Below, piece after piece: positions 1 through 64,000 of a stretch of DNA of 64,000 bases. The position numbers and the translations under genes are program-made. Where the stretch lies: NCBI RefSeq assembly GCF_018424605.1, contig NZ_QTKT01000008.1:124001-188000 (forward strand), given 5' to 3'. Position 1 is the stretch's first letter. Every line of letters starts with the position of its first letter. The stretch is from Marinobacter lipolyticus (GTDB taxonomy: Bacteria > Pseudomonadota > Gammaproteobacteria > Pseudomonadales > Oleiphilaceae). The notes beneath the pieces were generated by a model, which worked only from the letters and a program-made list of their open reading frames with translations, did not search any database and was not told the origin of the DNA.

Positions 1-915
1 GATCAGGGCATCGACAATGGCAGGTTCCGACGCCGAGTGACCGGCGTCGCGGATTATTCTCAGCTCGGCCCTTGGCCAGACCGAGGTCAGAGCCAGTGCG
101 TTATCCAGCGGGCACACCATATCGTAGCGCCCATGGATAATGACACCGGGGATATCCGCCAGCTTTCCGGCATCGCGTACAATCTGGTCCGGCTCAAGGA
201 AGGCCTGATTCATGAAGTAGTGACATTCGATGCGGGCCAAGGCGATGGCAACATGGGGATGCCCGAAATGCTCGACCACCCGCGGGTTGGGATGGAGCGT
301 GGCACAACGACCTTCCCAGATGGACCAGGCTTTCGCCGCCTGGATCTGCTCCAGCTCATTGGTGCTGGTCAGGCGCTTATAGTAGGCGGAGACCAGGTCG
401 GCCCTTTCCCCCTGGGGAATCGGCGCGAGAAAATCTTCCCAGTAGTCAGGAAAGATCCGGCTAGCTCCCTCCTGATAGAACCAGTGAATGTCTTTCGGGC
501 GGCACAGGAAGATGCCACGGAGCACCAGCCCGAGTACCCGTTCAGGGTGGGTCTGGGCATATACCAGGCTGAGGGTTGACCCCCAGCTGCCGCCGAACAG
601 CAGCCAACGCTCGATACCCAGAAAAGTACGAACCGTTTCCATGTCCGCCACCAGACGATCGGTGCGATTGCCCTCCAATTCCGCCAGCGGAGTGGAGCGC
701 CCGGCCCCCCGCTGATCCATCAAAATGATGCGGTAACGCTCGGCATCGAAAAAACGACGATGATATTCCTCGCATCCACCACCGGGACCACCGTGTACTA
801 CAAGCACCGGCATGCCGTCGGGATTACCGCTTTCCTCTATGTACAGCTCATGGGGCGGATCGACAGCGATCCGGTGCTGGGCGTTGGGGCGGATCTCGGG
901 GTAGAGGGTGAGCAT
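1..915 (-). CDS. pip: Prolyl aminopeptidase (proline iminopeptidase), C-terminus cut by window edge
   Basis: Alpha/beta hydrolase that removes N-terminal proline from peptides, probably cytoplasmic. Seen: 305 codons run without a stop from the ATG at 913-915 to base 1, so only a short C-terminal piece is missing. The HGGPGGG oxyanion motif is at residues 41-47. The nucleophile elbow GGSWGS carries Ser110. Asp265 in GRYDMVCP and His293 in DAGHSASEP complete a catalytic triad in the order and spacing of family S33. A CGGAG ribosome-binding site lies six bases before the start. It is transcribed away from typA, from which it is separated by a terminator. Other S33 hydrolases are possible, but the N-terminal pattern is typical of Pip. 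Confidence 0.9.
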   Translation of the reverse strand, partial: MLTLYPEIRPNAQHRIAVDPPHELYIEESGNPDGMPVLVVHGGPGGGCEEYHRRFFDAERYRIILMDQRGAGRSTPLAELEGNRTDRLVADMETVRTFLGIERWLLFGGSWGSTLSLVYAQTHPERVLGLVLRGIFLCRPKDIHWFYQEGASRIFPDYWEDFLAPIPQGERADLVSAYYKRLTSTNELEQIQAAKAWSIWEGRCATLHPNPRVVEHFGHPHVAIALARIECHYFMNQAFLEPDQIVRDAGKLADIPGVIIHGRYDMVCPLDNALALTSVWPRAELRIIRDAGHSASEPAIVDALI

Positions 916-934
916 GGAGGGCTCCGGATAAAAA

Positions 935-962
935 GGTATAACCGGAGTGTAGCTGAAGTGAA
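935..962 (-). promoter_or_regulatory. Candidate sigma-70 promoter of pip
   Basis: On the minus strand TTCACT (957-962) and TATACC (935-940) are separated by 16 bases, about 20 bases before the pip start codon. The match to consensus is moderate. The -35 box touches the typA terminator tail. Confidence 0.4.
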
Positions 963-994
963 CGAAAAAGGGGCGGGCCATCACTGGCCCGCCC
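962..994 (-). terminator. Rho-independent terminator of typA
   Basis: A perfect 10-bp stem (971-980 with 985-994, GGGCGGGCCA paired to TGGCCCGCCC) closes a four-base loop. On the minus strand it is followed by CTTTTTCGTT. It starts 22 bases after the typA stop codon. Confidence 0.9.
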
Positions 995-1016
995 CTCTTC
1001 AATCAACGCATGCGGC

Positions 1017-2828
1017 TCACTTCTTGTTCGCGCGCTTGCGTTCGTTCTCTGTCAGCAGCTTCTTGCGCAGACGCACCGACTTGGGTGTTACTTCCACCAG
1101 CTCATCATCGTCGATGAACTCCAGAGCCTGCTCAAGCGTGAACTTGATCGGCGGCACCAGGCCGATGACCTCATCCTTGCCAGAGGCGCGCATGTTATCC
1201 AGCTTTTTACCCTTGGTCGGGTTAACCACCAGGTCGTTCTCACGGCTGTGGATACCACACAGCTGGCCTTCGTAGATTTCCTGGCCCGGGTCGAGGAACA
1301 GCTTGCCACGGCTCTGCAGGGTTTCCAGCGAGTAGGTCAGTGCCGTACCGGTGGCCATGGACACCAGCACCCCGTTCTGACGACTGGTCATGTCGCCGCC
1401 CTTGATCGGACCGTAATGGCTGAACGTGGACGTCAGGATGCCGGAACCGGAGGTCAGTGTCAGGAACGAGTTGCGGAAACCGATCAGCCCACGGGCCGGA
1501 ATGGTGTACTCCAGACGCATGCGGCCCTTGCCATCCGGGATCATGTTGGTCAGATCGCCTTTACGCAGACCCATCTGCTCCATCAGGGCGCCCTGGTGCT
1601 GCTCCTCGATGTCGATGATCACGTTCTCGTAAGGCTCCTGCTTGACGCCGTCAACTTCACGAATCACCACTTCCGGGCGGCCCACGGCCAGCTCGAAATT
1701 CTCCCGGCGCATGTTTTCAATCAGGACGGAGAGGTGCAGCTCACCGCGGCCAGACACCTTGAACTTGTCTGCCGAGTCGCCTTCTTCCACCCGCAGTGCC
1801 ACGTTGTGCAACAGCTCTTTTTCAAGGCGCTCCTTGATGTTGCGGCTGGTGACGAACTTGCCTTCTTTACCACAGAACGGCGAGTCGTTGACCTGGAAGG
1901 TCATGGAAACGGTTGGCTCGTCGACCGTCAGCGGCGGCAGGGCCTCAACGCTGCTCTGGTCGCACAGGGTGTCGGAGATATACAGCTCGTCGAGGCCGCT
2001 CACGCAAACGATGTCGCCTGCCTGTGCCTCGTCCACTTCCACCCGCTGCAAACCGGAGTGGCCCATGATCTTGAGGATACGGCCCTGACGCTTCTTGCCG
2101 TCGGCGCCGATCGCCGTTACCGGCGAGTTGGTCTTGATCTTGCCGCGCATGATCCGGCCAATACCGATAACACCCAGGAAGCTATTGTAGTCCAGCTGGG
2201 AGATCTGCATCTGGAACGGACCGTCCAGATTGACGGCGGGCGCCGGCACGTGATCAACGATGGCCTGGAATACGGCGTCCATGTTGTCGTCGAGTTTTTC
2301 GTGGTCCATCCCGGCAATGCCGTTCAGAGCGCTGGCGTAAACGATGGGGAAGTCCAGCTGTTCATCGGTGGCGCCCAGGTTGTCGAACAGGTCGAATACC
2401 TGGTCCACTACCCAGTCGGGGCGGGCGCCGGGGCGATCAATCTTGTTGACCACCACGATCGGGTGCAGGCCCGCATCAAAGGCTTTCTGGGTCACGAAGC
2501 GGGTTTGCGGCATCGGGCCGTCAATGGAATCGACCACCAGCAACACGCAATCCACCATGCTCATCACCCGCTCAACTTCGCCACCGAAGTCGGCGTGGCC
2601 CGGGGTATCCACGATGTTGATGTTGTAGCCATTCCATTTCAGCGCGGTGTTCTTTGCCAGAATGGTGATGCCACGCTCTTTTTCCTGGTCGTTGGAATCC
2701 ATGACCCGCTCGTTCTCGAGCTCCTTGCGGTCCAGCGTGCCGGACTGACGAAGCAACTGGTCAACGAGAGTGGTTTTGCCATGGTCGACGTGGGCGATGA
2801 TGGCGACATTACGAAGTTTTTCAATCAC
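1017..2828 (-). CDS. typA: Ribosome-associated GTPase TypA/BipA
   Basis: Translational GTPase related to EF-G, associated with ribosomes and with stress and surface-related physiology in other gammaproteobacteria. Seen: 603 aa, the usual family length. The P-loop AHVDHGKTT is at residues 12-20, the switch-[10 protein letters not shown] near residue 74 and NKID near 128. The C-terminal BipA-specific domain carries the GLIGFR segment. The start is a GTG (2826-2828) preceded by AGGA, and it gives the standard MIEKLRN N-terminus. The gene is single, with its own terminator downstream and a 470-bp divergent spacer towards glnA. There is no sign of frame disruption. Confidence 0.97.
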
Positions 2829-2921
2829 AAAAATAATCCTGCGGCGTTTGCGGAGCTTCCCTGCAAGGTATTTCCCGATTTTGCATCCGAAAAGCAGCAG
2901 GGTATAAATGAAGCGGCGCGC

Positions 2922-2948
2922 AGTATATCGAAAAGTCCGTGTCGTTAA
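2922..2948 (-). promoter_or_regulatory. Weak candidate typA promoter in the typA-glnA spacer
   Basis: A TATACT -10-like hexamer (2922-2927) has TTAACG (2943-2948) only 15 bases upstream, so the -35 pairing is doubtful. It lies about 95 bases before the typA GTG. The rest of 2829-3010 shows nothing else I can name; the glnA control elements begin near 3015. Confidence 0.3.
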
Positions 2949-3014
2949 TATGAAGATAAACGCCTATTTGCTGAACACCCCTTATGCACACTTTTAGAGC
3001 GCATAACCGCAAAA

Positions 3015-3044
3015 TGCACCATTTTGATGCACCAACAAGGTGCG
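3015..3044 (+). promoter_or_regulatory. Two overlapping NtrC-type operators upstream of glnA
   Basis: Two 17-bp dyads share four bases: TGCACC-ATTTT-GATGCA (3015-3031) and TGCACC-AACAA-GGTGCG (3028-3044). Both fit the known NtrC pattern TGCACC-N5-GGTGCA, the second better. They lie about 85-115 bases before the sigma-54 promoter, a usual distance for an enhancer. Activation by phosphorylated NtrC, encoded at 6772-8199, is inferred. Confidence 0.75.
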
Positions 3045-3099
3045 TAACGCCCGGCCCGGTTCTCAGGTACGCGCCAAAAATGCCCGATCTCCTTGCAGT

Positions 3100-3116
3100 T
3101 GCGCCGTTCTGGCGCA
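3100..3116 (+). promoter_or_regulatory. NtrC-type operator close to the glnA promoter
   Basis: TGCGCC-GTTCT-GGCGCA is a perfect 6-5-6 dyad with the NtrC half-site geometry. It lies 14 bases upstream of the -24 GG. It may be an activating site or, being so close, a governor-type site. Which one cannot be told from sequence. Confidence 0.65.
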
Positions 3117-3127
3117 CCCTCATCGAA

Positions 3128-3145
3128 TTGGCAAGGCAATTGCTT
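3128..3145 (+). promoter_or_regulatory. Sigma-54 (RpoN) promoter of glnA
   Basis: TTGGCAAGGCAATTGCTT carries GG at 3130-3131 and GC at 3142-3143 with exactly ten bases between, as in the -24/-12 consensus TGGCA-N6-TTGCW. The expected transcription start is near 3155, leaving a leader of about 145 nt before glnA. Confidence 0.85.
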
Positions 3146-3211
3146 TAGTCCAGTCAGCCGATTTTGCAGGTAAGACGCCGCGGCTTTTGATAAGCTGCCC
3201 CGACCTCAAAA

Positions 3212-3278
3212 CAGATCGGAAGTCAGCCCCGCCTGACCGATCCGGCATAACGAACATGAAATCACCCGCGCAGCGGGT
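3212..3278 (+). promoter_or_regulatory. Structured 5' leader of glnA mRNA
   Basis: Two hairpins precede the start codon. One pairs GATCG (3214-3218) and GTCAG (3222-3226) with CTGAC (3233-3237) and CGATC (3238-3242), with a three-base bulge. The other pairs ACCCGC (3264-3269) with GCGGGT (3273-3278) and ends about six bases before the GGAG ribosome-binding region. No known riboswitch class is recognised. A role in translation or mRNA stability is only a guess. Confidence 0.4.
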
Positions 3279-3298
3279 AACACGATGGAGCATGCACA

Positions 3299-4702
3299 AT
3301 GTCCAAGACAGTTGATTTGATCAAAGAACACGAAGTGAAATGGATTGACCTGCGTTTCACCGACAGCCGCGGTAAAGAGCAGCACGTAACACTGCCGGCT
3401 ACCGAAGTGGACGACGACTTCTTCACCGACGGCAAGATGTTCGATGGCTCCTCGATCTCTGGCTGGAAGGGCATCAACGAATCCGACATGATCCTGATGC
3501 CGGACGACAGCAGCTCCGTGCTGGATCCGTTCACCGAAGAAACCACACTGAACATTACCTGCGACATCGTTGAGCCCTCTACCATGCAGGGCTACGAGCG
3601 CGACCCGCGCTCTGTTGCACGTCGCGCAGAAGAGTACCTGAAGTCCACCGGCATTGCTGACGGCGCGCTGTTCGGCCCGGAGCCCGAGTTTTTTATCTTT
3701 GACTCCGTCAAGTGGAAGACCGACATGCAGGGCTCCATGTACGAGCTCTACTCCGAAGAAGCCGCCTGGGTTTCCGGCGAAGACTTCGACCGCAACAACA
3801 TCGGTCACCGCCCGGGCGTGAAAGGCGGCTACTTCCCGGTTCCGCCGGTCGACAGCCTGCATGACCTGCGTGGCGCCATGTGTGCTGCCATGGAATCCAT
3901 GGGCCTGGACATCGAAGTTCACCACCACGAAGTGGGCACCGCTGGCCAGTGCGAAATCGGCGTTGGCCCGGCCAACCTGACCAAGAAAGCCGACGAAGTA
4001 CAGATCCTCAAGTACTGCGTACACAACGTGGCCCATGCCTATGGCAAAACGGCCACCTTCATGCCCAAGCCAGTTGTCGGTGACAACGGTTCCGGTATGC
4101 ACGTACACATGTCCCTGAGCAAAGACGGCAAGAACCTGTTCGCAGGTGACAGCTATGCAGGCCTGAGCGAAGCTGCTCTGTACTACATCGGCGGTGTGAT
4201 CAAGCACGCCAAGGCCATCAACGCCTTCACCAACCCGGCCACTAACAGCTACAAGCGCCTGGTACCTGGTTTTGAAGCACCGGTCATGCTGGCTTACTCC
4301 GCCCGTAACCGTTCGGCCTCTATCCGTATTCCGTACGTGAACAGCCCGAAAGCACGTCGTATCGAAGTTCGCTTCCCTGACCCGGCGGCCAACCCGTACC
4401 TGGCATTCGCGGCCCTGATGATGGCCGGCCTCGACGGCATCCAGAACAAGATCCACCCTGGCGATGCCATGGATAAGGATCTGTACGACCTGCCGAAGGA
4501 AGAAGCACTGAACATTCCGAAGGTTGCAGAAACCCTCGCCGAGGCACTGGACTGCCTGGAAGCCGATCACGAGTTCCTGACCCGTGGCGGCGTGTTCACC
4601 GAAGACATGATCGCCGGCTACATCGACCTGAAGCGTGGTGAAGTTGAGCGTATCAACATGACCACTCACCCGGTCGAGTTCGAACTGTACTACTCCTGCT
4701 AA
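3299..4702 (+). CDS. glnA: Glutamine synthetase, type I
   Basis: Makes glutamine from glutamate, ammonia and ATP; a cytoplasmic dodecamer in this family. Seen: 467 aa, the usual GSI-beta length. The FDGSS segment is at residues 48-52. The central active-site strands include [12 protein letters not shown] and [10 protein letters not shown]. Tyr396 in the DLYDLPKEE motif is the adenylylation target, so control by GlnE is expected. The chosen ATG gives [10 protein letters not shown] and follows GGAG. A sigma-54 promoter with NtrC operators lies upstream, and ntrBC follows one gene downstream, so the regulated gene and its regulator sit together. A strong terminator ends the unit. Confidence 0.98.
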
Positions 4703-4750
4703 TAGCCCCGGCTATCGACAGGCATGACATGATCTGGTGATCGTGACGAA

Positions 4751-4777
4751 AAACCCCGCTGCGGCGGGGTTTTTTTG
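4751..4777 (+). terminator. Rho-independent terminator of glnA
   Basis: AAACCCCGC (4751-4759) pairs with GCGGGGTTT (4764-4772) around TGCG, followed by a run of T to 4776. It lies about 50 bases after the glnA stop. Confidence 0.93.
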
Positions 4778-4839
4778 TGCGCTGCGACACACGCCCTGTT
4801 GCCCTTAACGATATGTAACTCTTTGATCCCCCAACAGCG

Positions 4840-4868
4840 TTGAAAACCCCCAGCCTGCCATTGATAAT
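4840..4868 (+). promoter_or_regulatory. Sigma-70 promoter of the DUF4124 gene
   Basis: TTGAAA (4840-4845), 17-bp spacer, GATAAT (4863-4868): a close match to consensus. The expected start is near 4875, 25 bases before the ATG at 4900. It would allow this gene, and possibly ntrBC by read-through, to be expressed independently of glnA. Confidence 0.75.
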
Positions 4869-4899
4869 CAGATCATTCCCTCCATGACAGGACAGTGGC

Positions 4900-5424
4900 A
4901 TGAACAAACGGTTTGGACTCTTTGCAGGCATCCTGCTTATCGGCGCCGCTCCGGCATTTGCGGAGGTTTATCGCAACGTGGATGCCCAGGGCAATGTCAC
5001 CTTTTCGGACGAACCCTCTGATGGGGCGGAAGAGGTAAAAGTAAAACCGGTGACCACCGTGACCCTACCGAAACCCGCTGACGTGCAGGAGCCCGAGCAA
5101 CTGCGCCAGCAGGTCGAGGAAGAAGGTGCGGTTTACCAGAGCGTGCGCATTCTGTCGCCGAGCGATGACCAAGCCTTTCACAGCGGCAGCGGCGATGTCG
5201 CCTTCCGCGTCACCAGCCAACCCGCGCTGCAGGAAGGACACCGCTACGAAGTTACCCTCGATGGCCAACCGGTTGGCCAGACCGCCTCGGATACCGTAAC
5301 CGTTCGCAATGTGTTCCGTGGCACCCATGAGGCCCGGGTCAGCATCATTGACCAGAACGGCGTTCAGGTGAAATCCGGCGACCAGATCACATTCACCATC
5401 CACCGCCCCTCCGTAAACAACTGA
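4900..5424 (+). CDS. DUF4124-domain exported protein
   Basis: Function unknown. Seen: 174 aa with a signal peptide (residues 1-21, ending PAFA before EVYRN). This is followed by the DUF4124 pattern YRNVDAQGNVTFSDEP, a short domain common at the start of envelope proteins in gammaproteobacteria. A Pro/Glu-rich linker and a C-terminal beta-rich region of about 85 residues (near VYQSVRILSPSDDQAF) resemble an Ig-like fold. There are no cysteines or membrane segment in the mature part, so a soluble periplasmic protein is likely. The start ATG follows AGGAC. Its position between glnA and ntrB recalls similar small genes there in pseudomonads, but a nitrogen role is not shown. Confidence 0.85.
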   Translation: MNKRFGLFAGILLIGAAPAFAEVYRNVDAQGNVTFSDEPSDGAEEVKVKPVTTVTLPKPADVQEPEQLRQQVEEEGAVYQSVRILSPSDDQAFHSGSGDVAFRVTSQPALQEGHRYEVTLDGQPVGQTASDTVTVRNVFRGTHEARVSIIDQNGVQVKSGDQITFTIHRPSVNN

Positions 5425-5439
5425 CCTACCCTTCCCTAT

Positions 5440-5462
5440 GCGCGCACCATTTTAGTGCGCGC
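5440..5462 (+). promoter_or_regulatory. NtrC-like palindrome upstream of ntrB
   Basis: GCGCGCAC (5440-5447) and GTGCGCGC (5455-5462) form a perfect 8-bp inverted repeat. The 17-bp core CGCACC-ATTTT-AGTGCG (5443-5459) shares GCACCATTTT with the distal glnA operator. It may allow NtrC to control its own operon. It lies about 200 bases before ntrB and just after the DUF4124 stop codon. Confidence 0.55.
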
Positions 5463-5495
5463 GCACCACAAAAAAGCCATACTCTGATCTTCAAC

Positions 5496-5514
5496 GGGGC
5501 GTTTTATACGCCCC
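5496..5514 (+). repeat. Hairpin after the DUF4124 gene, no T-run
   Basis: GGGGCG (5496-5501) pairs with CGCCCC (5509-5514) around TTTTATA. It is followed by ACCACC, not by T residues, so it is not a standard terminator. It may protect the 3' end or be an operator. Confidence 0.35.
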
Positions 5515-5576
5515 ACCACCGGCAACCCCGGACACAACGCACTAGGTCATTGCGTCAGCAGGTCTGTATCAGGCTT

Positions 5577-5595
5577 GTGCCCGTTAAACGGGCAC
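5577..5595 (+). repeat. Perfect 8-bp palindrome before ntrB
   Basis: GTGCCCGT (5577-5584) and ACGGGCAC (5588-5595) flank TAA, about 60 bases before the ntrB start. In RNA it would be a strong hairpin. In DNA its TGCCCG-N5-CGGGCA spacing equals that of NtrC sites, but the bases differ from that consensus. Confidence 0.4.
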
Positions 5596-5656
5596 GCAAT
5601 CTGAGCCGATTCTCCAGATTGGTTCACTTCTTGCAGAAACCGGAAGATAAGCAGCA

Positions 5657-6775
5657 ATGTCCATCGATCGAGACAGCAGCATGGCCTTCACAGTCACCAA
5701 AACCTCTGCCTACAAAAGCATACTGGACAGCCTGACCACCGCCATCCTGGTTCTGGAGGACGGCCTGCGCATACAGTACCTGAACCCCGCTGCTGAGAGC
5801 CTGTTCGAGACCAGCATTACCCGCAGTCACGGCCTCCCCATCAACGACATCCTGGTGGATTCCGAAGACGCCCTCACCACCCTGCTGTCCGCGGCGGAGA
5901 ATGGGCAGTCCTACACGCGGCGCGAGGCCGAGTTTATCCTCACCAGCGGAACGCGGCTCATGGTGGACTACTCGGTTTCGCCCATCAGCCTGGACCCGAC
6001 CGAACTGCTGATTGAAATTCAGCCGCGGGATCGGCTGCTGCGAATCAGTCGTGAGGAAGACATTATTTCCCAGCAGGAAACCACCCGCATCCTGGTGCGG
6101 GGCATGGCCCACGAAATCAAGAACCCGCTGGGCGGGATCCGCGGCGCCGCGCAGTTACTGGACCGGGAGCTGAACGACGAAGGTCAGCGCGAGTACACCC
6201 AGGTCATCATCGACGAAGCAGACCGGCTGCGCTCTCTGGTGGACAGAATGCTGGGGCCCAACAAGGCGCTGAAACTGGCGCCCACCAACATTCACGAGGT
6301 GCTGGAACGGGTCAAAACCCTGCTGGAAGCCGAAAGTCGCGGGCGCCTGACCTTCCGCCGCGATTACGATCCCAGCCTGCCGGAGTTAGAGGGCGACAAG
6401 GAGCAGCTGATCCAGTCCTTTCTCAACATCGCCCGTAACGCCATGGAAGCGGCCTTCGAGAATCAGGCCGAGCACGCCCGCGACGAGATGCCCACCATTA
6501 CCTTCCGCACCCGCGCGCTCAGGCAGTTCACCATTGGCCACAAGCGACACAGGCTGGTGTGCCGGGTGGACGTAATCGATAACGGCCCGGGTATTCCCCC
6601 GGAGCTGTTACAGAACATTTTCTACCCGATGATCAGCGGCCGTGCCAGCGGCACCGGCCTGGGTCTCTCCATTACCCAGAGCATCATCGGGCAACACCAC
6701 GGGCTGGTTGAGTGCGAAAGCGAGCCCGGAAAAACCGACTTCATCATCTTCCTGCCCCTGGAGGACAATCAATGA
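5657..6775 (+). CDS. ntrB: Nitrogen regulation sensor histidine kinase/phosphatase NtrB
   Basis: Phosphorylates or dephosphorylates NtrC according to nitrogen status, normally through PII proteins. Seen: 372 aa, no membrane segments. A PAS domain spans about residues 15-85 (LTTAILVLEDGLRIQYLNPA). The HisKA motif GMAHEIKNPLGG carries phospho-acceptor His152. The HATPase boxes VIDNGPGIP and GTGLGLSI lie near the C-terminus. The start at 5657 is preceded by GAAGATAA; a second ATG eight codons in is possible. The stop overlaps the ntrC start by four bases (ATGA), so the two are translationally coupled. An NtrC-like palindrome upstream suggests self-control. Confidence 0.96.
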   Translation: MSIDRDSSMAFTVTKTSAYKSILDSLTTAILVLEDGLRIQYLNPAAESLFETSITRSHGLPINDILVDSEDALTTLLSAAENGQSYTRREAEFILTSGTRLMVDYSVSPISLDPTELLIEIQPRDRLLRISREEDIISQQETTRILVRGMAHEIKNPLGGIRGAAQLLDRELNDEGQREYTQVIIDEADRLRSLVDRMLGPNKALKLAPTNIHEVLERVKTLLEAESRGRLTFRRDYDPSLPELEGDKEQLIQSFLNIARNAMEAAFENQAEHARDEMPTITFRTRALRQFTIGHKRHRLVCRVDVIDNGPGIPPELLQNIFYPMISGRASGTGLGLSITQSIIGQHHGLVECESEPGKTDFIIFLPLEDNQ

Positions 6776-8199
6776 GCCAACCGGCAAACGTCTGGATCAT
6801 AGACGACGATCGCAGTATTCGCTGGGTGCTGGAGCGCGCCCTTAACCAGGCCGGTATGCAGCCCCGGGTCTTCGAGAGCGGCGAAAGCATCATGCTAAGG
6901 CTGGAACACGAACAGCCCGACGCCATCATCAGTGACATCCGCATGCCCGGAGTCGACGGCATTACCCTGCTTTCCCAGATTGTGGATGTTCATCCCGATC
7001 TGCCGGTCATCATCATGACCGCGCATTCGGACCTGGAAAGTGCCGTCACCAGTTACCAGACCGGCGCCTTCGAGTACCTGCCCAAACCATTCGATGTGGA
7101 CGATGCGGTGGCCCTGGTCAAGCGCGCGGTGGCTCACAGCCACGAACGTCGGGCGACGGCCGAACCACAGGCGGAAAGCAGCCAGCGCAACACTGAAATC
7201 ATCGGCGAAGCGCCGGCGATGCAGGAGGTATTCCGGGCCATCGGGCGATTGTCCCACTCCAACATCACCGTACTGATCAACGGCGAGAGCGGCACCGGCA
7301 AGGAACTGGTGGCCCAGGCCCTGCACAACCATAGCCCGCGGGCGAATCACCCCTTCATTGCTCTGAACATGGCCGCTATCCCCAAGGACCTGATTGAGTC
7401 GGAGCTGTTCGGCCACGAAAAAGGCGCCTTCACCGGTGCCGGTGCCGCCCGCCAGGGCCGCTTCGAACAGGCCAACGGCGGCACCCTGTTTCTCGATGAA
7501 ATCGGCGACATGCCGGCCGATACCCAGACCCGGCTATTGAGGGTACTGGCCGATGGCGAGTTCTACCGGGTCGGCGGCACCACCCCGATCAAGGTGGACG
7601 TACGGATCATTGCCGCCACGCACCAGGATCTGGAAAAGCTGGTGCAGGCCGGCTCGTTCCGGGAAGACCTGTTTCACCGGCTGAACGTCATCCGGGTGCA
7701 CCTGCCCAAGCTGGCCGAACGCCGGGAAGACATTCCCCGGCTGATGCAGCATTTCCTAAAACGCGCGGCCAAAGAACTGGCGGTGGAGCCGAAGATTCTG
7801 CGCGCCGAAGCGGAAGAATACCTCACCACCATGCCCTGGCCGGGTAACGTCCGCCAGCTCGAAAACACCTGTCGCTGGCTCACGGTGATGGCCAGCGGGC
7901 GGGAGATTCACATTGATGACCTGCCCCCGGAACTGCTGCACCAGGCGGAAACACCGGCCACCGGCCAGACCTGGCAGGAAGGCTTGCGCAACTGGGCCGA
8001 GCAGGAACTCAAGCGTGGTCGGAAGGGCATTCTGGATACCGCCGTGCCGGAGTTCGAGAAGATCATGATTGAATCTGCTCTCAAGCACACCGGCGGTCGC
8101 CGGCGGGATGCTTCAATTCTGCTGGGCTGGGGGCGCAATACCCTGACGCGGAAAATCAATGAGCTGGGGATGGATCATCCGGAGGGTGACGAGGACTGA
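6772..8199 (+). CDS. ntrC: Nitrogen regulator NtrC, sigma-54 activator
   Basis: Response regulator that, when phosphorylated, drives open-complex formation at sigma-54 promoters such as that of glnA. Seen: 475 aa. The receiver domain has acidic pocket Asp11-13 and phospho-acceptor Asp55 (ISDIRMPG). The AAA+ domain has Walker A GESGTGKE at 171-178, the sigma-54 contact loop GAFTGA at 218-223 and Walker [10 protein letters not shown] Fis-type helix-turn-helix ([19 protein letters not shown]) ends the protein. An in-frame ATG 20 codons earlier lies inside ntrB and is rejected; the chosen ATG follows GGAGG and overlaps the ntrB stop. The gene converges on mshQ with four bases between stops and no terminator. 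Confidence 0.98.
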
Positions 8200-8203
8200 C
8201 GGA

Positions 8204-11200
8204 TCAGGGGACTTCGCGCCAGTAGATGACCCGATCATGGCCGCGGTAGACGCCGAAGGTGGCGGTTGCGGAGGGAAACTCCAGCGCCCCGTCACTATCC
8301 CGGTCGTCCTGAAGCCACTGCGACACCTGCCAGACCAGAGTGTCGGTTCCCTGACTGCCGTTCGGCGCCAGTCGCAGCGGGCCCGCGGTACCGGCGCTGA
8401 TCGTGCCGGAACTCGCCGCCAGCGTGTGGTGATTACCGGTGTTGTCGATTGCGGCTGTGGACCACCCACTGCATGAATCATCCAGGTTCACCTCGAAATC
8501 CCCTGCCCGGAAAAATTCCATCCGGAACGGCATCTGCAACTCACCCACTGTTTCCGGCCCGTATACATTCTCCATGACCAGGCGACCATATCGAACATCA
8601 AATGCTGCACCCGGCGTGAAACGGTAGGGCGCAGACTCCGCCTGAACCCCGTCGGTGTCTCCAACACTCTCCAGCGCAAACCGCAGCTCCGGCACAAATG
8701 GATCGATTCGGGTAGCCGGCGTTTTTATGTATGAGAAGGCGTCGTCCGTACTGTAGGTAAACTGCATCAGGCCCGGAGCAATAGCCGCCAGAGTGCCGCC
8801 CTGCTGGTCCACCGCGACCGCCATCGGCCCATTACCCGCATCAAAAGCCGTTTCGTCCCCGGCTGGTACGGAACGGTTGATCCCCGTAACAGCCAGGCGC
8901 TGAAAACCGTCAGCGGTGTAGTTCCGCGTGCGAAGCCCCTGAACCGACAAGGGCTCGATCAGAGCCGAAGGTGGCATCAACCATTCAAAAGGCTGCCCGG
9001 TGTAAGTAAAGCTTCCCGGCTCACAGACTGGCGCAAACTCTCCTGGATCGACATTGATGCGGAAACGATCCGGGTAGAAACGTCCAATCGGGGCGCTCCT
9101 TCCCTTCGGCAGGTTACGGCCCAAATATGCACCGGCGGGTGGTTCCGTCACGAAACGGAACACCCCCACTTCTGACTGCTGCGCACTGACCACACTGGCG
9201 GCGTCGGACGCTCGTTCGTGGCTGTAGCGTGCCGGGGTCACTGTTCCGGTCTCGCCGCCGACGGGCGCCGCTAATTCCACCTGCAGCGGAATGTCCGCCA
9301 GGCGGAAATTGGGCGTGCCCGGGTTCCCCGCGCAAAAATCCGTGTCGGCGTCACTCTGCCAGCCCGCTGCCGTGATCGACAGATCAAACGCCTCCCCGGC
9401 GCGCACGAACGCCGGGCAAGAGGCATCGCCGGCCGCGCAGTTACCTGCCGAGGCCACACAGAATCCGGCAGGAATGCTCACAAATTCGTCCGCGCCGGGC
9501 ATCACCAGCCCGGCGTCCTCTGTCGCTTCGGAACCGACATATCGCGCGGTTACCTGAACAAGTCCGGCGTCCGGATAGGTCACCTCCATTTCTGCAATGC
9601 CATCCTCGCCGAACGCCAGTTCAAGCCCTGTAGGCGCCGAAGCGCCATTACCGATGGCCTGGCCATTGACTGAGACCGGCCGACTCACTGCACGACCGGC
9701 CGGACCGGGATCGACATAATCGGACCAGAATTCGACGGTCTTGGTCTGGTGCTCGAACGCGGGCACGCACTGCTGGGTGACATCGTCCTGCCGCACCGCC
9801 TGAACCCGTACAGGTCCGGAAGGCCGATGGGAAATCAGCTCGGGAATGGTAAACGCCAGCCCGGATTCAAAAAACGGCAGTTCGCAATTGCCGGACGAAA
9901 GCGAGCCACCCACCTGGCACAACGTGACCGCCTGGGGACGCGTGGAAGGGGTCGATCCGATCACGTCCAGCGTTACCTCACCGGGTGTGGTGTTTTGCAG
10001 GGTGGCCTCACCAAAACCGTTGGTCAGCGTTACTCTGTTGCCACCTTGCCAGCCATTAGCCGGTGCCAGGGTTGCCTCTACCGGATCGGTGAACAGCTCC
10101 GAACAGTCGGCATTGGCACAGGCGCGAACCTGCAGCGTCTCAGGCTGACAGGTCAGCGCAACACCGTCATGGATGATCTCAAAATGATCGACCTGTTCAC
10201 CAACCGGATTAATCCTGAGCGCGCAAAGCCCGACGTTATCCAGTTCATGCACGTTGGTTGAGCCCCCCGTGGAACCGGTCAGGGAGAGCAGAAACGTTTC
10301 TGGTACTGCGGCCTGATCGGGGTCGGTCAGAACGTCAACCGGGCCGATCAGGGTTTGCAGACCAGCTCCGGTATCCCGCCGGACGGTGACGATTGCCTGA
10401 TTTGCCGTGCGGGAATCAATGGTGATTTCGTACCGGTGAGGATTATTTGCCCCGGTTCCGTCCACCTCGGGCGTTAATCCGCCACTGTTGGCCAGGAATT
10501 TGTAGCCCTCAAGACCACTTCCGGACCCGCGTAAAGTGACCGATTGCGGCGTAAAACCGGCACCACCCACCCGGCCTTCGGAGGCGTTCGCAAAGTTGCC
10601 GTATTCGTCCAGCCCGATGCCAAGCCAGCCCCCCGAGAAACCCGGCCCTTCGACCCCGCTTCCCCGGCGCTGCGCGTATCCGAGCGATCCACCATAACTG
10701 CCGGGCTGGGGCGTAAAGTTTGCATCGGAGAGCACGAACGCCACCCCGTCAGCGCCGGTTCCGCCGTAGGCGTAGTAATCAAAGGTGAGAACGACCAGAT
10801 TGTCCGCCCCCGGAATCTCCGCCTGCAAGGTAGCGGCCGTCGCCTGATTGGGTACCGCCTCGGTCATCCTCAGGCGGCCGTCATCGATACCCGGTGTGAA
10901 GCTGCCACTGGAGCGCGAGGTGACCCACAACTCCGGATCCAGCACGTTGGCGGAGAAATCGTCCTGGGTTTCGCAGTTCAGAGCCGTCGATTCATCGACT
11001 ACCTCGATGACAATCTCGTCCGAGCTCCAGAATTGGTACTGCGCACAAAAACCGAAAACCGTATCCGCGCAGAAGAAAGCTTCAAATTCCACGGTGTAAA
11101 CACCTGGATCATCGAACGTGGTTGACCACTCGGGCACCCGGCTGCAGGGCGATTGGTTACTACCCTGCTGTTCACGAACCGCCCCATCAACGCGCCACTG

Positions 11201-11908
11201 GTCGACCCAATCCGCATTGAAAAAGGAAGTCTGTGGCGAAGGGCATCCAGAAGCGACCACGGAAAAATCAATTGTGCTCCCCACTTCAACAATCACCGGA
11301 CCCTGGCTTTGCCCATTGGCAGACAGAACGATGTCGGCGTCGCACAGGCCTTCCAGCAACTCCTGATTTACGTCGCCCTCCGAAAACGACACGTCACGAT
11401 TGCCCTCGCTGATCGGGCCGGCCGCGGCAAGCGCGCCATTCACGAAAACATTGTTGCCGACCGATATGGCGCCGCCGGCGTAAATCGATCCATTGATCAC
11501 CACCTGATTGCCCGGGCTGTTGTTACCTCCGGCGATCGTGACGTTGCCGCGGACAACAATAAGTAGATTTCGTGAACTCTCGCCAGCGTTCAGCAACGTA
11601 CCCCGCCCAATGGTCAAATTGCCGTTCACAAAAATGACGAGCTCTGCTCCCGGCGATAATTCCAGCTCGTAGTTGCCGATGGAGGAGCCGGAGACATAGC
11701 GCTCTCCGCCGGATTGAGGGGTTCCGGACGGCGGCCAGCCTCCCTCCGCCCGGGGAACCCCGGAAAGATCCAGCCCTTCACTCCCCAGATTGCCGTTGAC
11801 GCCATCGGCGTCCCCAAATACCTCGGTACACTGGGCGGCCAGCACATGGGCGCTGCCAAATCCCAGAATAAGGGCCACCAAGATAATCAGCGGGCGAACA
11901 ATCCTCAT
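8204..11908 (-). CDS. mshQ: MSHA pilus locus surface protein MshQ, lectin-like
   Basis: Large protein ending the MSHA locus, likely exposed on or near the pilus. Seen: 1234 aa. A signal peptide (residues 1-24, ending HVLA) leads into a Gly/Asn-rich region with repeated GN-x-x-I/V turns (about 70-190) that suggests a beta-helix. A PKD-like stretch follows near 190-300. Residues about 310-565 resemble an L-type (legume-like) lectin, with DFSAN at its start, DGVAFVLSD, and GWLGIGLDEYGNF in its core. The C-terminal half matches the DUF6701 type known from MshQ proteins; Cys pairs occur throughout. The start overlaps the mshP stop (ATGA). A tip adhesin is inferred; the ligand is unknown. Confidence 0.88.
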   Translation of the reverse strand: MRIVRPLIILVALILGFGSAHVLAAQCTEVFGDADGVNGNLGSEGLDLSGVPRAEGGWPPSGTPQSGGERYVSGSSIGNYELELSPGAELVIFVNGNLTIGRGTLLNAGESSRNLLIVVRGNVTIAGGNNSPGNQVVINGSIYAGGAISVGNNVFVNGALAAAGPISEGNRDVSFSEGDVNQELLEGLCDADIVLSANGQSQGPVIVEVGSTIDFSVVASGCPSPQTSFFNADWVDQWRVDGAVREQQGSNQSPCSRVPEWSTTFDDPGVYTVEFEAFFCADTVFGFCAQYQFWSSDEIVIEVVDESTALNCETQDDFSANVLDPELWVTSRSSGSFTPGIDDGRLRMTEAVPNQATAATLQAEIPGADNLVVLTFDYYAYGGTGADGVAFVLSDANFTPQPGSYGGSLGYAQRRGSGVEGPGFSGGWLGIGLDEYGNFANASEGRVGGAGFTPQSVTLRGSGSGLEGYKFLANSGGLTPEVDGTGANNPHRYEITIDSRTANQAIVTVRRDTGAGLQTLIGPVDVLTDPDQAAVPETFLLSLTGSTGGSTNVHELDNVGLCALRINPVGEQVDHFEIIHDGVALTCQPETLQVRACANADCSELFTDPVEATLAPANGWQGGNRVTLTNGFGEATLQNTTPGEVTLDVIGSTPSTRPQAVTLCQVGGSLSSGNCELPFFESGLAFTIPELISHRPSGPVRVQAVRQDDVTQQCVPAFEHQTKTVEFWSDYVDPGPAGRAVSRPVSVNGQAIGNGASAPTGLELAFGEDGIAEMEVTYPDAGLVQVTARYVGSEATEDAGLVMPGADEFVSIPAGFCVASAGNCAAGDASCPAFVRAGEAFDLSITAAGWQSDADTDFCAGNPGTPNFRLADIPLQVELAAPVGGETGTVTPARYSHERASDAASVVSAQQSEVGVFRFVTEPPAGAYLGRNLPKGRSAPIGRFYPDRFRINVDPGEFAPVCEPGSFTYTGQPFEWLMPPSALIEPLSVQGLRTRNYTADGFQRLAVTGINRSVPAGDETAFDAGNGPMAVAVDQQGGTLAAIAPGLMQFTYSTDDAFSYIKTPATRIDPFVPELRFALESVGDTDGVQAESAPYRFTPGAAFDVRYGRLVMENVYGPETVGELQMPFRMEFFRAGDFEVNLDDSCSGWSTAAIDNTGNHHTLAASSGTISAGTAGPLRLAPNGSQGTDTLVWQVSQWLQDDRDSDGALEFPSATATFGVYRGHDRVIYWREVP

Positions 11909-12318
11909 CGCACCCTCACCTCTACAACCCGTTCGGCTGCATCCACTCCGCCTCCGCAGCGACCGCGGCTATTAATGGTGTACAGCGTATCGCCACCGCT
12001 CCCGGCAACCGCCGAAGCATCTTCCGCGGCACAGCGAATGCGCGCGCTGCAACTACTCAGCGCGTCCTCTGTGAAATTGAGCGTCCAGTCAGCCGGGCAC
12101 GCCCGCCCCTGATGGAGCACATCGGCCACCGCCACCTGCGCACCGCTTTCTGCCGCAAAAAACGCGCGCTGAGACTGGATCTGCAAACTGACCGCTTCAC
12201 CGGAACCCTGCTGAATCTGCGCCATGCTGAAAACCACCAGCGCGAGTACGGTGACCACGAAAATGGCTACCGGCAGACCGGCACCCTGTTGATTGATTAA
12301 TGACTGATCAGGGTACAT
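11905..12318 (-). CDS. mshP: MSHA minor pilin MshP
   Basis: Minor pilin-like protein with PilX/GspK character. Seen: 137 aa from the chosen ATG. The short leader ends QQG before AGLPVAIF, and a hydrophobic helix VAIFVVTVLALVVFSM follows. Position 5 after the cleavage Gly is Val, not the Glu found in ordinary pilins. Four cysteines follow in the globular part, enough for two disulfides. A start 14 codons upstream (GTG, inside mshO) has no ribosome site; the chosen one has AGGAGG 12 bases ahead, slightly far. The gene overlaps mshO by 11 bases and mshQ by four. A location at the pilus tip next to MshQ is inferred. Confidence 0.85.
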   Translation of the reverse strand: MYPDQSLINQQGAGLPVAIFVVTVLALVVFSMAQIQQGSGEAVSLQIQSQRAFFAAESGAQVAVADVLHQGRACPADWTLNFTEDALSSCSARIRCAAEDASAVAGSGGDTLYTINSRGRCGGGVDAAERVVEVRVR

Positions 12319-13078
12319 TGCGGATCTGTACCTCCTGAATGGTGGTGGTAGTTTCATCACTGCCGGTATCGTAGTCCTGCAAGGTCAGGGTGAATTCCAC
12401 CACCGCGGCGCGCAGTAGCGACGGCGGTGTAACGCGGAAGTTCACCGGGCCAGCCAGATTGGCGGACATCACTTCACGTCGCCCCGCTGAGGGGGGCGCC
12501 AGCTGGGTTTCACTGCGACCATAGCCAGTGTGCCGATACAGGTACCGCCCGCTTTGGCAGATACTGACCGGCTCACCTACTGCGAACAGCCTTCGCTCCG
12601 GCGATTGCTGCGAGAAGCGGTGCGCGGCGGTGAGCGTAAGGGTAGTATCCGCAACGGTGTCGACCGACGTGGAAACGGGACCGGGATTATTGTTGCCATA
12701 CAACGCTGAAACGCCCGTGCCGTAGCCGAAGATCACGGCGCGGCTGCCGGCCGGCGGTGGGTCGCTGAAAGGCACAACATCAACCCTGTCAAAACCCGGC
12801 CCGCGAGTGCGACGGCTGTAATTGGTCGCCGCCAGCAATGGTAACCACTCGATACACTGACCGTTGACACGGACGGATAAAGGAAAAGCTTCTCGCAGGG
12901 ACCGGGATAGCTGCTCACCGATGACCACGGCCTGCAATGCCCGTTGCTGCCGGGCGCTCAGATCCAGAGCGCCCCGGGTGGACAGGCTGACAAACTGTAC
13001 GGACACGGTGGCAACAATGGCCAGCAATACAATGACCATAACCAGTTCGATCAGCGTGAACCCCCGAGAGCGACGCAT
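12308..13078 (-). CDS. mshO: MSHA minor pilin MshO
   Basis: Type IV pilin-like protein, GspJ-like in size and position. Seen: 256 aa. The prepilin leader MRRSRG is followed by FTLIELVMVIVLLA with Glu at mature position 5. A long globular domain with Cys and Asn-rich loops follows. The reading frame extends upstream of the chosen ATG, but that part lies within mshD. The ATG shares one base with the mshD stop (TGATG), which favours this start. It is expected to be processed by a PilD-type peptidase encoded outside the window and to join the minor-pilin initiation complex. Confidence 0.9.
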   Translation of the reverse strand: MRRSRGFTLIELVMVIVLLAIVATVSVQFVSLSTRGALDLSARQQRALQAVVIGEQLSRSLREAFPLSVRVNGQCIEWLPLLAATNYSRRTRGPGFDRVDVVPFSDPPPAGSRAVIFGYGTGVSALYGNNNPGPVSTSVDTVADTTLTLTAAHRFSQQSPERRLFAVGEPVSICQSGRYLYRHTGYGRSETQLAPPSAGRREVMSANLAGPVNFRVTPPSLLRAAVVEFTLTLQDYDTGSDETTTTIQEVQIRNVP

Positions 13079-13575
13079 CAGAAATTCACCCGGTAGAACG
13101 TGAACACGAACCGGCCATCTGACGGATCGCGAACGGTGATGTCGACGCGTTTCGCGTCCGGTGCGGGCAGCCCCACCTCGGCACCGGCGCACGTCACCTC
13201 CACGGAAACTCTGAAGCTGCCGTAGGCCGCACTGTTCAGGTCTGACCCGTCGGCTTTTTGCGGCACCTCATCATCGATGGCGTTGTAGTCATCAACATCG
13301 TCATAGGCAGACCGATCCGGTTCTTCGGTATTTACTGAGCATCCGCTTACTCGCGGTGTGCCACCGATTGGGGTGCTGTCATCGTAACGGCGGGACTGAA
13401 TTTCATCTGCGTAAAGCTGCGCCAGGGCAACGGCGCGAGTCTGGTTCAGAGGATCGGCGCTGCGGCCTGTCAACAAAGAGAACGCTCCGACTACTCCGGC
13501 AATGGCCACACTGATGATCACAATGGTCATCACCAGCTCCACCAGCGTTGCACCGCGGGCGTTCATTTGCCTCAT
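13078..13575 (-). CDS. mshD: MSHA minor pilin MshD
   Basis: GspI/PilV-like minor pilin. Seen: 165 aa. The leader MRQMNARG is followed by ATLVELVMTIVIISVAIAG. Residue +1 is Ala and Glu is at +5, with a long transmembrane helix. Cys residues at the middle (SGCSVN) and later (EVTCAG) could form a disulfide. The start overlaps the mshC stop by ATGA; an internal ATG three codons later is the only alternative. It sits in the order mshC-mshD-mshO-mshP-mshQ, the same as in vibrios and Shewanella. Confidence 0.9.
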   Translation of the reverse strand: MRQMNARGATLVELVMTIVIISVAIAGVVGAFSLLTGRSADPLNQTRAVALAQLYADEIQSRRYDDSTPIGGTPRVSGCSVNTEEPDRSAYDDVDDYNAIDDEVPQKADGSDLNSAAYGSFRVSVEVTCAGAEVGLPAPDAKRVDITVRDPSDGRFVFTFYRVNF

Positions 13576-14030
13576 AGACAGGCACCCCGGTACACCGCGC
13601 CGAGGGAGCTCAGGCAGGTGGAAAAACTGCTCTGGCCACTGAACACGAACAGAGTGTCGGCACCGTTTGTTGGCACGCCTTTGCTATTGAAATTGATGAT
13701 CAGTGGCAGGCCGCCACCAACCGAAAGACTGGTGCCCTCACGGGGCAGTTCGAACGTGCGGGCAACAGGCGTTCCGGCGCCGACCACAAACCGGAAGTCG
13801 TCGCCCGCCTGTTCCACACGGAGAGAGCCACCCGCGTTGCCCGCCAGCGCTGCCTGCTGGGCAAGCAGCGTGGCGGCGGCAAGTTGCTGGGTGGCCAGCA
13901 GGGGAGAGAAGGCCGAACGGCTGGCAAACAGGCCAATGCCCAGAACGGAAAGAGCTCCGATCAGGACGATGACCATGACCAGCTCAACCAGGGTAAACCC
14001 CGATGACCTCGGGGCGTTTTTCATTGTCAT
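13572..14030 (-). CDS. mshC: MSHA minor pilin MshC
   Basis: GspH-like minor pilin. Seen: 152 aa. The leader MTMKNAPRSSG precedes FTLVELVMVIVLIGALS, with Glu at mature position 5. A beta-rich globular domain (SLRVEQAGDDFRFVVG) ends in a Cys pair near the C-terminus (FSTCLSSLG, YRGACL), as in many pilins. GGGAGG five bases before the ATG supports this start. A second ATG two codons later is also possible. A 97-bp spacer with a hairpin separates it from mshA, so its expression may be lower than that of the major pilin. Confidence 0.9.
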   Translation of the reverse strand: MTMKNAPRSSGFTLVELVMVIVLIGALSVLGIGLFASRSAFSPLLATQQLAAATLLAQQAALAGNAGGSLRVEQAGDDFRFVVGAGTPVARTFELPREGTSLSVGGGLPLIINFNSKGVPTNGADTLFVFSGQSSFSTCLSSLGAVYRGACL

Positions 14031-14073
14031 GCCCCCTCCCGGATTCCCTACAATCAGTCAAACTCTCTCAGGG

Positions 14074-14105
14074 TAGGTCGGATTACGCTGAGCTAAACCG
14101 ACCTA
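14074..14105 (-). terminator. Hairpin between mshA and mshC, likely attenuator or stabiliser
   Basis: TAGGTCGG and CCGACCTA (14074-14081, 14098-14105) form an 8-bp stem. Three further pairs are possible after one mismatch, and the loop is about 9-16 bases. On the minus strand no T-run follows, so full termination is not expected. It may raise mshA over mshC mRNA. Confidence 0.45.
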
Positions 14106-14127
14106 ACTTTCCGACAGCTCTGATGAA

Positions 14128-14586
14128 TTAACACTCACCATCTGTTTTGTCTGTCGTTACAGTGAGGGTAGCTGCGGTGTCCGCATCAGCGGCAGCTGCG
14201 TAGGTAGCCACGCAGCTTCCCACAGTGATAGTGCCTGCATCTTCATCGTAAGCAAGGCCGTCCCCATCGAACTGCGCAGCATCATCAAGAGCATCGATCG
14301 CGGGATAACCAAATACGACGTCGATGTCTCCGCCGTCCAGTGACACAGTCTCGGTCGCATCGTCCGTTACTCCATTAGCGAGTGCAGCAGACCTGACGAT
14401 GCTGATCGCAGACCGAGCAGAACCGAGAGCTCCATCGAATACCGCCGCTCTGGCACTTCCGCCCAAGTCTGCAAACCGTGGCAAAGCGAACGCCGCCAGA
14501 ATGCCCAAGATCACAATCACCATAACCAGTTCGATCAGGGTGAAACCTTTTTCTTTTCGTGCTGCCATTGAAGTCATTACGTTCAT
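14128..14586 (-). CDS. mshA: MSHA major pilin MshA
   Basis: Likely main pilus subunit. Seen: 152 aa. A 14-residue leader (MNVMTSMAARKEKG) is followed by FTLIELVMVIVILGILAAFA, with Glu at mature position 5. The helix continues through LPRFADLGGSARAA, typical of MshA. The globular domain is acidic and Ala/Asp-rich, with two cysteines (VGSCVATY and the final DGEC) positioned for the C-terminal disulfide loop. A GTG four codons upstream was rejected because GGAG sits six bases before the chosen ATG. The gene is less GC-rich in codon use than its neighbours, as often seen for abundant or diversifying pilins. Assignment as major rather than second pilin rests on order. Confidence 0.85.
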   Translation of the reverse strand: MNVMTSMAARKEKGFTLIELVMVIVILGILAAFALPRFADLGGSARAAVFDGALGSARSAISIVRSAALANGVTDDATETVSLDGGDIDVVFGYPAIDALDDAAQFDGDGLAYDEDAGTITVGSCVATYAAAADADTAATLTVTTDKTDGEC

Positions 14587-14621
14587 GGTGTTCTCCACTT
14601 TTTTGGTTGCTGCTAATTGAA

Positions 14622-15131
14622 TCAGTTAATCGTGGTGACGATGTCACCGTTATCCGTGTCGTAAACGATGGTGCTGCCCTGCCCATCGGCGAGGTATTCG
14701 TATTCGCAGTCGTCCCCGGACAGGCCGACCAGATATTCGGTGTCTGCGGCGTTGGTGGTCGCTGCAACCGGCGCGTTTGACTGCAACAAGCCGTTCCATA
14801 CCTGCAGGCAACGGTTGGCGTTCGGGGCACCGGTGGTGCCGTTGGTGGACGTCGCCCAGCCTTCATCGTTGACTGCAACGTTGTCGTTACCAAAGCCTTC
14901 CACCGCGGCCACCGCGCCTGTAGTGCCGTTGGTCACCCACTGCGCCTTGACCAGTGCTACACCCGCACTCAGCGCACCGGCGGTCGCCTGGATACTGGAC
15001 TGATGCGCCTGCTCCGAAAGCTGCGCAAAACGCGGCAACGCGAACGCGGCCAGAATGGCCAGGATGGCGATCACCACTACCAATTCGATCAGGGTGAACC
15101 CTGCCTGTTTCTTCTTGCTTGTGAACTGCAT
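14622..15131 (-). CDS. mshB: MSHA pilin MshB
   Basis: Type IV pilin close to MshA in its N-terminal half. Seen: 169 aa. The leader MQFTSKKKQAG precedes FTLIELVVVIAILAILAAFA, with Glu at mature position 5. The conserved LPRFAQLSEQAH region follows, then a globular domain with NRCLQVWNG and GDDCEYEY giving one Cys pair. The ATG follows GAGG and lies six bases after the mshF stop. In the known MSHA order mshB precedes mshA. If abundance were measured and this protein dominated, the A and B names should be exchanged. Confidence 0.85.
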   Translation of the reverse strand: MQFTSKKKQAGFTLIELVVVIAILAILAAFALPRFAQLSEQAHQSSIQATAGALSAGVALVKAQWVTNGTTGAVAAVEGFGNDNVAVNDEGWATSTNGTTGAPNANRCLQVWNGLLQSNAPVAATTNAADTEYLVGLSGDDCEYEYLADGQGSTIVYDTDNGDIVTTIN

Positions 15132-15137
15132 CGTTGA

Positions 15138-15752
15138 TTAGTCCTCTTTCCCGGTTTCTGATTCGTCATGCCAGCGTTTCGCGTCCTGCCGTTGCGCTGA
15201 TTCTGGTTGTAACGCTACCGGCTCGAGTTTGAGTCCGGTCAGTCGCTCTTCATGCTCCCGCTGTCCATTGTTGTTGCGGTCTGCAAAATCCGTTGTCACT
15301 TCCCAGGCAAGAGGCTGGGCCACTTCGGGTGGCCGTCCTCTAAGGGTTATCGGCCGTGCCGGGTTATAGATGAACCAGCCCTCCTGCCTGTGCGCTGTCT
15401 TCCTTTCGGTTCGGCTCTGGAAGCACCAGTACCCCGGTGGTGGCAGCGCCCTCCTGCATTGGCCGCGGTAGCGCCCCCACTGATGCTCTAACAGCTCGAA
15501 GGGATTCAGTCCTTCGTGCTGCAGCAGGCTCTGATCCCTCGCCAGCATCACCTCCGCGCCCTTAATCACCAGCGCGGATTGCAGCTGGCTTAGCACCAGA
15601 GTGGCTGAGACCTGCTCGACCCGGGACGCTTCGCGGTCCACCACATCCAGCACAAACCACCACAACAGAAACAACACCGCCAACGCCACCAACATCCGGA
15701 GCCGGCGGCCATTTTTCAGGGCATTGGCGTCCGATAGCCGGGCCGTTGGCAC
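15138..15752 (-). CDS. mshF: MSHA biogenesis protein MshF
   Basis: Small inner-membrane protein of the MSHA locus with no defined biochemical role. Seen: 204 aa. One transmembrane helix (about residues 19-38, MLVALAVLFLLWWFVLDVV) is followed by a periplasmic part with a Cys pair (GQCRRALPPPGYWCF). A charged tail rich in Glu and Arg follows. It starts with GTG immediately after the mshG stop (TAG-GTG), with a G-rich ribosome site inside mshG. Identification depends on position between mshG and mshB and on size. Sequence conservation in this family is low. Confidence 0.75.
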   Translation of the reverse strand: MPTARLSDANALKNGRRLRMLVALAVLFLLWWFVLDVVDREASRVEQVSATLVLSQLQSALVIKGAEVMLARDQSLLQHEGLNPFELLEHQWGRYRGQCRRALPPPGYWCFQSRTERKTAHRQEGWFIYNPARPITLRGRPPEVAQPLAWEVTTDFADRNNNGQREHEERLTGLKLEPVALQPESAQRQDAKRWHDESETGKED

Positions 15753-16982
15753 CTAGCCCCGCCCCATAGCCGCCGCGCCCAGATCCCAGATGGGCAGAAA
15801 TACGCCCAGTGCCAGAATCAGCACCAGGATACCCATGGCCACAATGAGAATGGGCTCGATGGACTCCGCCAGCCGCTTCAGGCCGTAATCCACGTCTTCA
15901 TCGTAAAAATCGGCGACGTTGTTGAGCATGTCGTCCACCGACCCGGTTTCTTCGCCCACTGCAATCATCTGCAGGATCAGCGGGGTAAACATTCCGCTTT
16001 GCCGTGCCGTTCGCAGCAGGCTCTCGCCGCGCTCAATCCCGGCGCGCATGTCCTTGATGTGCAGCGAAATCCACGCATTGTCCGTGGCGTCCGCCACTAC
16101 CGTCAATGCGTGGGTCACCGGCATGCCCGCGGCCAGCATGCTGGCAAAATTGCGGGCAAACCGGCTCAGGGTGATCAGTTCCAGCAGTGGCCCGATAATC
16201 GGTATTCTCAGCTTGTATCGGTCCCAGGTAATGCGGCCCTGTTCGGTCTGTTTCCACTGGCGGAGCAGCAGCCCTGACGCGGCAACTCCGAACAACAGCA
16301 CGTACCAGTAACCCAGCAGAAAGTTGGAGGTGCCCACCAGTACCTGTGTGAGAAACGGCAGGTCAGCCCCCAGCTTGTTAAACACCGAAGCGAACTTCGG
16401 AATCACCAGAAAGTTGACCACCATCAGTGCTGCCAGCAGTGCTACCACCACGAATGTGGGGTAACGCATGGCCTGCTTGAGACGCCGCTTGGTATCACGC
16501 TCCAGCTCGAGGATCTCCGACAGCCGCTTGAAGGCGTCGTCCAGCATGCCGGTGTTCTCGCCAACGTGAATCATTGCGATGAACAGGTCGGAAAACACGC
16601 CGGGATGGGCCTGCATGGCCGTGGCCATGGTGGTACCGCCTTCCAGCCGTGAGGTCACATCTTCCAGCACCTCCGCCAGCACCGGTGACCGGCTGGTTTC
16701 AGCCAGCCCGCGCATGGTGCGGATCAGCGGTATGCCGGCTTTGGTGAGGGCGTGCATCTGGCGGCAGAAGACGATCAGCTCGTCCAGGGTGACCTTCTTG
16801 CGAAACAGCGGTACGCGGTTCAGGCGATCGCTCAGGGTAACGGTCTGCTCGTGCTCGCGGATCGACAAGGGTGTGATACCGCGACGCAGCAGCTCCGAGG
16901 CGGCCACATCGGCATTCGGTGCAGCCAGCAATCCCTGCTGCACAATGCCACGGCTGTCTTTACCCCGATAACTGAACTGCAT
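15753..16982 (-). CDS. mshG: MSHA inner-membrane platform protein MshG (PilC/GspF family)
   Basis: Platform on which the assembly ATPase acts to extrude pilins. Seen: 409 aa, usual for the family. It has two repeated T2SSF domains (about 65-190 and 270-390), each with the FCRQMHALTKAGIPL-type and FARNFASMLAAGMPV-type helix and the GE(N/T)TG turn. Hydrophobic segments lie near 165-190, 215-240 and 375-400. The N-terminus MQFSYRGKDSRG is typical of this family. The start shares one base with the mshE stop (TAATG), tying ATPase and platform translation together. No key element appears missing. Confidence 0.95.
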   Translation of the reverse strand: MQFSYRGKDSRGIVQQGLLAAPNADVAASELLRRGITPLSIREHEQTVTLSDRLNRVPLFRKKVTLDELIVFCRQMHALTKAGIPLIRTMRGLAETSRSPVLAEVLEDVTSRLEGGTTMATAMQAHPGVFSDLFIAMIHVGENTGMLDDAFKRLSEILELERDTKRRLKQAMRYPTFVVVALLAALMVVNFLVIPKFASVFNKLGADLPFLTQVLVGTSNFLLGYWYVLLFGVAASGLLLRQWKQTEQGRITWDRYKLRIPIIGPLLELITLSRFARNFASMLAAGMPVTHALTVVADATDNAWISLHIKDMRAGIERGESLLRTARQSGMFTPLILQMIAVGEETGSVDDMLNNVADFYDEDVDYGLKRLAESIEPILIVAMGILVLILALGVFLPIWDLGAAAMGRG

Positions 16983-18751
16983 TACGGCACGTCCTCACTG
17001 AACGCTTCAGCGGCGCGGTGATGCGATTCTTCCAGTGATACGTCGCCCTCGGACGTGGCCGCGACGCGGGCCACTTCTTCCAGCGTGGTCACGCCCTGCA
17101 AGGCGTAATCCATGGCGCAGGCTCCCAGTGGGCGGTAATAGCGGCTTTGCCGCGCAGCGTGGGTAAACGCCGACACGTCGCGGCGCCGCAGCGCATCCAG
17201 CATCGTCTCGTTCATCTCCAGCATTTCATAGACGCCAACCCGCCCCTTGTAGCCGGTGTTGCTGCACTGGTAACAACCACGACCGCGGACAAACCCCACC
17301 TCCAGATCCAGCGGATCCAAATTGAATCCGTCCAGCCAGACCTGCTGCTGGTTTGTGGGCTCACAGGGTTCGCGGCAGTTGTCGCACACGCGGCGCACCA
17401 GTCTCTGGGCCACCACCCCCAGCAGCGAACTGGCCACCAGGAACGGCTCGGCGCCCATGTCGATCAGCCGCATGGCGCTGCTGATGGAGTCGTTGGTGTG
17501 CAGGGTGGACAACACCAGGTGGCCGGTCATGGCGGCACGCAGGCCAATTTCCACGGTCTCCCGGTCGCGCATTTCACCTACCAGAATCACGTCCGGATCC
17601 TGGCGCAACGCGGACCTGAGCACGTTGGCAAACTCGAGACCGATTTTGGGATTGACCTGCACCTGAGTGATACGGGGCAGACGGTATTCCACCGGATCTT
17701 CCGCCGTGATGATCTTGACTTCCGGCCGATTCAGCTCCGTCAGCGCACCGTAGAGCGTGGTGGTCTTGCCGCTGCCCGTCGGCCCGGTGACTAGGATCAT
17801 GCCATGGGGCTTCTTGATCATGCGGCGGAATCGCCCGAGCAGCTCCGCGGGCATGCCGGTGCCATCCAGATTGAGCATGCCCTGGCTCTGATCCAGCAAA
17901 CGCATGACCACGGATTCGCCATACTGCACCGGCATGGTGGACACCCGCACATCAATGCTGCGCCCCTTGACCCGCACGTTGAAACGGCCGTCCTGGGGCA
18001 TGCGCTTTTCCGAGATGTTCAGCCCGGCCATCAGTTTCAAACGCAGCACCAGTGCGGAGTTGACCCGCTTTTCTTTCATCACCTGCTCTTGCAGTACACC
18101 ATCCACCCGCTGGCGAATGCGCACCACCGTCTCATCCGGCTCGATGTGAATGTCCGAGCTGCGGGCCTGTACCGCGTCTTCAAAGAGCGTTTGTAGCAGT
18201 TTGACCACCGGCGCTTCCGCGCTCTCGGATTCGGCGGACAGGTTGGCCAGATCGAAGGCGTCGTCACCGAGTTCGTCTTCCAGCTCTTCCGCCAGCGAGG
18301 CGATTTCGTCGGTGCGGCGATACACCAGGTCCAGGGTACCGAGCAGTTCGCTCTCCCTTACCACCGCCTGCTTGATGGGTTGCTTCAGCACCCGCACCAG
18401 TTCGTCGTAGGCAAAGATGTCCAGCGGGTCCGCCATGCCCACCAGCAGCTCGTCGCCCTGCTTTGCCAGAATGATGCTGCGGAACCGGCGGGCCATGGCC
18501 TCCGGCAGTTTTTTCACCAGTTCGTTGTTGAACTGAAAATGGCGCAGCTGGACAAACGGCACATCCAGCTGGCGCGAGAGGAAGTTCAGCAGGTTGTCCT
18601 CGTCGACATAGCCCATGTCGATGAGGGTACGCCCGAGCTTGCGGCCGGTATCTTTCTGCTCACGCAGGGCCGTCATCAGCTGTTGCTCGGTAATCACGTC
18701 GTTCTGGACCAACAGGTCCCCGATACGGATTTTTTTCTTCGGCTCAGTCAT
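16982..18751 (-). CDS. mshE: MSHA assembly ATPase MshE with c-di-GMP-binding N-domain
   Basis: PilB/GspE-type hexameric ATPase that powers pilus extension. Seen: 589 aa. Two MshEN motifs occur at the N-terminus: Arg9-Gln32 (RIGDLLVQNDVITEQQL and on) and Lys38-Gln61 (KLGRTLIDMGYVDEDNL and on). In this family they bind c-di-GMP. The first has Asp18 where Gly is usual. Walker A GPTGSGKT is at 323-330, and Walker B VILVGEMRD and the His box LVLSTLHTND follow. A tetracysteine zinc motif (CDNC and later CYQC) completes the T2SSE domain. The mshN stop is three bases upstream. Control of pilus output by c-di-GMP is inferred from the motif. Confidence 0.96.
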   Translation of the reverse strand: MTEPKKKIRIGDLLVQNDVITEQQLMTALREQKDTGRKLGRTLIDMGYVDEDNLLNFLSRQLDVPFVQLRHFQFNNELVKKLPEAMARRFRSIILAKQGDELLVGMADPLDIFAYDELVRVLKQPIKQAVVRESELLGTLDLVYRRTDEIASLAEELEDELGDDAFDLANLSAESESAEAPVVKLLQTLFEDAVQARSSDIHIEPDETVVRIRQRVDGVLQEQVMKEKRVNSALVLRLKLMAGLNISEKRMPQDGRFNVRVKGRSIDVRVSTMPVQYGESVVMRLLDQSQGMLNLDGTGMPAELLGRFRRMIKKPHGMILVTGPTGSGKTTTLYGALTELNRPEVKIITAEDPVEYRLPRITQVQVNPKIGLEFANVLRSALRQDPDVILVGEMRDRETVEIGLRAAMTGHLVLSTLHTNDSISSAMRLIDMGAEPFLVASSLLGVVAQRLVRRVCDNCREPCEPTNQQQVWLDGFNLDPLDLEVGFVRGRGCYQCSNTGYKGRVGVYEMLEMNETMLDALRRRDVSAFTHAARQSRYYRPLGACAMDYALQGVTTLEEVARVAATSEGDVSLEESHHRAAEAFSEDVP

Positions 18752-18754
18752 TGA

Positions 18755-19855
18755 TCATCCTGCCCGCAAAGACTGTAAACGTTGGCGAACATACTCTGCC
18801 AGGGAGGGCGGAAGCCCCGGCAGCACCGCGGCCTGCTCGAAGGCCCGTCGCGCCGCTTCGGGCTGCCCGCTGGACTCGAGAGTAATGGCCAGCCCGGCCC
18901 ACCAGGGGGCGCGGCTGTCGTCCCAGGCGATCAGCTCAGCCCAGCGTCTCGCGGCCTCGTCGTTGCGGCCACTCTGGTGCAACAGAGTTGCCAGGGTGAC
19001 ATGGTATTCGCTGTGATCCGCGACCTCAGGCACGCGGGCCTGCAAGGTTGCCAGGGCCGCCGCCAGGCTGCCCCTCGCCAGTAGCGCTCTGGCCCGCAAT
19101 AACCGCAACGGTGCCGAGGTCTGGGCAACGGGTTCCGGCAACAGCGCCAGCGCCTGATCTGTTTCGCCCTCAATCAGCAGCCTTTTGGCCATCACATGGC
19201 GGCTGAGCGGTGCATCCTGGGTTTCAGTCAGCGCCTGCAGCCTTTGCCGGGCTTCTGCCCAGCGCCCGGCGCGCAATAAGCGCCCCAGTTCACGGCTTGT
19301 TCTGCGATCAACCACTTCCGGAGTGTCGCGCACCTGTTTGACGCCGGCCGTGTTCGCCACCGGCGCCTCCGCGGATGCCTCAGACGAAGCGGTGCCGACT
19401 TGCGGCGACGCTTCCACGGCAGCGTCCTTACGGACCGGGATTCCGACCGTAGTGGGTTGTGGTTCTGGTACCTTCGTTACTGCAGGCTTTAGCTCCGGCT
19501 CCCGCTCAGTTGCTGGCGGGGCGGCCTCAAGGTCTGGCTCAGGTTCCGGCGTTACCGGGGCGACGGCCACCATTTGCTCAGGCTCAGTGGCCGTCGCCGG
19601 CTCCAGCGCGGGCTCCGGCTCAGCTGCCCGTGACCCAGTCACTGGCGTCGCCGGCTTTTCGAGCTCAGGGGTTTGCTCGGAAAGCAACCACCATCCGGCG
19701 AGGACTGCCATCACCAGTGCCGCCGCCATCAGCAACCACAGGCCGCGCTGGCGCCCAGCCCGCGCAGCGATGGGCTGCCCGGTATAGGCAGCCGGTGCTC
19801 CGGGCCGCCCCTGCCGTTGCTCCGCGGCACGCAACGCGTCGTTCAGCAGGCTCAT
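18755..19855 (-). CDS. mshN: MSHA TPR-repeat inner-membrane protein MshN
   Basis: Probable assembly or localisation factor of the pilus machine. Seen: 366 aa. A short cytoplasmic start (MSLLNDALRAAEQRQ) precedes one transmembrane helix (about 38-58, LWLLMAAALVMAVLAGWWLL). A long Pro/Glu/Ala-rich periplasmic spacer spans about 60-170. The C-terminal half is helical and TPR-like (RAGRWAEARQRLQAL, ARALLARGSLAAALATLQ, LLHQSGRNDEAARRW). The start chosen is the ATG overlapping the mshM stop (ATGA) and following GAGGTG; a GTG two codons earlier is less likely. MshN in other bacteria has the same layout. Confidence 0.9.
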   Translation of the reverse strand: MSLLNDALRAAEQRQGRPGAPAAYTGQPIAARAGRQRGLWLLMAAALVMAVLAGWWLLSEQTPELEKPATPVTGSRAAEPEPALEPATATEPEQMVAVAPVTPEPEPDLEAAPPATEREPELKPAVTKVPEPQPTTVGIPVRKDAAVEASPQVGTASSEASAEAPVANTAGVKQVRDTPEVVDRRTSRELGRLLRAGRWAEARQRLQALTETQDAPLSRHVMAKRLLIEGETDQALALLPEPVAQTSAPLRLLRARALLARGSLAAALATLQARVPEVADHSEYHVTLATLLHQSGRNDEAARRWAELIAWDDSRAPWWAGLAITLESSGQPEAARRAFEQAAVLPGLPPSLAEYVRQRLQSLRAG

Positions 19856-20691
19856 AGCCACCTCGCCATCAGGCCGGGCTGACGCGCGCTCTCGGTATCG
19901 CGGGCCGCCATTGCAACGTGACGACGCCCCACCTGGCGCTCACCACGCCCCCAGGCCGCCAGCAGGGATTTGTGTGCCAAGATATTGATCAGGCGGGGAA
20001 TACCGCCGGAGCAGCGGGTCATCAGGCGCAGGGCCGCCGGGGCGAACAGATCGCCGCCGTTGTAACCCGCCTGGGCCAGTCGGTGGCGCAGGTAGTGGCT
20101 GACGGAGGCCCGGTCCAGCGGTGCAAGCCGGTGGGCAAACGTGATGCGCTGGCGCAATTGCCGCAGGCTCTCGCGTCTGAGGAGCGTGTCCAGCTCCGGC
20201 TGACCAAACAGCACTACCTGCAACAGACGCACGCTCTCGGTTTCCAGGTTGGTCAACAGGCGCAGGGCTTCGATCGTTGCCTCGGGCATGGCCTGGGCCT
20301 CATCGATCACCAGTACCACCGGGCGCTGCTCCATCGCCAATGCAATCAACCGCTCGTTCAGGGCCTTGAGCACCTGATGGGTATTGGCGCAACGGGTCAC
20401 ATCCACCCCCAGCTCTTCCGCCACCGCTTCATAGAGGGTGTCCGGCGTCAGGTGTGGATTGGGTATATAGGCGGTGTACGCCTCCTGCTCCAGTTCGTTG
20501 AGCAGCAACCGGCACAGCAGCGTCTTGCCGGTACCGACTTCACCGGTGATCTTGATAAAGCCTTCGCGCTGGCGCAACGCAACCAGTAGCAGCTCCAGCG
20601 CATCATGATGGCTGGGTGCCCGAAGGAAGTATCGGGTGTTGGGCGTCAATGCAAACGGTGCTTCCTGCAGTCCGAAATGGGTTTCGTACAT
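19852..20691 (-). CDS. mshM: MSHA AAA+ ATPase MshM (ExeA/GspA family)
   Basis: ATPase related to ExeA/GspA, which help place secretins across the peptidoglycan. Seen: 279 aa. The family N-terminus MYETHFGLQEAPFALTPNTRY is present (residues 1-21). Walker A GEVGTGKT is at 50-57 and Walker B VVLVIDEAQAM has Asp130. Sensor and lid motifs follow (GIPRLINILAHKSLLAAW). No peptidoglycan-binding C-domain or membrane segment is visible, unlike full-length ExeA. It sits directly after mshL (the stop codon of mshL abuts the start) and overlaps mshN, which suggests the three act together at the outer-membrane channel. Confidence 0.94.
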   Translation of the reverse strand: MYETHFGLQEAPFALTPNTRYFLRAPSHHDALELLLVALRQREGFIKITGEVGTGKTLLCRLLLNELEQEAYTAYIPNPHLTPDTLYEAVAEELGVDVTRCANTHQVLKALNERLIALAMEQRPVVLVIDEAQAMPEATIEALRLLTNLETESVRLLQVVLFGQPELDTLLRRESLRQLRQRITFAHRLAPLDRASVSHYLRHRLAQAGYNGGDLFAPAALRLMTRCSGGIPRLINILAHKSLLAAWGRGERQVGRRHVAMAARDTESARQPGLMARWL

Positions 20692-22434
20692 CTAGGGTCT
20701 GGCTTTTTCCGGTGCAGGTTTGACGGATTCCGCAGACTGCAGCAGGTCCCGCAGCACGTTCATACGCTGGCGGCTGGCGGCAATGTCCGCGTTCATTTGT
20801 CCGGAGCCGGCCACAACGGGGCGCAGCAGGATAACCAGTTCGCTCTTGCGGGACTGGAAGCGACGCTGCTTGAACAGCTCGCCGAGTAACGGAATCTCAC
20901 TGAAAAACGGTACCGCGGCGTTATTGTCCTCGCTGGTGTTCTGGATCAGACCGCCGATGACCACAATCTGGCCGCTTTCCGCCCGTATCACACTGTCGGT
21001 TTCCCGTACGGTGCTGAGAGCCAGCGGCAGGGTCACGTCGCGGTCGCCCACGGTAATGATCTTTTCCTGGTCGTTCACTTCACTGACCGACGGGTGCACG
21101 TGCAGGGTGATGGCGCCGTCTTCGGCAATCTGCGGCGTCACATCCAGAGAGATCCCGGAAAAGAAAGGCGTCAGCTCCACGGAGGTGGAGGTCCGGTCGG
21201 TGGCCGTTACCGCCGAGTTGTTGTCATCGAAATCAATATCGGTCACAAAGAACTCATCGGTGCCAACCTTGATCACGGCTTTTTGATTGTTCACCGTGGA
21301 AATGCGCGGGCTGGAAAGGATCTGCACGTTGCCTTGCTCCCCCAGCAGTTCAATCAGCCCGGTGAAATCACCGGCCCGCACGCTGGCAGAAAACAGCCCG
21401 CCAATATCGGAGGTCTGGATGGCCTGGCCGGCGAGGGCCTGGGCAGTGAAGTCCTCCGGCAAGCCATCCGACGCGGTGATCCGTGACGCGCTCTGCACGT
21501 CCGCCCAGTTGATGCCCTGCTGGTAGCCTTCGTTCAGGGTGATTTCCAGGATCTTCGCTTCCAGCACCACCTGACGCTGCATGATCAGCTGGGTACGACG
21601 CAGATATTCTTCGACCTGATCCAGTGCGGTGCCATCAGCGCGCACCATTACCAGCCCCGCCCCGGGATTGACGATGACCTGACGGTCGTCACCAGGGCCC
21701 ACGATCATTGAGAGCGCCTCGGTGATATCGCTCCAGAAATCCGACTCGGTTGCCGTGGAAATGCGGGTTCCGACCAGGTTGGCGGTTTCGTTACCGCTGC
21801 CATCACCGACGTCACGGCTGCTGTCTGCACCGCTGCCGTTGTTCCGTGAACTGCTGACCTGACCGGAACTGACCCGGGTTTCCGAGCCACCCTTGCGCTT
21901 GAAGTGCAGGTAATCGATGGGAAAGATCCGGGTGCGGGCGCTGTTTGAGTCCACGCGGAACAAGCGGCCGTTGCGCTGGATATTGAGGCCGTACAGATCT
22001 CCGGCGATGTCCATCACTTCCGGAACCGTCACATCACTCAATCGCAGATCAATGGTGGCAGACACTTCCGGATGAACCACCACGTTGTAACGGCTGCCTT
22101 CAACCAGCGCCTGGAAAAAGGTGCGCGCGTCCAGCCCCGCGGCATTCACGTCGAAGCGCTCCTCACTGGCTGCACCGGTGGTCAGCGGCGGCAACAGCGC
22201 CGCACTGACGTCGGCGGGCACCTGGGCAGTCGCGGCGGGTGCACCCTCGCGGATCGGCACTTGTGGCCCGCGTTCAGCTTCTGCCAGGGTACGGTCGATC
22301 TGGTCCGCTGCATCGGTCGAGGTCGCGGAGCTCGTTCTCATCAGCGGATTGTTGCTGCAGGCCGCCAGCGACAGGGCCAGCAGCAGGGTCAGAAAAGTTC
22401 TGTATAAAGTCATAGCAGCTCGTTTGTCTGTCAT
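20692..22434 (-). CDS. mshL: MSHA outer-membrane secretin MshL
   Basis: Forms the outer-membrane channel for the pilus. Seen: 580 aa. It is a lipoprotein-type precursor with signal helix LTLLLALSLAAC (lipobox LAAC) ahead of a Ser/Asn-rich linker. A secretin/TonB short N-terminal-like domain (RFDVNAAGLDARTFFQALVEGSRYNVVVHPEVSA, about residues 90-125) leads on. The secretin core from about residue 290 has VEAKILEITLNEGYQQGINW, VQILSSPRISTVNNQKAVIKVG and the final VIGGLIQ...PLLGELF block. The ATG overlaps the mshK stop (ATGA); an internal ATG seven codons later is the alternative. Confidence 0.95.
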   Translation of the reverse strand: MTDKRAAMTLYRTFLTLLLALSLAACSNNPLMRTSSATSTDAADQIDRTLAEAERGPQVPIREGAPAATAQVPADVSAALLPPLTTGAASEERFDVNAAGLDARTFFQALVEGSRYNVVVHPEVSATIDLRLSDVTVPEVMDIAGDLYGLNIQRNGRLFRVDSNSARTRIFPIDYLHFKRKGGSETRVSSGQVSSSRNNGSGADSSRDVGDGSGNETANLVGTRISTATESDFWSDITEALSMIVGPGDDRQVIVNPGAGLVMVRADGTALDQVEEYLRRTQLIMQRQVVLEAKILEITLNEGYQQGINWADVQSASRITASDGLPEDFTAQALAGQAIQTSDIGGLFSASVRAGDFTGLIELLGEQGNVQILSSPRISTVNNQKAVIKVGTDEFFVTDIDFDDNNSAVTATDRTSTSVELTPFFSGISLDVTPQIAEDGAITLHVHPSVSEVNDQEKIITVGDRDVTLPLALSTVRETDSVIRAESGQIVVIGGLIQNTSEDNNAAVPFFSEIPLLGELFKQRRFQSRKSELVILLRPVVAGSGQMNADIAASRQRMNVLRDLLQSAESVKPAPEKARP

Positions 22435-22796
22435 TGCGTCTCCCGCACTTGCGGGAGGGCTTCAAGGCGTAATACCCGTACTCGTCCCTGTTCCAGAATC
22501 TCCACACGGTCCGGGTAGATTCGCTGCACCCGGACGCCCTCGAAACGGTCCCCTTCGCGCCGTGGCTGGCCATTGATTACCGCGGTGCGACGATGCTCGC
22601 CGATCAGGATCGATGCCACACTCAGGGCTTTCTGGGGACTCGCTTGCGTTGTGCTGGGGCGAAAGTCCGGCGGCCGGGTCGGATCCTGCAGTGCCGCCAG
22701 CGCCGCGCCCGCGGGAAGCAGCAGCAATGCCGCCAGCAAAGTTCTGACGCCTCGCCGCACTTCTGTCGGCCAACTCGTTGTAATCAGACTGGTCAT
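22431..22796 (-). CDS. mshK: MSHA biogenesis protein MshK
   Basis: Small periplasmic protein, analogous in place to PilP/GspC regions that link the inner-membrane complex to the secretin. Seen: 121 aa. A signal or anchor helix (about 17-34, VRTLLAALLLLPAGAALA) leads into the hallmark DPTRPPDF (38-45). A beta-rich domain with IGEHRRTAVINGQ and VRVQRIYPDRVEIL follows. A TTG nine codons upstream, inside mshJ, is rejected. The chosen ATG lies one base after the mshJ stop and follows GGGGGTG. Family members are short and variable, so the call leans on context plus the DPTRPP motif. Confidence 0.88.
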   Translation of the reverse strand: MTSLITTSWPTEVRRGVRTLLAALLLLPAGAALAALQDPTRPPDFRPSTTQASPQKALSVASILIGEHRRTAVINGQPRREGDRFEGVRVQRIYPDRVEILEQGRVRVLRLEALPQVRETQ

Positions 22797-22797
22797 A

Positions 22798-23493
22798 TCA
22801 CACCCCCAGCCAGGCCGGTTCAAGGCTCAGCGTACGCACGCGGATTGTGGCCTCGCCCTCAGGGTAGGCGTCGGCGTCATAACTCAGCTGGCCCCAGCCG
22901 AGTCGCTCGTCCACACTTTCCAGCTGTTCCACATAACGCAGGACCTTGAGGTACGGGCCCCGCAGCCGGATCTCAACGTCGTGAGCGTACAGCAGAGGCT
23001 CGCCGCCCTCGGTTTCCCCCGGGCCCGCGGCATCTCGATCAGCCGGCGTGTCGGCGTAGACCGGTTGTGGCGTATTCAGGGACATCCCCAGCAGCTCAAG
23101 ATCGCTCTGCGCCGCCAGAATCGTACGCAACAACGCGACCATGTCCCGGGGCGGTATCAGTCGCCCGGTGGATTCCGCAATCTCCGCATCAAGCCGCGCC
23201 AGCCGCTGGTTGCGGGTCTCCAGCAAACGTTTCAGCTCCGCCGACGGATCACTTTCCAGCTGAGTCGTCAGGGTTTGCTGTTGCTCCAGCAGGCGTTGCT
23301 GGTTGGCGGCAAGGGTCTCGATCTCACTCTCCATGCGGTCATTGCGGGCCAGCACCGGGGCTACCACCAGCTCCCAACCGACCAGCAGAATCAGTACCAG
23401 CGCGGTAACGGTCAGCAGGCCGCGCTCGCGCACCGGCCGTTCGTCAAACCACGACGCCAGCCGGGACCACGCGCGGGATAATGACTGATTCAT
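22798..23493 (-). CDS. mshJ: MSHA alignment protein MshJ (PilO/GspM-like)
   Basis: Inner-membrane alignment-complex protein. Seen: 231 aa. A cytoplasmic N-terminus is followed by one transmembrane helix (about 25-46, LLTVTALVLILLVGWELVVAPV). A coiled coil of about 50 residues (RNDRMESEIETLAANQQRLLE and on) and a ferredoxin-like periplasmic domain (LLYAHDVEIRLRGPYLKVLRYV) complete the PilO layout. The start overlaps the mshI stop by ATGA and its own stop is one base before mshK. It is expected to pair with the PilN-like half of MshI. Confidence 0.92.
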   Translation of the reverse strand: MNQSLSRAWSRLASWFDERPVRERGLLTVTALVLILLVGWELVVAPVLARNDRMESEIETLAANQQRLLEQQQTLTTQLESDPSAELKRLLETRNQRLARLDAEIAESTGRLIPPRDMVALLRTILAAQSDLELLGMSLNTPQPVYADTPADRDAAGPGETEGGEPLLYAHDVEIRLRGPYLKVLRYVEQLESVDERLGWGQLSYDADAYPEGEATIRVRTLSLEPAWLGV

Positions 23494-25004
23494 CGGTCCG
23501 CTCCCCCGGAGGTATCCGTGGCGACGCGGAACTGAATCCAGCGCCCGTCTTCCTCCTGCGCAAGTTCGAAGCTGCCGAAAGTGCGGCCGGCAAACGAAGG
23601 CTCCGCACCCAGATTCTCCAGCAGAGCCGGGACAGCTGACGCGTCCCGGGTGCCGCCGGACAGGGTTACACGACCAGGGTCAGCCTCCAGCGTGACGCCG
23701 GTGAGCCACAATCCCTCTGGTACCTGGCGCGCAAGGGCCGACATCTGACCGGAAAACCCGGGACTGTCGCCGGCGACCAGGTTATCGACCCGCTCGAGCA
23801 GCCGTTGACGCCGCACCAGATCGCTGGCGGCTCTCTCCAGCGCCGCCTCAAGCGCGGGGTCCGGGCGCCGGGCACTGACCTCGGCGGACAACTGCGCGAC
23901 CGAAGATTCCAGCCGCTCGTTCTGCTGCTGCAGCCCGGCCTGACGGGCCTGCAGCTCACCGCCCTGGTAATAGGCAAAGGCGCTGCTGAGGGCAACCATT
24001 ACGACGGCCAGCACCAACACCGGCACCACCTTCGCCGCCTGCAGGGTTTCGCGGCGGGGCCGCAGTTCCTGGGTGTAAAGGTTGACCTGCTGCGCGCCAT
24101 CCGGCGCACCCAGGCCTGAGCTCCAGGCCGGAAGGCAGCGGCTGTCCAGCGCAGTGGGAAGTTCAAACGGCGCCCAGTCGACGGTTTCGACGCCGCCTGC
24201 CACGTAGGACGACAGCATGGATGACAGCGGCAGCATGCTGTCCCGCGCCACCAGCCGGATGACCGCCGGCGGCACCTGCCCGAGCTGGCTCTCGTAATAA
24301 TCCAGCGAACGCTGCATCTCCAGTGCCAGAGACTGCACCGCGGTCTCCTGGGTAGAGGCATTTCGAAGGTCATCGGACATCACGTCGAGCCGGCGCGACA
24401 GGTACAGCTCTCCGCCCCGGGCGATCACCATCTGGCCATAGGCATCGCGCAGATGCACCAGCGCCGCGCCGCGGCGCTGCGGATCCAGGCGGGCAATCAG
24501 GTTGCGCAGGGCCAACTCGGCAACATCCACGGCAACGAGATCGAGCCCCGCGGCCAACACCAGAGCGACCTGCTCGCGCACCAGCGATTTGCGGGCGGCA
24601 ACCACATTGACCAGCTGGCCGCGACCACGGGCAGCATCGGGCGGAAACTCAAACACGTCGGAAACTGCATCGGTGGGACTGAAATCCAGGAAATCCTTCA
24701 GCTTCCACTTCAGGGCATCGCCCAGTTCCGCGTCGTCGATCCCTTCCGGCCGCTCCAGCTGAAAGACCTGATACTTGTCCAGCGGCAGGACCAGCGTGGT
24801 AGGCGTGCCCGCCCAGCCATTCTCGTTGACCAGTTGCGCGAGCGCGGTTTCGCGTTTTGCCGGCAGGCACTCGGCGAACCCCGCCCGCTGGCTGGGGGTA
24901 CCGGGAGACAAAGCCCAGGCTATGCCGTCCGGGCGAATTTCCAGGCACAGTGCCTGCCGGCTCTTTCGTCGTCTCAGTATGCTGGTGATCAGACTTCGGG
25001 CCAC
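23490..25004 (-). CDS. mshI: MSHA protein MshI, PilM-like plus PilN-like
   Basis: Cytoplasm-to-inner-membrane scaffold of the pilus. Seen: 504 aa. Residues about 1-300 look like an actin-like PilM domain (WAGTPTTLVLPLDKYQVFQLERP, LKWKLKDFLDFSP, GLDLVAVDVAELALRNL). After the PilN-type segment VNLYTQELRPRRETL comes one transmembrane helix (about 322-345), then a coiled coil and a periplasmic domain ending GVTLEADPGRVTLSGG. Thus jobs split between PilM and PilN in other pili appear on one chain. The start is GTG, preceded by GAGG; no nearby ATG fits. It is the first gene of the locus. No mshH (CsrD-like) gene precedes it. Confidence 0.9.
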   Translation of the reverse strand: MARSLITSILRRRKSRQALCLEIRPDGIAWALSPGTPSQRAGFAECLPAKRETALAQLVNENGWAGTPTTLVLPLDKYQVFQLERPEGIDDAELGDALKWKLKDFLDFSPTDAVSDVFEFPPDAARGRGQLVNVVAARKSLVREQVALVLAAGLDLVAVDVAELALRNLIARLDPQRRGAALVHLRDAYGQMVIARGGELYLSRRLDVMSDDLRNASTQETAVQSLALEMQRSLDYYESQLGQVPPAVIRLVARDSMLPLSSMLSSYVAGGVETVDWAPFELPTALDSRCLPAWSSGLGAPDGAQQVNLYTQELRPRRETLQAAKVVPVLVLAVVMVALSSAFAYYQGGELQARQAGLQQQNERLESSVAQLSAEVSARRPDPALEAALERAASDLVRRQRLLERVDNLVAGDSPGFSGQMSALARQVPEGLWLTGVTLEADPGRVTLSGGTRDASAVPALLENLGAEPSFAGRTFGSFELAQEEDGRWIQFRVATDTSGGADR

Positions 25005-25049
25005 TCGCCAACCTCGGTGCTTTCTACAGCGCTCAAAATTTGTGCATTT

Positions 25050-25078
25050 TTTACATTGGCTTACATGATAGATGAGAA
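25050..25078 (-). promoter_or_regulatory. Candidate promoter of the MSHA locus
   Basis: On the minus strand TTCTCA (25073-25078), 17-bp spacer, TGTAAA (25050-25055), each 4 of 6 to consensus, about 45 bases before the mshI GTG. This A/T-rich stretch is the only long intergenic gap ahead of the 16-gene run. Confidence 0.4.
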
Positions 25079-25133
25079 GCTGAACCTAACTCCACGTCTT
25101 TCCGTGAATTTCACTTCTTTTTGCAAGCCTGTA

Positions 25134-25160
25134 ACAGAAAGGCCCCCGACAAGCGGGGGC
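25134..25160 (-). terminator. Terminator after ssb
   Basis: GCCCCCG and CGGGGGC (25142-25148, 25154-25160) form a 7-bp GC stem with a five-base loop. On the minus strand it is followed by CTTTCTGTT, a broken T-run. It lies about 45 bases beyond the ssb stop and would insulate mshI. Confidence 0.75.
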
Positions 25161-25203
25161 TATCCTTAGCGTTCCGAAAAAACGGGGGCGTTCCGTATCA
25201 ACC

Positions 25204-25734
25204 TCAGAACGGAATGTCGTCGTCAAAATCGTCCACCGGCTCAGGCATGCTGCCTTGAGAAGGTTGATTGTAGCCACCCGATTGCTGCTGTGGCGGCTGG
25301 TTGCCCTGATTCGCCGGCGGCGCGTTGTAATTGGACTGCTGCGGACGACCCGCCGGGGCGCCCTGCCCCATTCCGCCGCCTTCGCCACCACGGCTATCGA
25401 GCATCTGCATCTGGCCGTTGATGTCCACCACCACTTCGGTGGTGTAAACGTCCTGGCCTTCCTTGTTCTGCCATTTACGGGTCTGCAGCTTGCCTTCAAT
25501 GTAGACCTTGGAGCCCTTGCGCAGGTACTGACCGGCCACTTCGGCGATCTTGCCGAACATCACCACCCGGTGCCATTCGGTTTTGGGCACCATCTGACCG
25601 GTTTGCCGGTCCTTGTAACTCTCATCGGTTGCAAGGTTGAGGTTCACCACCGCGTTGCCGTTGGGGGTGTAACGGGTATCGGGGTCCTGCCCCAGGTTTC
25701 CGATAAGAATGACCTTGTTTACGCCTCGTGCCAT
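25204..25734 (-). CDS. ssb: Single-stranded DNA-binding protein
   Basis: Homotetrameric protein coating ssDNA in replication, recombination and repair. Seen: 176 aa. The OB-fold spans residues 1-110 ([37 protein letters not shown]). A Gly/Gln/Pro-rich flexible linker leads to the acidic partner-binding tip ending DDFDDDIPF. The frame is open 38 codons upstream, but AGGAG sits just before the chosen ATG and the protein then begins as in the family. It lies 58 bases after the MFS gene on the same strand and near divergent uvrA. ssb next to MSHA genes also occurs in other MSHA-bearing bacteria, from memory. Confidence 0.97.
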
Positions 25735-25792
25735 GATCTGCTCCTGACTCTGTTTTCTGGGATGGCCCGTCGTCCCTGCGGGCCTCCGGATT

Positions 25793-27163
25793 TCAAGAAC
25801 CGTTACCGTGCCGGACAAACGGGAAGTCCGCAAGTAACCCTTTATCAAATTTCTTACGATCCACCTTCAGGTAGGCCGTCCCCGCATCTTCCAGAATCAC
25901 CACATCCTGAACACCGGGCAGCGCCATCAAGGCATCGTCTATGCTGTCGAACTGACTTTGCGCCACTTCTTTCAACTGTACCACGAAACTGGTGGTGTAA
26001 CCCGGCGCCGGCATGGTCAGGGCGACCAGGAACCATAGCGTCAGCACGCCCGCCATCAACCATAGCACCCCGCTGACGCCCGCTGTTTCAAGCAGCAGCC
26101 CGCCCACGGCACCACCGACAAACGCCCCCATGAACTGGGACGTCGAGTACACCCCCATGGCGGTGCCCTTGCTGGCGGCCGGCGCCTCTTTGCTGATCAG
26201 CGATGGCAGCGACGCTTCCAGGAGATTGAAGGCCATGAAGAACAGGAACAGCACGCCCCAGGCCGCGCCCAGGCTGCCTGCCAGTTGAGCCATCCCGAGG
26301 GTCGACAGGGTAAGCAGAACAATGGCACCGCACAGCACCGGCTTCATCTTGCGCTTTTTCTCGCCAATGATGATGAACGGCACCATGGCAAAAAAGGAGG
26401 TCACCATCACCGTCAGATAGAACCACCAGTGGGACGAGGACGGCAGCCCCAATTGATCCTGCAGCAGCAGGGGAAACACCAGGAAGATCGCGGTCAACGC
26501 CAGGTGCAGGGCGAAAATACCGAAATCCAGACGCAGCAGACGGCGGTCGGCCAACACCGTCGCCAGCATGTCCTTCGCCGGATGAGTGTCGGCGCTGATT
26601 TTATGTTGATGGGGTGTCGGCACCAGGCGCCAGACAATAACCATCGCTGCCACCGCAAGAATGGCCGTGAGATAGAAGAGGCCGGACAGACCGAATACGG
26701 AACCAATCAACGGCCCCAACACCAGCGAGACCGAGAACGACAGCCCGATGGAAATGCCGACCGTGGCCATGGCCTTGGTGCGCTCCTCTTCCCGGGTCAG
26801 ATCACTCAGCAGCGCCATCAGCACGCTGGCGATGGCGCCGGCACCCTGAAGAATCCGTCCGGCAATGACAACGTATATGGAATCGGTCGAAGCGGCGACC
26901 AGACTGCCTGCGGCAAACAGGACGAGCCCTGCGTAGATCATGCGCTTGCGGCCGATGCGGTCCGACAGCAGCCCAAAAGGGATCTGCAACAGCGCCTGAC
27001 TCAATCCGTAGGCGCCAATGGCGAACCCGATCAACGCAGGCGTAGCGCCGCGGAGATCGTCGCCAAGCAGCACGAAGACCGGCATCACCATGAACAGGCC
27101 CAGCATACGCAGAGCGTAGACCGATGCCAGTGCGGCCACTGAGCGCCTTTCCAGTGAATTCAT
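25793..27163 (-). CDS. MFS transporter, YajR-like with C-terminal YAM domain
   Basis: Proton-linked membrane transporter of unknown substrate. Seen: 456 aa with about 12 membrane helices. The MFS motif [14 protein letters not shown] follows helix 2. After the last helix, residues from about 390 form a soluble tail ([28 protein letters not shown]) resembling the ferredoxin-like YAM domain of E. coli YajR. The start ATG gives [24 protein letters not shown] is eight bases upstream and no other in-frame start lies closer. A longer frame reaches 32 codons further but would cover the promoter zone. Neighbours uvrA and ssb are the same in pseudomonads, so the linkage is old. Confidence 0.88.
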
Positions 27164-27221
27164 GGGGGAGACTTTCCTCAAAACGGTTTCTGGCGGACCA
27201 CCGCCGATCCGCAGGCCGGGC

Positions 27222-27227
27222 ATTGTA
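27222..27227 (-). promoter_or_regulatory. Candidate -10 box for the MFS-ssb unit
   Basis: TACAAT on the minus strand, about 60 bases before the MFS start. No good -35 hexamer is present 16-18 bases upstream, so the call is weak. Confidence 0.35.
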
Positions 27228-27310
27228 ACAGAACCGGGCAGGCCGCGGCACGGTGGCAAGCCCTATAGTCACTTACCGTCACGGCTTTCGCCGGGCGCAG
27301 GATAACACGG

Positions 27311-27316
27311 TATAAT
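27311..27316 (+). promoter_or_regulatory. -10 box of the uvrA promoter
   Basis: A perfect TATAAT 27 bases before the uvrA ATG. The -35 region (near 27286-27291) matches poorly. No CTGT-N8-ACAG LexA box was found between 27164 and 27342. Confidence 0.6.
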
Positions 27317-27342
27317 CCCTGTTTTTCTTCGAGCGAGGTGTT

Positions 27343-30165
27343 ATGGATCATATCCAGATCAAAGGTGCGCGAACTCACAATCTGAAGAACATCGACCTGG
27401 ATATGCCGCGGGACAAGCTGATTGTGATCACCGGCCTGTCCGGCTCCGGCAAGTCCTCTCTTGCCTTTGACACGCTTTACGCTGAGGGCCAGCGGCGCTA
27501 CGTGGAATCCCTCTCCACCTATGCGCGTCAGTTCCTGTCGATGATGGAAAAGCCGGACGTGGACCACATCGAAGGCCTGTCACCGGCGATTTCCATTGAG
27601 CAGAAATCCACCTCCCACAACCCCCGCTCCACGGTCGGCACCATCACCGAGATTTACGATTACCTGCGCCTGCTGTTTGCCCGCGCCGGCGAGCCGCGTT
27701 GCCCGGACCACCACCAGCCCCTGGAAGCGCAAACCGTCAGCCAGATGGTGGATCAGGTGCAGGCGATGCCGGAGGACAGCAAGCTGATGATCCTTGCGCC
27801 GGTCATTCGTGACCGCAAGGGCGAGCACCTGCAAGTGGTGGAGACAATGCGCAGCCAGGGCTTCATTCGGTTGCGGGTAGACGGCACGGTCTATGACATC
27901 GACGACGTGCCGGCTCTGGACAAGAAGCGCAAACACCAGATCGACGTCGTGGTGGATCGGTTCAAGGTCAAGCCTGGCCTGGAACAGCGCCTGGCCGAGA
28001 GCTTTGAAACCGCGCTGGCGCTGGCGGACGGCATTGCGCTGATCGCCCCGATGAGCGGCGACGGCGAGGAACACACGTTCTCCGCCCGCTACGCCTGCAC
28101 CCAATGCGGCTATTCTCTGAGCGAGCTGGAGCCGCGGCTGTTTTCTTTCAACAACCCGGCCGGCGCGTGCCCGACCTGTGACGGGCTCGGCGTGAAACAG
28201 TTCTTTGATCCGGAAAAGATCGTCCAGCATCCGGAAGCCAACCTCGCGGCCGGCGCCATCAAGGGCTGGGACCGCCGCGCGGTTTATTATTTCCAGATGC
28301 TCACCAGTGTCGCCGAGCATTATGGGGTCGATATGGAAACCCCCTGGGTCGATCTGCCCGAGAGTTTCCAGCAAACCCTGCTGTATGGTTCCGGCAGCGA
28401 TGACATTCCGTTCCGTTATGTGAACTCCCGCGGCCACATCATGGAGAAGGCCCACCCGTTCGAAGGGATTCTGCCGAACCTGGAACGCCGCTACCGGGAA
28501 ACCGATTCCCAGAGCATGCGCGAAGAACTGGCGCGCAACCTGAGCACCCAGCCCTGCAAAGACTGCCATGGCTCGCGCCTGCGCCGCAGTGCCCGCCACG
28601 TGTTTGTCGAAAACCACAACATTGCGGACGTTACCCACCTGCCGGTTGGCGAAGCACACGACTATTTCGAGACCCTGGCCCTGCCCGGTCGCAAGGGGGA
28701 AATCGCCGAGAAAATCCTGAAAGAAGTACGCCAACGCCTGCAGTTCCTGGTAAACGTGGGCCTGGAATACCTGACCCTCGAGCGCAGCGCCGATACGCTG
28801 TCCGGCGGCGAGGCCCAGCGCATCCGCCTGGCCAGCCAGATCGGCGCCGGGCTGGTGGGCGTCATGTACATCCTTGATGAACCGTCGATCGGTCTGCACC
28901 AGCGCGATAACGACCGCCTACTGGCGACCCTCACCCACCTTCGCGACCTGGGCAACACGGTGATCGTGGTGGAGCATGACGAAGACGCCATTCGCGCCGC
29001 AGACCACGTGATCGACATTGGCCCCGGCGCGGGCGTGCACGGTGGCCAGATCATCGCCCAGGGCACCCCGGACCAGATCATCAACAATCCCAAATCTTTG
29101 ACTGGCCAGTACCTGAACGGCACCCAGGAGATTGCCATACCCGCCACCCGTAACAGCGGCAACGGCAAACAACTGACCCTCACTGGCGCAAGCGGGAACA
29201 ACCTCCAGGACGTCACCCTGAAGATCCCCCTTGGCGTGATGACCTGCGTCACCGGGGTCTCGGGTTCGGGCAAATCCACGCTCATCAACAGCACCCTATA
29301 TCCCGTTGCTGCCGCCAAACTGAACAAGGCCACGAGTCTCAACCACTCTCCCTATGGCAAACTCAAGGGCCTTGACCAGCTTGACAAGGTCATCGACATT
29401 GACCAGAGCCCGATCGGCCGCACGCCGCGGTCCAATCCGGCCACGTACACCGGGTTGTTCACCCCGATCCGCGAACTGTTTGCAGGCACTCAGGAAGCGC
29501 GATCGCGCGGCTACAAGCCTGGCCGCTTCAGCTTCAATGTGAAAGGGGGGCGGTGCGAAGCCTGCCAGGGCGATGGCGTGATCAAGGTGGAAATGCACTT
29601 CCTTCCGGACGTTTACGTTCCGTGTGATGTGTGCAAAGGCAAGCGCTACAACCGGGAAACCCTGGAAGTCCGCTACAAGGGCAAGAATATCCACGAAGTG
29701 CTGGAAATGACGGTTGAGGAGGGCCGGGAATTTTTTGATCCGGTTCCCTTTATTGCCCGCAAGCTGCAGACCCTAATCGATGTCGGCCTGTCCTATATCC
29801 GACTCGGGCAGAGCGCCGTGACTCTCTCCGGCGGCGAAGCCCAGCGGGTCAAACTCGCCAAGGAACTGTCCAAACGGGACACCGGCAAGACACTCTACAT
29901 CCTGGACGAACCGACCACCGGCCTGCACTTCTATGACATTCAGCAGTTACTGAATGTGCTGCAGCGGCTGCGCGATCACGGCAATACCATCATCGTCATC
30001 GAGCACAACCTGGACGTGATCAAGACAGCCGACTGGATTGTGGATCTTGGTCCGGAAGGCGGCTCCGGCGGCGGACAGATCATCGCCGAGGGCACTCCGG
30101 AACACGTGGCAAGCGTGGCGGGCTCCCATACCGGTCGATACCTGAAACCCATTCTAAGCCGCTAA
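27343..30165 (+). CDS. uvrA: Excinuclease ABC subunit A
   Basis: Damage-recognition ATPase of nucleotide excision repair, working with UvrB and UvrC. Seen: 940 aa. There are two ABC ATPase halves, with Walker A GLSGSGKS at 31-38 and GVSGSGKS at 638-645. The signature LSGGEAQR appears in both. Two zinc modules are present, C-X2-C-X20-C-X2-C (CTQC to CPTC) and C-X2-C-X19-C-X2-C (CEAC to CDVC). The start [14 protein letters not shown] follows GAGG. It is divergent from the MFS gene across 179 bp and ends at a terminator shared with rplQ. No changes in catalytic motifs were noticed. Confidence 0.98.
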
Positions 30166-30176
30166 CCCGAGCCCAT

Positions 30177-30209
30177 AAAAAAAGCCGGAGGATTCCCTCC
30201 GGCTTTTTT
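30177..30209. terminator. Bidirectional terminator between uvrA and rplQ
   Basis: AGCCGGAGG (30183-30191) and CCTCCGGCT (30196-30204) form a 9-bp stem around ATTC. A-rich sequence before it and a T-run after it let it end both uvrA (plus) and the alpha operon (minus). Confidence 0.92.
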
Positions 30210-30231
30210 CTGAACCGAACCGAAAAGCTGC

Positions 30232-30630
30232 TTACTCTTCGTCTTCGTCCACTTCTTCCGCTTCGATATCCAGCGGACGGCCGACCAGCTCGACGAATGC
30301 CATCGGGGCATTATCGCCGGCCCGGAAGCCGCACTTCAGGATACGAAGGTAACCACCCGGACGCTCGCTGTAACGGGGACCCAGCTCATCAAACAGCTTG
30401 GCTACCGCCGCATCGTTACGCAGGCGAGAAAACGCCAGACGACGATTCGCGACCGAATCATTCTTTGAGAGCGTGATCAAAGGCTCAGCTACACGACGAA
30501 GCTCTTTGGCTTTCGGCAGCGTTGTCTTGATCAGCTCGTGTTCAACCAGTGACGCAGTCATGTTACGGAACATGGCCTTGCGATGCGCACTGGTCCTGCT
30601 GAACTTACGACCACTCTTACGATGACGCAT
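30232..30630 (-). CDS. rplQ: 50S ribosomal protein L17
   Basis: Large-subunit protein near the peptide exit tunnel. Seen: 132 aa. The N-terminus [20 protein letters not shown] is near-invariant in the family, and [20 protein letters not shown] follows. The protein ends in an acidic tail ([10 protein letters not shown]), a length variation common in gammaproteobacteria. It is the last gene of the alpha operon, 33 bases after rpoA, and is followed by the terminator shared with uvrA. Confidence 0.98.
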
Positions 30631-30663
30631 TGCTCTTATTCCTTACCTTAAACCAATCGGCGA

Positions 30664-31668
30664 TTAACCGCCCAGAACCCGGTCGTCGCCACGAAGGCTA
30701 GCCGGCGGCCAGTTATCAAGACGCATACCCAGTGACAGACCACGGGACGCGAGTACGTCCTTGATCTCGGTCAGCGACTTTTTACCAAGGTTAGGCGTCT
30801 TCAGCAGCTCAACTTCAGTGCGCTGAATCAGATCGCCGATGTAGTAGATGTTCTCAGCCTTCAAGCAGTTAGCTGAACGCACAGTCAATTCCAGATCGTC
30901 CACCGGACGCAGCAGAATCGGATCAATTTCTTCCTCTTCTTCAACACGCTCAGGCTCTTTCTCATGATCGAAATCAACAAACACAGCCAGTTGCTGCTGG
31001 AGAATGGTTGCGGCCCGGCGAATAGCTTCTTCCGGATCGATGGTGCCATTGGTCTCCAGATCAATAACCAGCTTGTCCAGGTCGGTGCGCTGCTCTACCC
31101 GTGCACTTTCCACGGCATAAGCAACACGACGGACCGGACTGAAGGTTGCATCCAGCTGCAGGCGTCCGATAGCGCGAGTTTCGTCCTCGTCCAGACCCCG
31201 CTGATCGGCCGGCTCATAGCCGCGACCACGGGCAACCTTGAGACGCATGTTCACTTCACCGTTTTCACTCAGGTGACAGATCACATGATCCGGGTTGGTG
31301 ATCTCGACATCGTGATCCAGCTTGATATCTCCGGCTGTAACAACGCCCGGGCCTTTCTTGCTGAGGGTAACCTCAGCCTCATCCCGACCGCCCATTTTGA
31401 CAGCCACGCCTTTGAGATTCAGAAGAATCTCAATGACGTCTTCCTGGACACCCTCGATTGCGCTGTACTCATGCAGAACACCGTCAATCTGTGCTTCAGT
31501 GATCGCACAGCCCGGCATTGAGGACAAGAGTATACGGCGCAATGCGCTACCCAGGGTATGACCGAAGCCTCTTTCCAGAGGCTCCAGCGTCACCTTGGCG
31601 CGCGTGGCGTTTGATTCCTTCACGTCAATGGTACGAGGTGTCAATAACTCATGTACTGAACGCTGCAT
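30664..31668 (-). CDS. rpoA: RNA polymerase alpha subunit
   Basis: Alpha dimer nucleates RNA polymerase assembly and contacts UP elements and activators. Seen: 334 aa. The N-terminal assembly domain (to about residue 235) has [19 protein letters not shown] and [19 protein letters not shown]. An acidic linker ([10 protein letters not shown]) leads to the C-terminal helix-hairpin-helix domain ([21 protein letters not shown]) with the DNA-contacting Arg-Ser-Ala-Asn. It lies between rpsD and rplQ, the standard alpha operon order, so its supply is tied to S4-regulated ribosomal proteins. Confidence 0.99.
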
Positions 31669-31703
31669 AGACGCCCCTATCTGCTCTCGTTGCTAACTGG
31701 GCT

Positions 31704-32324
31704 TTACTTCGAGTAAAGCTCGACGATGAGGTTCTCGTTGATGTCGGCCGGCAGTTCAGTACGCTCTGGCACTGACTTGTAAACGCCTGACATCTTGCTG
31801 GCGTCGACCTCTACCCAGCTCACCGGTGCGCGGCTTGAAGACAGATCCAGCGCGCCTTTAACGCGGAGCTGGTTTTTTGCCTTTTCACGCACACTCACAA
31901 CATCACCCGGCTTGACCTGGTAGGAAGGAATGTTCACTACCTTGTCGTTCACCAGGATCGCTTTGTGAGAAACGAGCTGACGGGATTCAGCACGGGTAGA
32001 ACCAAAACCCATGCGGTAAACAACGTTGTCCAGACGACCTTCAAGAAGCTGCAGCAGGTTTTCACCGGTTGCGCCCTTAATGCGGGCTGCTTCTTTATAG
32101 TAGTTGCGGAACTGCTTCTCCAGTACGCCGTAGATACGACGGACTTTCTGTTTTTCACGAAGCTGTACGCCGTACTCGGACAGACGACCGCGACGCGCGC
32201 CGTGCATACCCGGCGGAGTCTCGATGTTGCACTTGGAATCGAGCGCGCGAACACCGCTCTTCAGAAAAAGATCTGTCCCTTCACGACGAGACAGCTTGCA
32301 CTTCGGGCCTGTATAACGAGCCAT
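31704..32324 (-). CDS. rpsD: 30S ribosomal protein S4
   Basis: Primary 16S rRNA binder at the 5' domain, and in E. coli the translational repressor of the alpha operon. Seen: 206 aa. [20 protein letters not shown] opens the protein. The S4 RNA-binding fold ([31 protein letters not shown]) is complete. No zinc cysteine cluster is present, as usual for this group. It lies 18 bases after rpsK and 35 before rpoA. Its possible target site is the rpsM leader near 33103-33160. Confidence 0.98.
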
Positions 32325-32342
32325 AATTCACTGTCTCCTGTG

Positions 32343-32732
32343 TTAGACGCGGCGCTTTTTGGGCGGACGACAGCCGTTATGGGGAATCGGCGTCACATCA
32401 GTGATGTTGGTGATCTTGTAGCCACACGCGTTCAGCGCGCGAACTGCAGATTCACGTCCGGGCCCAGGACCCTTAACCTCTACGTCCAGGTTTTTAAGGC
32501 CGTATTCAGCAGCCGCATTACCGGCTCTTTCAGCTGCTACCTGCGCAGCAAAAGGTGTACTCTTGCGTGACCCACGGAAACCGGAACCACCAGAGGTAGC
32601 CCAGGACAGGACGTTGCCCTGACGGTCAGAAATGGTCACGATAGTGTTGTTGAAGGACGCGTGAATGTGCGCGACGCCATCAACAACCGTCTTTTTCACC
32701 TTTTTACGGGTACGTGTACCTGGCTTTGCCAT
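32343..32732 (-). CDS. rpsK: 30S ribosomal protein S11
   Basis: Platform protein of the small subunit close to the mRNA exit. Seen: 129 aa. The N-terminus [19 protein letters not shown] is basic. Family blocks [20 protein letters not shown] and the C-terminal [20 protein letters not shown] are intact. The Asn-Gly in IPHNGCRP is the known isoaspartate site in E. coli. It lies 13 bases after rpsM and 18 before rpsD. Confidence 0.98.
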
Positions 32733-32745
32733 GTTTGCCTACCTG

Positions 32746-33102
32746 TTACTTACGAATAGGTTTGCGAGGACCTTTACGGGTGCGGGCGTTGGTCTTGGTG
32801 CGCTGGCCACGGACCGGAAGGCCATGACGATGACGCAGACCACGGTGACATCCGAGATCCTTCAAACGCTTGATGTTCATCTGTACTTCACGACGCAGAT
32901 CGCCTTCGACAGACACCTTGCCCACTTCAGTACGAAGTGCTTCAAGCTGCTCGTCGCTCAGGTCTTTGACCTTAAGGTCCGGCTTGACACCGGTAGCGTC
33001 GCAAAGCTTCTGAGCTGTTGTCTTGCCAACACCGAAGATGTAGGTCAGCGAGATAACAGCATGTTTGTGATCGGGTATATTGACACCGGCTATACGTGCC
33101 AT
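32746..33102 (-). CDS. rpsM: 30S ribosomal protein S13
   Basis: Head protein of the small subunit forming intersubunit bridges with L5. Seen: 118 aa. [22 protein letters not shown] opens the protein and the basic tail [20 protein letters not shown] ends it. A longer frame reaches 31 codons further but crosses the promoter; the chosen ATG is preceded by GGAG and fits the family. It is the first gene of the alpha operon, with its own promoter 64-93 bases upstream. Confidence 0.98.
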
Positions 33103-33165
33103 CCAAATTACTCCGCGTTCAAAGCTTTGCTGTGTGAATTTTCCGCCACTATAAAAGGGCGCGAA

Positions 33166-33199
33166 ATAATAGCGCTTGACCCCGTGTGAGGTCAAGCGC
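33166..33199 (-). promoter_or_regulatory. Alpha-operon (rpsM) promoter embedded in a perfect palindrome
   Basis: On the minus strand TTGACC (33190-33195), 18-bp spacer, TATTAT (33166-33171) form a good sigma-70 promoter. The -35 lies in one arm and the spacer in the loop and other arm of a perfect 10-bp inverted repeat (33172-33181 with 33190-33199). Transcripts from rpmJ would fold this repeat into a hairpin followed by TATTATTT. The spacer 33103-33243 holds nothing else obvious. Confidence 0.75.
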
Positions 33200-33243
33200 C
33201 ATTAATCGTACCCTCTACAATGCCAGAGCTGAATCCGTGAGGA

Positions 33244-33357
33244 TTAACCCTGACGCTGCTTGTGGCGAGGCTCCGAGCAAATGACTCGTACTGAGCCATT
33301 GCGACGAATTACTTTGCAGTTACGGCAAATTTTCTTTACCGAAGCGCGTACTTTCAT
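33244..33357 (-). CDS. rpmJ: 50S ribosomal protein L36, zinc-binding form
   Basis: Smallest large-subunit protein. Seen: 37 aa, starting [20 protein letters not shown] and ending RHKQRQG. Cys11, Cys14, Cys27 and His32 form the zinc ribbon of the C-plus type, in contrast to cysteine-free paralogues made under zinc shortage. The ATG at 33355-33357 lies 30 bases after secY. Its position at the end of the spc operon is as in E. coli. Confidence 0.97.
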
Positions 33358-33387
33358 TGTCGACTCCAGTTTTCAAGGGGAACAGCG

Positions 33388-34710
33388 TCAGCCGTTCCGA
33401 CCATAGCCCTTGAGATTGGACTTCTTCATCAGCGATTCATACTGATGCGACATCAGGTGTGACTGCACCTGGGCCATGAAATCCATCACCACGACTACAA
33501 CAATCAGCAGAGAGGTCCCGCCCAGATAGAACGGTACATTCCCGGCCACCATCAGGAACTGAGGGAACAGGGAAACTGCTGCAATGTACATTGCACCGAA
33601 CAGCGTCAGCCGGGTCAGTACGCCATCAATATACTTGGCGGTCTGATCACCGGGACGGATGCCCGGAATAAACGCTCCAGAGCGCTTGAGGTTATCCGCA
33701 ACTTCTTTCGGGTTGTACATCAGCGCTGTGTAGAAGAAGCAGAAGAAGACCACTGCTGCCGCAAACAGGATGATATACAGAGGCTGGCTGGGCGCCAGAG
33801 CCTGGGAAATATCGCTGAGCCATTCCATGCCCTCACCCTGACCGAACCACTGCCCCAGCGAAGCCGGAAACAGCAGGATCGACGAGGCAAAGATCGGCGG
33901 AATAACACCGGCCATATTCACCTTCAGCGGCAGGTGGCTGGACTGCTGGGCAAATACCCGACGGCCCTGCTGTCGCTTGGCGTAATTGATCGTCAAACGG
34001 CGCTGACCGCGTTCCATGAACACCACAAAGCCGACGACGGCAATCGCCAGAACACCGATACCCAGAACGACCAGAAGGCTCATTTCGCCATTCCGTGCCT
34101 GCTCCAGTGTCTGACCAATAGCACCGGGCAGCCCGGCAACGATTCCTGCAAAAATCAGCAGGGAAATGCCGTTACCCACGCCACGCTCGGTGATCTGCTC
34201 ACCCAGCCACATCATAAAGACAGCACCACTTACGAAAGATACAACTGCCACGAAGTGGAAGCTGAAACTGTCGTTGAAGGTGACGCCCTGCGATGCCAGA
34301 CCGACAGAAATACCGAAGCCCTGAACCAGGGCCAGGATAACCGTACCATACCGCGTATATTGACTGATCTTACGACGACCAGCCTCGCCTTCCTTTTTCA
34401 GCTGCTCAAGCTGCGGACTGACCGCAGTCATGAGCTGCATGATAATGGAGGCCGAAATGTACGGCATGATACCGAGTGCGAAGATACTCATGCGCTCAAG
34501 CGCACCACCGGAAAACATGTTGAACAGGCTCAGGATCGTGCCCTGGTTCTGATCAAACAATGCTGCCAGGCGGTCTGGGTTGATACCCGGCACCGGGATG
34601 TGGGCACCAATCCGGTACACCAGCAATGCCAGGAAGACAAACCAGAGCCGCGAACGCAGCTCTGCCAGTCCTTTACCCGCGCCCGCAGGCAATGATGCTG
34701 TCTTGGCCAT
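33388..34710 (-). CDS. secY: Preprotein translocase channel SecY
   Basis: Central pore of the Sec translocon in the inner membrane, partnered with SecE (60107-60472 here) and SecG. Seen: 440 aa with ten predicted membrane helices. SecY blocks include [23 protein letters not shown] near the start, [14 protein letters not shown], and the cytoplasmic loop with [11 protein letters not shown]. The cytosolic C-tail [12 protein letters not shown] is basic. It lies 17 bases after rplO and 30 before rpmJ in the spc operon. No insertion or missing helix was noticed. Confidence 0.98.
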
Positions 34711-34727
34711 TTGGTCCTCGACTCGCC

Positions 34728-35162
34728 TTAGTCTTCGACTTTTCCACCCGCGGCAGTAATCGCCTCGCGTGCGCCCTTGGTCACTCGCAGACCCTTAACG
34801 GTTACCGCGCGGCTCAGTTCGCCGGAGAGGATAACCTTAGCTTCGCGAATTTCTTCACGAACGATGTCTGCTTTCTTGAGTGCGTCGAGGTCTACCACAT
34901 CGCCTTCAACTTTCGCCAGTTCATTCAGGCGAATCTCGGCAACGTAACGCTGCTGACGAGAAGTGAAGCCGAATTTCGGCAGACGACGGGCCAGCGGCTG
35001 CTGACCACCCTCGAAACCGGGAGCTACGCTGCCGCCGGAACGGGCTTTCAGACCCTTGTGACCGCGACCACCGGTTTTACCGAGACCGCTACCGATACCA
35101 CGACCAACGCGCCTTGCGGCCGGACGTGAACCGGGCTCTGGACTAAGTTCGTTCAGACGCAT
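34728..35162 (-). CDS. rplO: 50S ribosomal protein L15
   Basis: Late-assembly 23S rRNA binder. Seen: 144 aa. [20 protein letters not shown] starts the protein, followed by the glycine-rich [18 protein letters not shown] loop typical of L15. A frame extension of 11 codons upstream enters rpmD and is rejected. The ATG lies one base after the rpmD stop, so translation is coupled. It is followed by secY after 17 bases. Confidence 0.98.
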
Positions 35163-35163
35163 C

Positions 35164-35352
35164 TTAGTTCTCCTCAACCCGAACCAGGTAATCAACCCGG
35201 TTGATCATGCCGCGGATAGACGGAGTATCTTCCACTTCCACGGTGTGACCGATTTTACGAAGACCCAGGCCCTTGACGCACAGTTTGTGCTTGGGCTGAC
35301 AGCCGATGGGGCTGCGGGTCAGAGTTACTTTGATCGTTTTTGCGTTCGCCAT
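35164..35352 (-). CDS. rpmD: 50S ribosomal protein L30
   Basis: Small large-subunit protein. Seen: 62 aa. [18 protein letters not shown] opens, and the family core [22 protein letters not shown] and [13 protein letters not shown] follow. The start was moved 16 codons in from the longest frame because that extension covers the end of rpsE. The gene lies four bases after rpsE and one before rplO. Confidence 0.97.
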
Positions 35353-35356
35353 GACT

Positions 35357-35857
35357 TCAACCCAGAATCTCTTCCACGGTTTTACCGCGCTTGGCTGCAA
35401 TATCCTCAGGCGCCTGTGTCGCCTGGAGACCCTTGATGGTGGAACGTACCACGTTCACCGGGTTGGTAGACCCGTAACACTTGGACAGTACGTTCTGAAC
35501 ACCGGCTACTTCCAGTACCGCACGCATCGCACCGCCGGCGATGATACCAGTACCTTCAGAGGCGGGCTGCATGTAGACCTTGGAGCCGCCATGCTGAGCC
35601 TTGACCGGGTATTGCAGAGTCGTGCCGTCGAGCGGAACCTCTACCATGTTCTTGCGCGCAGCTTCCATAGCCTTCTGGATAGCGACCGGCACTTCACGCG
35701 CCTTGCCACGACCAAAACCAACGCGACCTTTACCATCACCCACTACAGTCAGTGCGGTGAAGGCGAAAATACGTCCGCCCTTAACTACCTTGGCGACGCG
35801 GTTGACCTGAACCAGCTTCTCCTGGAGCTCAGGCGCCTTCTGTTCGTTAACGCTCAT
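35357..35857 (-). CDS. rpsE: 30S ribosomal protein S5
   Basis: Small-subunit protein at the mRNA entry channel and decoding fidelity region. Seen: 166 aa. The N-terminus is [18 protein letters not shown]. The double-stranded RNA-binding-like domain has [21 protein letters not shown] and GRGKAREVP. The C-domain has [24 protein letters not shown] three codons upstream overlaps the AGAGG ribosome site, so the ATG is chosen. The loop around GGRIFAF, where spectinomycin resistance arises, looks normal. Confidence 0.98.
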
Positions 35858-35869
35858 CTTCTCCACCTC

Positions 35870-36217
35870 TTAGAATTGCAAGCCAGCTTCACGGGCTGCG
35901 TCGGCAAGAGCCTGGACGCGACCGTGATAACGGTAACCGGAGCGGTCAAAAGCAACGCTCTCTACACCTGCCGCCTTGGCGCGCTCAGCAATCAGCTGAC
36001 CGACCTTCTTGGCAGCGTCCACGTTACCGGTTGCACCCTGGCGCAGTTCCTTATCCAACGTGGAGGCAGTGGCAATAACCTTGCTGCCATCTGCAGTCGT
36101 AACCTGGGCGTACATGTGACGCGGTGTGCGATGAACGCACAGACGATTGGTACCCAGCTCACGGATCTTCATGCGCACTTTGCGTGCGCGACGCAATCTT
36201 TCGTTATTCGCGCTCAT
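35870..36217 (-). CDS. rplR: 50S ribosomal protein L18
   Basis: Binds 5S rRNA with L5 and L25 in the central protuberance. Seen: 115 aa. The basic N-terminus [20 protein letters not shown] and the family end [20 protein letters not shown] are present. The gene is nine bases after rplF and 12 before rpsE in the spc operon. No unusual feature was noted. Confidence 0.98.
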
Positions 36218-36226
36218 AGTCCCGCC

Positions 36227-36760
36227 TTATTTCTTCTTGGCTTCTTTGCGTCTGACCTGCTCATCCGCATAACGCACACCTTTGCCTTTGTAAGGCTCTG
36301 GCGGACGGAATGCGCGGATTTCCGCAGCGACCTGGCCAACCTGTTGCTTGTCGATTCCGCGAATCACAACTTCCGTATTGGACGGAGTTTCAGCGGTAAT
36401 CCCCTCGGGCAGCTCATACTCGACCGGGTGGGAAAAACCCAGAGTCAGGTTGAGCTTCTTACCTTGCGCCTGAGCACGGTAACCTACGCCCGTCAGTGCG
36501 AGCTTACGCTCCCAGCCTGTGGATACACCGGTCACCATGTTATTGACCAATGCACGGGTAGTACCAGCAAGAGCGCGGGACTGTTTGGCACCATCGCGTG
36601 CCGCAAAGCGAAGAACACCTTCTTCCTGCTTTACGTCTACCGCCTGGTGAATGGTGAATTGAAGCGCTCCCTTGGAGCCCTTCACATTAATTTCCTGTCC
36701 GTTCAGCTTAACCTCAACACCGGAAGGCAGCACGACAGGATTATTGGCAACCCTGGACAT
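36227..36760 (-). CDS. rplF: 50S ribosomal protein L6
   Basis: Large-subunit protein near the factor-binding stalk base. Seen: 177 aa made of two related alpha/beta domains. The C-terminal motif [17 protein letters not shown] is the family signature. It begins [20 protein letters not shown] and ends in a Lys-rich tail. It lies nine bases from both rpsH and rplR. Confidence 0.98.
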
Positions 36761-36769
36761 GTGATTCTC

Positions 36770-37162
36770 CTAGAATACGGTGCAGATGACTTCGCCACCC
36801 ACGCCAGCAGCACGTGCGGCGCGGTCTGTCATAACGCCCTTGGACGTTGAGACAATCGCGACTCCCAGACCACCGGATACCTTCGGCAGTTCCCCAGCGC
36901 CTTTGTACTGGCGCAGACTCGGACGGCTGACCCGCTTGATCTCTTCAATAACCGGCTTGCCGCCGAAGTATTTCAGAGTAATCGTCAGCTCGGGCTTCGC
37001 GTCAGCTGAAACGGAAAAATCTGCAACGTAACCTTCGTCCTTGAGGACCTGGGCTACGGAGATCTTCATCTTTGAAGCCGGCATGGCCACATCGGCCTTT
37101 TGTGCCATCTGTGCGTTACGGATACGGGTAAACATATCCGCAAGCGTATCTTGCATACTCAT
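36770..37162 (-). CDS. rpsH: 30S ribosomal protein S8
   Basis: Central 16S rRNA binder, and in E. coli the translational repressor of the spc operon. Seen: 130 aa, the same length as the E. coli protein. [20 protein letters not shown] opens it and [20 protein letters not shown] is near the end. The frame is open 19 codons further up but lacks a ribosome site; an ATG two codons in is a minor alternative. An 88-bp spacer from rpsN is the longest inside the spc operon. Confidence 0.98.
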
Positions 37163-37250
37163 TGGTATGAGACTCCTGATCTTTTTAGTTGTGCAGCGGC
37201 GCGCCGCACCGCTTACCAACGGGCACCTGACCGAAGCCAGGATACCTGTC

Positions 37251-37556
37251 TTACCAGCTTGCTTTGGTCAGACCCGGTACGTCGCCACGCATGCCGTACT
37301 CACGGAGTTTGATCCGTGAAAGTTCGAACTTGCGCAGAACGCCATGGGGACGACCAGTCACCTGGCAACGATTACGCAGGCGTGAAGGACTGGCATCGCG
37401 AGGAAGCTGCTGGAGCTTCATCTGTGCGTCCCAACGCTCGTCGTCGCTGGTATTCGGGTTCTTGATAATCGCCTTGAGCTCTGCACGCTTCGCTGCAAAC
37501 TTCGCAACGGTTTTTTCGCGCTTGAGCTCTCGGTTCTTCATGGAAACCTTAGCCAT
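37251..37556 (-). CDS. rpsN: 30S ribosomal protein S14, zinc-free form
   Basis: Head protein of the small subunit. Seen: 101 aa, beginning [20 protein letters not shown]. The signature [20 protein letters not shown] is near the end. No CXXC pair is present, so this is the long cysteine-poor type rather than the short zinc form. It lies 12 bases after rplE in the spc operon. Confidence 0.98.
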
Positions 37557-37568
37557 TACACTCGTTCC

Positions 37569-38108
37569 TTATTTCTTGAACGGAAAGCCGAAGGCTTTCA
37601 ACAGTTCGCGACCTTCGTCGTCGGTACCGGCAGTGGTGGTAATGGTGATGTCCAGACCACGGATCTTGTCGACCTTGTCGTACTCAATTTCCGGGAAAAT
37701 GATCTGCTCACGCACACCCATGCTGTAGTTACCACGACCGTCGAACGATTTGGGGTTCAGACCGCGGAAGTCACGAACGCGGGGAACCGCGATGTGCACC
37801 AGACGATCAAAGAAGTCCCACATACGCTCGCCGCGCAGAGTAACCTTACAACCGATAGGCCAGCCTTCCCGGATTTTGAAACCCGCGACGGACTTACGTG
37901 CCTTGGTGACAACCGCTTTCTGACCTGCCAGGCGCTCAAGATCCGCCACGGCATTTTCAATCAGCTTCTTGTCACCAACCGCTTCACCGACACCCATATT
38001 CAGGGTGATCTTTTCGATACGCGGCACCTGCATGATGTTCTTGTAGCCGAACTCCTTCTGCAGGGCGGGTACCACTTCCTTACTGTACTGCTCTTTCATG
38101 TTAAGCAT
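37569..38108 (-). CDS. rplE: 50S ribosomal protein L5
   Basis: Binds 5S rRNA and touches the P-site tRNA. Seen: 179 aa, equal to E. coli L5 when started at this ATG ([17 protein letters not shown]). Blocks [35 protein letters not shown] and [16 protein letters not shown] are intact. A GGTGGTGG ribosome site precedes it. A start four codons earlier or three later is possible. It lies 15 bases after rplX. Confidence 0.97.
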
Positions 38109-38123
38109 CGTAACCACCACCGC

Positions 38124-38444
38124 TTACTGGTTATCGACAGCTTCGTTCGTGGACTTGAAGATCCGCACTTTAGCGCCGTCTTCCTTGATCTGGAAGCCTA
38201 CGCGATCGGCTTTGCCGGTCTGCGGATTAAAAATAGCCACGTTGGAAGCCTGGATAGGTGCTTCTTTCTCGACGATGCCACCTGGGGTGCCCAGCATCGG
38301 GTTCGGCTTGGTGTGCTTCTTCATCATGTTGATGCCAGAAACAATCACTCGGCCATCGTCCTGAACCTTCAGGACTTTACCACGTTTGCCTTTATCTTTC
38401 CCCGTGGTGACGATTACTTCGTCATCTCGTTTGATCTTTTTCAT
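38124..38444 (-). CDS. rplX: 50S ribosomal protein L24
   Basis: Assembly initiator protein near the exit tunnel. Seen: 106 aa. The N-terminal KOW motif is [21 protein letters not shown] followed by GKVLKV. The central part [20 protein letters not shown] is typical. It lies 16 bases after rplN and 15 before rplE, in standard spc order. Confidence 0.97.
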
Positions 38445-38460
38445 AACCGGCCTCTGGTCC

Positions 38461-38829
38461 TTAAAGTACTTCGGGTGCCAGTGAGATAATCTTCATGAAC
38501 TTCTCGTTACGCAGTTCACGGGTAACCGGTCCGAAGATACGGGTACCAATGGGAGCGTCCTGATTGTTCAGAAGTACCGCCGCGTTACCGTCAAAACGGA
38601 TCAGCGAACCGTCCGGACGACGCACACCCTTGCGGGTACGTACTACAACAGCCTTCAGGACCTGGCCTTTCTTCACCTTGCCGCGGGGGATGGCTTCCTT
38701 GACGGTCACCTTGATGATATCCCCAACGCTTGCATAGCGCCGGTGTGAACCGCCCAGGACCTTGATGCACATCACCTGACGCGCACCGCTGTTATCCGCG
38801 ACTTCAAGCATTGTTTGAGTCTGAATCAT
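38461..38829 (-). CDS. rplN: 50S ribosomal protein L14
   Basis: Intersubunit-bridge protein. Seen: 122 aa, the invariable family length. [20 protein letters not shown] opens it, and [20 protein letters not shown] and [20 protein letters not shown] follow. It is the first gene of the spc set here. It follows rpsQ after only 18 bases with no terminator or strong promoter visible, so the S10 and spc operons may be read as one. Confidence 0.98.
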
Positions 38830-38847
38830 GGTTGTTCTCCGGGCGAA

Positions 38848-39114
38848 TTACACCTTGGATGCCGTTTCGGTAACTTCCACCAGGGCCCAGCTCTTGGTCT
38901 TGGAGACCGGACGGGTTTCCTGGATCGTTACAGTGTCACCGATATTGCACTGGTTGCTCTCATCGTGAGCATGGATCTTGGTTGAGCGCTTCATGTACTT
39001 ACCGTACAGAGGGTGCTTTACCTGGCGCTCAACCAGGACAACGATGGACTTCTCCATCTTGTTGCTCACGACCTTGCCGCTCAGAGTTCTGGCAGTTTGG
39101 GTAGCTTCGGTCAT
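38848..39114 (-). CDS. rpsQ: 30S ribosomal protein S17
   Basis: Early-assembly 16S rRNA binder. Seen: 88 aa. [20 protein letters not shown] starts the OB-fold, and [20 protein letters not shown] and [15 protein letters not shown] follow. The upstream seven-codon extension lies in rpmC and is rejected; the ATG is one base after the rpmC stop. Last gene of the S10 operon. Confidence 0.98.
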
Positions 39115-39115
39115 G

Positions 39116-39307
39116 TCACTGTCCTGCCTTTTCATTCAATACTGTTTTCACGCGAGCGATGTCGCGCTTCACATTGCCGAGAAGGTGAGACTGATTCAGC
39201 TGGCCTGTCGCTTTACGCATGCGCAGGTTGAACTGCTCCTTCAGGAGGTCGATCAGCTCGCTGTTCAGCTCCTCGACGGACTTTTCACGCAGCTCTGTTG
39301 CTTTCAT
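39116..39307 (-). CDS. rpmC: 50S ribosomal protein L29
   Basis: Exit-tunnel rim protein near the trigger-factor and SRP docking site. Seen: 63 aa, two helices. [20 protein letters not shown] begins it and [18 protein letters not shown] ends it. The ATG shares one base with the rplP stop (TGATG); the GTG just before it is inferior. One base separates it from rpsQ. Confidence 0.97.
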
Positions 39308-39720
39308 CACATCACCGTCCTCGTTACAAAGGTGGTCTGTACCGGCAGTTTGGCCGCCGCAAGAGTGAAGGCTTCGCGTGCGATATCTTCAGCAACACCT
39401 TCCATCTCATAGAGCATGCGGCCCGGCTGAATCTCAGCCACCCAATACTCGACAGAACCCTTACCTTTACCCATTCGAACTTCCAGCGGCTTACCGGTGA
39501 TCGGCTTGTCCGGGAATACCCGGATCCAGATCTTACCGCCCCGCTTGATGCGGCGAGTCATGGTACGACGCGCTGCCTCAATCTGGCGCGCAGTTATACG
39601 CCCACGGCTGGTCGCCTTCAATCCGTATTCACCGAAGCTCACCTTGTTAGCGCGGTGAGCGAGGCCGGTGTTACGGCCTTTCATTACCTTGCGAAATTTG
39701 GTGCGTTTTGGTTGCAGCAT
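39307..39720 (-). CDS. rplP: 50S ribosomal protein L16
   Basis: Binds near the A-site tRNA elbow. Seen: 137 aa. [20 protein letters not shown] opens it and [20 protein letters not shown] is characteristic. The basic Arg in [19 protein letters not shown] is normal; in E. coli Arg81 of L16 is hydroxylated. It overlaps rpmC by one base and lies 12 bases after rpsC. Confidence 0.98.
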
Positions 39721-39732
39721 AAGAGTGCCCCT

Positions 39733-40416
39733 TTACTTAGAACCTTTCTTCCCAGAGGCTTTCTTGTCAGCACGGACCTGCTCCATACCACCAAGAATCT
39801 CACCTTTGAAGATCCATACCTTGACGCCGATAACGCCGTAAGTGGTATGCGCTTCGTAGGTTGCGTAATCAATATCTGCACGCAGAGTGTGCAGAGGTAC
39901 ACGACCTTCGCGATACCACTCGGAACGCGCGATTTCAGCACCCCCGAGACGTCCGCCTACCTGAATCTTGATACCCTTGGCGCCTTGACGCATAGCGTTC
40001 TGTACCGCGCGCTTCATGGCACGACGGAACATCACACGGCGCTCCAGCTGACCGGCAACATTCTGCGCTACCAGGCGGGCATCCAGGTCCGGCTTGCGGA
40101 CTTCTTCGATGTTGATGTGCACGGGCACACCCATCATGTCGCTGACTTCGCGACGCAGACGGTCAACATCTTCACCCTTCTTACCGATAACAATACCGGG
40201 ACGGGCTGTATGGATCGTGATACGGGCGTTCTGAGCAGGGCGCTCGATCACAATCTTACTGACAGACGCCTTAACCAGACGCTTGTCGAGGAATTCACGA
40301 ACCTGAATGTCGTTCAACAGGTTTTTCGCGTATTCCTTTTTGTCGGCATACCAGACTGAGTTGTGCTCTTTGATCACACCCAGGCGAATGCCGGTTGGAT
40401 TTACTTTATGACCCAT
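39733..40416 (-). CDS. rpsC: 30S ribosomal protein S3
   Basis: mRNA-entry protein with helicase function together with S4 and S5. Seen: 227 aa. [20 protein letters not shown] starts it, and the KH domain has [15 protein letters not shown]. The C-domain [21 protein letters not shown] is intact. A Lys/Gly/Ser tail ends the protein. It lies 11 bases after rplV. Confidence 0.98.
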
Positions 40417-40427
40417 CTGAGCATCTC

Positions 40428-40760
40428 CTACTTGTCGGCGACCTTGACGGTGATATGGCAGGTGCGCTTGAAAATCCGGTCAGCGCGCCCCTTGGCTCGA
40501 GCTTTGATTCGCTTGAGCGTCGGACCTTCATCCACCATCACGGTGGAGACCCGCAGATCATCTACGTCGAGACCTTCGTTGTGCTCAGCATTGGCAATGG
40601 CGGATTCAAGAGCTTTCTTGATCACGACCGCCGCCTTCTTCGGGCTGAAAGTCAGAATGTTCAGGGCGTCCTCAACAGCCTTGCCGCGTACTTGGTCAGC
40701 GACAAGACGCGCTTTCTGAGCTGAGAGGCGAGCGCCCTTGTACTTAGCCGCTACTTCCAT
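40428..40760 (-). CDS. rplV: 50S ribosomal protein L22
   Basis: Lines the peptide exit tunnel with its beta-hairpin. Seen: 110 aa, the same as E. coli from this start ([20 protein letters not shown]). The hairpin tip region [18 protein letters not shown] shows the normal macrolide-sensitive length. The five-codon upstream extension is rejected for lack of a ribosome site. It lies 17 bases after rpsS. Confidence 0.98.
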
Positions 40761-40777
40761 TTCTATTCCCCTCACAA

Positions 40778-41053
40778 TCAGCGTTTAGCTTTCTTGTCGG
40801 CCGCATGACCACGATAAGTACGCGTTGCCGCGAACTCACCCAGTTTATGCCCGACCATATCTTCGGTGACATAAACCGGCACGTGTTGCTTGCCGTTGTG
40901 GACTGCAATGGTCAAGCCTACGAACTCCGGAAAGATCGTCGAACGACGGGACCAGGTCTTGATCGGACGCTTGTCGTTCGCTTCCAGAGCTGCCTCGACC
41001 TTCTTCAACAGATGCAGGTCTATAAAAGGACCTTTCTTTAAAGAACGTGGCAC
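40778..41053 (-). CDS. rpsS: 30S ribosomal protein S19
   Basis: Small-subunit head protein contacting S13. Seen: 91 aa. It starts with GTG, giving [20 protein letters not shown], with GAGG eight bases upstream. Family blocks [20 protein letters not shown] and [20 protein letters not shown] follow. It lies 23 bases after rplB and 17 before rplV. Confidence 0.98.
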
Positions 41054-41076
41054 AGCATTTACCTCTATGTAGTCGT

Positions 41077-41904
41077 TTACTTGGCTGAACGACGACGTAC
41101 TATCATCTTGTCAGTACGCTTGTTCTTACGAGTCTTATGCCCTTTGGTCGGAACACCCCACGGAGTAACCGGGTGACGCCCGCCAGAGGTACGCCCTTCA
41201 CCACCACCATGTGGGTGGTCAACTGGGTTCATAGCAACACCACGTACTGTTGGACGTTTACCGCGCCAACGTGATGCACCCGCTTTACCAAGCTGCTTGA
41301 GGCTGTGCTCGCTGTTGGACACTTCACCCAACGTTGCGCGACAGTCAACAAGCACCTTTCGCATTTCACCTGAGCGCAGGCGGATGGTGGCATAAGCACC
41401 TTCACGCGCTACCAGCTGTACGGATGCGCCCGCAGAGCGAGCCAGCTGGGCACCTTTGCCAGGCTTGAGTTCGACGCAGTGAATAACGGAACCGACCGGA
41501 ATATTCCGGAGCGGAAGCGTGCTACCCACTTTAATCGGCGCGTCGATACCGGAGCGCACAGGATCGCCAATCTGCATGCCTTTGGGAGCGATAATGTAGC
41601 GACGCTCGCCATCGGCGTACTTCAGCAGTGCGATGTGCGCAGAGCGGTTCGGATCGTATTCCAGGCGCTCAATAGTCGCCGGGATACCATCTTTGGTCCG
41701 CTTGAAATCGATGACACGGTAGTGCTGCTTGTGGCCACCACCAATGTGACGAGTAGTAATGCGGCCCACATTGTTACGGCCACCAGACTTACTCTTTGTT
41801 TCTACCAACGGCTCGTATGGGCGCCCTTTGTGCAGATCCGGGTTGTAAAGCTTTACAACGTGACGGCGTCCGGCAGATGTTGGCTTGGTTTTGACGATCG
41901 GCAT
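41077..41904 (-). CDS. rplB: 50S ribosomal protein L2
   Basis: Primary 23S rRNA binder near the peptidyl transferase centre. Seen: 275 aa. [20 protein letters not shown] opens it. The C-terminal loop [20 protein letters not shown] contains the conserved His long implicated in peptidyl transferase assembly. A basic end ([19 protein letters not shown]) completes it. It lies 17 bases after rplW in the S10 operon. Confidence 0.99.
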
Positions 41905-41921
41905 ATTACGACCCCTTTACC

Positions 41922-42215
41922 TTATTCCACATCCAGAAAATCGATGTCCTGACCTTCAGCCAGCTTTACGTAAGCCTTACGAATGTCATTACGCTTGCCG
42001 AACCCGCGGATAGTGCGCTTAAGCTTACCCTTACGGTTCAGAACCTGAACACCTTCGACGGTGACGTTGAACAGCTGCTCAACGGCTTTCTTGATCTCGG
42101 GCTTGGTGGCGTCCGGGGCAACCCGGAAGACAACCTGGCCGTGCTCGGCCACCAGAGAAGCTTTCTCAGATACGTGCGGCCCAAGCAGGACCTTGTAAAT
42201 GCGTTCCTGATTCAT
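41922..42215 (-). CDS. rplW: 50S ribosomal protein L23
   Basis: Exit-tunnel protein and docking site for trigger factor and SRP. Seen: 97 aa. [20 protein letters not shown] begins it, and [20 protein letters not shown] and the tunnel loop [19 protein letters not shown] follow. The ATG overlaps the rplD stop (ATGA), giving coupled translation. Confidence 0.98.
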
Positions 42216-42817
42216 CCCAGCATCTCCTCGATCTTCTTCAGAGCGGGAACGGTCACGACGACCTTCTCGAAAGCAACCAGGCTCACCGGGTCCAGACCAG
42301 CAATGTCGCGCACATCGATGTGCGGGATGTTGCGTGATGCCAGGTGCAGATTCTGCTCGACGTTATCGGCAAGAATCAGCGCGTTGGTTACACCGATATC
42401 CTTCAGCTTGGCGCTGAACGCCTTGGTCTTGGGGCTGTCGACGTTCATATCGTCAACCACCACCAGCCGCTCCTGACGAACCAGCTCGGAAAAAATGGAG
42501 CGCATCGCTGCGCGGTACATCTTACGGTTGACCTTCTGCTCGAAATCGCGAGGCTTCGCAGCAAAAGTCACACCACCGGAGCGCCAGATCGGGCTACGGA
42601 TAGTACCGGCACGGGCACGACCAGTGCCCTTCTGACGCCAGGGCTTCTTACCACCGCCACTGACTTCTGAACGCGTCTTCTGAGCCTTGGTGCCCTGACG
42701 ACCAGCTGCCATATAAGCAGTAACCACCTGGTGAACCAGCGACTCGTTAAAATCTTTGGCAAACGCAGCTTCGGAAACAGTGATTCCTTTGCCGCTACCT
42801 GTAATAGTCAATTCCAT
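42212..42817 (-). CDS. rplD: 50S ribosomal protein L4
   Basis: Tunnel-lining protein, and in E. coli the repressor of the S10 operon. Seen: 201 aa. The long extended loop [20 protein letters not shown] and [21 protein letters not shown] is present. The N-terminus [19 protein letters not shown] is normal. It lies 11 bases after rplC and overlaps rplW. The S10 leader here is short, so E. coli-type L4 control is doubtful. Confidence 0.98.
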
Positions 42818-42828
42818 CGAACCGCTCC

Positions 42829-43467
42829 TCAGGCTTTAACTGCAGGCTTGATGACAACGTTACCGCCGGTCGCGCCGGGAACGGCACCACTTACCAGCAG
42901 CAGGTTGCGCTCGGCATCGACACGGACGATCTTCAGGTTCTGCACAGTCACCTGCGCGTTACCCATCTGGCCCGCCATCTTCTTGCCCTTGAACACCTTA
43001 CCCGGAGTCTGGTTCTGACCGATGGAACCCGGAGCACGATGAGACAGTGAGTTACCGTGAGTCGCATCCTGCATGGAGAAGTTCCAGCGCTTAACACCGC
43101 CCTGGAAACCTTTACCCTTGGACTGACCTACAGCATCGACAACCTGACCGTCTTCGAAGACAGAAGCAGTGATCTCGCCACCGGCCACCAGGTCTTCACC
43201 TTCGCCATCGGCCAGCCGGAATTCCCACATACCACGACCGGCTTCAACACCGGCTTTGGCATAGTGGCCTGCTTCGCTCTTGGTCACACGAGAGGAACGA
43301 CGGGCACCCACAGTTACCTGAACTGCACGATAGCCATCGCTTTCAAGAGTTTTCAGTTGGGTAATGCGGTTGGGCTCAACCTCGATTACCGTAACGGGCA
43401 GCGCCTGCCCATCTTCCGTAAAAATACGGGTCATACCGGCCTTACGACCGACAACACCAATTGCCAT
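42829..43467 (-). CDS. rplC: 50S ribosomal protein L3
   Basis: One of two initiators of 50S assembly, reaching the peptidyl transferase centre. Seen: 212 aa. [20 protein letters not shown] begins it, and the tip [20 protein letters not shown] carries the Gln methylated by PrmB in E. coli. It lies 76 bases after rpsJ; this spacer holds no obvious signal beyond the ribosome site. Confidence 0.98.
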
Positions 43468-43543
43468 GTTTCACCTCTTAAGTGTACGGGGCTCTCACCC
43501 TCTATGGCCTTATGACAGTTACACAGACTAATACCGGGCGGTA

Positions 43544-43855
43544 TTAGCCGAGGCTGATCTGAACGTCTACACCTGCTGCCAGGTCCAGCTTCATCAAAGC
43601 ATCTACTGTCTTTTCCGTCGGCTCAACAATGTCGAGCAAACGCTTGTGAGTACGAATTTCATACTGATCACGCGCGTCTTTGTTGACGTGCGGGGAGATC
43701 AGAACAGTGTACTTTTCCTTCCGCGTCGGCAGAGGGATAGGTCCACGCACCTGAGCGCCGGTCCGCTTAGCGGTATCGACAATCTCCTGCGTGGACTGGT
43801 CGATCAGGCGGTAATCAAACGCCTTCAACCGGATTCGAATTTTTTGGCTTTGCAT
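43544..43855 (-). CDS. rpsJ: 30S ribosomal protein S10 / NusE
   Basis: Head protein of the small subunit, also the NusE factor of antitermination and the link to NusG. Seen: 103 aa, invariant length. [20 protein letters not shown] opens it and [20 protein letters not shown] is the family core. It is the first gene of the S10 operon, about 55 bases after its predicted transcription start. Confidence 0.99.
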
Positions 43856-43917
43856 GATGCACCAAACTCCACTCGTAGCAGCTACTTGTTTAGCCGACCT
43901 TCAAAAAAAGGAGCCGC

Positions 43918-43946
43918 ATTGTATGCATAATACCCAACCATGTCAA
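43918..43946 (-). promoter_or_regulatory. Promoter of the S10 operon
   Basis: A perfect TTGACA (43941-43946), 17-bp spacer and TACAAT (43918-43923) on the minus strand. Transcription should start near 43911, giving a leader of only about 55 nt. It lies just past the tufA terminator. Confidence 0.9.
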
Positions 43947-43989
43947 CTGCCATGAAGCGTGACACGGTCGGGCATGATGTGCGGCCTTA

Positions 43990-44022
43990 ACGGAAAAAGG
44001 GGCTGACGTATCAGCCCCTTTT
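43990..44022 (-). terminator. Rho-independent terminator of tufA
   Basis: AAAAGGGGCTGA (43995-44006) pairs with TCAGCCCCTTTT (44011-44022) around four bases. On the minus strand a T-run forms the 3' side. It lies about 20 bases after the tufA stop and ends the str operon. Confidence 0.93.
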
Positions 44023-44040
44023 CCTGATCAAACGAGCAAC

Positions 44041-45237
44041 TTACTCGATGATCTTGGAGACCACGCCGGCACCAACGGTACGGCCGCCTTCGCGAATCGC
44101 GAAGCGCAGACCATCTTCCATGGCGATCGGGGCGATCAGGGTAACGCTCATCTTGACGTTGTCACCCGGCATTACCATTTCCACACCTTCCGGCAGTTCG
44201 CAAGAACCGGTTACGTCGGTGGTACGGAAGTAGAACTGCGGACGGTAGCCCTTGAAGAACGGAGTATGACGACCACCTTCTTCTTTGGACAGTACGTACA
44301 CTTCGCACTCGAACTTGGTGTGCGGCTTGATGGTGCCCGGCTTACACAGAACCTGACCACGCTCAACGTCGTCACGCTTGGTACCACGCAGCAGAACACC
44401 AACGTTCTCACCGGCACGACCTTCGTCCAGCAGCTTGCGGAACATCTCAACACCGGTACAGGTGGTCTTGACGGTATCCTTGATACCGACAATCTCAATT
44501 TCCTCACCAACTTTGATGACGCCACGCTCAACACGACCGGTCACAACGGTACCACGACCAGAGATGGAGAATACGTCCTCGATCGGCATCAGGAACGGCT
44601 GATCGATGGCACGCTCCGGCTCAGGGATGTAGTCATCCAGGGCTTCTACCAGCTTCTTCACAGCGGTAGTACCCATTTCGTTGTCGTCTTTGCCTTCCAG
44701 CGCCATCAGCGCAGAACCGGTGACAATCGGAGTGTCGTCACCCGGGAAGTCATACTGGCTCAGCAGGTCACGAACTTCCATCTCGACCAGCTCAAGCAGC
44801 TCTTCATCGTCAACCATGTCCGCTTTGTTCAGGAACACAACGATGAAAGGAACGCCTACCTGACGGGACAGCAGGATGTGCTCACGAGTCTGCGGCATGG
44901 GGCCGTCAGCTGCGGAACAAACCAGGATCGCGCCGTCCATCTGAGCCGCACCGGTGATCATGTTCTTCACATAGTCGGCGTGGCCCGGGCAGTCTACGTG
45001 TGCGTAGTGACGGGTCGGAGAATCGTACTCAACGTGAGAGGTGGCGATGGTGATACCACGCGCCTTCTCTTCCGGTGCGTTATCGATCTGATCGAACGCA
45101 CTTGCAGTACCAGTGCCCCAAACCTCGTGACAAACACGGGTCAGCGCTGCGGTCAGAGTAGTTTTGCCATGGTCAACGTGACCAATGGTGCCTACGTTCA
45201 AATGCGGTTTGCTACGGTCAAATTTTTCTTTAGCCAC
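44041..45237 (-). CDS. tufA: Elongation factor Tu, copy A
   Basis: Delivers aminoacyl-tRNA to the ribosome as a GTP complex. Seen: 398 aa. P-loop GHVDHGKT is at 19-26, switch-[10 protein letters not shown] and NKAD are intact. Domains 2 and 3 end [11 protein letters not shown]. It starts with GTG after AGAGGTG, giving [10 protein letters not shown]. It is the last gene of the rpsL-rpsG-fusA-tufA unit. The second copy at 60624-61820 is nearly identical but differs at residues 2, 4, 7, 9, 44-46, 58 and a few later ones. Having two copies buffers EF-Tu supply. Confidence 0.98.
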
Positions 45238-45271
45238 GGTTACACCTCTTCCTGTTTCTTAAGTCCTGGGA

Positions 45272-47377
45272 TCAACCCTTTTTAATGATCGCTTCGGCAA
45301 TGTTCGAAGGCGCCTCTGAATAACCAGAGAACTCCATCGCGTACGACGCCCGGCCTTGCGTTGCGGAACGCAGGTCAGTGGCATAACCGAACATTTCCGA
45401 CAACGGAACCTCCGCGCGGATAACCTTACCGGCAGGACCTTCGTCCATACCCTGGATAACACCGCGACGACGGTTCAGATCGCCGACAACATCACCCATG
45501 TAGTCTTCCGGGGTCACAACCTCAACTCGCATGATCGGCTCAAGCAGCGCAGGGTTTGCTTCCAGCGCACCCTTCTTCATTGCCATGGAACCAGCAACCT
45601 TGAAGGCCATCTCGTTGGAGTCGACGTCGTGATAGGAACCGTCGTACAGGGTCGCCTTGATACGCAGAAGCGGATAACCAGCCAGACAGCCGTTCTGCAT
45701 CTGCTCTTCGATACCCTGCTGAACTGCCGGGATGTATTCCTTGGGAACAACACCACCAACAATTTCATTCACGAAGATAAAGTTTTCGCCATCTTCATCA
45801 TCCAGCGGCAGCGGCTCAAGCTTGATCTTGACGTGACCATACTGACCACGACCACCAGACTGGCGAACAAACTTGCCTTCCACATCCACCGGCTTGCGGA
45901 TGCACTCACGGTAGGCCACCTGTGGCTTACCAATGTTCGCCTCTACCTTGAACTCGCGACGCATACGGTCAACGATGATATCCAGGTGAAGCTCACCCAT
46001 CCCGGAGATGATGGTCTGACCAGACTCTTCATCGGTCCGGACACGGAATGACGGATCTTCCTGGGCCAGCTTGCCCAGCGCCACACCCATCTTCTCCTGA
46101 TCGGCCTTGGACTTCGGCTCAACGGCAACAGAGATAACCGGCTCCGGGAATTCCATGCGCTCAAGAATAATCTTGTTATTCTCGTCACACAGAGTATCAC
46201 CGGTGGTAACGCTCTTCAGGCCGATGGCAGCGGCGATATCGCCAGCCAGCACTTCCTTGATCTCTTGACGATCCTTGGAGTGCATCTGAACCATACGACC
46301 AACACGCTCTTTCTTACCCTTCACAGAGTTGTAGACCGCGTTGCCGCTTTCCAACTTACCGGAGTAAACCCGGAAGAAGGTCAGCGTACCAACGAACGGG
46401 TCGGTAGCAATCTTGAAGGCAAGCGCAGCAAACGGCGCGTCGTCATCGGCCTGACGAGTTTCCTCGGTGCCGTCTTCGTCAATTTCACCGCGAATGGCTT
46501 TGACTTCATCCGGAGCCGGCAGGAATTCGATCACCGAATCCAGAACCGCCTGTACACCCTTGTTCTTGAACGCGGAGCCACAGGTTGCAACAACGATTTC
46601 GTTAGCGAGGGTACGCATACGCAGACCCTTCTTGATTTCGTCGTTGGTCAGCTCGCCCTCGTCGAGGTACTTCTCCATCAGCTCTTCGTTGGCTTCAGCT
46701 GCGGCTTCCATCATCTGCTCACGGTACATGGCGACTTCGTCAGCCATTTCCGCAGGCACATCCTTCTCGTCGTAGGTCGCACCGGAATCGGCTTCGTTCC
46801 AGTAAATCGCCTTGTTACGAATCAGATCGACAATGCCTTCGAAGTCGTCTTCTGCGCCGATCGGCAACTGAATGGGAACGGCGTTTGCGCCCAGACGGTT
46901 TTTGATCTGGTCAACCACGCGCAGGAAGTTCGCGCCAGCACGGTCCATCTTGTTGACGAACACCATGCGGGGCACTTCGTACTTGTTGGCCTGGCGCCAT
47001 ACAGTCTCGGACTGCGGCTCAACACCGGAGGAACCACAGAACACAACGACAGCGCCGTCGAGTACACGCAGTGAACGCTCTACCTCGATGGTAAAGTCAA
47101 CGTGCCCCGGGGTGTCGATGATGTTGATCCGGTGCTCCGGATACTGCTTGTCCATGCCCTGCCAGAAACAGGTGGTCGCAGCAGAGGTAATGGTGATACC
47201 ACGCTCCTGCTCCTGCTCCATCCAGTCCATGGTAGCTGCACCATCATGAACTTCACCGATTTTGTGGGAAATACCTGTATAGAACAGAACCCGCTCGGTG
47301 GTTGTGGTTTTGCCCGCATCAACGTGCGCACAAATACCAATGTTTCTGTAACGCTTGATAGGAGTCTTGCGTGCCAC
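45272..47377 (-). CDS. fusA: Elongation factor G
   Basis: GTPase that drives ribosomal translocation and, with RRF, recycling. Seen: 701 aa. The P-loop [10 protein letters not shown] is at 17-26, DTPGHVDFT and [10 protein letters not shown] follow. The EF-G-specific domain IV has [16 protein letters not shown] and the C-terminal domain [19 protein letters not shown]. It starts with GTG after [19 protein letters not shown] fits the family. It lies 18 bases after rpsG and 34 before tufA. Confidence 0.98.
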
Positions 47378-47395
47378 TGTATAAACCTCGGCTGA

Positions 47396-47884
<489 letters not shown>

Positions 47885-47905
47885 CTAAAAGGTCTTCAGG
47901 AACCC

Positions 47906-47929
47906 CTGAGATAGCCTGTAGCTACTCAG
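47906..47929 (-). promoter_or_regulatory. Candidate S7 operator hairpin between rpsL and rpsG
   Basis: CTGAGTAGC and GCTA-T-CTCAG (minus strand) form a 9-bp stem with a single bulged base and a five-base loop, about 40 bases before rpsG. Position matches the S7 target in E. coli; primary sequence similarity was not tested. Confidence 0.45.
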
Positions 47930-47981
47930 CCTTACTCTTACCGTTCTGACAAGCAACGATAAAAGACACCCGCTCGGGACA

Positions 47982-48356
47982 TCAGGACTTGGGTCGTTTA
48001 GTACCGTACTTGGAGCGACCCTGCTTACGGTTCTGCACACCCTGGGTGTCCAGTGTTCCGCGAACAGTGTGATAGCGCACACCCGGAAGGTCTTTTACAC
48101 GACCGCCACGGATAAGCACAACACTGTGCTCCTGAAGGTTATGACCTTCACCACCAATGTAAGAGGAAACCTCGAAGCCGTTGGTCAGACGAACACGGCA
48201 CACTTTACGCAGTGCTGAGTTCGGCTTCTTCGGCGTTGTGGTGTACACACGGGTGCACACACCACGGCGCTGAGGACAGGCCTGGAGAGCAGGAACATCG
48301 CTCTTGGCTACCTTGCGCTTACGAGGCTTACGCACCAACTGATTAATCGTTGCCAT
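47982..48356 (-). CDS. rpsL: 30S ribosomal protein S12
   Basis: Decoding-centre protein. Seen: 124 aa. [20 protein letters not shown] opens it, and [20 protein letters not shown] and [19 protein letters not shown] follow. The two streptomycin-determining lysines are the sensitive wild type. The Asp in VKDLPG is the methylthiolation site known from E. coli. Five further codons upstream are rejected because the ATG has the family start. First gene of the str operon. Confidence 0.98.
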
Positions 48357-48390
48357 GTAAGCAAACTCCAAAAAACCATATCAATGAAAC

Positions 48391-48413
48391 TTGCCCCCAG
48401 AAGCTGGGGGCAA
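48391..48413 (-). promoter_or_regulatory. Hairpin at the 5' end of the rpsL leader
   Basis: TTGCCCCCAG and CTGGGGGCAA form a perfect 10-bp stem around a three-base loop, starting about ten bases after the predicted transcription start. The partial T-run after it (GTTTCATTG) could also let it end rpoBC transcripts. It may stabilise or attenuate the str mRNA. Confidence 0.5.
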
Positions 48414-48428
48414 AATTTAAGGGACGCA

Positions 48429-48457
48429 AGTTTAAGCCTGCGCCCCTGCACAGTCAA
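48429..48457 (-). promoter_or_regulatory. Promoter of the str operon (rpsL)
   Basis: TTGACT (48452-48457), 17-bp spacer and TAAACT (48429-48434) on the minus strand. The start near 48422 gives a 65-nt leader. This lets rpsL-rpsG-fusA-tufA run independently of rpoBC. Confidence 0.85.
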
Positions 48458-48476
48458 GATGACTGATCTCTTTTTG

Positions 48477-48511
48477 ACCACCCGCGGCATAAGTAACTAC
48501 CGGCGGGTGGT
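48477..48511 (-). repeat. Inverted repeat just after rpoC
   Basis: ACCACCCGC (48477-48485) and GCGGGTGGT (48503-48511) form a 9-bp stem with a 17-base loop, 12 bases beyond the rpoC stop. On the minus strand CAAAAAG follows, not T, so it is not an intrinsic terminator. It may protect the 3' end. Confidence 0.5.
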
Positions 48512-48522
48512 GCCGGCCCAAC

Positions 48523-52737
<4,215 letters not shown>

Positions 52738-52817
52738 CAGTAAAAGCTCCGGATGGCGTTAATCTCGGGCGGGCGCCCAGAGGGCGTCCCGCTCACGCTG
52801 CCAAAAAACAATTCGGC

Positions 52818-55800
52818 TCAGTCGGATTCCAGCTCGATGTCGATACCCAGCGAGCGGATTTCCTTGACAAGAACGTTGAAGGATTCGGGCATGCCCGGCT
52901 CCATGCGATGGTCGCCATCGACAATGTTCTTGTACATCTTGGTCCGACCGTTTACATCATCAGACTTGACGGTAAGCATTTCCTGCAGCGTGTATGCCGC
53001 ACCGTAGGCTTCCAGAGCCCACACTTCCATCTCACCGAAGCGCTGACCACCGAACTGCGCCTTACCACCCAGCGGCTGCTGGGTAACCAGGCTGTAAGAA
53101 CCGGTGGAACGAGCGTGCATCTTGTCGTCGATCAGGTGGTTCAGCTTGAGAATGTACATATAGCCAACGGTAACCGGGCGATCAAAGGCATCGCCGGTAC
53201 GGCCATCATACAGCTTGGTCTGACCTGTAGTATTCAGGCCAGCCAGCTCAAGCATCCGCTTGACCTCCGCTTCCTTGGCGCCGTCAAACACTGGCGTCGC
53301 CATCGGTACGCCGGAGCGAAGATTGCCAGCCAGATCCAGGATTTCCTTATCGGTAAAGGAATCCAGATCCACCTTGGTAACTTCGTCTGAGTGGTTGTAG
53401 ATCTCATCCAGAAGCTTGCGCAGCTCAGCAACCTTACGCTGCTCGTCAAGCATCTGACTGATCCGCTCACCCAGGCCTTTGGCCGCAGCACCCAGATGGG
53501 TCTCCAGCACCTGACCCACGTTCATCCGCGACGGTACACCCAGCGGGTTCAGCACGATATCCACGGTGGTACCGTTGTCATCGTATGGCATATCTTCGAT
53601 CGGCATGACCGCCGAGATAACACCCTTGTTACCATGACGACCGGCCATCTTGTCACCGGGCTGGATACGACGCTTGATCGCGAGGTAGACCTTGACGATC
53701 TTGAGAACGCCCGGAGCCAGGTCATCGCCCTGCTGAAGCTTGCCTTTCTTGTCATCAAAGCGCGCTTCGTGCTCTTTCTTGCGATCCTCAAGACCCTGCT
53801 CGGATTTCTCCAGCAGTTCGTTCAGGCTTTCGTCTTTCATGCGAAGCTTGAACCAGTCGGCCTTCGGCAGCTCGGCCAGGTAACCTTCGTCCAGCTTGGC
53901 ACCCTTCTTGAGACCGGGGCCGCTGATCACTTCCTGGCCCTTGAGCGCGTTGGTCAAACGCTCGTAGGTGGCGCCTTCAACGATGCGGTACTCGTCTTTC
54001 AGGTCCTTGCGGTACTGATCCAGCTGCTCTTTCTCGATGGCCTGGGCCCGCTGGTCCTTCTCGATGCCGTCACGGGTAAAGACTTGCACGTCAATAACCG
54101 TGCCACGGGTGCCGGTCGGCACACGGGAGGATGTGTCTTTCACATCCGACGCCTTCTCACCGAAGATCGCACGCAGCAGCTTCTCTTCCGGTGTCAGCTG
54201 GGTTTCGCCCTTCGGCGTTACCTTGCCTACCAGAATGTCACCGGGGCCAACTTCCGCACCGATATAAACAATCCCGGACTCATCCAGCTTGGACAGCGCG
54301 CTTTCACCAACGTTCGGAATATCCGCGGTGATTTCCTCGCTTCCCAGCTTGGTGTCCCGAGCCACACAGGTCAGTTCCTGAATGTGGATGGTGGTCAGAC
54401 GATCTTCCTGCACCACTTTCTCGGAGATGAGGATGGAGTCCTCAAAGTTGTAACCGTTCCAGGGCATGAACGCGATGCGCATGTTCTGGCCCAGTGCCAG
54501 CTCACCCAGATCTACCGACGGCCCGTCTGCAAGCACATCGCCGCGGGCAACCACATCACCCTGGCGCACGATGGAACGCTGGTTGATGCAGGTGTTCTGG
54601 TTCGAGCGGGTGTACTTGGTGAGGTTGTAGATATCCACACCAGCGTCACCGGCTTCGGTTTCCGTATCGTTCACACGGACAACCACACGGGCGGCGTCCA
54701 CACTTTCGATCACACCGCCGCGACGGGCGGTCACGCAGACGCCGGAGTCCTGTGCCACCGTGCGTTCTACACCGGTACCGACCAGCGGCACCTGTGAACG
54801 CAGGGTCGGAACCGCCTGACGCTGCATGTTCGAGCCCATCAACGCCCGGTTGGCGTCATCGTGCTCGAGGAACGGGATCAACGAAGCAGCAACCGACACC
54901 ACCTGGCGCGGAGACACGTCCATGAAGTTGACGTTTTCCGGCGGGGTTACGGTGAATTCGTTCTGATGACGAACGGTAACCAGCTCATCGGACAGACGCT
55001 TGTTGTCGTCCATGGCTGCGCTGGCCTGGGCGATCACGTAGTTGCTTTCCTCAATGGCGGAAAGGTAAACCACGTCGTCAGTTACCAGGCCATCAACCAC
55101 TTTCCGGTACGGACTTTCCAGGAAGCCGTAGGAGTTGGAGCGGGCATAGGTCGCCAGCGAGTTGATCAGACCGATGTTCGGGCCTTCCGGGGTCTCGATC
55201 GGACACACACGACCGTAGTGGGTCGGGTGTACGTCACGGACTTCGAAGCCGGCGCGCTCGCGGGTCAGACCGCCTGGCCCAAGGGCCGAGATACGACGCT
55301 TATGAGTGACCTCGGACAGCGGGTTGTTCTGGTCCATGAACTGGGACAGCTGGCTGGAACCGAAGAACTCCTTCACCGCCGCCGCTACCGGCTTGGCGTT
55401 GATCAGGTCCTGCGGCATCAGGCCTTCGCTTTCTGCCAGACTCAGGCGCTCGCGAACCGCACGCTCGACGCGCACCAGGCCAACGCGGAACTGGTTCTCG
55501 GCCATTTCACCGACGCAACGAACACGACGGTTACCCAGGTTGTCGATGTCGTCGACCTGGCCCTGACCGTTACGGATATCGATCAGCGTCTTGAGCACGT
55601 CGATGATGTCGTCGTGGGTCAGCGTACCTTCCCCGGTGCTTTCTTCACGACGCAGACGACGGTTCAGCTTCATACGGCCAACCGCGGACAGGTCGTAACG
55701 CTCCTCGGAGAAGAACAGGTTGTTGAACAGGTTCTCCGCCGACTCTTTCGTGGGGGGCTCGCCAGGACGCATCATGCGATAGATCTCGACCAACGCCTCC

Positions 55801-56894
55801 AGCGGAGTGCGAGTCGGATCAATACGCAGGGTGTCGGACATGAACGGACCGCAATCCAGATCGTTGGTATACAGTGTCTCGATGTCGGTTACACCGGCAT
55901 CCAGGATCTTGGTAACGATCTCTTCGCTCAGCTCGCTGTTCGCCTCAACCAGCACTTCGCCGGACTTGGTATCCACCATGTCCTTGGCCAATACTCGGCC
56001 GTACAGGTATTCGGTCGGCACTTCCAGCTCGTTGATGCCAGCTTTTTCAAGCTGCTTGATGTGACGAGCGGTAATACGGCGGCCTTCTTCAACGATCAGA
56101 TTGCCTTCGTTGTCCTTGATATCGAACGTGGCAATGTCACCGCGCAGTCGGCTTGGCACCAGTTCCAGCTTGCACACTTCCGCGCCCAGGCTGAACTTAC
56201 TGGTTTCAAAAAACATCTCGAGCATCTGCTCGGAGGTGTAGCCCAGCGCTCTGAGCAGAATCGATGCCGGCAGCTTACGGCGACGGTCGATTCGAACGAA
56301 CACGCTGTCTTTCGGATCAAACTCGAAATCCAGCCAGGAGCCACGGTAAGGAATCACCCGCGCAGAGTACAACAGCTTGCCGGATGAGTGGGTCTTGCCC
56401 TTGTCGTGATCGAAGAACACACCAGGTGAACGGTGGAGCTGGGAGACGATTACTCGCTCGGTACCATTAATAACAAAGGTACCGTTCTCCGTCATAAGGG
56501 GCATTTCGCCCATGTAGACTTCCTGCTCTTTGATATCCTTGATCGCCTTGTTGGACGATTCCTTATCGTAAATGATAAGGCGGACTTTAACGCGCAGCGG
56601 CGCTGCGTAGGTTACGCCCCTAAGCTGGCATTCCTTGACATCAAATACCGGCTCACCGATACGGTAACTCACGTATTCGAGCGCGGCGTTGCCAGAGTAA
56701 CTGACAATCGGGAATACGGATTTGAATGCTGCGTGAAGACCGGTTTCCCGGCGATCTTCAGGTGCGGCTTCCATTTGCAGGAAGTCCCGGAACGAATCCA
56801 GCTGAATAGACAGCAAATAGGGGACGTCCATCACGGAAGGCAATTTACTAAAATCTTTGCGAATCCGCTTTTTCTCAGTGTAGGAGTAAGTCAT
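52818..56894 (-). CDS. rpoB: RNA polymerase beta subunit
   Basis: Second large catalytic subunit, holding the rifampicin pocket. Seen: 1358 aa. [20 protein letters not shown] starts it; an ATG two codons earlier sits too close to the GGGGA ribosome site. The rifampicin region [20 protein letters not shown] followed by [10 protein letters not shown] is wild type. The C-terminal block [19 protein letters not shown] clamps rpoC. The 242-bp spacer from rplL contains an attenuator hairpin. Length and order suggest the standard gammaproteobacterial form. Confidence 0.99.
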
Positions 56895-57064
56895 CTGCAT
56901 TCCCCAGCTTTAGACCTGATACCTGGTATCAAGAAGCAACCATTGTTCTGCTTCGGGGCCGAATTGCTCGGCATACTGCGCCGTCTTGAACAAGACTCTG
57001 GCTGTAGGTTATAGAAACTGACATCAACCTGTAATTGCACACCAGACTCTATAGCATATACAAC

Positions 57065-57096
57065 AGAAAAAGGCCGGTGGCACAAAGCCACCAGCC
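57065..57096 (-). terminator. Attenuator between rplL and rpoB
   Basis: GGCUGGUGGC pairs with GCCACCGGCC (one G-U) around five bases (57072-57096), followed on the minus strand by TTTTTCTG. It starts 40 bases after rplL. As in E. coli, partial read-through would keep rpoBC below ribosomal proteins. The rest of 56895-57064 shows no clear promoter. Confidence 0.85.
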
Positions 57097-57136
57097 TATC
57101 CATGCTTAATGCACGGTTTCGATCAACAGCCGACTC

Positions 57137-57511
57137 TTACTTGAGCTCAACAGAAGCGCCTGCTTCCTCAAGCTTCTTCTTGGCTTCTTCAGCGTCAGCT
57201 TTGCTCGCAGCTTCCTTGATGGTAGAAGGAGCACCGTCAACCATTTCCTTAGCTTCTTTCAGACCCAGGCCAGTCAGTTCACGAACGGCCTTGATAACGT
57301 TTACTTTCTTCTCACCAGGACCGGTAAGAACAACGTCAAATTCGGTCTGCTCTTCAGCAGCTTCGCCAGCAGCGGCAGCTGCAGGCGCAGCAGCTACGGC
57401 GGCAGCCGCAGATACGCCGAACTTCTCTTCCATTGCTTCAACCAGCGCAACAACGTCCATTACGCTCATTTCTGCAATTGCGTTCAAAATGTCTTCGTTA
57501 GACAGAGCCAT
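57137..57511 (-). CDS. rplL: 50S ribosomal protein L7/L12
   Basis: Multicopy stalk protein recruiting translation factors. Seen: 124 aa. The N-terminal dimer domain is [20 protein letters not shown], and an Ala-rich hinge ([16 protein letters not shown]) leads to the factor-binding domain with [20 protein letters not shown]. It lies 40 bases after rplJ and is followed by the attenuator before rpoB, so it should be the most abundant product of this unit. Confidence 0.99.
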
Positions 57512-57551
57512 GACTTTCTCCCAAAAATATAAAAAATGGTGTTCAACAGAA

Positions 57552-58082
57552 TCAAGCAGCTTCTTGCTTCTGGTCGCGAACTGCCGCTACAGCACGAGTC
57601 ACTTTCGAAGGAACTTCGTTCAGTGTACGTGCCAGCTTGGTGATCGGTGCCTGTGTTACGGCGGCCAGCATTGTCAACGCTTCGTGACGCGTTGGCAGCT
57701 TGGCCAGGCGATCAATCTGGTCTGCACCCATCAGCTCACCGCCGACGGCCAGGCCTTTGATCTCAAATGCCTCTTTCTCTTTGGCAAAATCCTTCAGCAG
57801 GCGCGCAGCCGCTCCCGGATCTTCCATAGAGAATGCCAGAATGGTCGGGCCAACCAGGGCCTCATCGATGCACTCGAACTCGGTACCACGAATCGCAATC
57901 TTCGCCAGGTTGTTACGAACAACCTTCAGACGTACGTTTTCGGCACGAGCCTTGGCACGAAGAGCCGTCATGTCACCAGAGGTCACACCACGGTAGTCAG
58001 CCAGAACCACAGACAGAGCACCACCGGCAGTCTCGTTGACTTCAGCGACGATCGCTTTCTTGTCTTCGAGTCTAATTGCCAC
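57552..58082 (-). CDS. rplJ: 50S ribosomal protein L10
   Basis: Base of the L7/L12 stalk and, with L12, repressor of its own operon. Seen: 176 aa. It starts with GTG after GAGGAG, giving [20 protein letters not shown]. The rRNA-binding part has [20 protein letters not shown] and [14 protein letters not shown], and the C-terminal helix carries the L12 dimers. It is preceded by a 225-nt structured leader. Confidence 0.98.
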
Positions 58083-58300
58083 TGGATTTCTCCTCGATTT
58101 CGCCGGGGTTATCCCGGCAAACCCATCATTGCCCTTGCGGGCGCCTTAACGGTGTTTGGGTTCAGAGAGAACGTCTTCACACCGTCTGCGCAGGCGTTGC
58201 TTTAACCCTTGTAGCCGCTCCGCATTTAACAGAACGGCTTCGGGGGCCTGCGGTCTTTGACAGCCTTGGCTTCCGCCCAGACTACAAAGTAACTACCGCT
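58083..58300 (-). promoter_or_regulatory. L10 leader of the rplJL-rpoBC mRNA
   Basis: The 225-bp spacer between rplA and rplJ contains GCCTGCGCAGACGGTGT (minus strand, about 58183-58199), resembling the core of the L10-leader element that mimics the 23S stalk base. Two tight hairpins follow: GCCC-GCAA-GGGC (58131-58142) and GCCGGG-ATAAC-CCCGGC (58102-58118), the last just before the ribosome site. Autorepression by L10-L12 is inferred. Confidence 0.65.
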
Positions 58301-58307
58301 CAAAGGA

Positions 58308-59006
58308 TCAGATGTTCAGACCGCTCTGATCGATAGTCAGGCCAGGACCCATAGTTGACGAAACGGTGATCTTCTTGAGATACACACCTTTCGCCGACGA
58401 CGGCTTGGCCTTTTTCAGGTCTGCCACGAGCGCTTCAAGGTTTTCCTTGATGTTCTCGGCAGAGAATTCAACATTACCCAACGGCGCATGAATGATGCCG
58501 TTTTTGTCGGTGCGGTACCGAACCTGACCAGCCTTGGCGTTCTTGACCGCAGTCTCAACGTCCGGAGTCACAGTACCGACTTTCGGGTTCGGCATCAGGC
58601 CGCGGGGACCCAGGATCTGGCCCAGCTGACCAACAACACGCATGGCGTCCGGAGTAGCGATAACCACATCGAAATCCATGTTGCCTTTCTTGACCTCTTC
58701 CGCCAGGTCATCCATGCCAACAATGTCGGCACCGGCCGCGGTCGCTTTTTCAGCGTTCGCACCCTGGGTGAAGACGGCTACGCGAACCGACTTACCAGTG
58801 CCGTGAGGCAGCACGGTGCTGCTACGGACAACCTGATCGGATTTACGCGCGTCCACACCCAGGTTCACCGCAACGTCTACAGATTCTTTGAACTTGACGC
58901 TCTGACCCAGCTCGACGAGCAGGGCTACGGCCTCATCCACAGAGTAGGCGCGGGTTGAATCTACTTTTTCGCGAATCAGCTTCTGACGCTTGCTCAGCTT
59001 TGCCAT
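58308..59006 (-). CDS. rplA: 50S ribosomal protein L1
   Basis: Mobile stalk protein involved in E-site tRNA release, and repressor of its own operon in E. coli. Seen: 232 aa. [20 protein letters not shown] opens it, and [20 protein letters not shown] is the family signature. The ATG lies one base after the rplK stop; six codons upstream are rejected. The second domain contains [20 protein letters not shown]. Confidence 0.98.
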
Positions 59007-59007
59007 G

Positions 59008-59439
59008 TTACAGGCCCTCCACATTCAGGCCCATACTGCGGGCTGTTCCTGCAATGGTACGAACCGCTGCATCCATATCGGCTGCAGTCAGATCCGGCTC
59101 TTTGGTCTTGGCAATTTCTTCAAGCTGCTCACGGGTCACGGTACCGACTTTGTCGGTATTCGGACGACCGGAGCCACTCTTGATGCCAGCTGCCTTTTTC
59201 AGCAGAACCGGTGCAGGCGGGGTCTTAGTGATAAAGGTAAAGCTGCGATCACTGTAAACAGTAATGACAGTCGGAATCGGCAGACCCGGCTCCATGTCCT
59301 GGGTCTGGGCGTTGAACGCCTTACAGAATTCCATGATGTTCACACCGCGCTGACCCAGAGCAGGACCAACGGGGGGGCTCGGGTTGGCCTTACCGGCAGC
59401 AACCTGAAGCTTGATATAGGCTTCGATCTTCTTCGCCAT
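59008..59439 (-). CDS. rplK: 50S ribosomal protein L11
   Basis: Factor-binding-centre protein needed for RelA activation. Seen: 143 aa. [20 protein letters not shown] and the Pro-rich hinge [20 protein letters not shown], site of thiostrepton-linked contacts, are intact. The C-domain binds 23S rRNA with [20 protein letters not shown]. It lies 118 bases after nusG, beyond a terminator. Confidence 0.98.
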
Positions 59440-59452
59440 GATAAATCTCCTA

Positions 59453-59479
59453 TGGGTTCAGACGCCTTTCGGCTCCCCT
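59453..59479 (-). promoter_or_regulatory. Possible L1-binding leader element of rplK
   Basis: On the minus strand GGGGA-GCC-GAAA-GGC-GTCTGAA-CCC forms two short helices with an asymmetric loop, 15 bases before the rplK start. The shape recalls L1 sites on mRNA, but the helices are short. No clear promoter was found in 59440-59503. Confidence 0.3.
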
Positions 59480-59503
59480 GTAGTTACAACTGCAAAAAGC
59501 AGA

Positions 59504-59539
59504 CACAAAAAGCCCGCGACGCATGAGCGCGCGAGCTTT
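59504..59539 (-). terminator. Terminator between nusG and rplK
   Basis: AAAGCTCGCG pairs with CGCGGGCTTT (one G-U) around 11 bases (59509-59518 with 59530-59539). On the minus strand it is followed by TTGTGT after a T-run. It separates secE-nusG from rplKA. Confidence 0.8.
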
Positions 59540-59557
59540 CAGATTTCAGGCCGCGAC

Positions 59558-60091
59558 CTAGTCTTTTTCAACCTGCCCGAACTCCAGCTCTACCGGAGTT
59601 GAGCGACCGAAGATCAGAACCGCAACCTTGACCCGACTCTTCTCATAGTCGACTTCTTCTACCACGCCATTGAAATCCGCAAACGGACCTTCAACCACGC
59701 GCACAATCTCGCCCGGCTCGAACAGAGTCTTGGGCTTCGGCTTATCCGCACCACTCTCAACGCGACGCAGAATCGCCTCCGCTTCACGCTCAGTGATCGG
59801 CGCCGGCTTATCCTTGGTACCACCAATGAAGCCCAGCACTCGCGGCGTGTTCTTCACCAGGTGCCAGGTGCCATCATCCATTTCCATCTGAACGAGCACA
59901 TAGCCGGGATAAAACTTGCGCTCGCTCTTGCGCTTCTTGCCATCGCGCATTTCGACAACTTCTTCGGTGGGAACAAGAATCTCACCAAACTTGTCTTCCA
60001 TGCCCTCGAGAGCCACGCGCTCTTTCAGAGTGCGCATTACATGCTTTTCGAAGCCAGAATACGCGTGAACGACGTACCAGCGCTTAGCCAT
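59558..60091 (-). CDS. nusG: Transcription antitermination/elongation factor NusG
   Basis: Binds RNA polymerase and links it to Rho or, through S10, to the ribosome. Seen: 177 aa. The N-terminal domain [20 protein letters not shown] and [20 protein letters not shown] leads to a C-terminal KOW domain with [20 protein letters not shown]. The start and length are standard. It lies 12 bases after secE, forming the usual secE-nusG pair. Confidence 0.98.
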
Positions 60092-60103
60092 TGCCCACTC
60101 CTG

Positions 60104-60472
60104 TTAACCGATAAATCCGGCGACCAGCCAACTGATCAGCGAATCCATTCCCCACAACAACAACGCCACAACCAACACAAACACCACAACAATAACGGTG
60201 GTTTGTATCAACTCCGGCCTGGTGGGCCATACAACTTTCCGGATCTCTACCCGCGCTTCCTTGAGCAGCGCCGCAAAACGGCGACCACGGTCGGTCTGCA
60301 GCGCAACAAAAACCGCTACCAGCGCAAGAGCCACGAGAGCCAGAACACGATACAGCAGTGACTCGGCATTAAAATACTGATTTCCCACCACACCGATGGC
60401 AATCAGAACGAAAACAACCAGCCACTTCACGGTATCGAAACGGCTGGCTGACTGAACGGCTTTTGACTCCAT
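60104..60472 (-). CDS. secE: Preprotein translocase subunit SecE
   Basis: Clamps SecY in the translocon. Seen: 122 aa with three membrane helices (about 16-33, 40-58, 92-116), the long gammaproteobacterial form. The conserved amphipathic motif EARVEIRKVVWPTRPELIQT precedes the last helix. A frame extension of 21 codons runs into tRNA-Trp and is rejected. MESKAVQSASRFDT is the likely start. It lies 33 bases after the tRNA. Confidence 0.97.
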   Translation of the reverse strand: MESKAVQSASRFDTVKWLVVFVLIAIGVVGNQYFNAESLLYRVLALVALALVAVFVALQTDRGRRFAALLKEARVEIRKVVWPTRPELIQTTVIVVVFVLVVALLLWGMDSLISWLVAGFIG

Positions 60473-60505
60473 AGGAATCAACTTATGTATCCGGATGTTA
60501 AAAAA

Positions 60506-60581
<76 letters not shown>

Positions 60582-60610
60582 GCACCGAAACAACTCAGCG
60601 CAACACAAAG

Positions 60611-60628
60611 AGTAACCCGAAGGTTACT
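60611..60628 (-). terminator. UUCG hairpin overlapping the tufB stop codon
   Basis: AGTAACC-TTCG-GGTTACT is a 7-bp stem with a very stable tetraloop; the TAA stop lies in the first arm. The following CTTTGTGTT is only weakly T-rich, so read-through to tRNA-Trp, secE and nusG is likely. Confidence 0.6.
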
Positions 60629-61820
60629 CGATGATCTTGGAGACCACGCCTGCGCCAACGGTACGGCCGCCTTCGCGAATCGCGAAGCGCAGACCATCTT
60701 CCATGGCGATCGGGGCGATCAGGGTAACACTCATCTTGACGTTATCACCCGGCATTACCATTTCCACACCTTCCGGCAGTTCGCAAGAACCGGTTACGTC
60801 GGTGGTACGGAAGTAGAACTGCGGACGGTAGCCCTTGAAGAACGGAGTATGACGACCACCTTCTTCTTTGGACAGCACGTACACTTCGCACTCAAACTTG
60901 GTGTGCGGCTTGATGGAGCCCGGCACACACAGAACCTGGCCACGCTCAACGTCGTCACGCTTGGTACCACGCAGCAGAACACCAACGTTCTCACCAGCAC
61001 GACCTTCGTCCAGCAGCTTGCGGAACATCTCAACACCGGTACAGGTGGTCTTCACGGTATCTTTGATACCAACGATTTCCACTTCGTCACCGACCTTGAT
61101 GATGCCACGCTCCACACGACCGGTCACAACGGTACCACGACCAGAGATGGAGAATACGTCCTCGATCGGCATCAGGAACGGCTGATCGATGGCACGCTCC
61201 GGCTCAGGGATGTAGTCATCCAGGGCTTCTACCAGCTTCTTCACAGCGGTAGTACCCATTTCGTTGTCGTCTTTGCCTTCCAGCGCCATCAGCGCAGAAC
61301 CGGTGATGATCGGAGTGTCGTCACCCGGGAAGTCGTACTGGCTCAGCAGGTCACGAACTTCCATCTCGACCAGCTCAAGCAGCTCTTCATCGTCAACCAT
61401 GTCCGCTTTGTTCAGGAACACAACGATGAAAGGAACGCCTACCTGACGGGACAGCAGGATGTGCTCACGAGTCTGCGGCATGGGGCCGTCAGCTGCGGAA
61501 CAAACCAGGATCGCGCCGTCCATCTGAGCCGCACCGGTGATCATGTTCTTCACATAGTCGGCGTGGCCCGGGCAGTCTACGTGTGCGTAGTGACGGGTCG
61601 GAGAATCGTACTCAACGTGAGAGGTGGCGATGGTGATACCACGCGCACGCTCTTCCGGTGCGTTATCGATCTGGTCGAATGCACGACTTTCGCCAGTACC
61701 CCACACCTCGTGACAAACACGGGTCAGAGCTGCGGTCAGAGTGGTTTTACCATGGTCAACGTGACCAATAGTACCCACGTTCAAGTGCGGCTTATTACGT
61801 TCAAACTTAGACTTAGACAT
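60624..61820 (-). CDS. tufB: Elongation factor Tu, copy B
   Basis: Same role as the copy at 44041-45237. Seen: 398 aa from the ATG at 61818-61820 ([10 protein letters not shown]). The frame is open 11 codons further but without a ribosome site. P-loop [16 protein letters not shown] and NKAD are intact. It differs from copy A at residues 2, 4, 7, 9, 44-46 (ESR instead of TAS), 58, and a few positions in domain 2. The long shared stretches suggest gene conversion. It follows four tRNA genes, the classical thrU-tyrU-glyT-thrT-tufB layout. Confidence 0.98.
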
Positions 61821-61871
61821 TCGACCAATCTCCCTAATCAACCTGGATCGCAACGTTGACCGGACAAATAG

Positions 61872-61947
61872 TGGAGCTCATGACCGGAATTGAACCGGTG
61901 ACCTCATCCTTACCAAGGATGTGCTCTACCGACTGAGCTACATGAGC
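61872..61947 (-). tRNA. thrT: tRNA-Thr (GGT)
   Basis: 76 nt: acceptor GCTCATG/CATGAGC, anticodon loop CTTGGTA, T-loop GTTCAATTC, encoded CCA. It is the last tRNA before tufB, 51 bases upstream of it. Confidence 0.97.
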
Positions 61948-61964
61948 ATTTCAAAAAACCAAAT

Positions 61965-62039
<75 letters not shown>

Positions 62040-62049
62040 GAGCAATTAG

Positions 62050-62134
62050 TGGTGGAGGGGGCAGGATTCGAACCTGCGAAGGCGATGCCGTCAGATTTAC
62101 AGTCTGATCCCTTTGGCCACTCGGGAACCCCTCC
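62050..62134 (-). tRNA. tyrU: tRNA-Tyr (GTA)
   Basis: 85 nt with a long variable arm (class II): acceptor GGAGGGG/CCCCTCC, anticodon loop CTGTAAA, T-loop GTTCGAATC, encoded CCA. Ten bases separate it from tRNA-Gly. Confidence 0.97.
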
Positions 62135-62172
62135 GAGTCGAATCCGCTTACGCGAACCCGGCAAAACTTAAA

Positions 62173-62248
62173 TGGAGCTGGCGGACGGAATCGAACCCCC
62201 GACCTGCTGATTACAAGTCAGCTGCTCTACCAACTGAGCTACGCCAGC
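62173..62248 (-). tRNA. thrU: tRNA-Thr (TGT)
   Basis: 76 nt: acceptor GCTGGCG/CGCCAGC, anticodon loop CTTGTAA, T-loop GTTCGATTC, encoded CCA. First gene of the tRNA-tufB transcript, about 22 bases after the predicted start. Confidence 0.97.
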
Positions 62249-62276
62249 TCACAATCGCCTCGTCAGCGAGGGCGGT

Positions 62277-62305
62277 ATACTACGGATTTTTTTCTGGCGT
62301 TGCAA
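62277..62305 (-). promoter_or_regulatory. Promoter of the tRNA-tufB operon
   Basis: TTGCAA (62300-62305), 17-bp spacer with an A-tract, TAGTAT (62277-62282) on the minus strand. ACCGCCC follows the -10, a GC-rich discriminator of the kind linked to stringent control of stable RNA. The box overlaps the stop codon of the SPOR gene. Confidence 0.75.
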
Positions 62306-63044
62306 CACCTTCGCAAGGCCTGATTTCGACTAAATCGAAATTCTCTCCGTAATCCGTTTCCGCCGCTTTGACCTGTTCCGGACTCCGGAAACGGCCTGCC
62401 TCAAAAACGAGCGCGTAGCTTATCTGATTTCGTGGGAAGATGGCCAGTATTGCATTGAGATTCTGGCGCTTTTTTTCCTCCAGCACGGATTCGGCGGACT
62501 CTCTGGACTCGAAAAGGCCGAGGGAAATGGCGTAACTGTTCTCACCCTCGGTGACCAGGTACGAGTCAATCCCCCGGCTCTGTATCTCACGGAACGCCTC
62601 GCGAGCCTGAGCCGGAGGCTGCGGCGGAATCAACACCCAATGCAAGGGCGAGCGAGGCCGCTCAATACGTTCGACGACTATCTGGCCACTGCCCGCCGAC
62701 ATCCCCTCAACCGCGGCCCGGGCATCCGCCTCACTCTCAAACCAGCCAAGCCTGACACAGTGCAAGGCAGGCGAAGGCTCCGCAGGTTCCGCAGGACCCG
62801 CTGGCTGAACCGGCTCCCCCGGCTCCTCAGACTCGAAGGAATCAACAGGTGCCGCGGACTGCTGAGGTTCACTGAACTCGACGGCGGCCAATGAACTGGC
62901 GGAATCGACAGGGGCTTTCAGGGTGGCGACCCGGGGCAAACTGCCCCCGGGATGCGCTGCGCTGCTGGACGCCGGCGACACCGCTTTCCCGACGTACCAC
63001 AGAGCCCCATTGCACAGAATCAATAACAGGACAAACCACTTCAT
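62280..63044 (-). CDS. SPOR-domain inner-membrane protein
   Basis: Probably binds septal or denuded peptidoglycan from the periplasm, as SPOR domains do. Seen: 254 aa. An N-terminal membrane anchor (residues 3-19, WFVLLLILCNGALWYVG) is followed by a Ser/Ala/Pro/Glu-rich linker. A C-terminal part from about residue 95 (LHCVRLGWFESEADARAAVE) has repeated SPOR-like beta-alpha units, including NSYAISLGLFESRESAESVL. The start overlaps the coaX stop (ATGA). Similar genes follow coaX in pseudomonads, from memory. Its precise role is unknown. The stop codon lies in the next promoter. Confidence 0.82.
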   Translation of the reverse strand: MKWFVLLLILCNGALWYVGKAVSPASSSAAHPGGSLPRVATLKAPVDSASSLAAVEFSEPQQSAAPVDSFESEEPGEPVQPAGPAEPAEPSPALHCVRLGWFESEADARAAVEGMSAGSGQIVVERIERPRSPLHWVLIPPQPPAQAREAFREIQSRGIDSYLVTEGENSYAISLGLFESRESAESVLEEKKRQNLNAILAIFPRNQISYALVFEAGRFRSPEQVKAAETDYGENFDLVEIRPCEGVATPEKNP

Positions 63045-63772
63045 TGCCGAGCCTCTTCGGCATCGATGGTGGCCAGACCGACCAGCACCAGGTCCTCAAT
63101 ATATTCGGCGCGCAAGCCTGCCGCGTGGATACCGTCGGCGTCGCCCCCGGTGAGCAAAATTGAATCAATACCGTAATGCTGACAATCCTGCTGGATGCGA
63201 GTCACCATGGACTGCCATAGCCAGAACAACCCGTGCAAGACGCATTCGCTGGTGGTCACGCCCGGCTCTCCGGCGTCGGCTTTGTGATCTTCAAAGCGGA
63301 TGCGGGCGGCGTCGCTCTTCAGGCTGCGCAGCATCATTCCCCGGCCGGGCAGTATGTACCCGCCTCGGTGTTGCCCGTCCCCACCGACAAAGTCCACGGT
63401 AATGGCGCTGCCGGCATCAATCACGGCAAAGGCTCCCGCCACTTTCCTCCAGCCGGCGTACATGGCATGCCAACGGTCTGCCCCCATGGTTTCCGGGTTC
63501 GCGTAGGCGCTCTTCAGCCCGTTGCGGACAGACTCTGACCAGAAAAACCGCGGTCGAACCGGCACAACCCCTGCCAGCTTATGCTCAAGCTCCAAACGCC
63601 GGGACTCGGAAATTACCGTAGAGATCGCCACTCCGGACACCGAACCCCCGATGCCGGCAAGCTCCGCGAAGACGTCGTCGTCGAATCGACTCGCCCCCTG
63701 CCTCACCAGAACCTGGCCATCCCGCAACTGCCATTTGACGCGGGTATTTCCGGCATCTACCAGCAATCTCAT
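63041..63772 (-). CDS. coaX: Type III pantothenate kinase
   Basis: First step of coenzyme A synthesis: phosphorylates pantothenate. Seen: 243 aa, ASKHA fold. The phosphate-1 motif VDAGNTRVKW has Asp6. GADRW is at 97-101 and DAGSAITVDFV at 119-129. A third motif with LLTGGDAD lies near the C-terminus. The type III enzyme is normally insensitive to CoA feedback. It overlaps birA upstream and the SPOR gene downstream by ATGA, a birA-coaX pair found widely. Confidence 0.96.
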   Translation of the reverse strand: MRLLVDAGNTRVKWQLRDGQVLVRQGASRFDDDVFAELAGIGGSVSGVAISTVISESRRLELEHKLAGVVPVRPRFFWSESVRNGLKSAYANPETMGADRWHAMYAGWRKVAGAFAVIDAGSAITVDFVGGDGQHRGGYILPGRGMMLRSLKSDAARIRFEDHKADAGEPGVTTSECVLHGLFWLWQSMVTRIQQDCQHYGIDSILLTGGDADGIHAAGLRAEYIEDLVLVGLATIDAEEARQ

Positions 63773-64000
63773 GACTGCACTCGCAAACTGATCTCACCTG
63801 CGCGCACGGGAACCAGAGCTTGACCGGTATCAAGCAGGTAATTGCCGGCGGCGTCGATCCCACGACCAATCCCGGCCAGATCACTCTGGGATGTTGTCAG
63901 CTCCTGGCCAGCGAAAATATCCCGCGCCTGCCAGCGGTCGAGGAATGCCTCGAAACCCTCTGAACTGAATTGATCCGCCGCGGCGACCAACGAGGCAATC
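63769..64000 (-). CDS. birA: Biotin-protein ligase/biotin operon repressor BirA, C-terminal part only
   Basis: Attaches biotin to carboxylases; in many bacteria it also represses biotin genes. Seen: about 76 final codons, cut at base 64000. The preserved part (LDRWQARDIFAGQELTTSQ, GIGRGIDAAGNYLLDTGQAL) matches the SH3-like C-terminal domain of ligases. The catalytic core and any N-terminal helix-turn-helix are outside the window, so repressor function cannot be judged. The stop overlaps the coaX start (ATGA). Confidence 0.85.
   Translation of the reverse strand, partial: IASLVAAADQFSSEGFEAFLDRWQARDIFAGQELTTSQSDLAGIGRGIDAAGNYLLDTGQALVPVRAGEISLRVQS

What the first reader, a model, noticed from the sequence alone, without database searches (positions are those of the whole stretch)
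8204..11908. MshQ carries an L-type lectin-like region: candidate pilus adhesin
Residues about 310-565 resemble a legume-type lectin, flanked by a possible beta-helix region and the DUF6701 half. As the last gene of the locus, after the minor pilins, it could be the part that recognises sugars on surfaces or hosts.
Basis: partly seen in the sequence, partly recalled or inferred. Interest (0 to 1): 0.55.

Follow-up and report, generated by a model that had tools for sequence, protein, structure and literature searches.

The report
Sugar-binding head on MSHA pilus protein
The last gene of a type IV (MSHA) pilus operon in a marine bacterium encodes a large secreted protein whose middle domain is predicted with high confidence to have the fold of plant seed lectins with the sugar- and calcium-binding residues kept, which makes it a testable candidate for the part of the pilus that recognises sugars.

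Summary
The gene (minus strand, 8204-11908, 1234 aa) is mshQ, last gene of an MSHA operon. Residues 308-565 are predicted to fold as an L-type lectin: AlphaFold2 pLDDT 95; best solved match pea lectin, Z 23.1. Pfam's model stays below its cut-off, so Pfam-based annotation would miss it. Residues matching the calcium and mannose contacts of ERGIC-53 and Lactococcus YwfG are kept in 69 of 69 aligned sequences, window included (D387, D434, aromatic 436, N438, G548), and in 16 of 16 not found by motif patterns. The domain precedes DUF6701 by 91-140 residues in 79 of 81 ORFs from several gammaproteobacterial genera. Elsewhere DUF6701 carries other heads: LamG in 29 of 59 N-termini scanned; the L-type head occurs in 7 of 82 DUF6701 genomes of a class-wide draw. 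I read DUF6701 as a dock on the minor-pilin tip and the N-terminal part as an exchangeable head, an arrangement like PilY1's without its domain. MshQ was already called a putative adhesin. Binding, ligand and tip location are inferred, not shown.

The parts
8204..11908 (-). mshQ, 1234 aa, last gene of the MSHA operon
   Evidence: ORF; DUF6701 above Pfam cut-off; only DUF6701 match in its genome
11834..11908 (-). residues 1-25, Sec-type signal peptide, no prepilin motif
   Evidence: read by eye from the translation; no signal-peptide program run
11405..11707 (-). residues about 68-168, possible beta-helix (choice-of-anchor A / DUF7305-like)
   Evidence: TIGR04215 sub-threshold, 19.8 bits against 29; many short strands in the model of residues 35-1234; absent or replaced in several relatives
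10994..11341 (-). residues about 190-305, separate beta domain between the N-terminal region and the lectin
   Evidence: strands; in L072, L127, L065 the protein begins with this part
10214..10987 (-). residues 308-565, L-type lectin domain
   Evidence: PF18483 sub-threshold; AlphaFold2 pLDDT 95.2; pea lectin Foldseek E 3.2e-10, Z 23.1
10748..10750 (-). D387, loop A aspartate, proposed counterpart of Asp121 of ERGIC-53 and Asp117 of YwfG
   Evidence: 69 of 69; 16 of 16 not found by motif patterns
10595..10609 (-). D434-E-Y436-G-N438, calcium-site motif D-x-aromatic-x-N; G432 just before it stands where plant lectins have the manganese-site Glu (role of that Glu recalled)
   Evidence: D434 and N438 69 of 69, Tyr/Phe/Trp at 436 43/23/3, Gly/Ala at 432 58/11
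10262..10270 (-). T547-G548-G549, loop D of the sugar site
   Evidence: T547 68, G548 69, G549 51 of 69; proposed counterpart of Gly251-Gly252 of ERGIC-53
9926..10213 (-). residues 566-661, spacer of near-fixed length between lectin and DUF6701
   Evidence: 91-140 residues, median 96, in 79 ORFs, measured with profiles of my own
8210..9925 (-). residues 662-1233, DUF6701, proposed pilus dock
   Evidence: PF20419 E 7.5e-138
11905..12360 (-). mshP-like minor pilin, immediately upstream, PilX/GspK-like N-terminus without Glu5
   Evidence: sequence; NF037980 GspK sub-threshold E 0.013; no Pfam match; Glu5-less counterparts at the same place in relatives
12308..13078 (-). mshO-like minor pilin
   Evidence: N_methyl E 5e-8
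13078..13575 (-). mshD-like minor pilin
   Evidence: N_methyl E 2.5e-4, just below cut-off
13572..14030 (-). mshC-like minor pilin
   Evidence: N_methyl E 4.4e-4, just below cut-off; TIGR02532 above cut-off
14128..14598 (-). mshA-like pilin
   Evidence: N_methyl E 4.7e-9
14622..15131 (-). mshB-like pilin
   Evidence: N_methyl E 9.1e-11
15753..18751 (-). mshG platform protein (15753-16982) and mshE ATPase (16982-18751)
   Evidence: T2SSF E 6.6e-61 for mshG; mshE named by eye, not searched

Best explanation
MshQ is the tip adhesin of the MSHA type IV pilus, built like PilY1 but from unrelated parts. Shown by sequence and prediction: a C-terminal DUF6701 region of about 570 residues, a spacer of about 95 residues, and before it an L-type lectin domain with the residues for calcium and sugar contact conserved; in other species DUF6701 carries other heads, often of concanavalin-like (LamG) or other lectin type. 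Inferred: the protein is exported by Sec, docks through DUF6701 on the minor-pilin tip complex (its neighbour gene is a PilX/GspK-like minor pilin lacking Glu5), is lifted through the secretin as the pilus extends, and presents the lectin head outermost. The head binds a mannoside/glucoside-type or related glycan with a bound calcium ion, on algae, particles, hosts or biofilm polymers; retraction then pulls the cell in. Changing the head changes the target without changing the pilus machine.
For: Fold: pLDDT 95.2, legume lectins and ERGIC-53 as best PDB matches. Site: D387, D434, aromatic 436, N438, G548, H554 in 69 of 69 rows (window and 68 others), E444 in 67 of 69; the same seven in 10 of 10 other same-genus and 6 of 6 class-wide MshQ lectins. 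They match the contacts reported for ERGIC-53 (Asp121, Asn156, Phe154, Gly251-252; PMC3912170 passages) and YwfG (Asp117, Asp152-x-Tyr154-x-Asn156; PMC9815576 abstract and passages). Of three remote homologues in genomes without DUF6701, two (L176, L177) have lost D434 and N438 and one (L178) keeps them, so the fold can exist without the site. Architecture: lectin and DUF6701 in one ORF in 79 of 81. Operon: two or more prepilin-like ORFs upstream on the same strand in 71 of 73 loci with at least 3 kb upstream, none on the other strand in 73. Neighbour gene: prepilin-like segment with a free fifth residue found in 72 of 75 loci; six of these are not prepilin-like to my eye, and of the other 66 only one (L085, 251 bases away) has Glu5, against Glu in 287 of 381 segments further upstream; PilX and GspK tip subunits lack Glu5 (PMC7541494 passage). 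Head exchange. Literature: MshQ of V. cholerae is called the putative MSHA adhesin (PMC7096442 passages); mshQ exchange changed squid-host competition in V. fischeri (PMC4094467 passages).
Against: No binding data. The fourth calcium ligand is not identified (E444 is a candidate; YwfG uses Asp166, ten residues after its Asn). Loop D varies after G548 (G549 51, S550 50 of 69), so specificity may differ among species and cannot be predicted. The 80 named loci were found with the patterns [IV]GLDE[FY]GN and [YF]GGSLGYAQ, which inflates conservation of D434-N438 and G406-G410 there. Residue equivalences rest on motifs and published contacts, not on superposed coordinates. Tip location is by analogy. 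Loss of mshQ also lowers surface MSHA (PMC7096442), which fits an assembly role. The L-type head is not general: 7 of 82 DUF6701 genomes of the class draw, own genome included; 12 of 69 in the Vibrio draw. The window's own mshP-like protein has no Pfam match.
Confidence: 0.7

Rival explanations
1. MshQ is chiefly an assembly (priming) factor; the lectin domain folds as a lectin but serves as a spacer or plug and binds no sugar that matters.
For: Loss of mshQ lowers surface MSHA in V. cholerae (PMC7096442 passages); PilY1 and minor pilins prime pilus assembly in Myxococcus (PMC7541494 passages).
Against: Site residues, not just core residues, are conserved, while two of three homologues outside MshQ have lost part of them. 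Priming and binding are not exclusive.
Confidence: 0.15
2. The lectin binds the bacterium's own or a neighbour's polysaccharide (matrix, capsule, O-antigen), so it serves cell-cell and biofilm cohesion, not recognition of foreign surfaces.
For: MSHA pili are required for biofilm formation in V. cholerae (abstract text of PMC7096442); heads differ between species of one genus, as surface polysaccharides do (recalled).
Against: Nothing here separates self from foreign ligands; V. fischeri mshQ exchange points to a host effect (PMC4094467).
Confidence: 0.25
3. The resemblance is a generic beta-sandwich (LamG/ConA-like) without lectin character.
For: The Pfam match is below its cut-off; many beta-sandwich folds look alike.
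Against: Z 23.1 over 214 residues with legume lectins filling the rows shown, and L-type site residues conserved. LamG heads of other MshQ proteins are recognised by a different model.
Confidence: 0.03

Closest known systems
YwfG of Lactococcus lactis and SraP of Staphylococcus aureus (L-type lectin domains of Gram-positive surface adhesins)
   Same: L-type lectin domain used by a bacterial surface adhesin; D-x-Y-x-N calcium motif and sugar-site Asp in YwfG (PMC9815576); both appear in the structure search (SraP 4m00, YwfG 7yl4-7yl6)
   Different: YwfG is wall-anchored (abstract) and neither is described there as part of a pilus; here the domain is joined to DUF6701 in a type IV pilus operon
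PilY1/PilC (type IVa pilus tip protein)
   Same: type I signal peptide, poorly conserved N-terminal region, conserved C-terminal domain, partner of a PilX minor pilin that lacks Glu5 (PMC7541494 passages)
   Different: No PF05567 or vWA match in MshQ at E <= 1; the C-terminal part is DUF6701
MshQ of Vibrio, Shewanella, Aeromonas MSHA systems
   Same: Same family and operon place; MshQ listed among MSHA components of unknown function (PMC9815625 passages) and as putative adhesin (PMC7096442)
   Different: Only part of them carry this lectin head
ERGIC-53 and plant legume lectins
   Same: Fold; sugar-site Asp, Asn and Gly loop
   Different: Position of the plant manganese-site Glu (role recalled) is Gly/Ala in 69 of 69

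Membership tests
L-type lectin fold superfamily | legume-lectin jelly-roll fold over the whole domain | tested here: met
   predicted model: pLDDT 95.2; Foldseek E 3.2e-10; Z 23.1, rmsd 2.9, 214 aligned
L-type lectin fold superfamily | loop A Asp, D-x-aromatic-x-N calcium motif, Gly-rich loop D | tested here: met
   equivalence from motifs, published contacts and a weak profile alignment to P. angolensis lectin (E 0.83), not from superposed coordinates
L-type lectin fold superfamily | calcium and carbohydrate binding | not testable with these tools
   needs protein
Pfam PF18483 Lectin_L-type_dom | score above the curated cut-off (78.3 bits) | tested here: not met
   23.1 bits in the window; 16.9-27.3 bits in L033, L034, L041, L086, L129; no match in L088, L110, L125, L137 at the thresholds used
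plant legume lectin (two-metal type) | Glu of the transition-metal site two residues before the calcium-site Asp (recalled) | tested here: not met
   G432; Gly 58, Ala 11, Glu 0 of 69
MshQ (DUF6701) | PF20419 above cut-off | tested here: met
   461.6 bits against 27
MshQ (DUF6701) | gene at the end of an MSHA operon after minor pilins | tested here: met
   window; two or more prepilin-like ORFs upstream in 71 of 73 relatives
PilY1 | PF05567 C-terminal domain | tested here: not met
   no match with E <= 1
PilY1-like tip location | sits at the pilus tip on the minor pilins | not testable with these tools
   inferred from gene order and signal peptide only

The most novel reading that the evidence does not exclude
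DUF6701 is the dock of a second class of type IV pilus tip adhesins, unrelated to PilY1, on which evolution exchanges glycan-binding heads (L-type lectin, LamG, H-type lectin, PA14/GLEYA and others) while the pilus machine stays; in the lineages that carry the L-type head, that head is the source of the mannose-sensitive binding for which the MSHA pilus was named.
Probability: 0.35. Interest if true: 0.78.

Novelty: new variant of a known kind. Interest (0 to 1): 0.58.

Why it matters
MSHA pili have been described as mannose-binding or lectin-active (titles of Jonson 1991 and O'Boyle 2013, seen only in reference lists), yet a 2022 paper lists MshQ among MSHA components of unknown function (PMC9815625 passages). 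A domain with a defined site and a few testable residues turns 'which subunit binds the sugar' into a single-domain experiment. The head exchange would also give a sequence-based way to sort MSHA-bearing bacteria by likely target surface.

Tried and rejected
Pfam and NCBIfam alone: not enough, since the lectin matches are below cut-off. Sequence search of the PDB with the 69-row profile: one match below E 0.01, 7elv 'legume lectin', E 4.6e-4 for the whole chain, 0.0061 for the stretch; the other four at 0.75-0.97; kept as weak support. Fold of DUF6701: the model of residues 35-1234 (pLDDT 90.0, pTM 0.61) gave many low-TM matches to long chains such as alpha-2-macroglobulin besides the lectins, and the VIA rows shown cover only the lectin; no statement on the DUF6701 fold is made, as it was not searched alone (alignment A3 was made for it and not used). 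Conservation from the 80 named loci alone was rejected as proof because the scan patterns lie in the site; two searches were added. Lectin as a general MshQ feature: rejected (7 of 82; 12 of 69). Prediction of sugar specificity: rejected, since galactose- and mannose-binding legume lectins share these residues (recalled) and loop D varies. Glu5-less neighbour: my first pattern excluded Glu, so it was redone with a free position; PilX_N matched 3 of 9 tested, one above cut-off. The 59 N-termini are not an even draw: of 82 genomes I chose 60 loci, mostly by rank, left out 22 (fragments and others), and put in four lectin carriers of low rank, so 5 of 59 with the lectin profile overstates its share; Pfam counts there overlap and per-protein assignment was not printed. 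L058 (G006) shows only a 460-aa ORF, so its head was not seen. Papers: 'mshQ' with 'lectin' and 'msh' gave 3 papers; in two the word is in a cited title or 'lectinases', the third, on corals, was seen in the listing only. 'DUF6701' gave 0; 'MshQ' with 'PilY1' gave 1. Other listings were read as listings, with 12 papers opened at passages. The library lacks most subscription papers; Qin 2014 on Aeromonas MshQ was seen as a reference entry only.
Full report
What was checked. The finding names 8204-11908. An ORF of 1234 aa lies there on the minus strand. It is the last gene of a block that reads, on that strand, MshE and MshG (MshE named by eye), a short gene without a family match, two pilins, and four minor-pilin-like genes, the nearest lacking Glu5; five of these six show the usual prepilin motif. 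ntrB/ntrC-like genes, named by eye, converge from the other side. The genome belongs to a genus whose other members include Marinobacter records: contigs of two genus-mates equal named Marinobacter contigs in length (G036 and L127, 4,616,532 bases; G019 and L067, 102,768). DUF6701 matches once in this genome.

The lectin domain. PF18483 matches residues 342-556 at E 7.7e-5 but far below its cut-off. Of 36 other same-genus genomes searched, 22 have DUF6701, and 10 of these 22 carry the same lectin region at 55-66% identity to the window. From 81 lectin ORFs in those loci, 68 below 85% identity to each other plus the window gave alignment A2. AlphaFold2 on A2 gave pLDDT 95.2 and pTM 0.92. In the PDB, legume lectins and ERGIC-53 fill the rows shown, with 221 chains at E <= 0.001, and VIA-align gives Z 23.1, rmsd 2.9, 214 residues, for the pea lectin-glucose complex, with the next 49 entries between 21.8 and 23.0. 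For a prediction I regard the fold as settled.

The site. In ERGIC-53 the mannose is held by Asp121, Asn156 and the backbone of Gly251, Gly252 and Leu253, with Phe154 in hydrophobic contact (PMC3912170, passages). In YwfG of Lactococcus the calcium is held by Asp152, Tyr154 O, Asn156 and Asp166, the mannose by Asp117, Asn156, Tyr154 and the Gly250-Phe252 loop (PMC9815576, abstract and passages). MshQ has D387, D434-E-Y436-G-N438, and T547-G548-G549. In A2, D387, D434, N438, G548 and H554 are present in 69 of 69, an aromatic at 436 in 69 of 69, E444 in 67 of 69, G549 in 51 of 69. The loci behind A2 were picked by patterns that cover D434-N438 or G406-G410, so I looked at sets not so picked: 10 same-genus proteins found through DUF6701 and 6 from a class-wide profile search all keep D387, D434, aromatic 436, N438, E444, G548 and H554. 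Three remote homologues in genomes without a DUF6701 match differ: L176 and L177 keep D387 but have lost D434 and N438, L178 keeps all three. Where plant lectins have the Glu of the manganese site (recalled), MshQ has Gly (58) or Ala (11); that it binds a single calcium as YwfG does is inference. No metal or sugar was modelled.

Architecture and heads. In the 80 named loci the lectin and DUF6701 share an ORF in 79 of 81 cases; the spacer is 91-140 residues (median 96), while the part before the lectin runs from 134 to 684 residues (75 ORFs with a start in view). The two exceptions are L104 (Aeromonas simiae, lectin and DUF6701 in overlapping ORFs) and L138 (DUF6701 not seen by my model). Two or more prepilin-like ORFs stand upstream on the same strand in 71 of 73 loci with 3 kb or more upstream, and none on the other strand in 73. 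The gene next to mshQ is of the PilX/GspK kind: with the fifth residue left free, a prepilin-like segment was found in 72 of 75 loci; six of these I judge not to be prepilins, and of the other 66 one has Glu5, against 287 of 381 segments in genes further upstream. Within the genus, the window-type N-terminus, a short one without the beta-helix-like part (L033, L036, L042) and LamG (L034, L041) all precede the lectin, and L041 joins a 55%-identical lectin to a DUF6701 only 37% identical. MshQ proteins without this lectin that I scanned carry LamG, PA14 with GLEYA, H-type lectin, Calx-beta, glycine-rich or DUF7305 regions; L046 showed nothing but DUF6701. In an even draw of 370 genomes of the class, 82 have DUF6701 and 13 match the lectin profile, 7 of these (own genome included) directly before DUF6701 on the same contig and strand; the other six are weaker and lie elsewhere. 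Of 59 N-terminal parts scanned, Pfam finds LamG in 29, pentraxin-like in 12, H-type lectin in 5, PKD in 5, PA14 in 4, GLEYA in 3, with overlaps. In the genus of Vibrio metoecus, 69 of 80 genomes have DUF6701 and 12 of 80 have this lectin, all 12 beside DUF6701 by coordinates. The lectin is therefore one of several heads. Named carriers include V. metoecus, V. mimicus, Aliivibrio, Aeromonas, Shewanella, Pseudomonas, Stutzerimonas, Rheinheimera and Desulfuromusa.

How it probably works. A PilX/GspK-like minor pilin followed by an exported large protein with a conserved C-terminal and variable N-terminal half repeats the PilX-PilY1 arrangement. For PilY1, the C-terminal domain interacts with the minor pilins and the authors place the variable N-terminal domain at the extreme tip (PMC7541494, passages); the 'same handle, other tool head' idea was proposed for the Acinetobacter tip adhesin ComC (PMC10374093, passages). 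MshQ has no PilY1 domain match. I infer that DUF6701 is the handle and the lectin or its substitutes the head. Published facts fit but do not prove it: mshQ is called the putative MSHA adhesin of V. cholerae, its loss reduces surface MSHA while retraction goes on (PMC7096442, passages); exchanging mshQ between squid symbionts changed competition, though other msh genes had effects too and colonisation was variable and low in one host (PMC4094467, passages); MshQ length differs between two Shewanella (PMC7439477, passages).

What is new. Adhesin status of MshQ and lectin activity of MSHA pili are known or proposed. I met no statement of a lectin domain in MshQ, of its site, or of head exchange on DUF6701 in the listings and passages seen; most listed papers were not opened, and subscription papers are largely outside that library. 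I class it as a new variant of a known kind. Binding, ligand and tip position remain inference.

Noticed in passing
L118 (Vibrio metoecus) 4765-8903: DUF6701 of mshQ is split over two ORFs; intact copies exist in other Vibrio genomes.
   Followed up: no
L123 (Shewanella corallii) 4552-12759: Two mshQ genes in tandem, each with the L-type lectin and DUF6701; neighbouring pairs of DUF6701 genes also appear in G273, G430, G441, G468 and G496.
   Followed up: no
G054:C87: Two DUF6701 matches lie in open frames of about 8,500 codons each, far larger than the other MshQ frames listed.
   Followed up: no
L176, L177 (open frames 4736 and 3747 aa): Giant open frames in genomes without DUF6701 carry a homologous lectin-like domain that has lost the calcium-site Asp and Asn.
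   Followed up: partly
A5 members: Eight heads also match Pfam Toxin_R_bind_N; I take this as a fold-level cross-match of LamG-type domains, not a toxin, but did not test it.
   Followed up: no
window 15138-15752: 204-aa protein with a membrane-anchor-like N-terminus between mshG and the pilins, with no Pfam or NCBIfam match at E <= 1 (mshF position).
   Followed up: no
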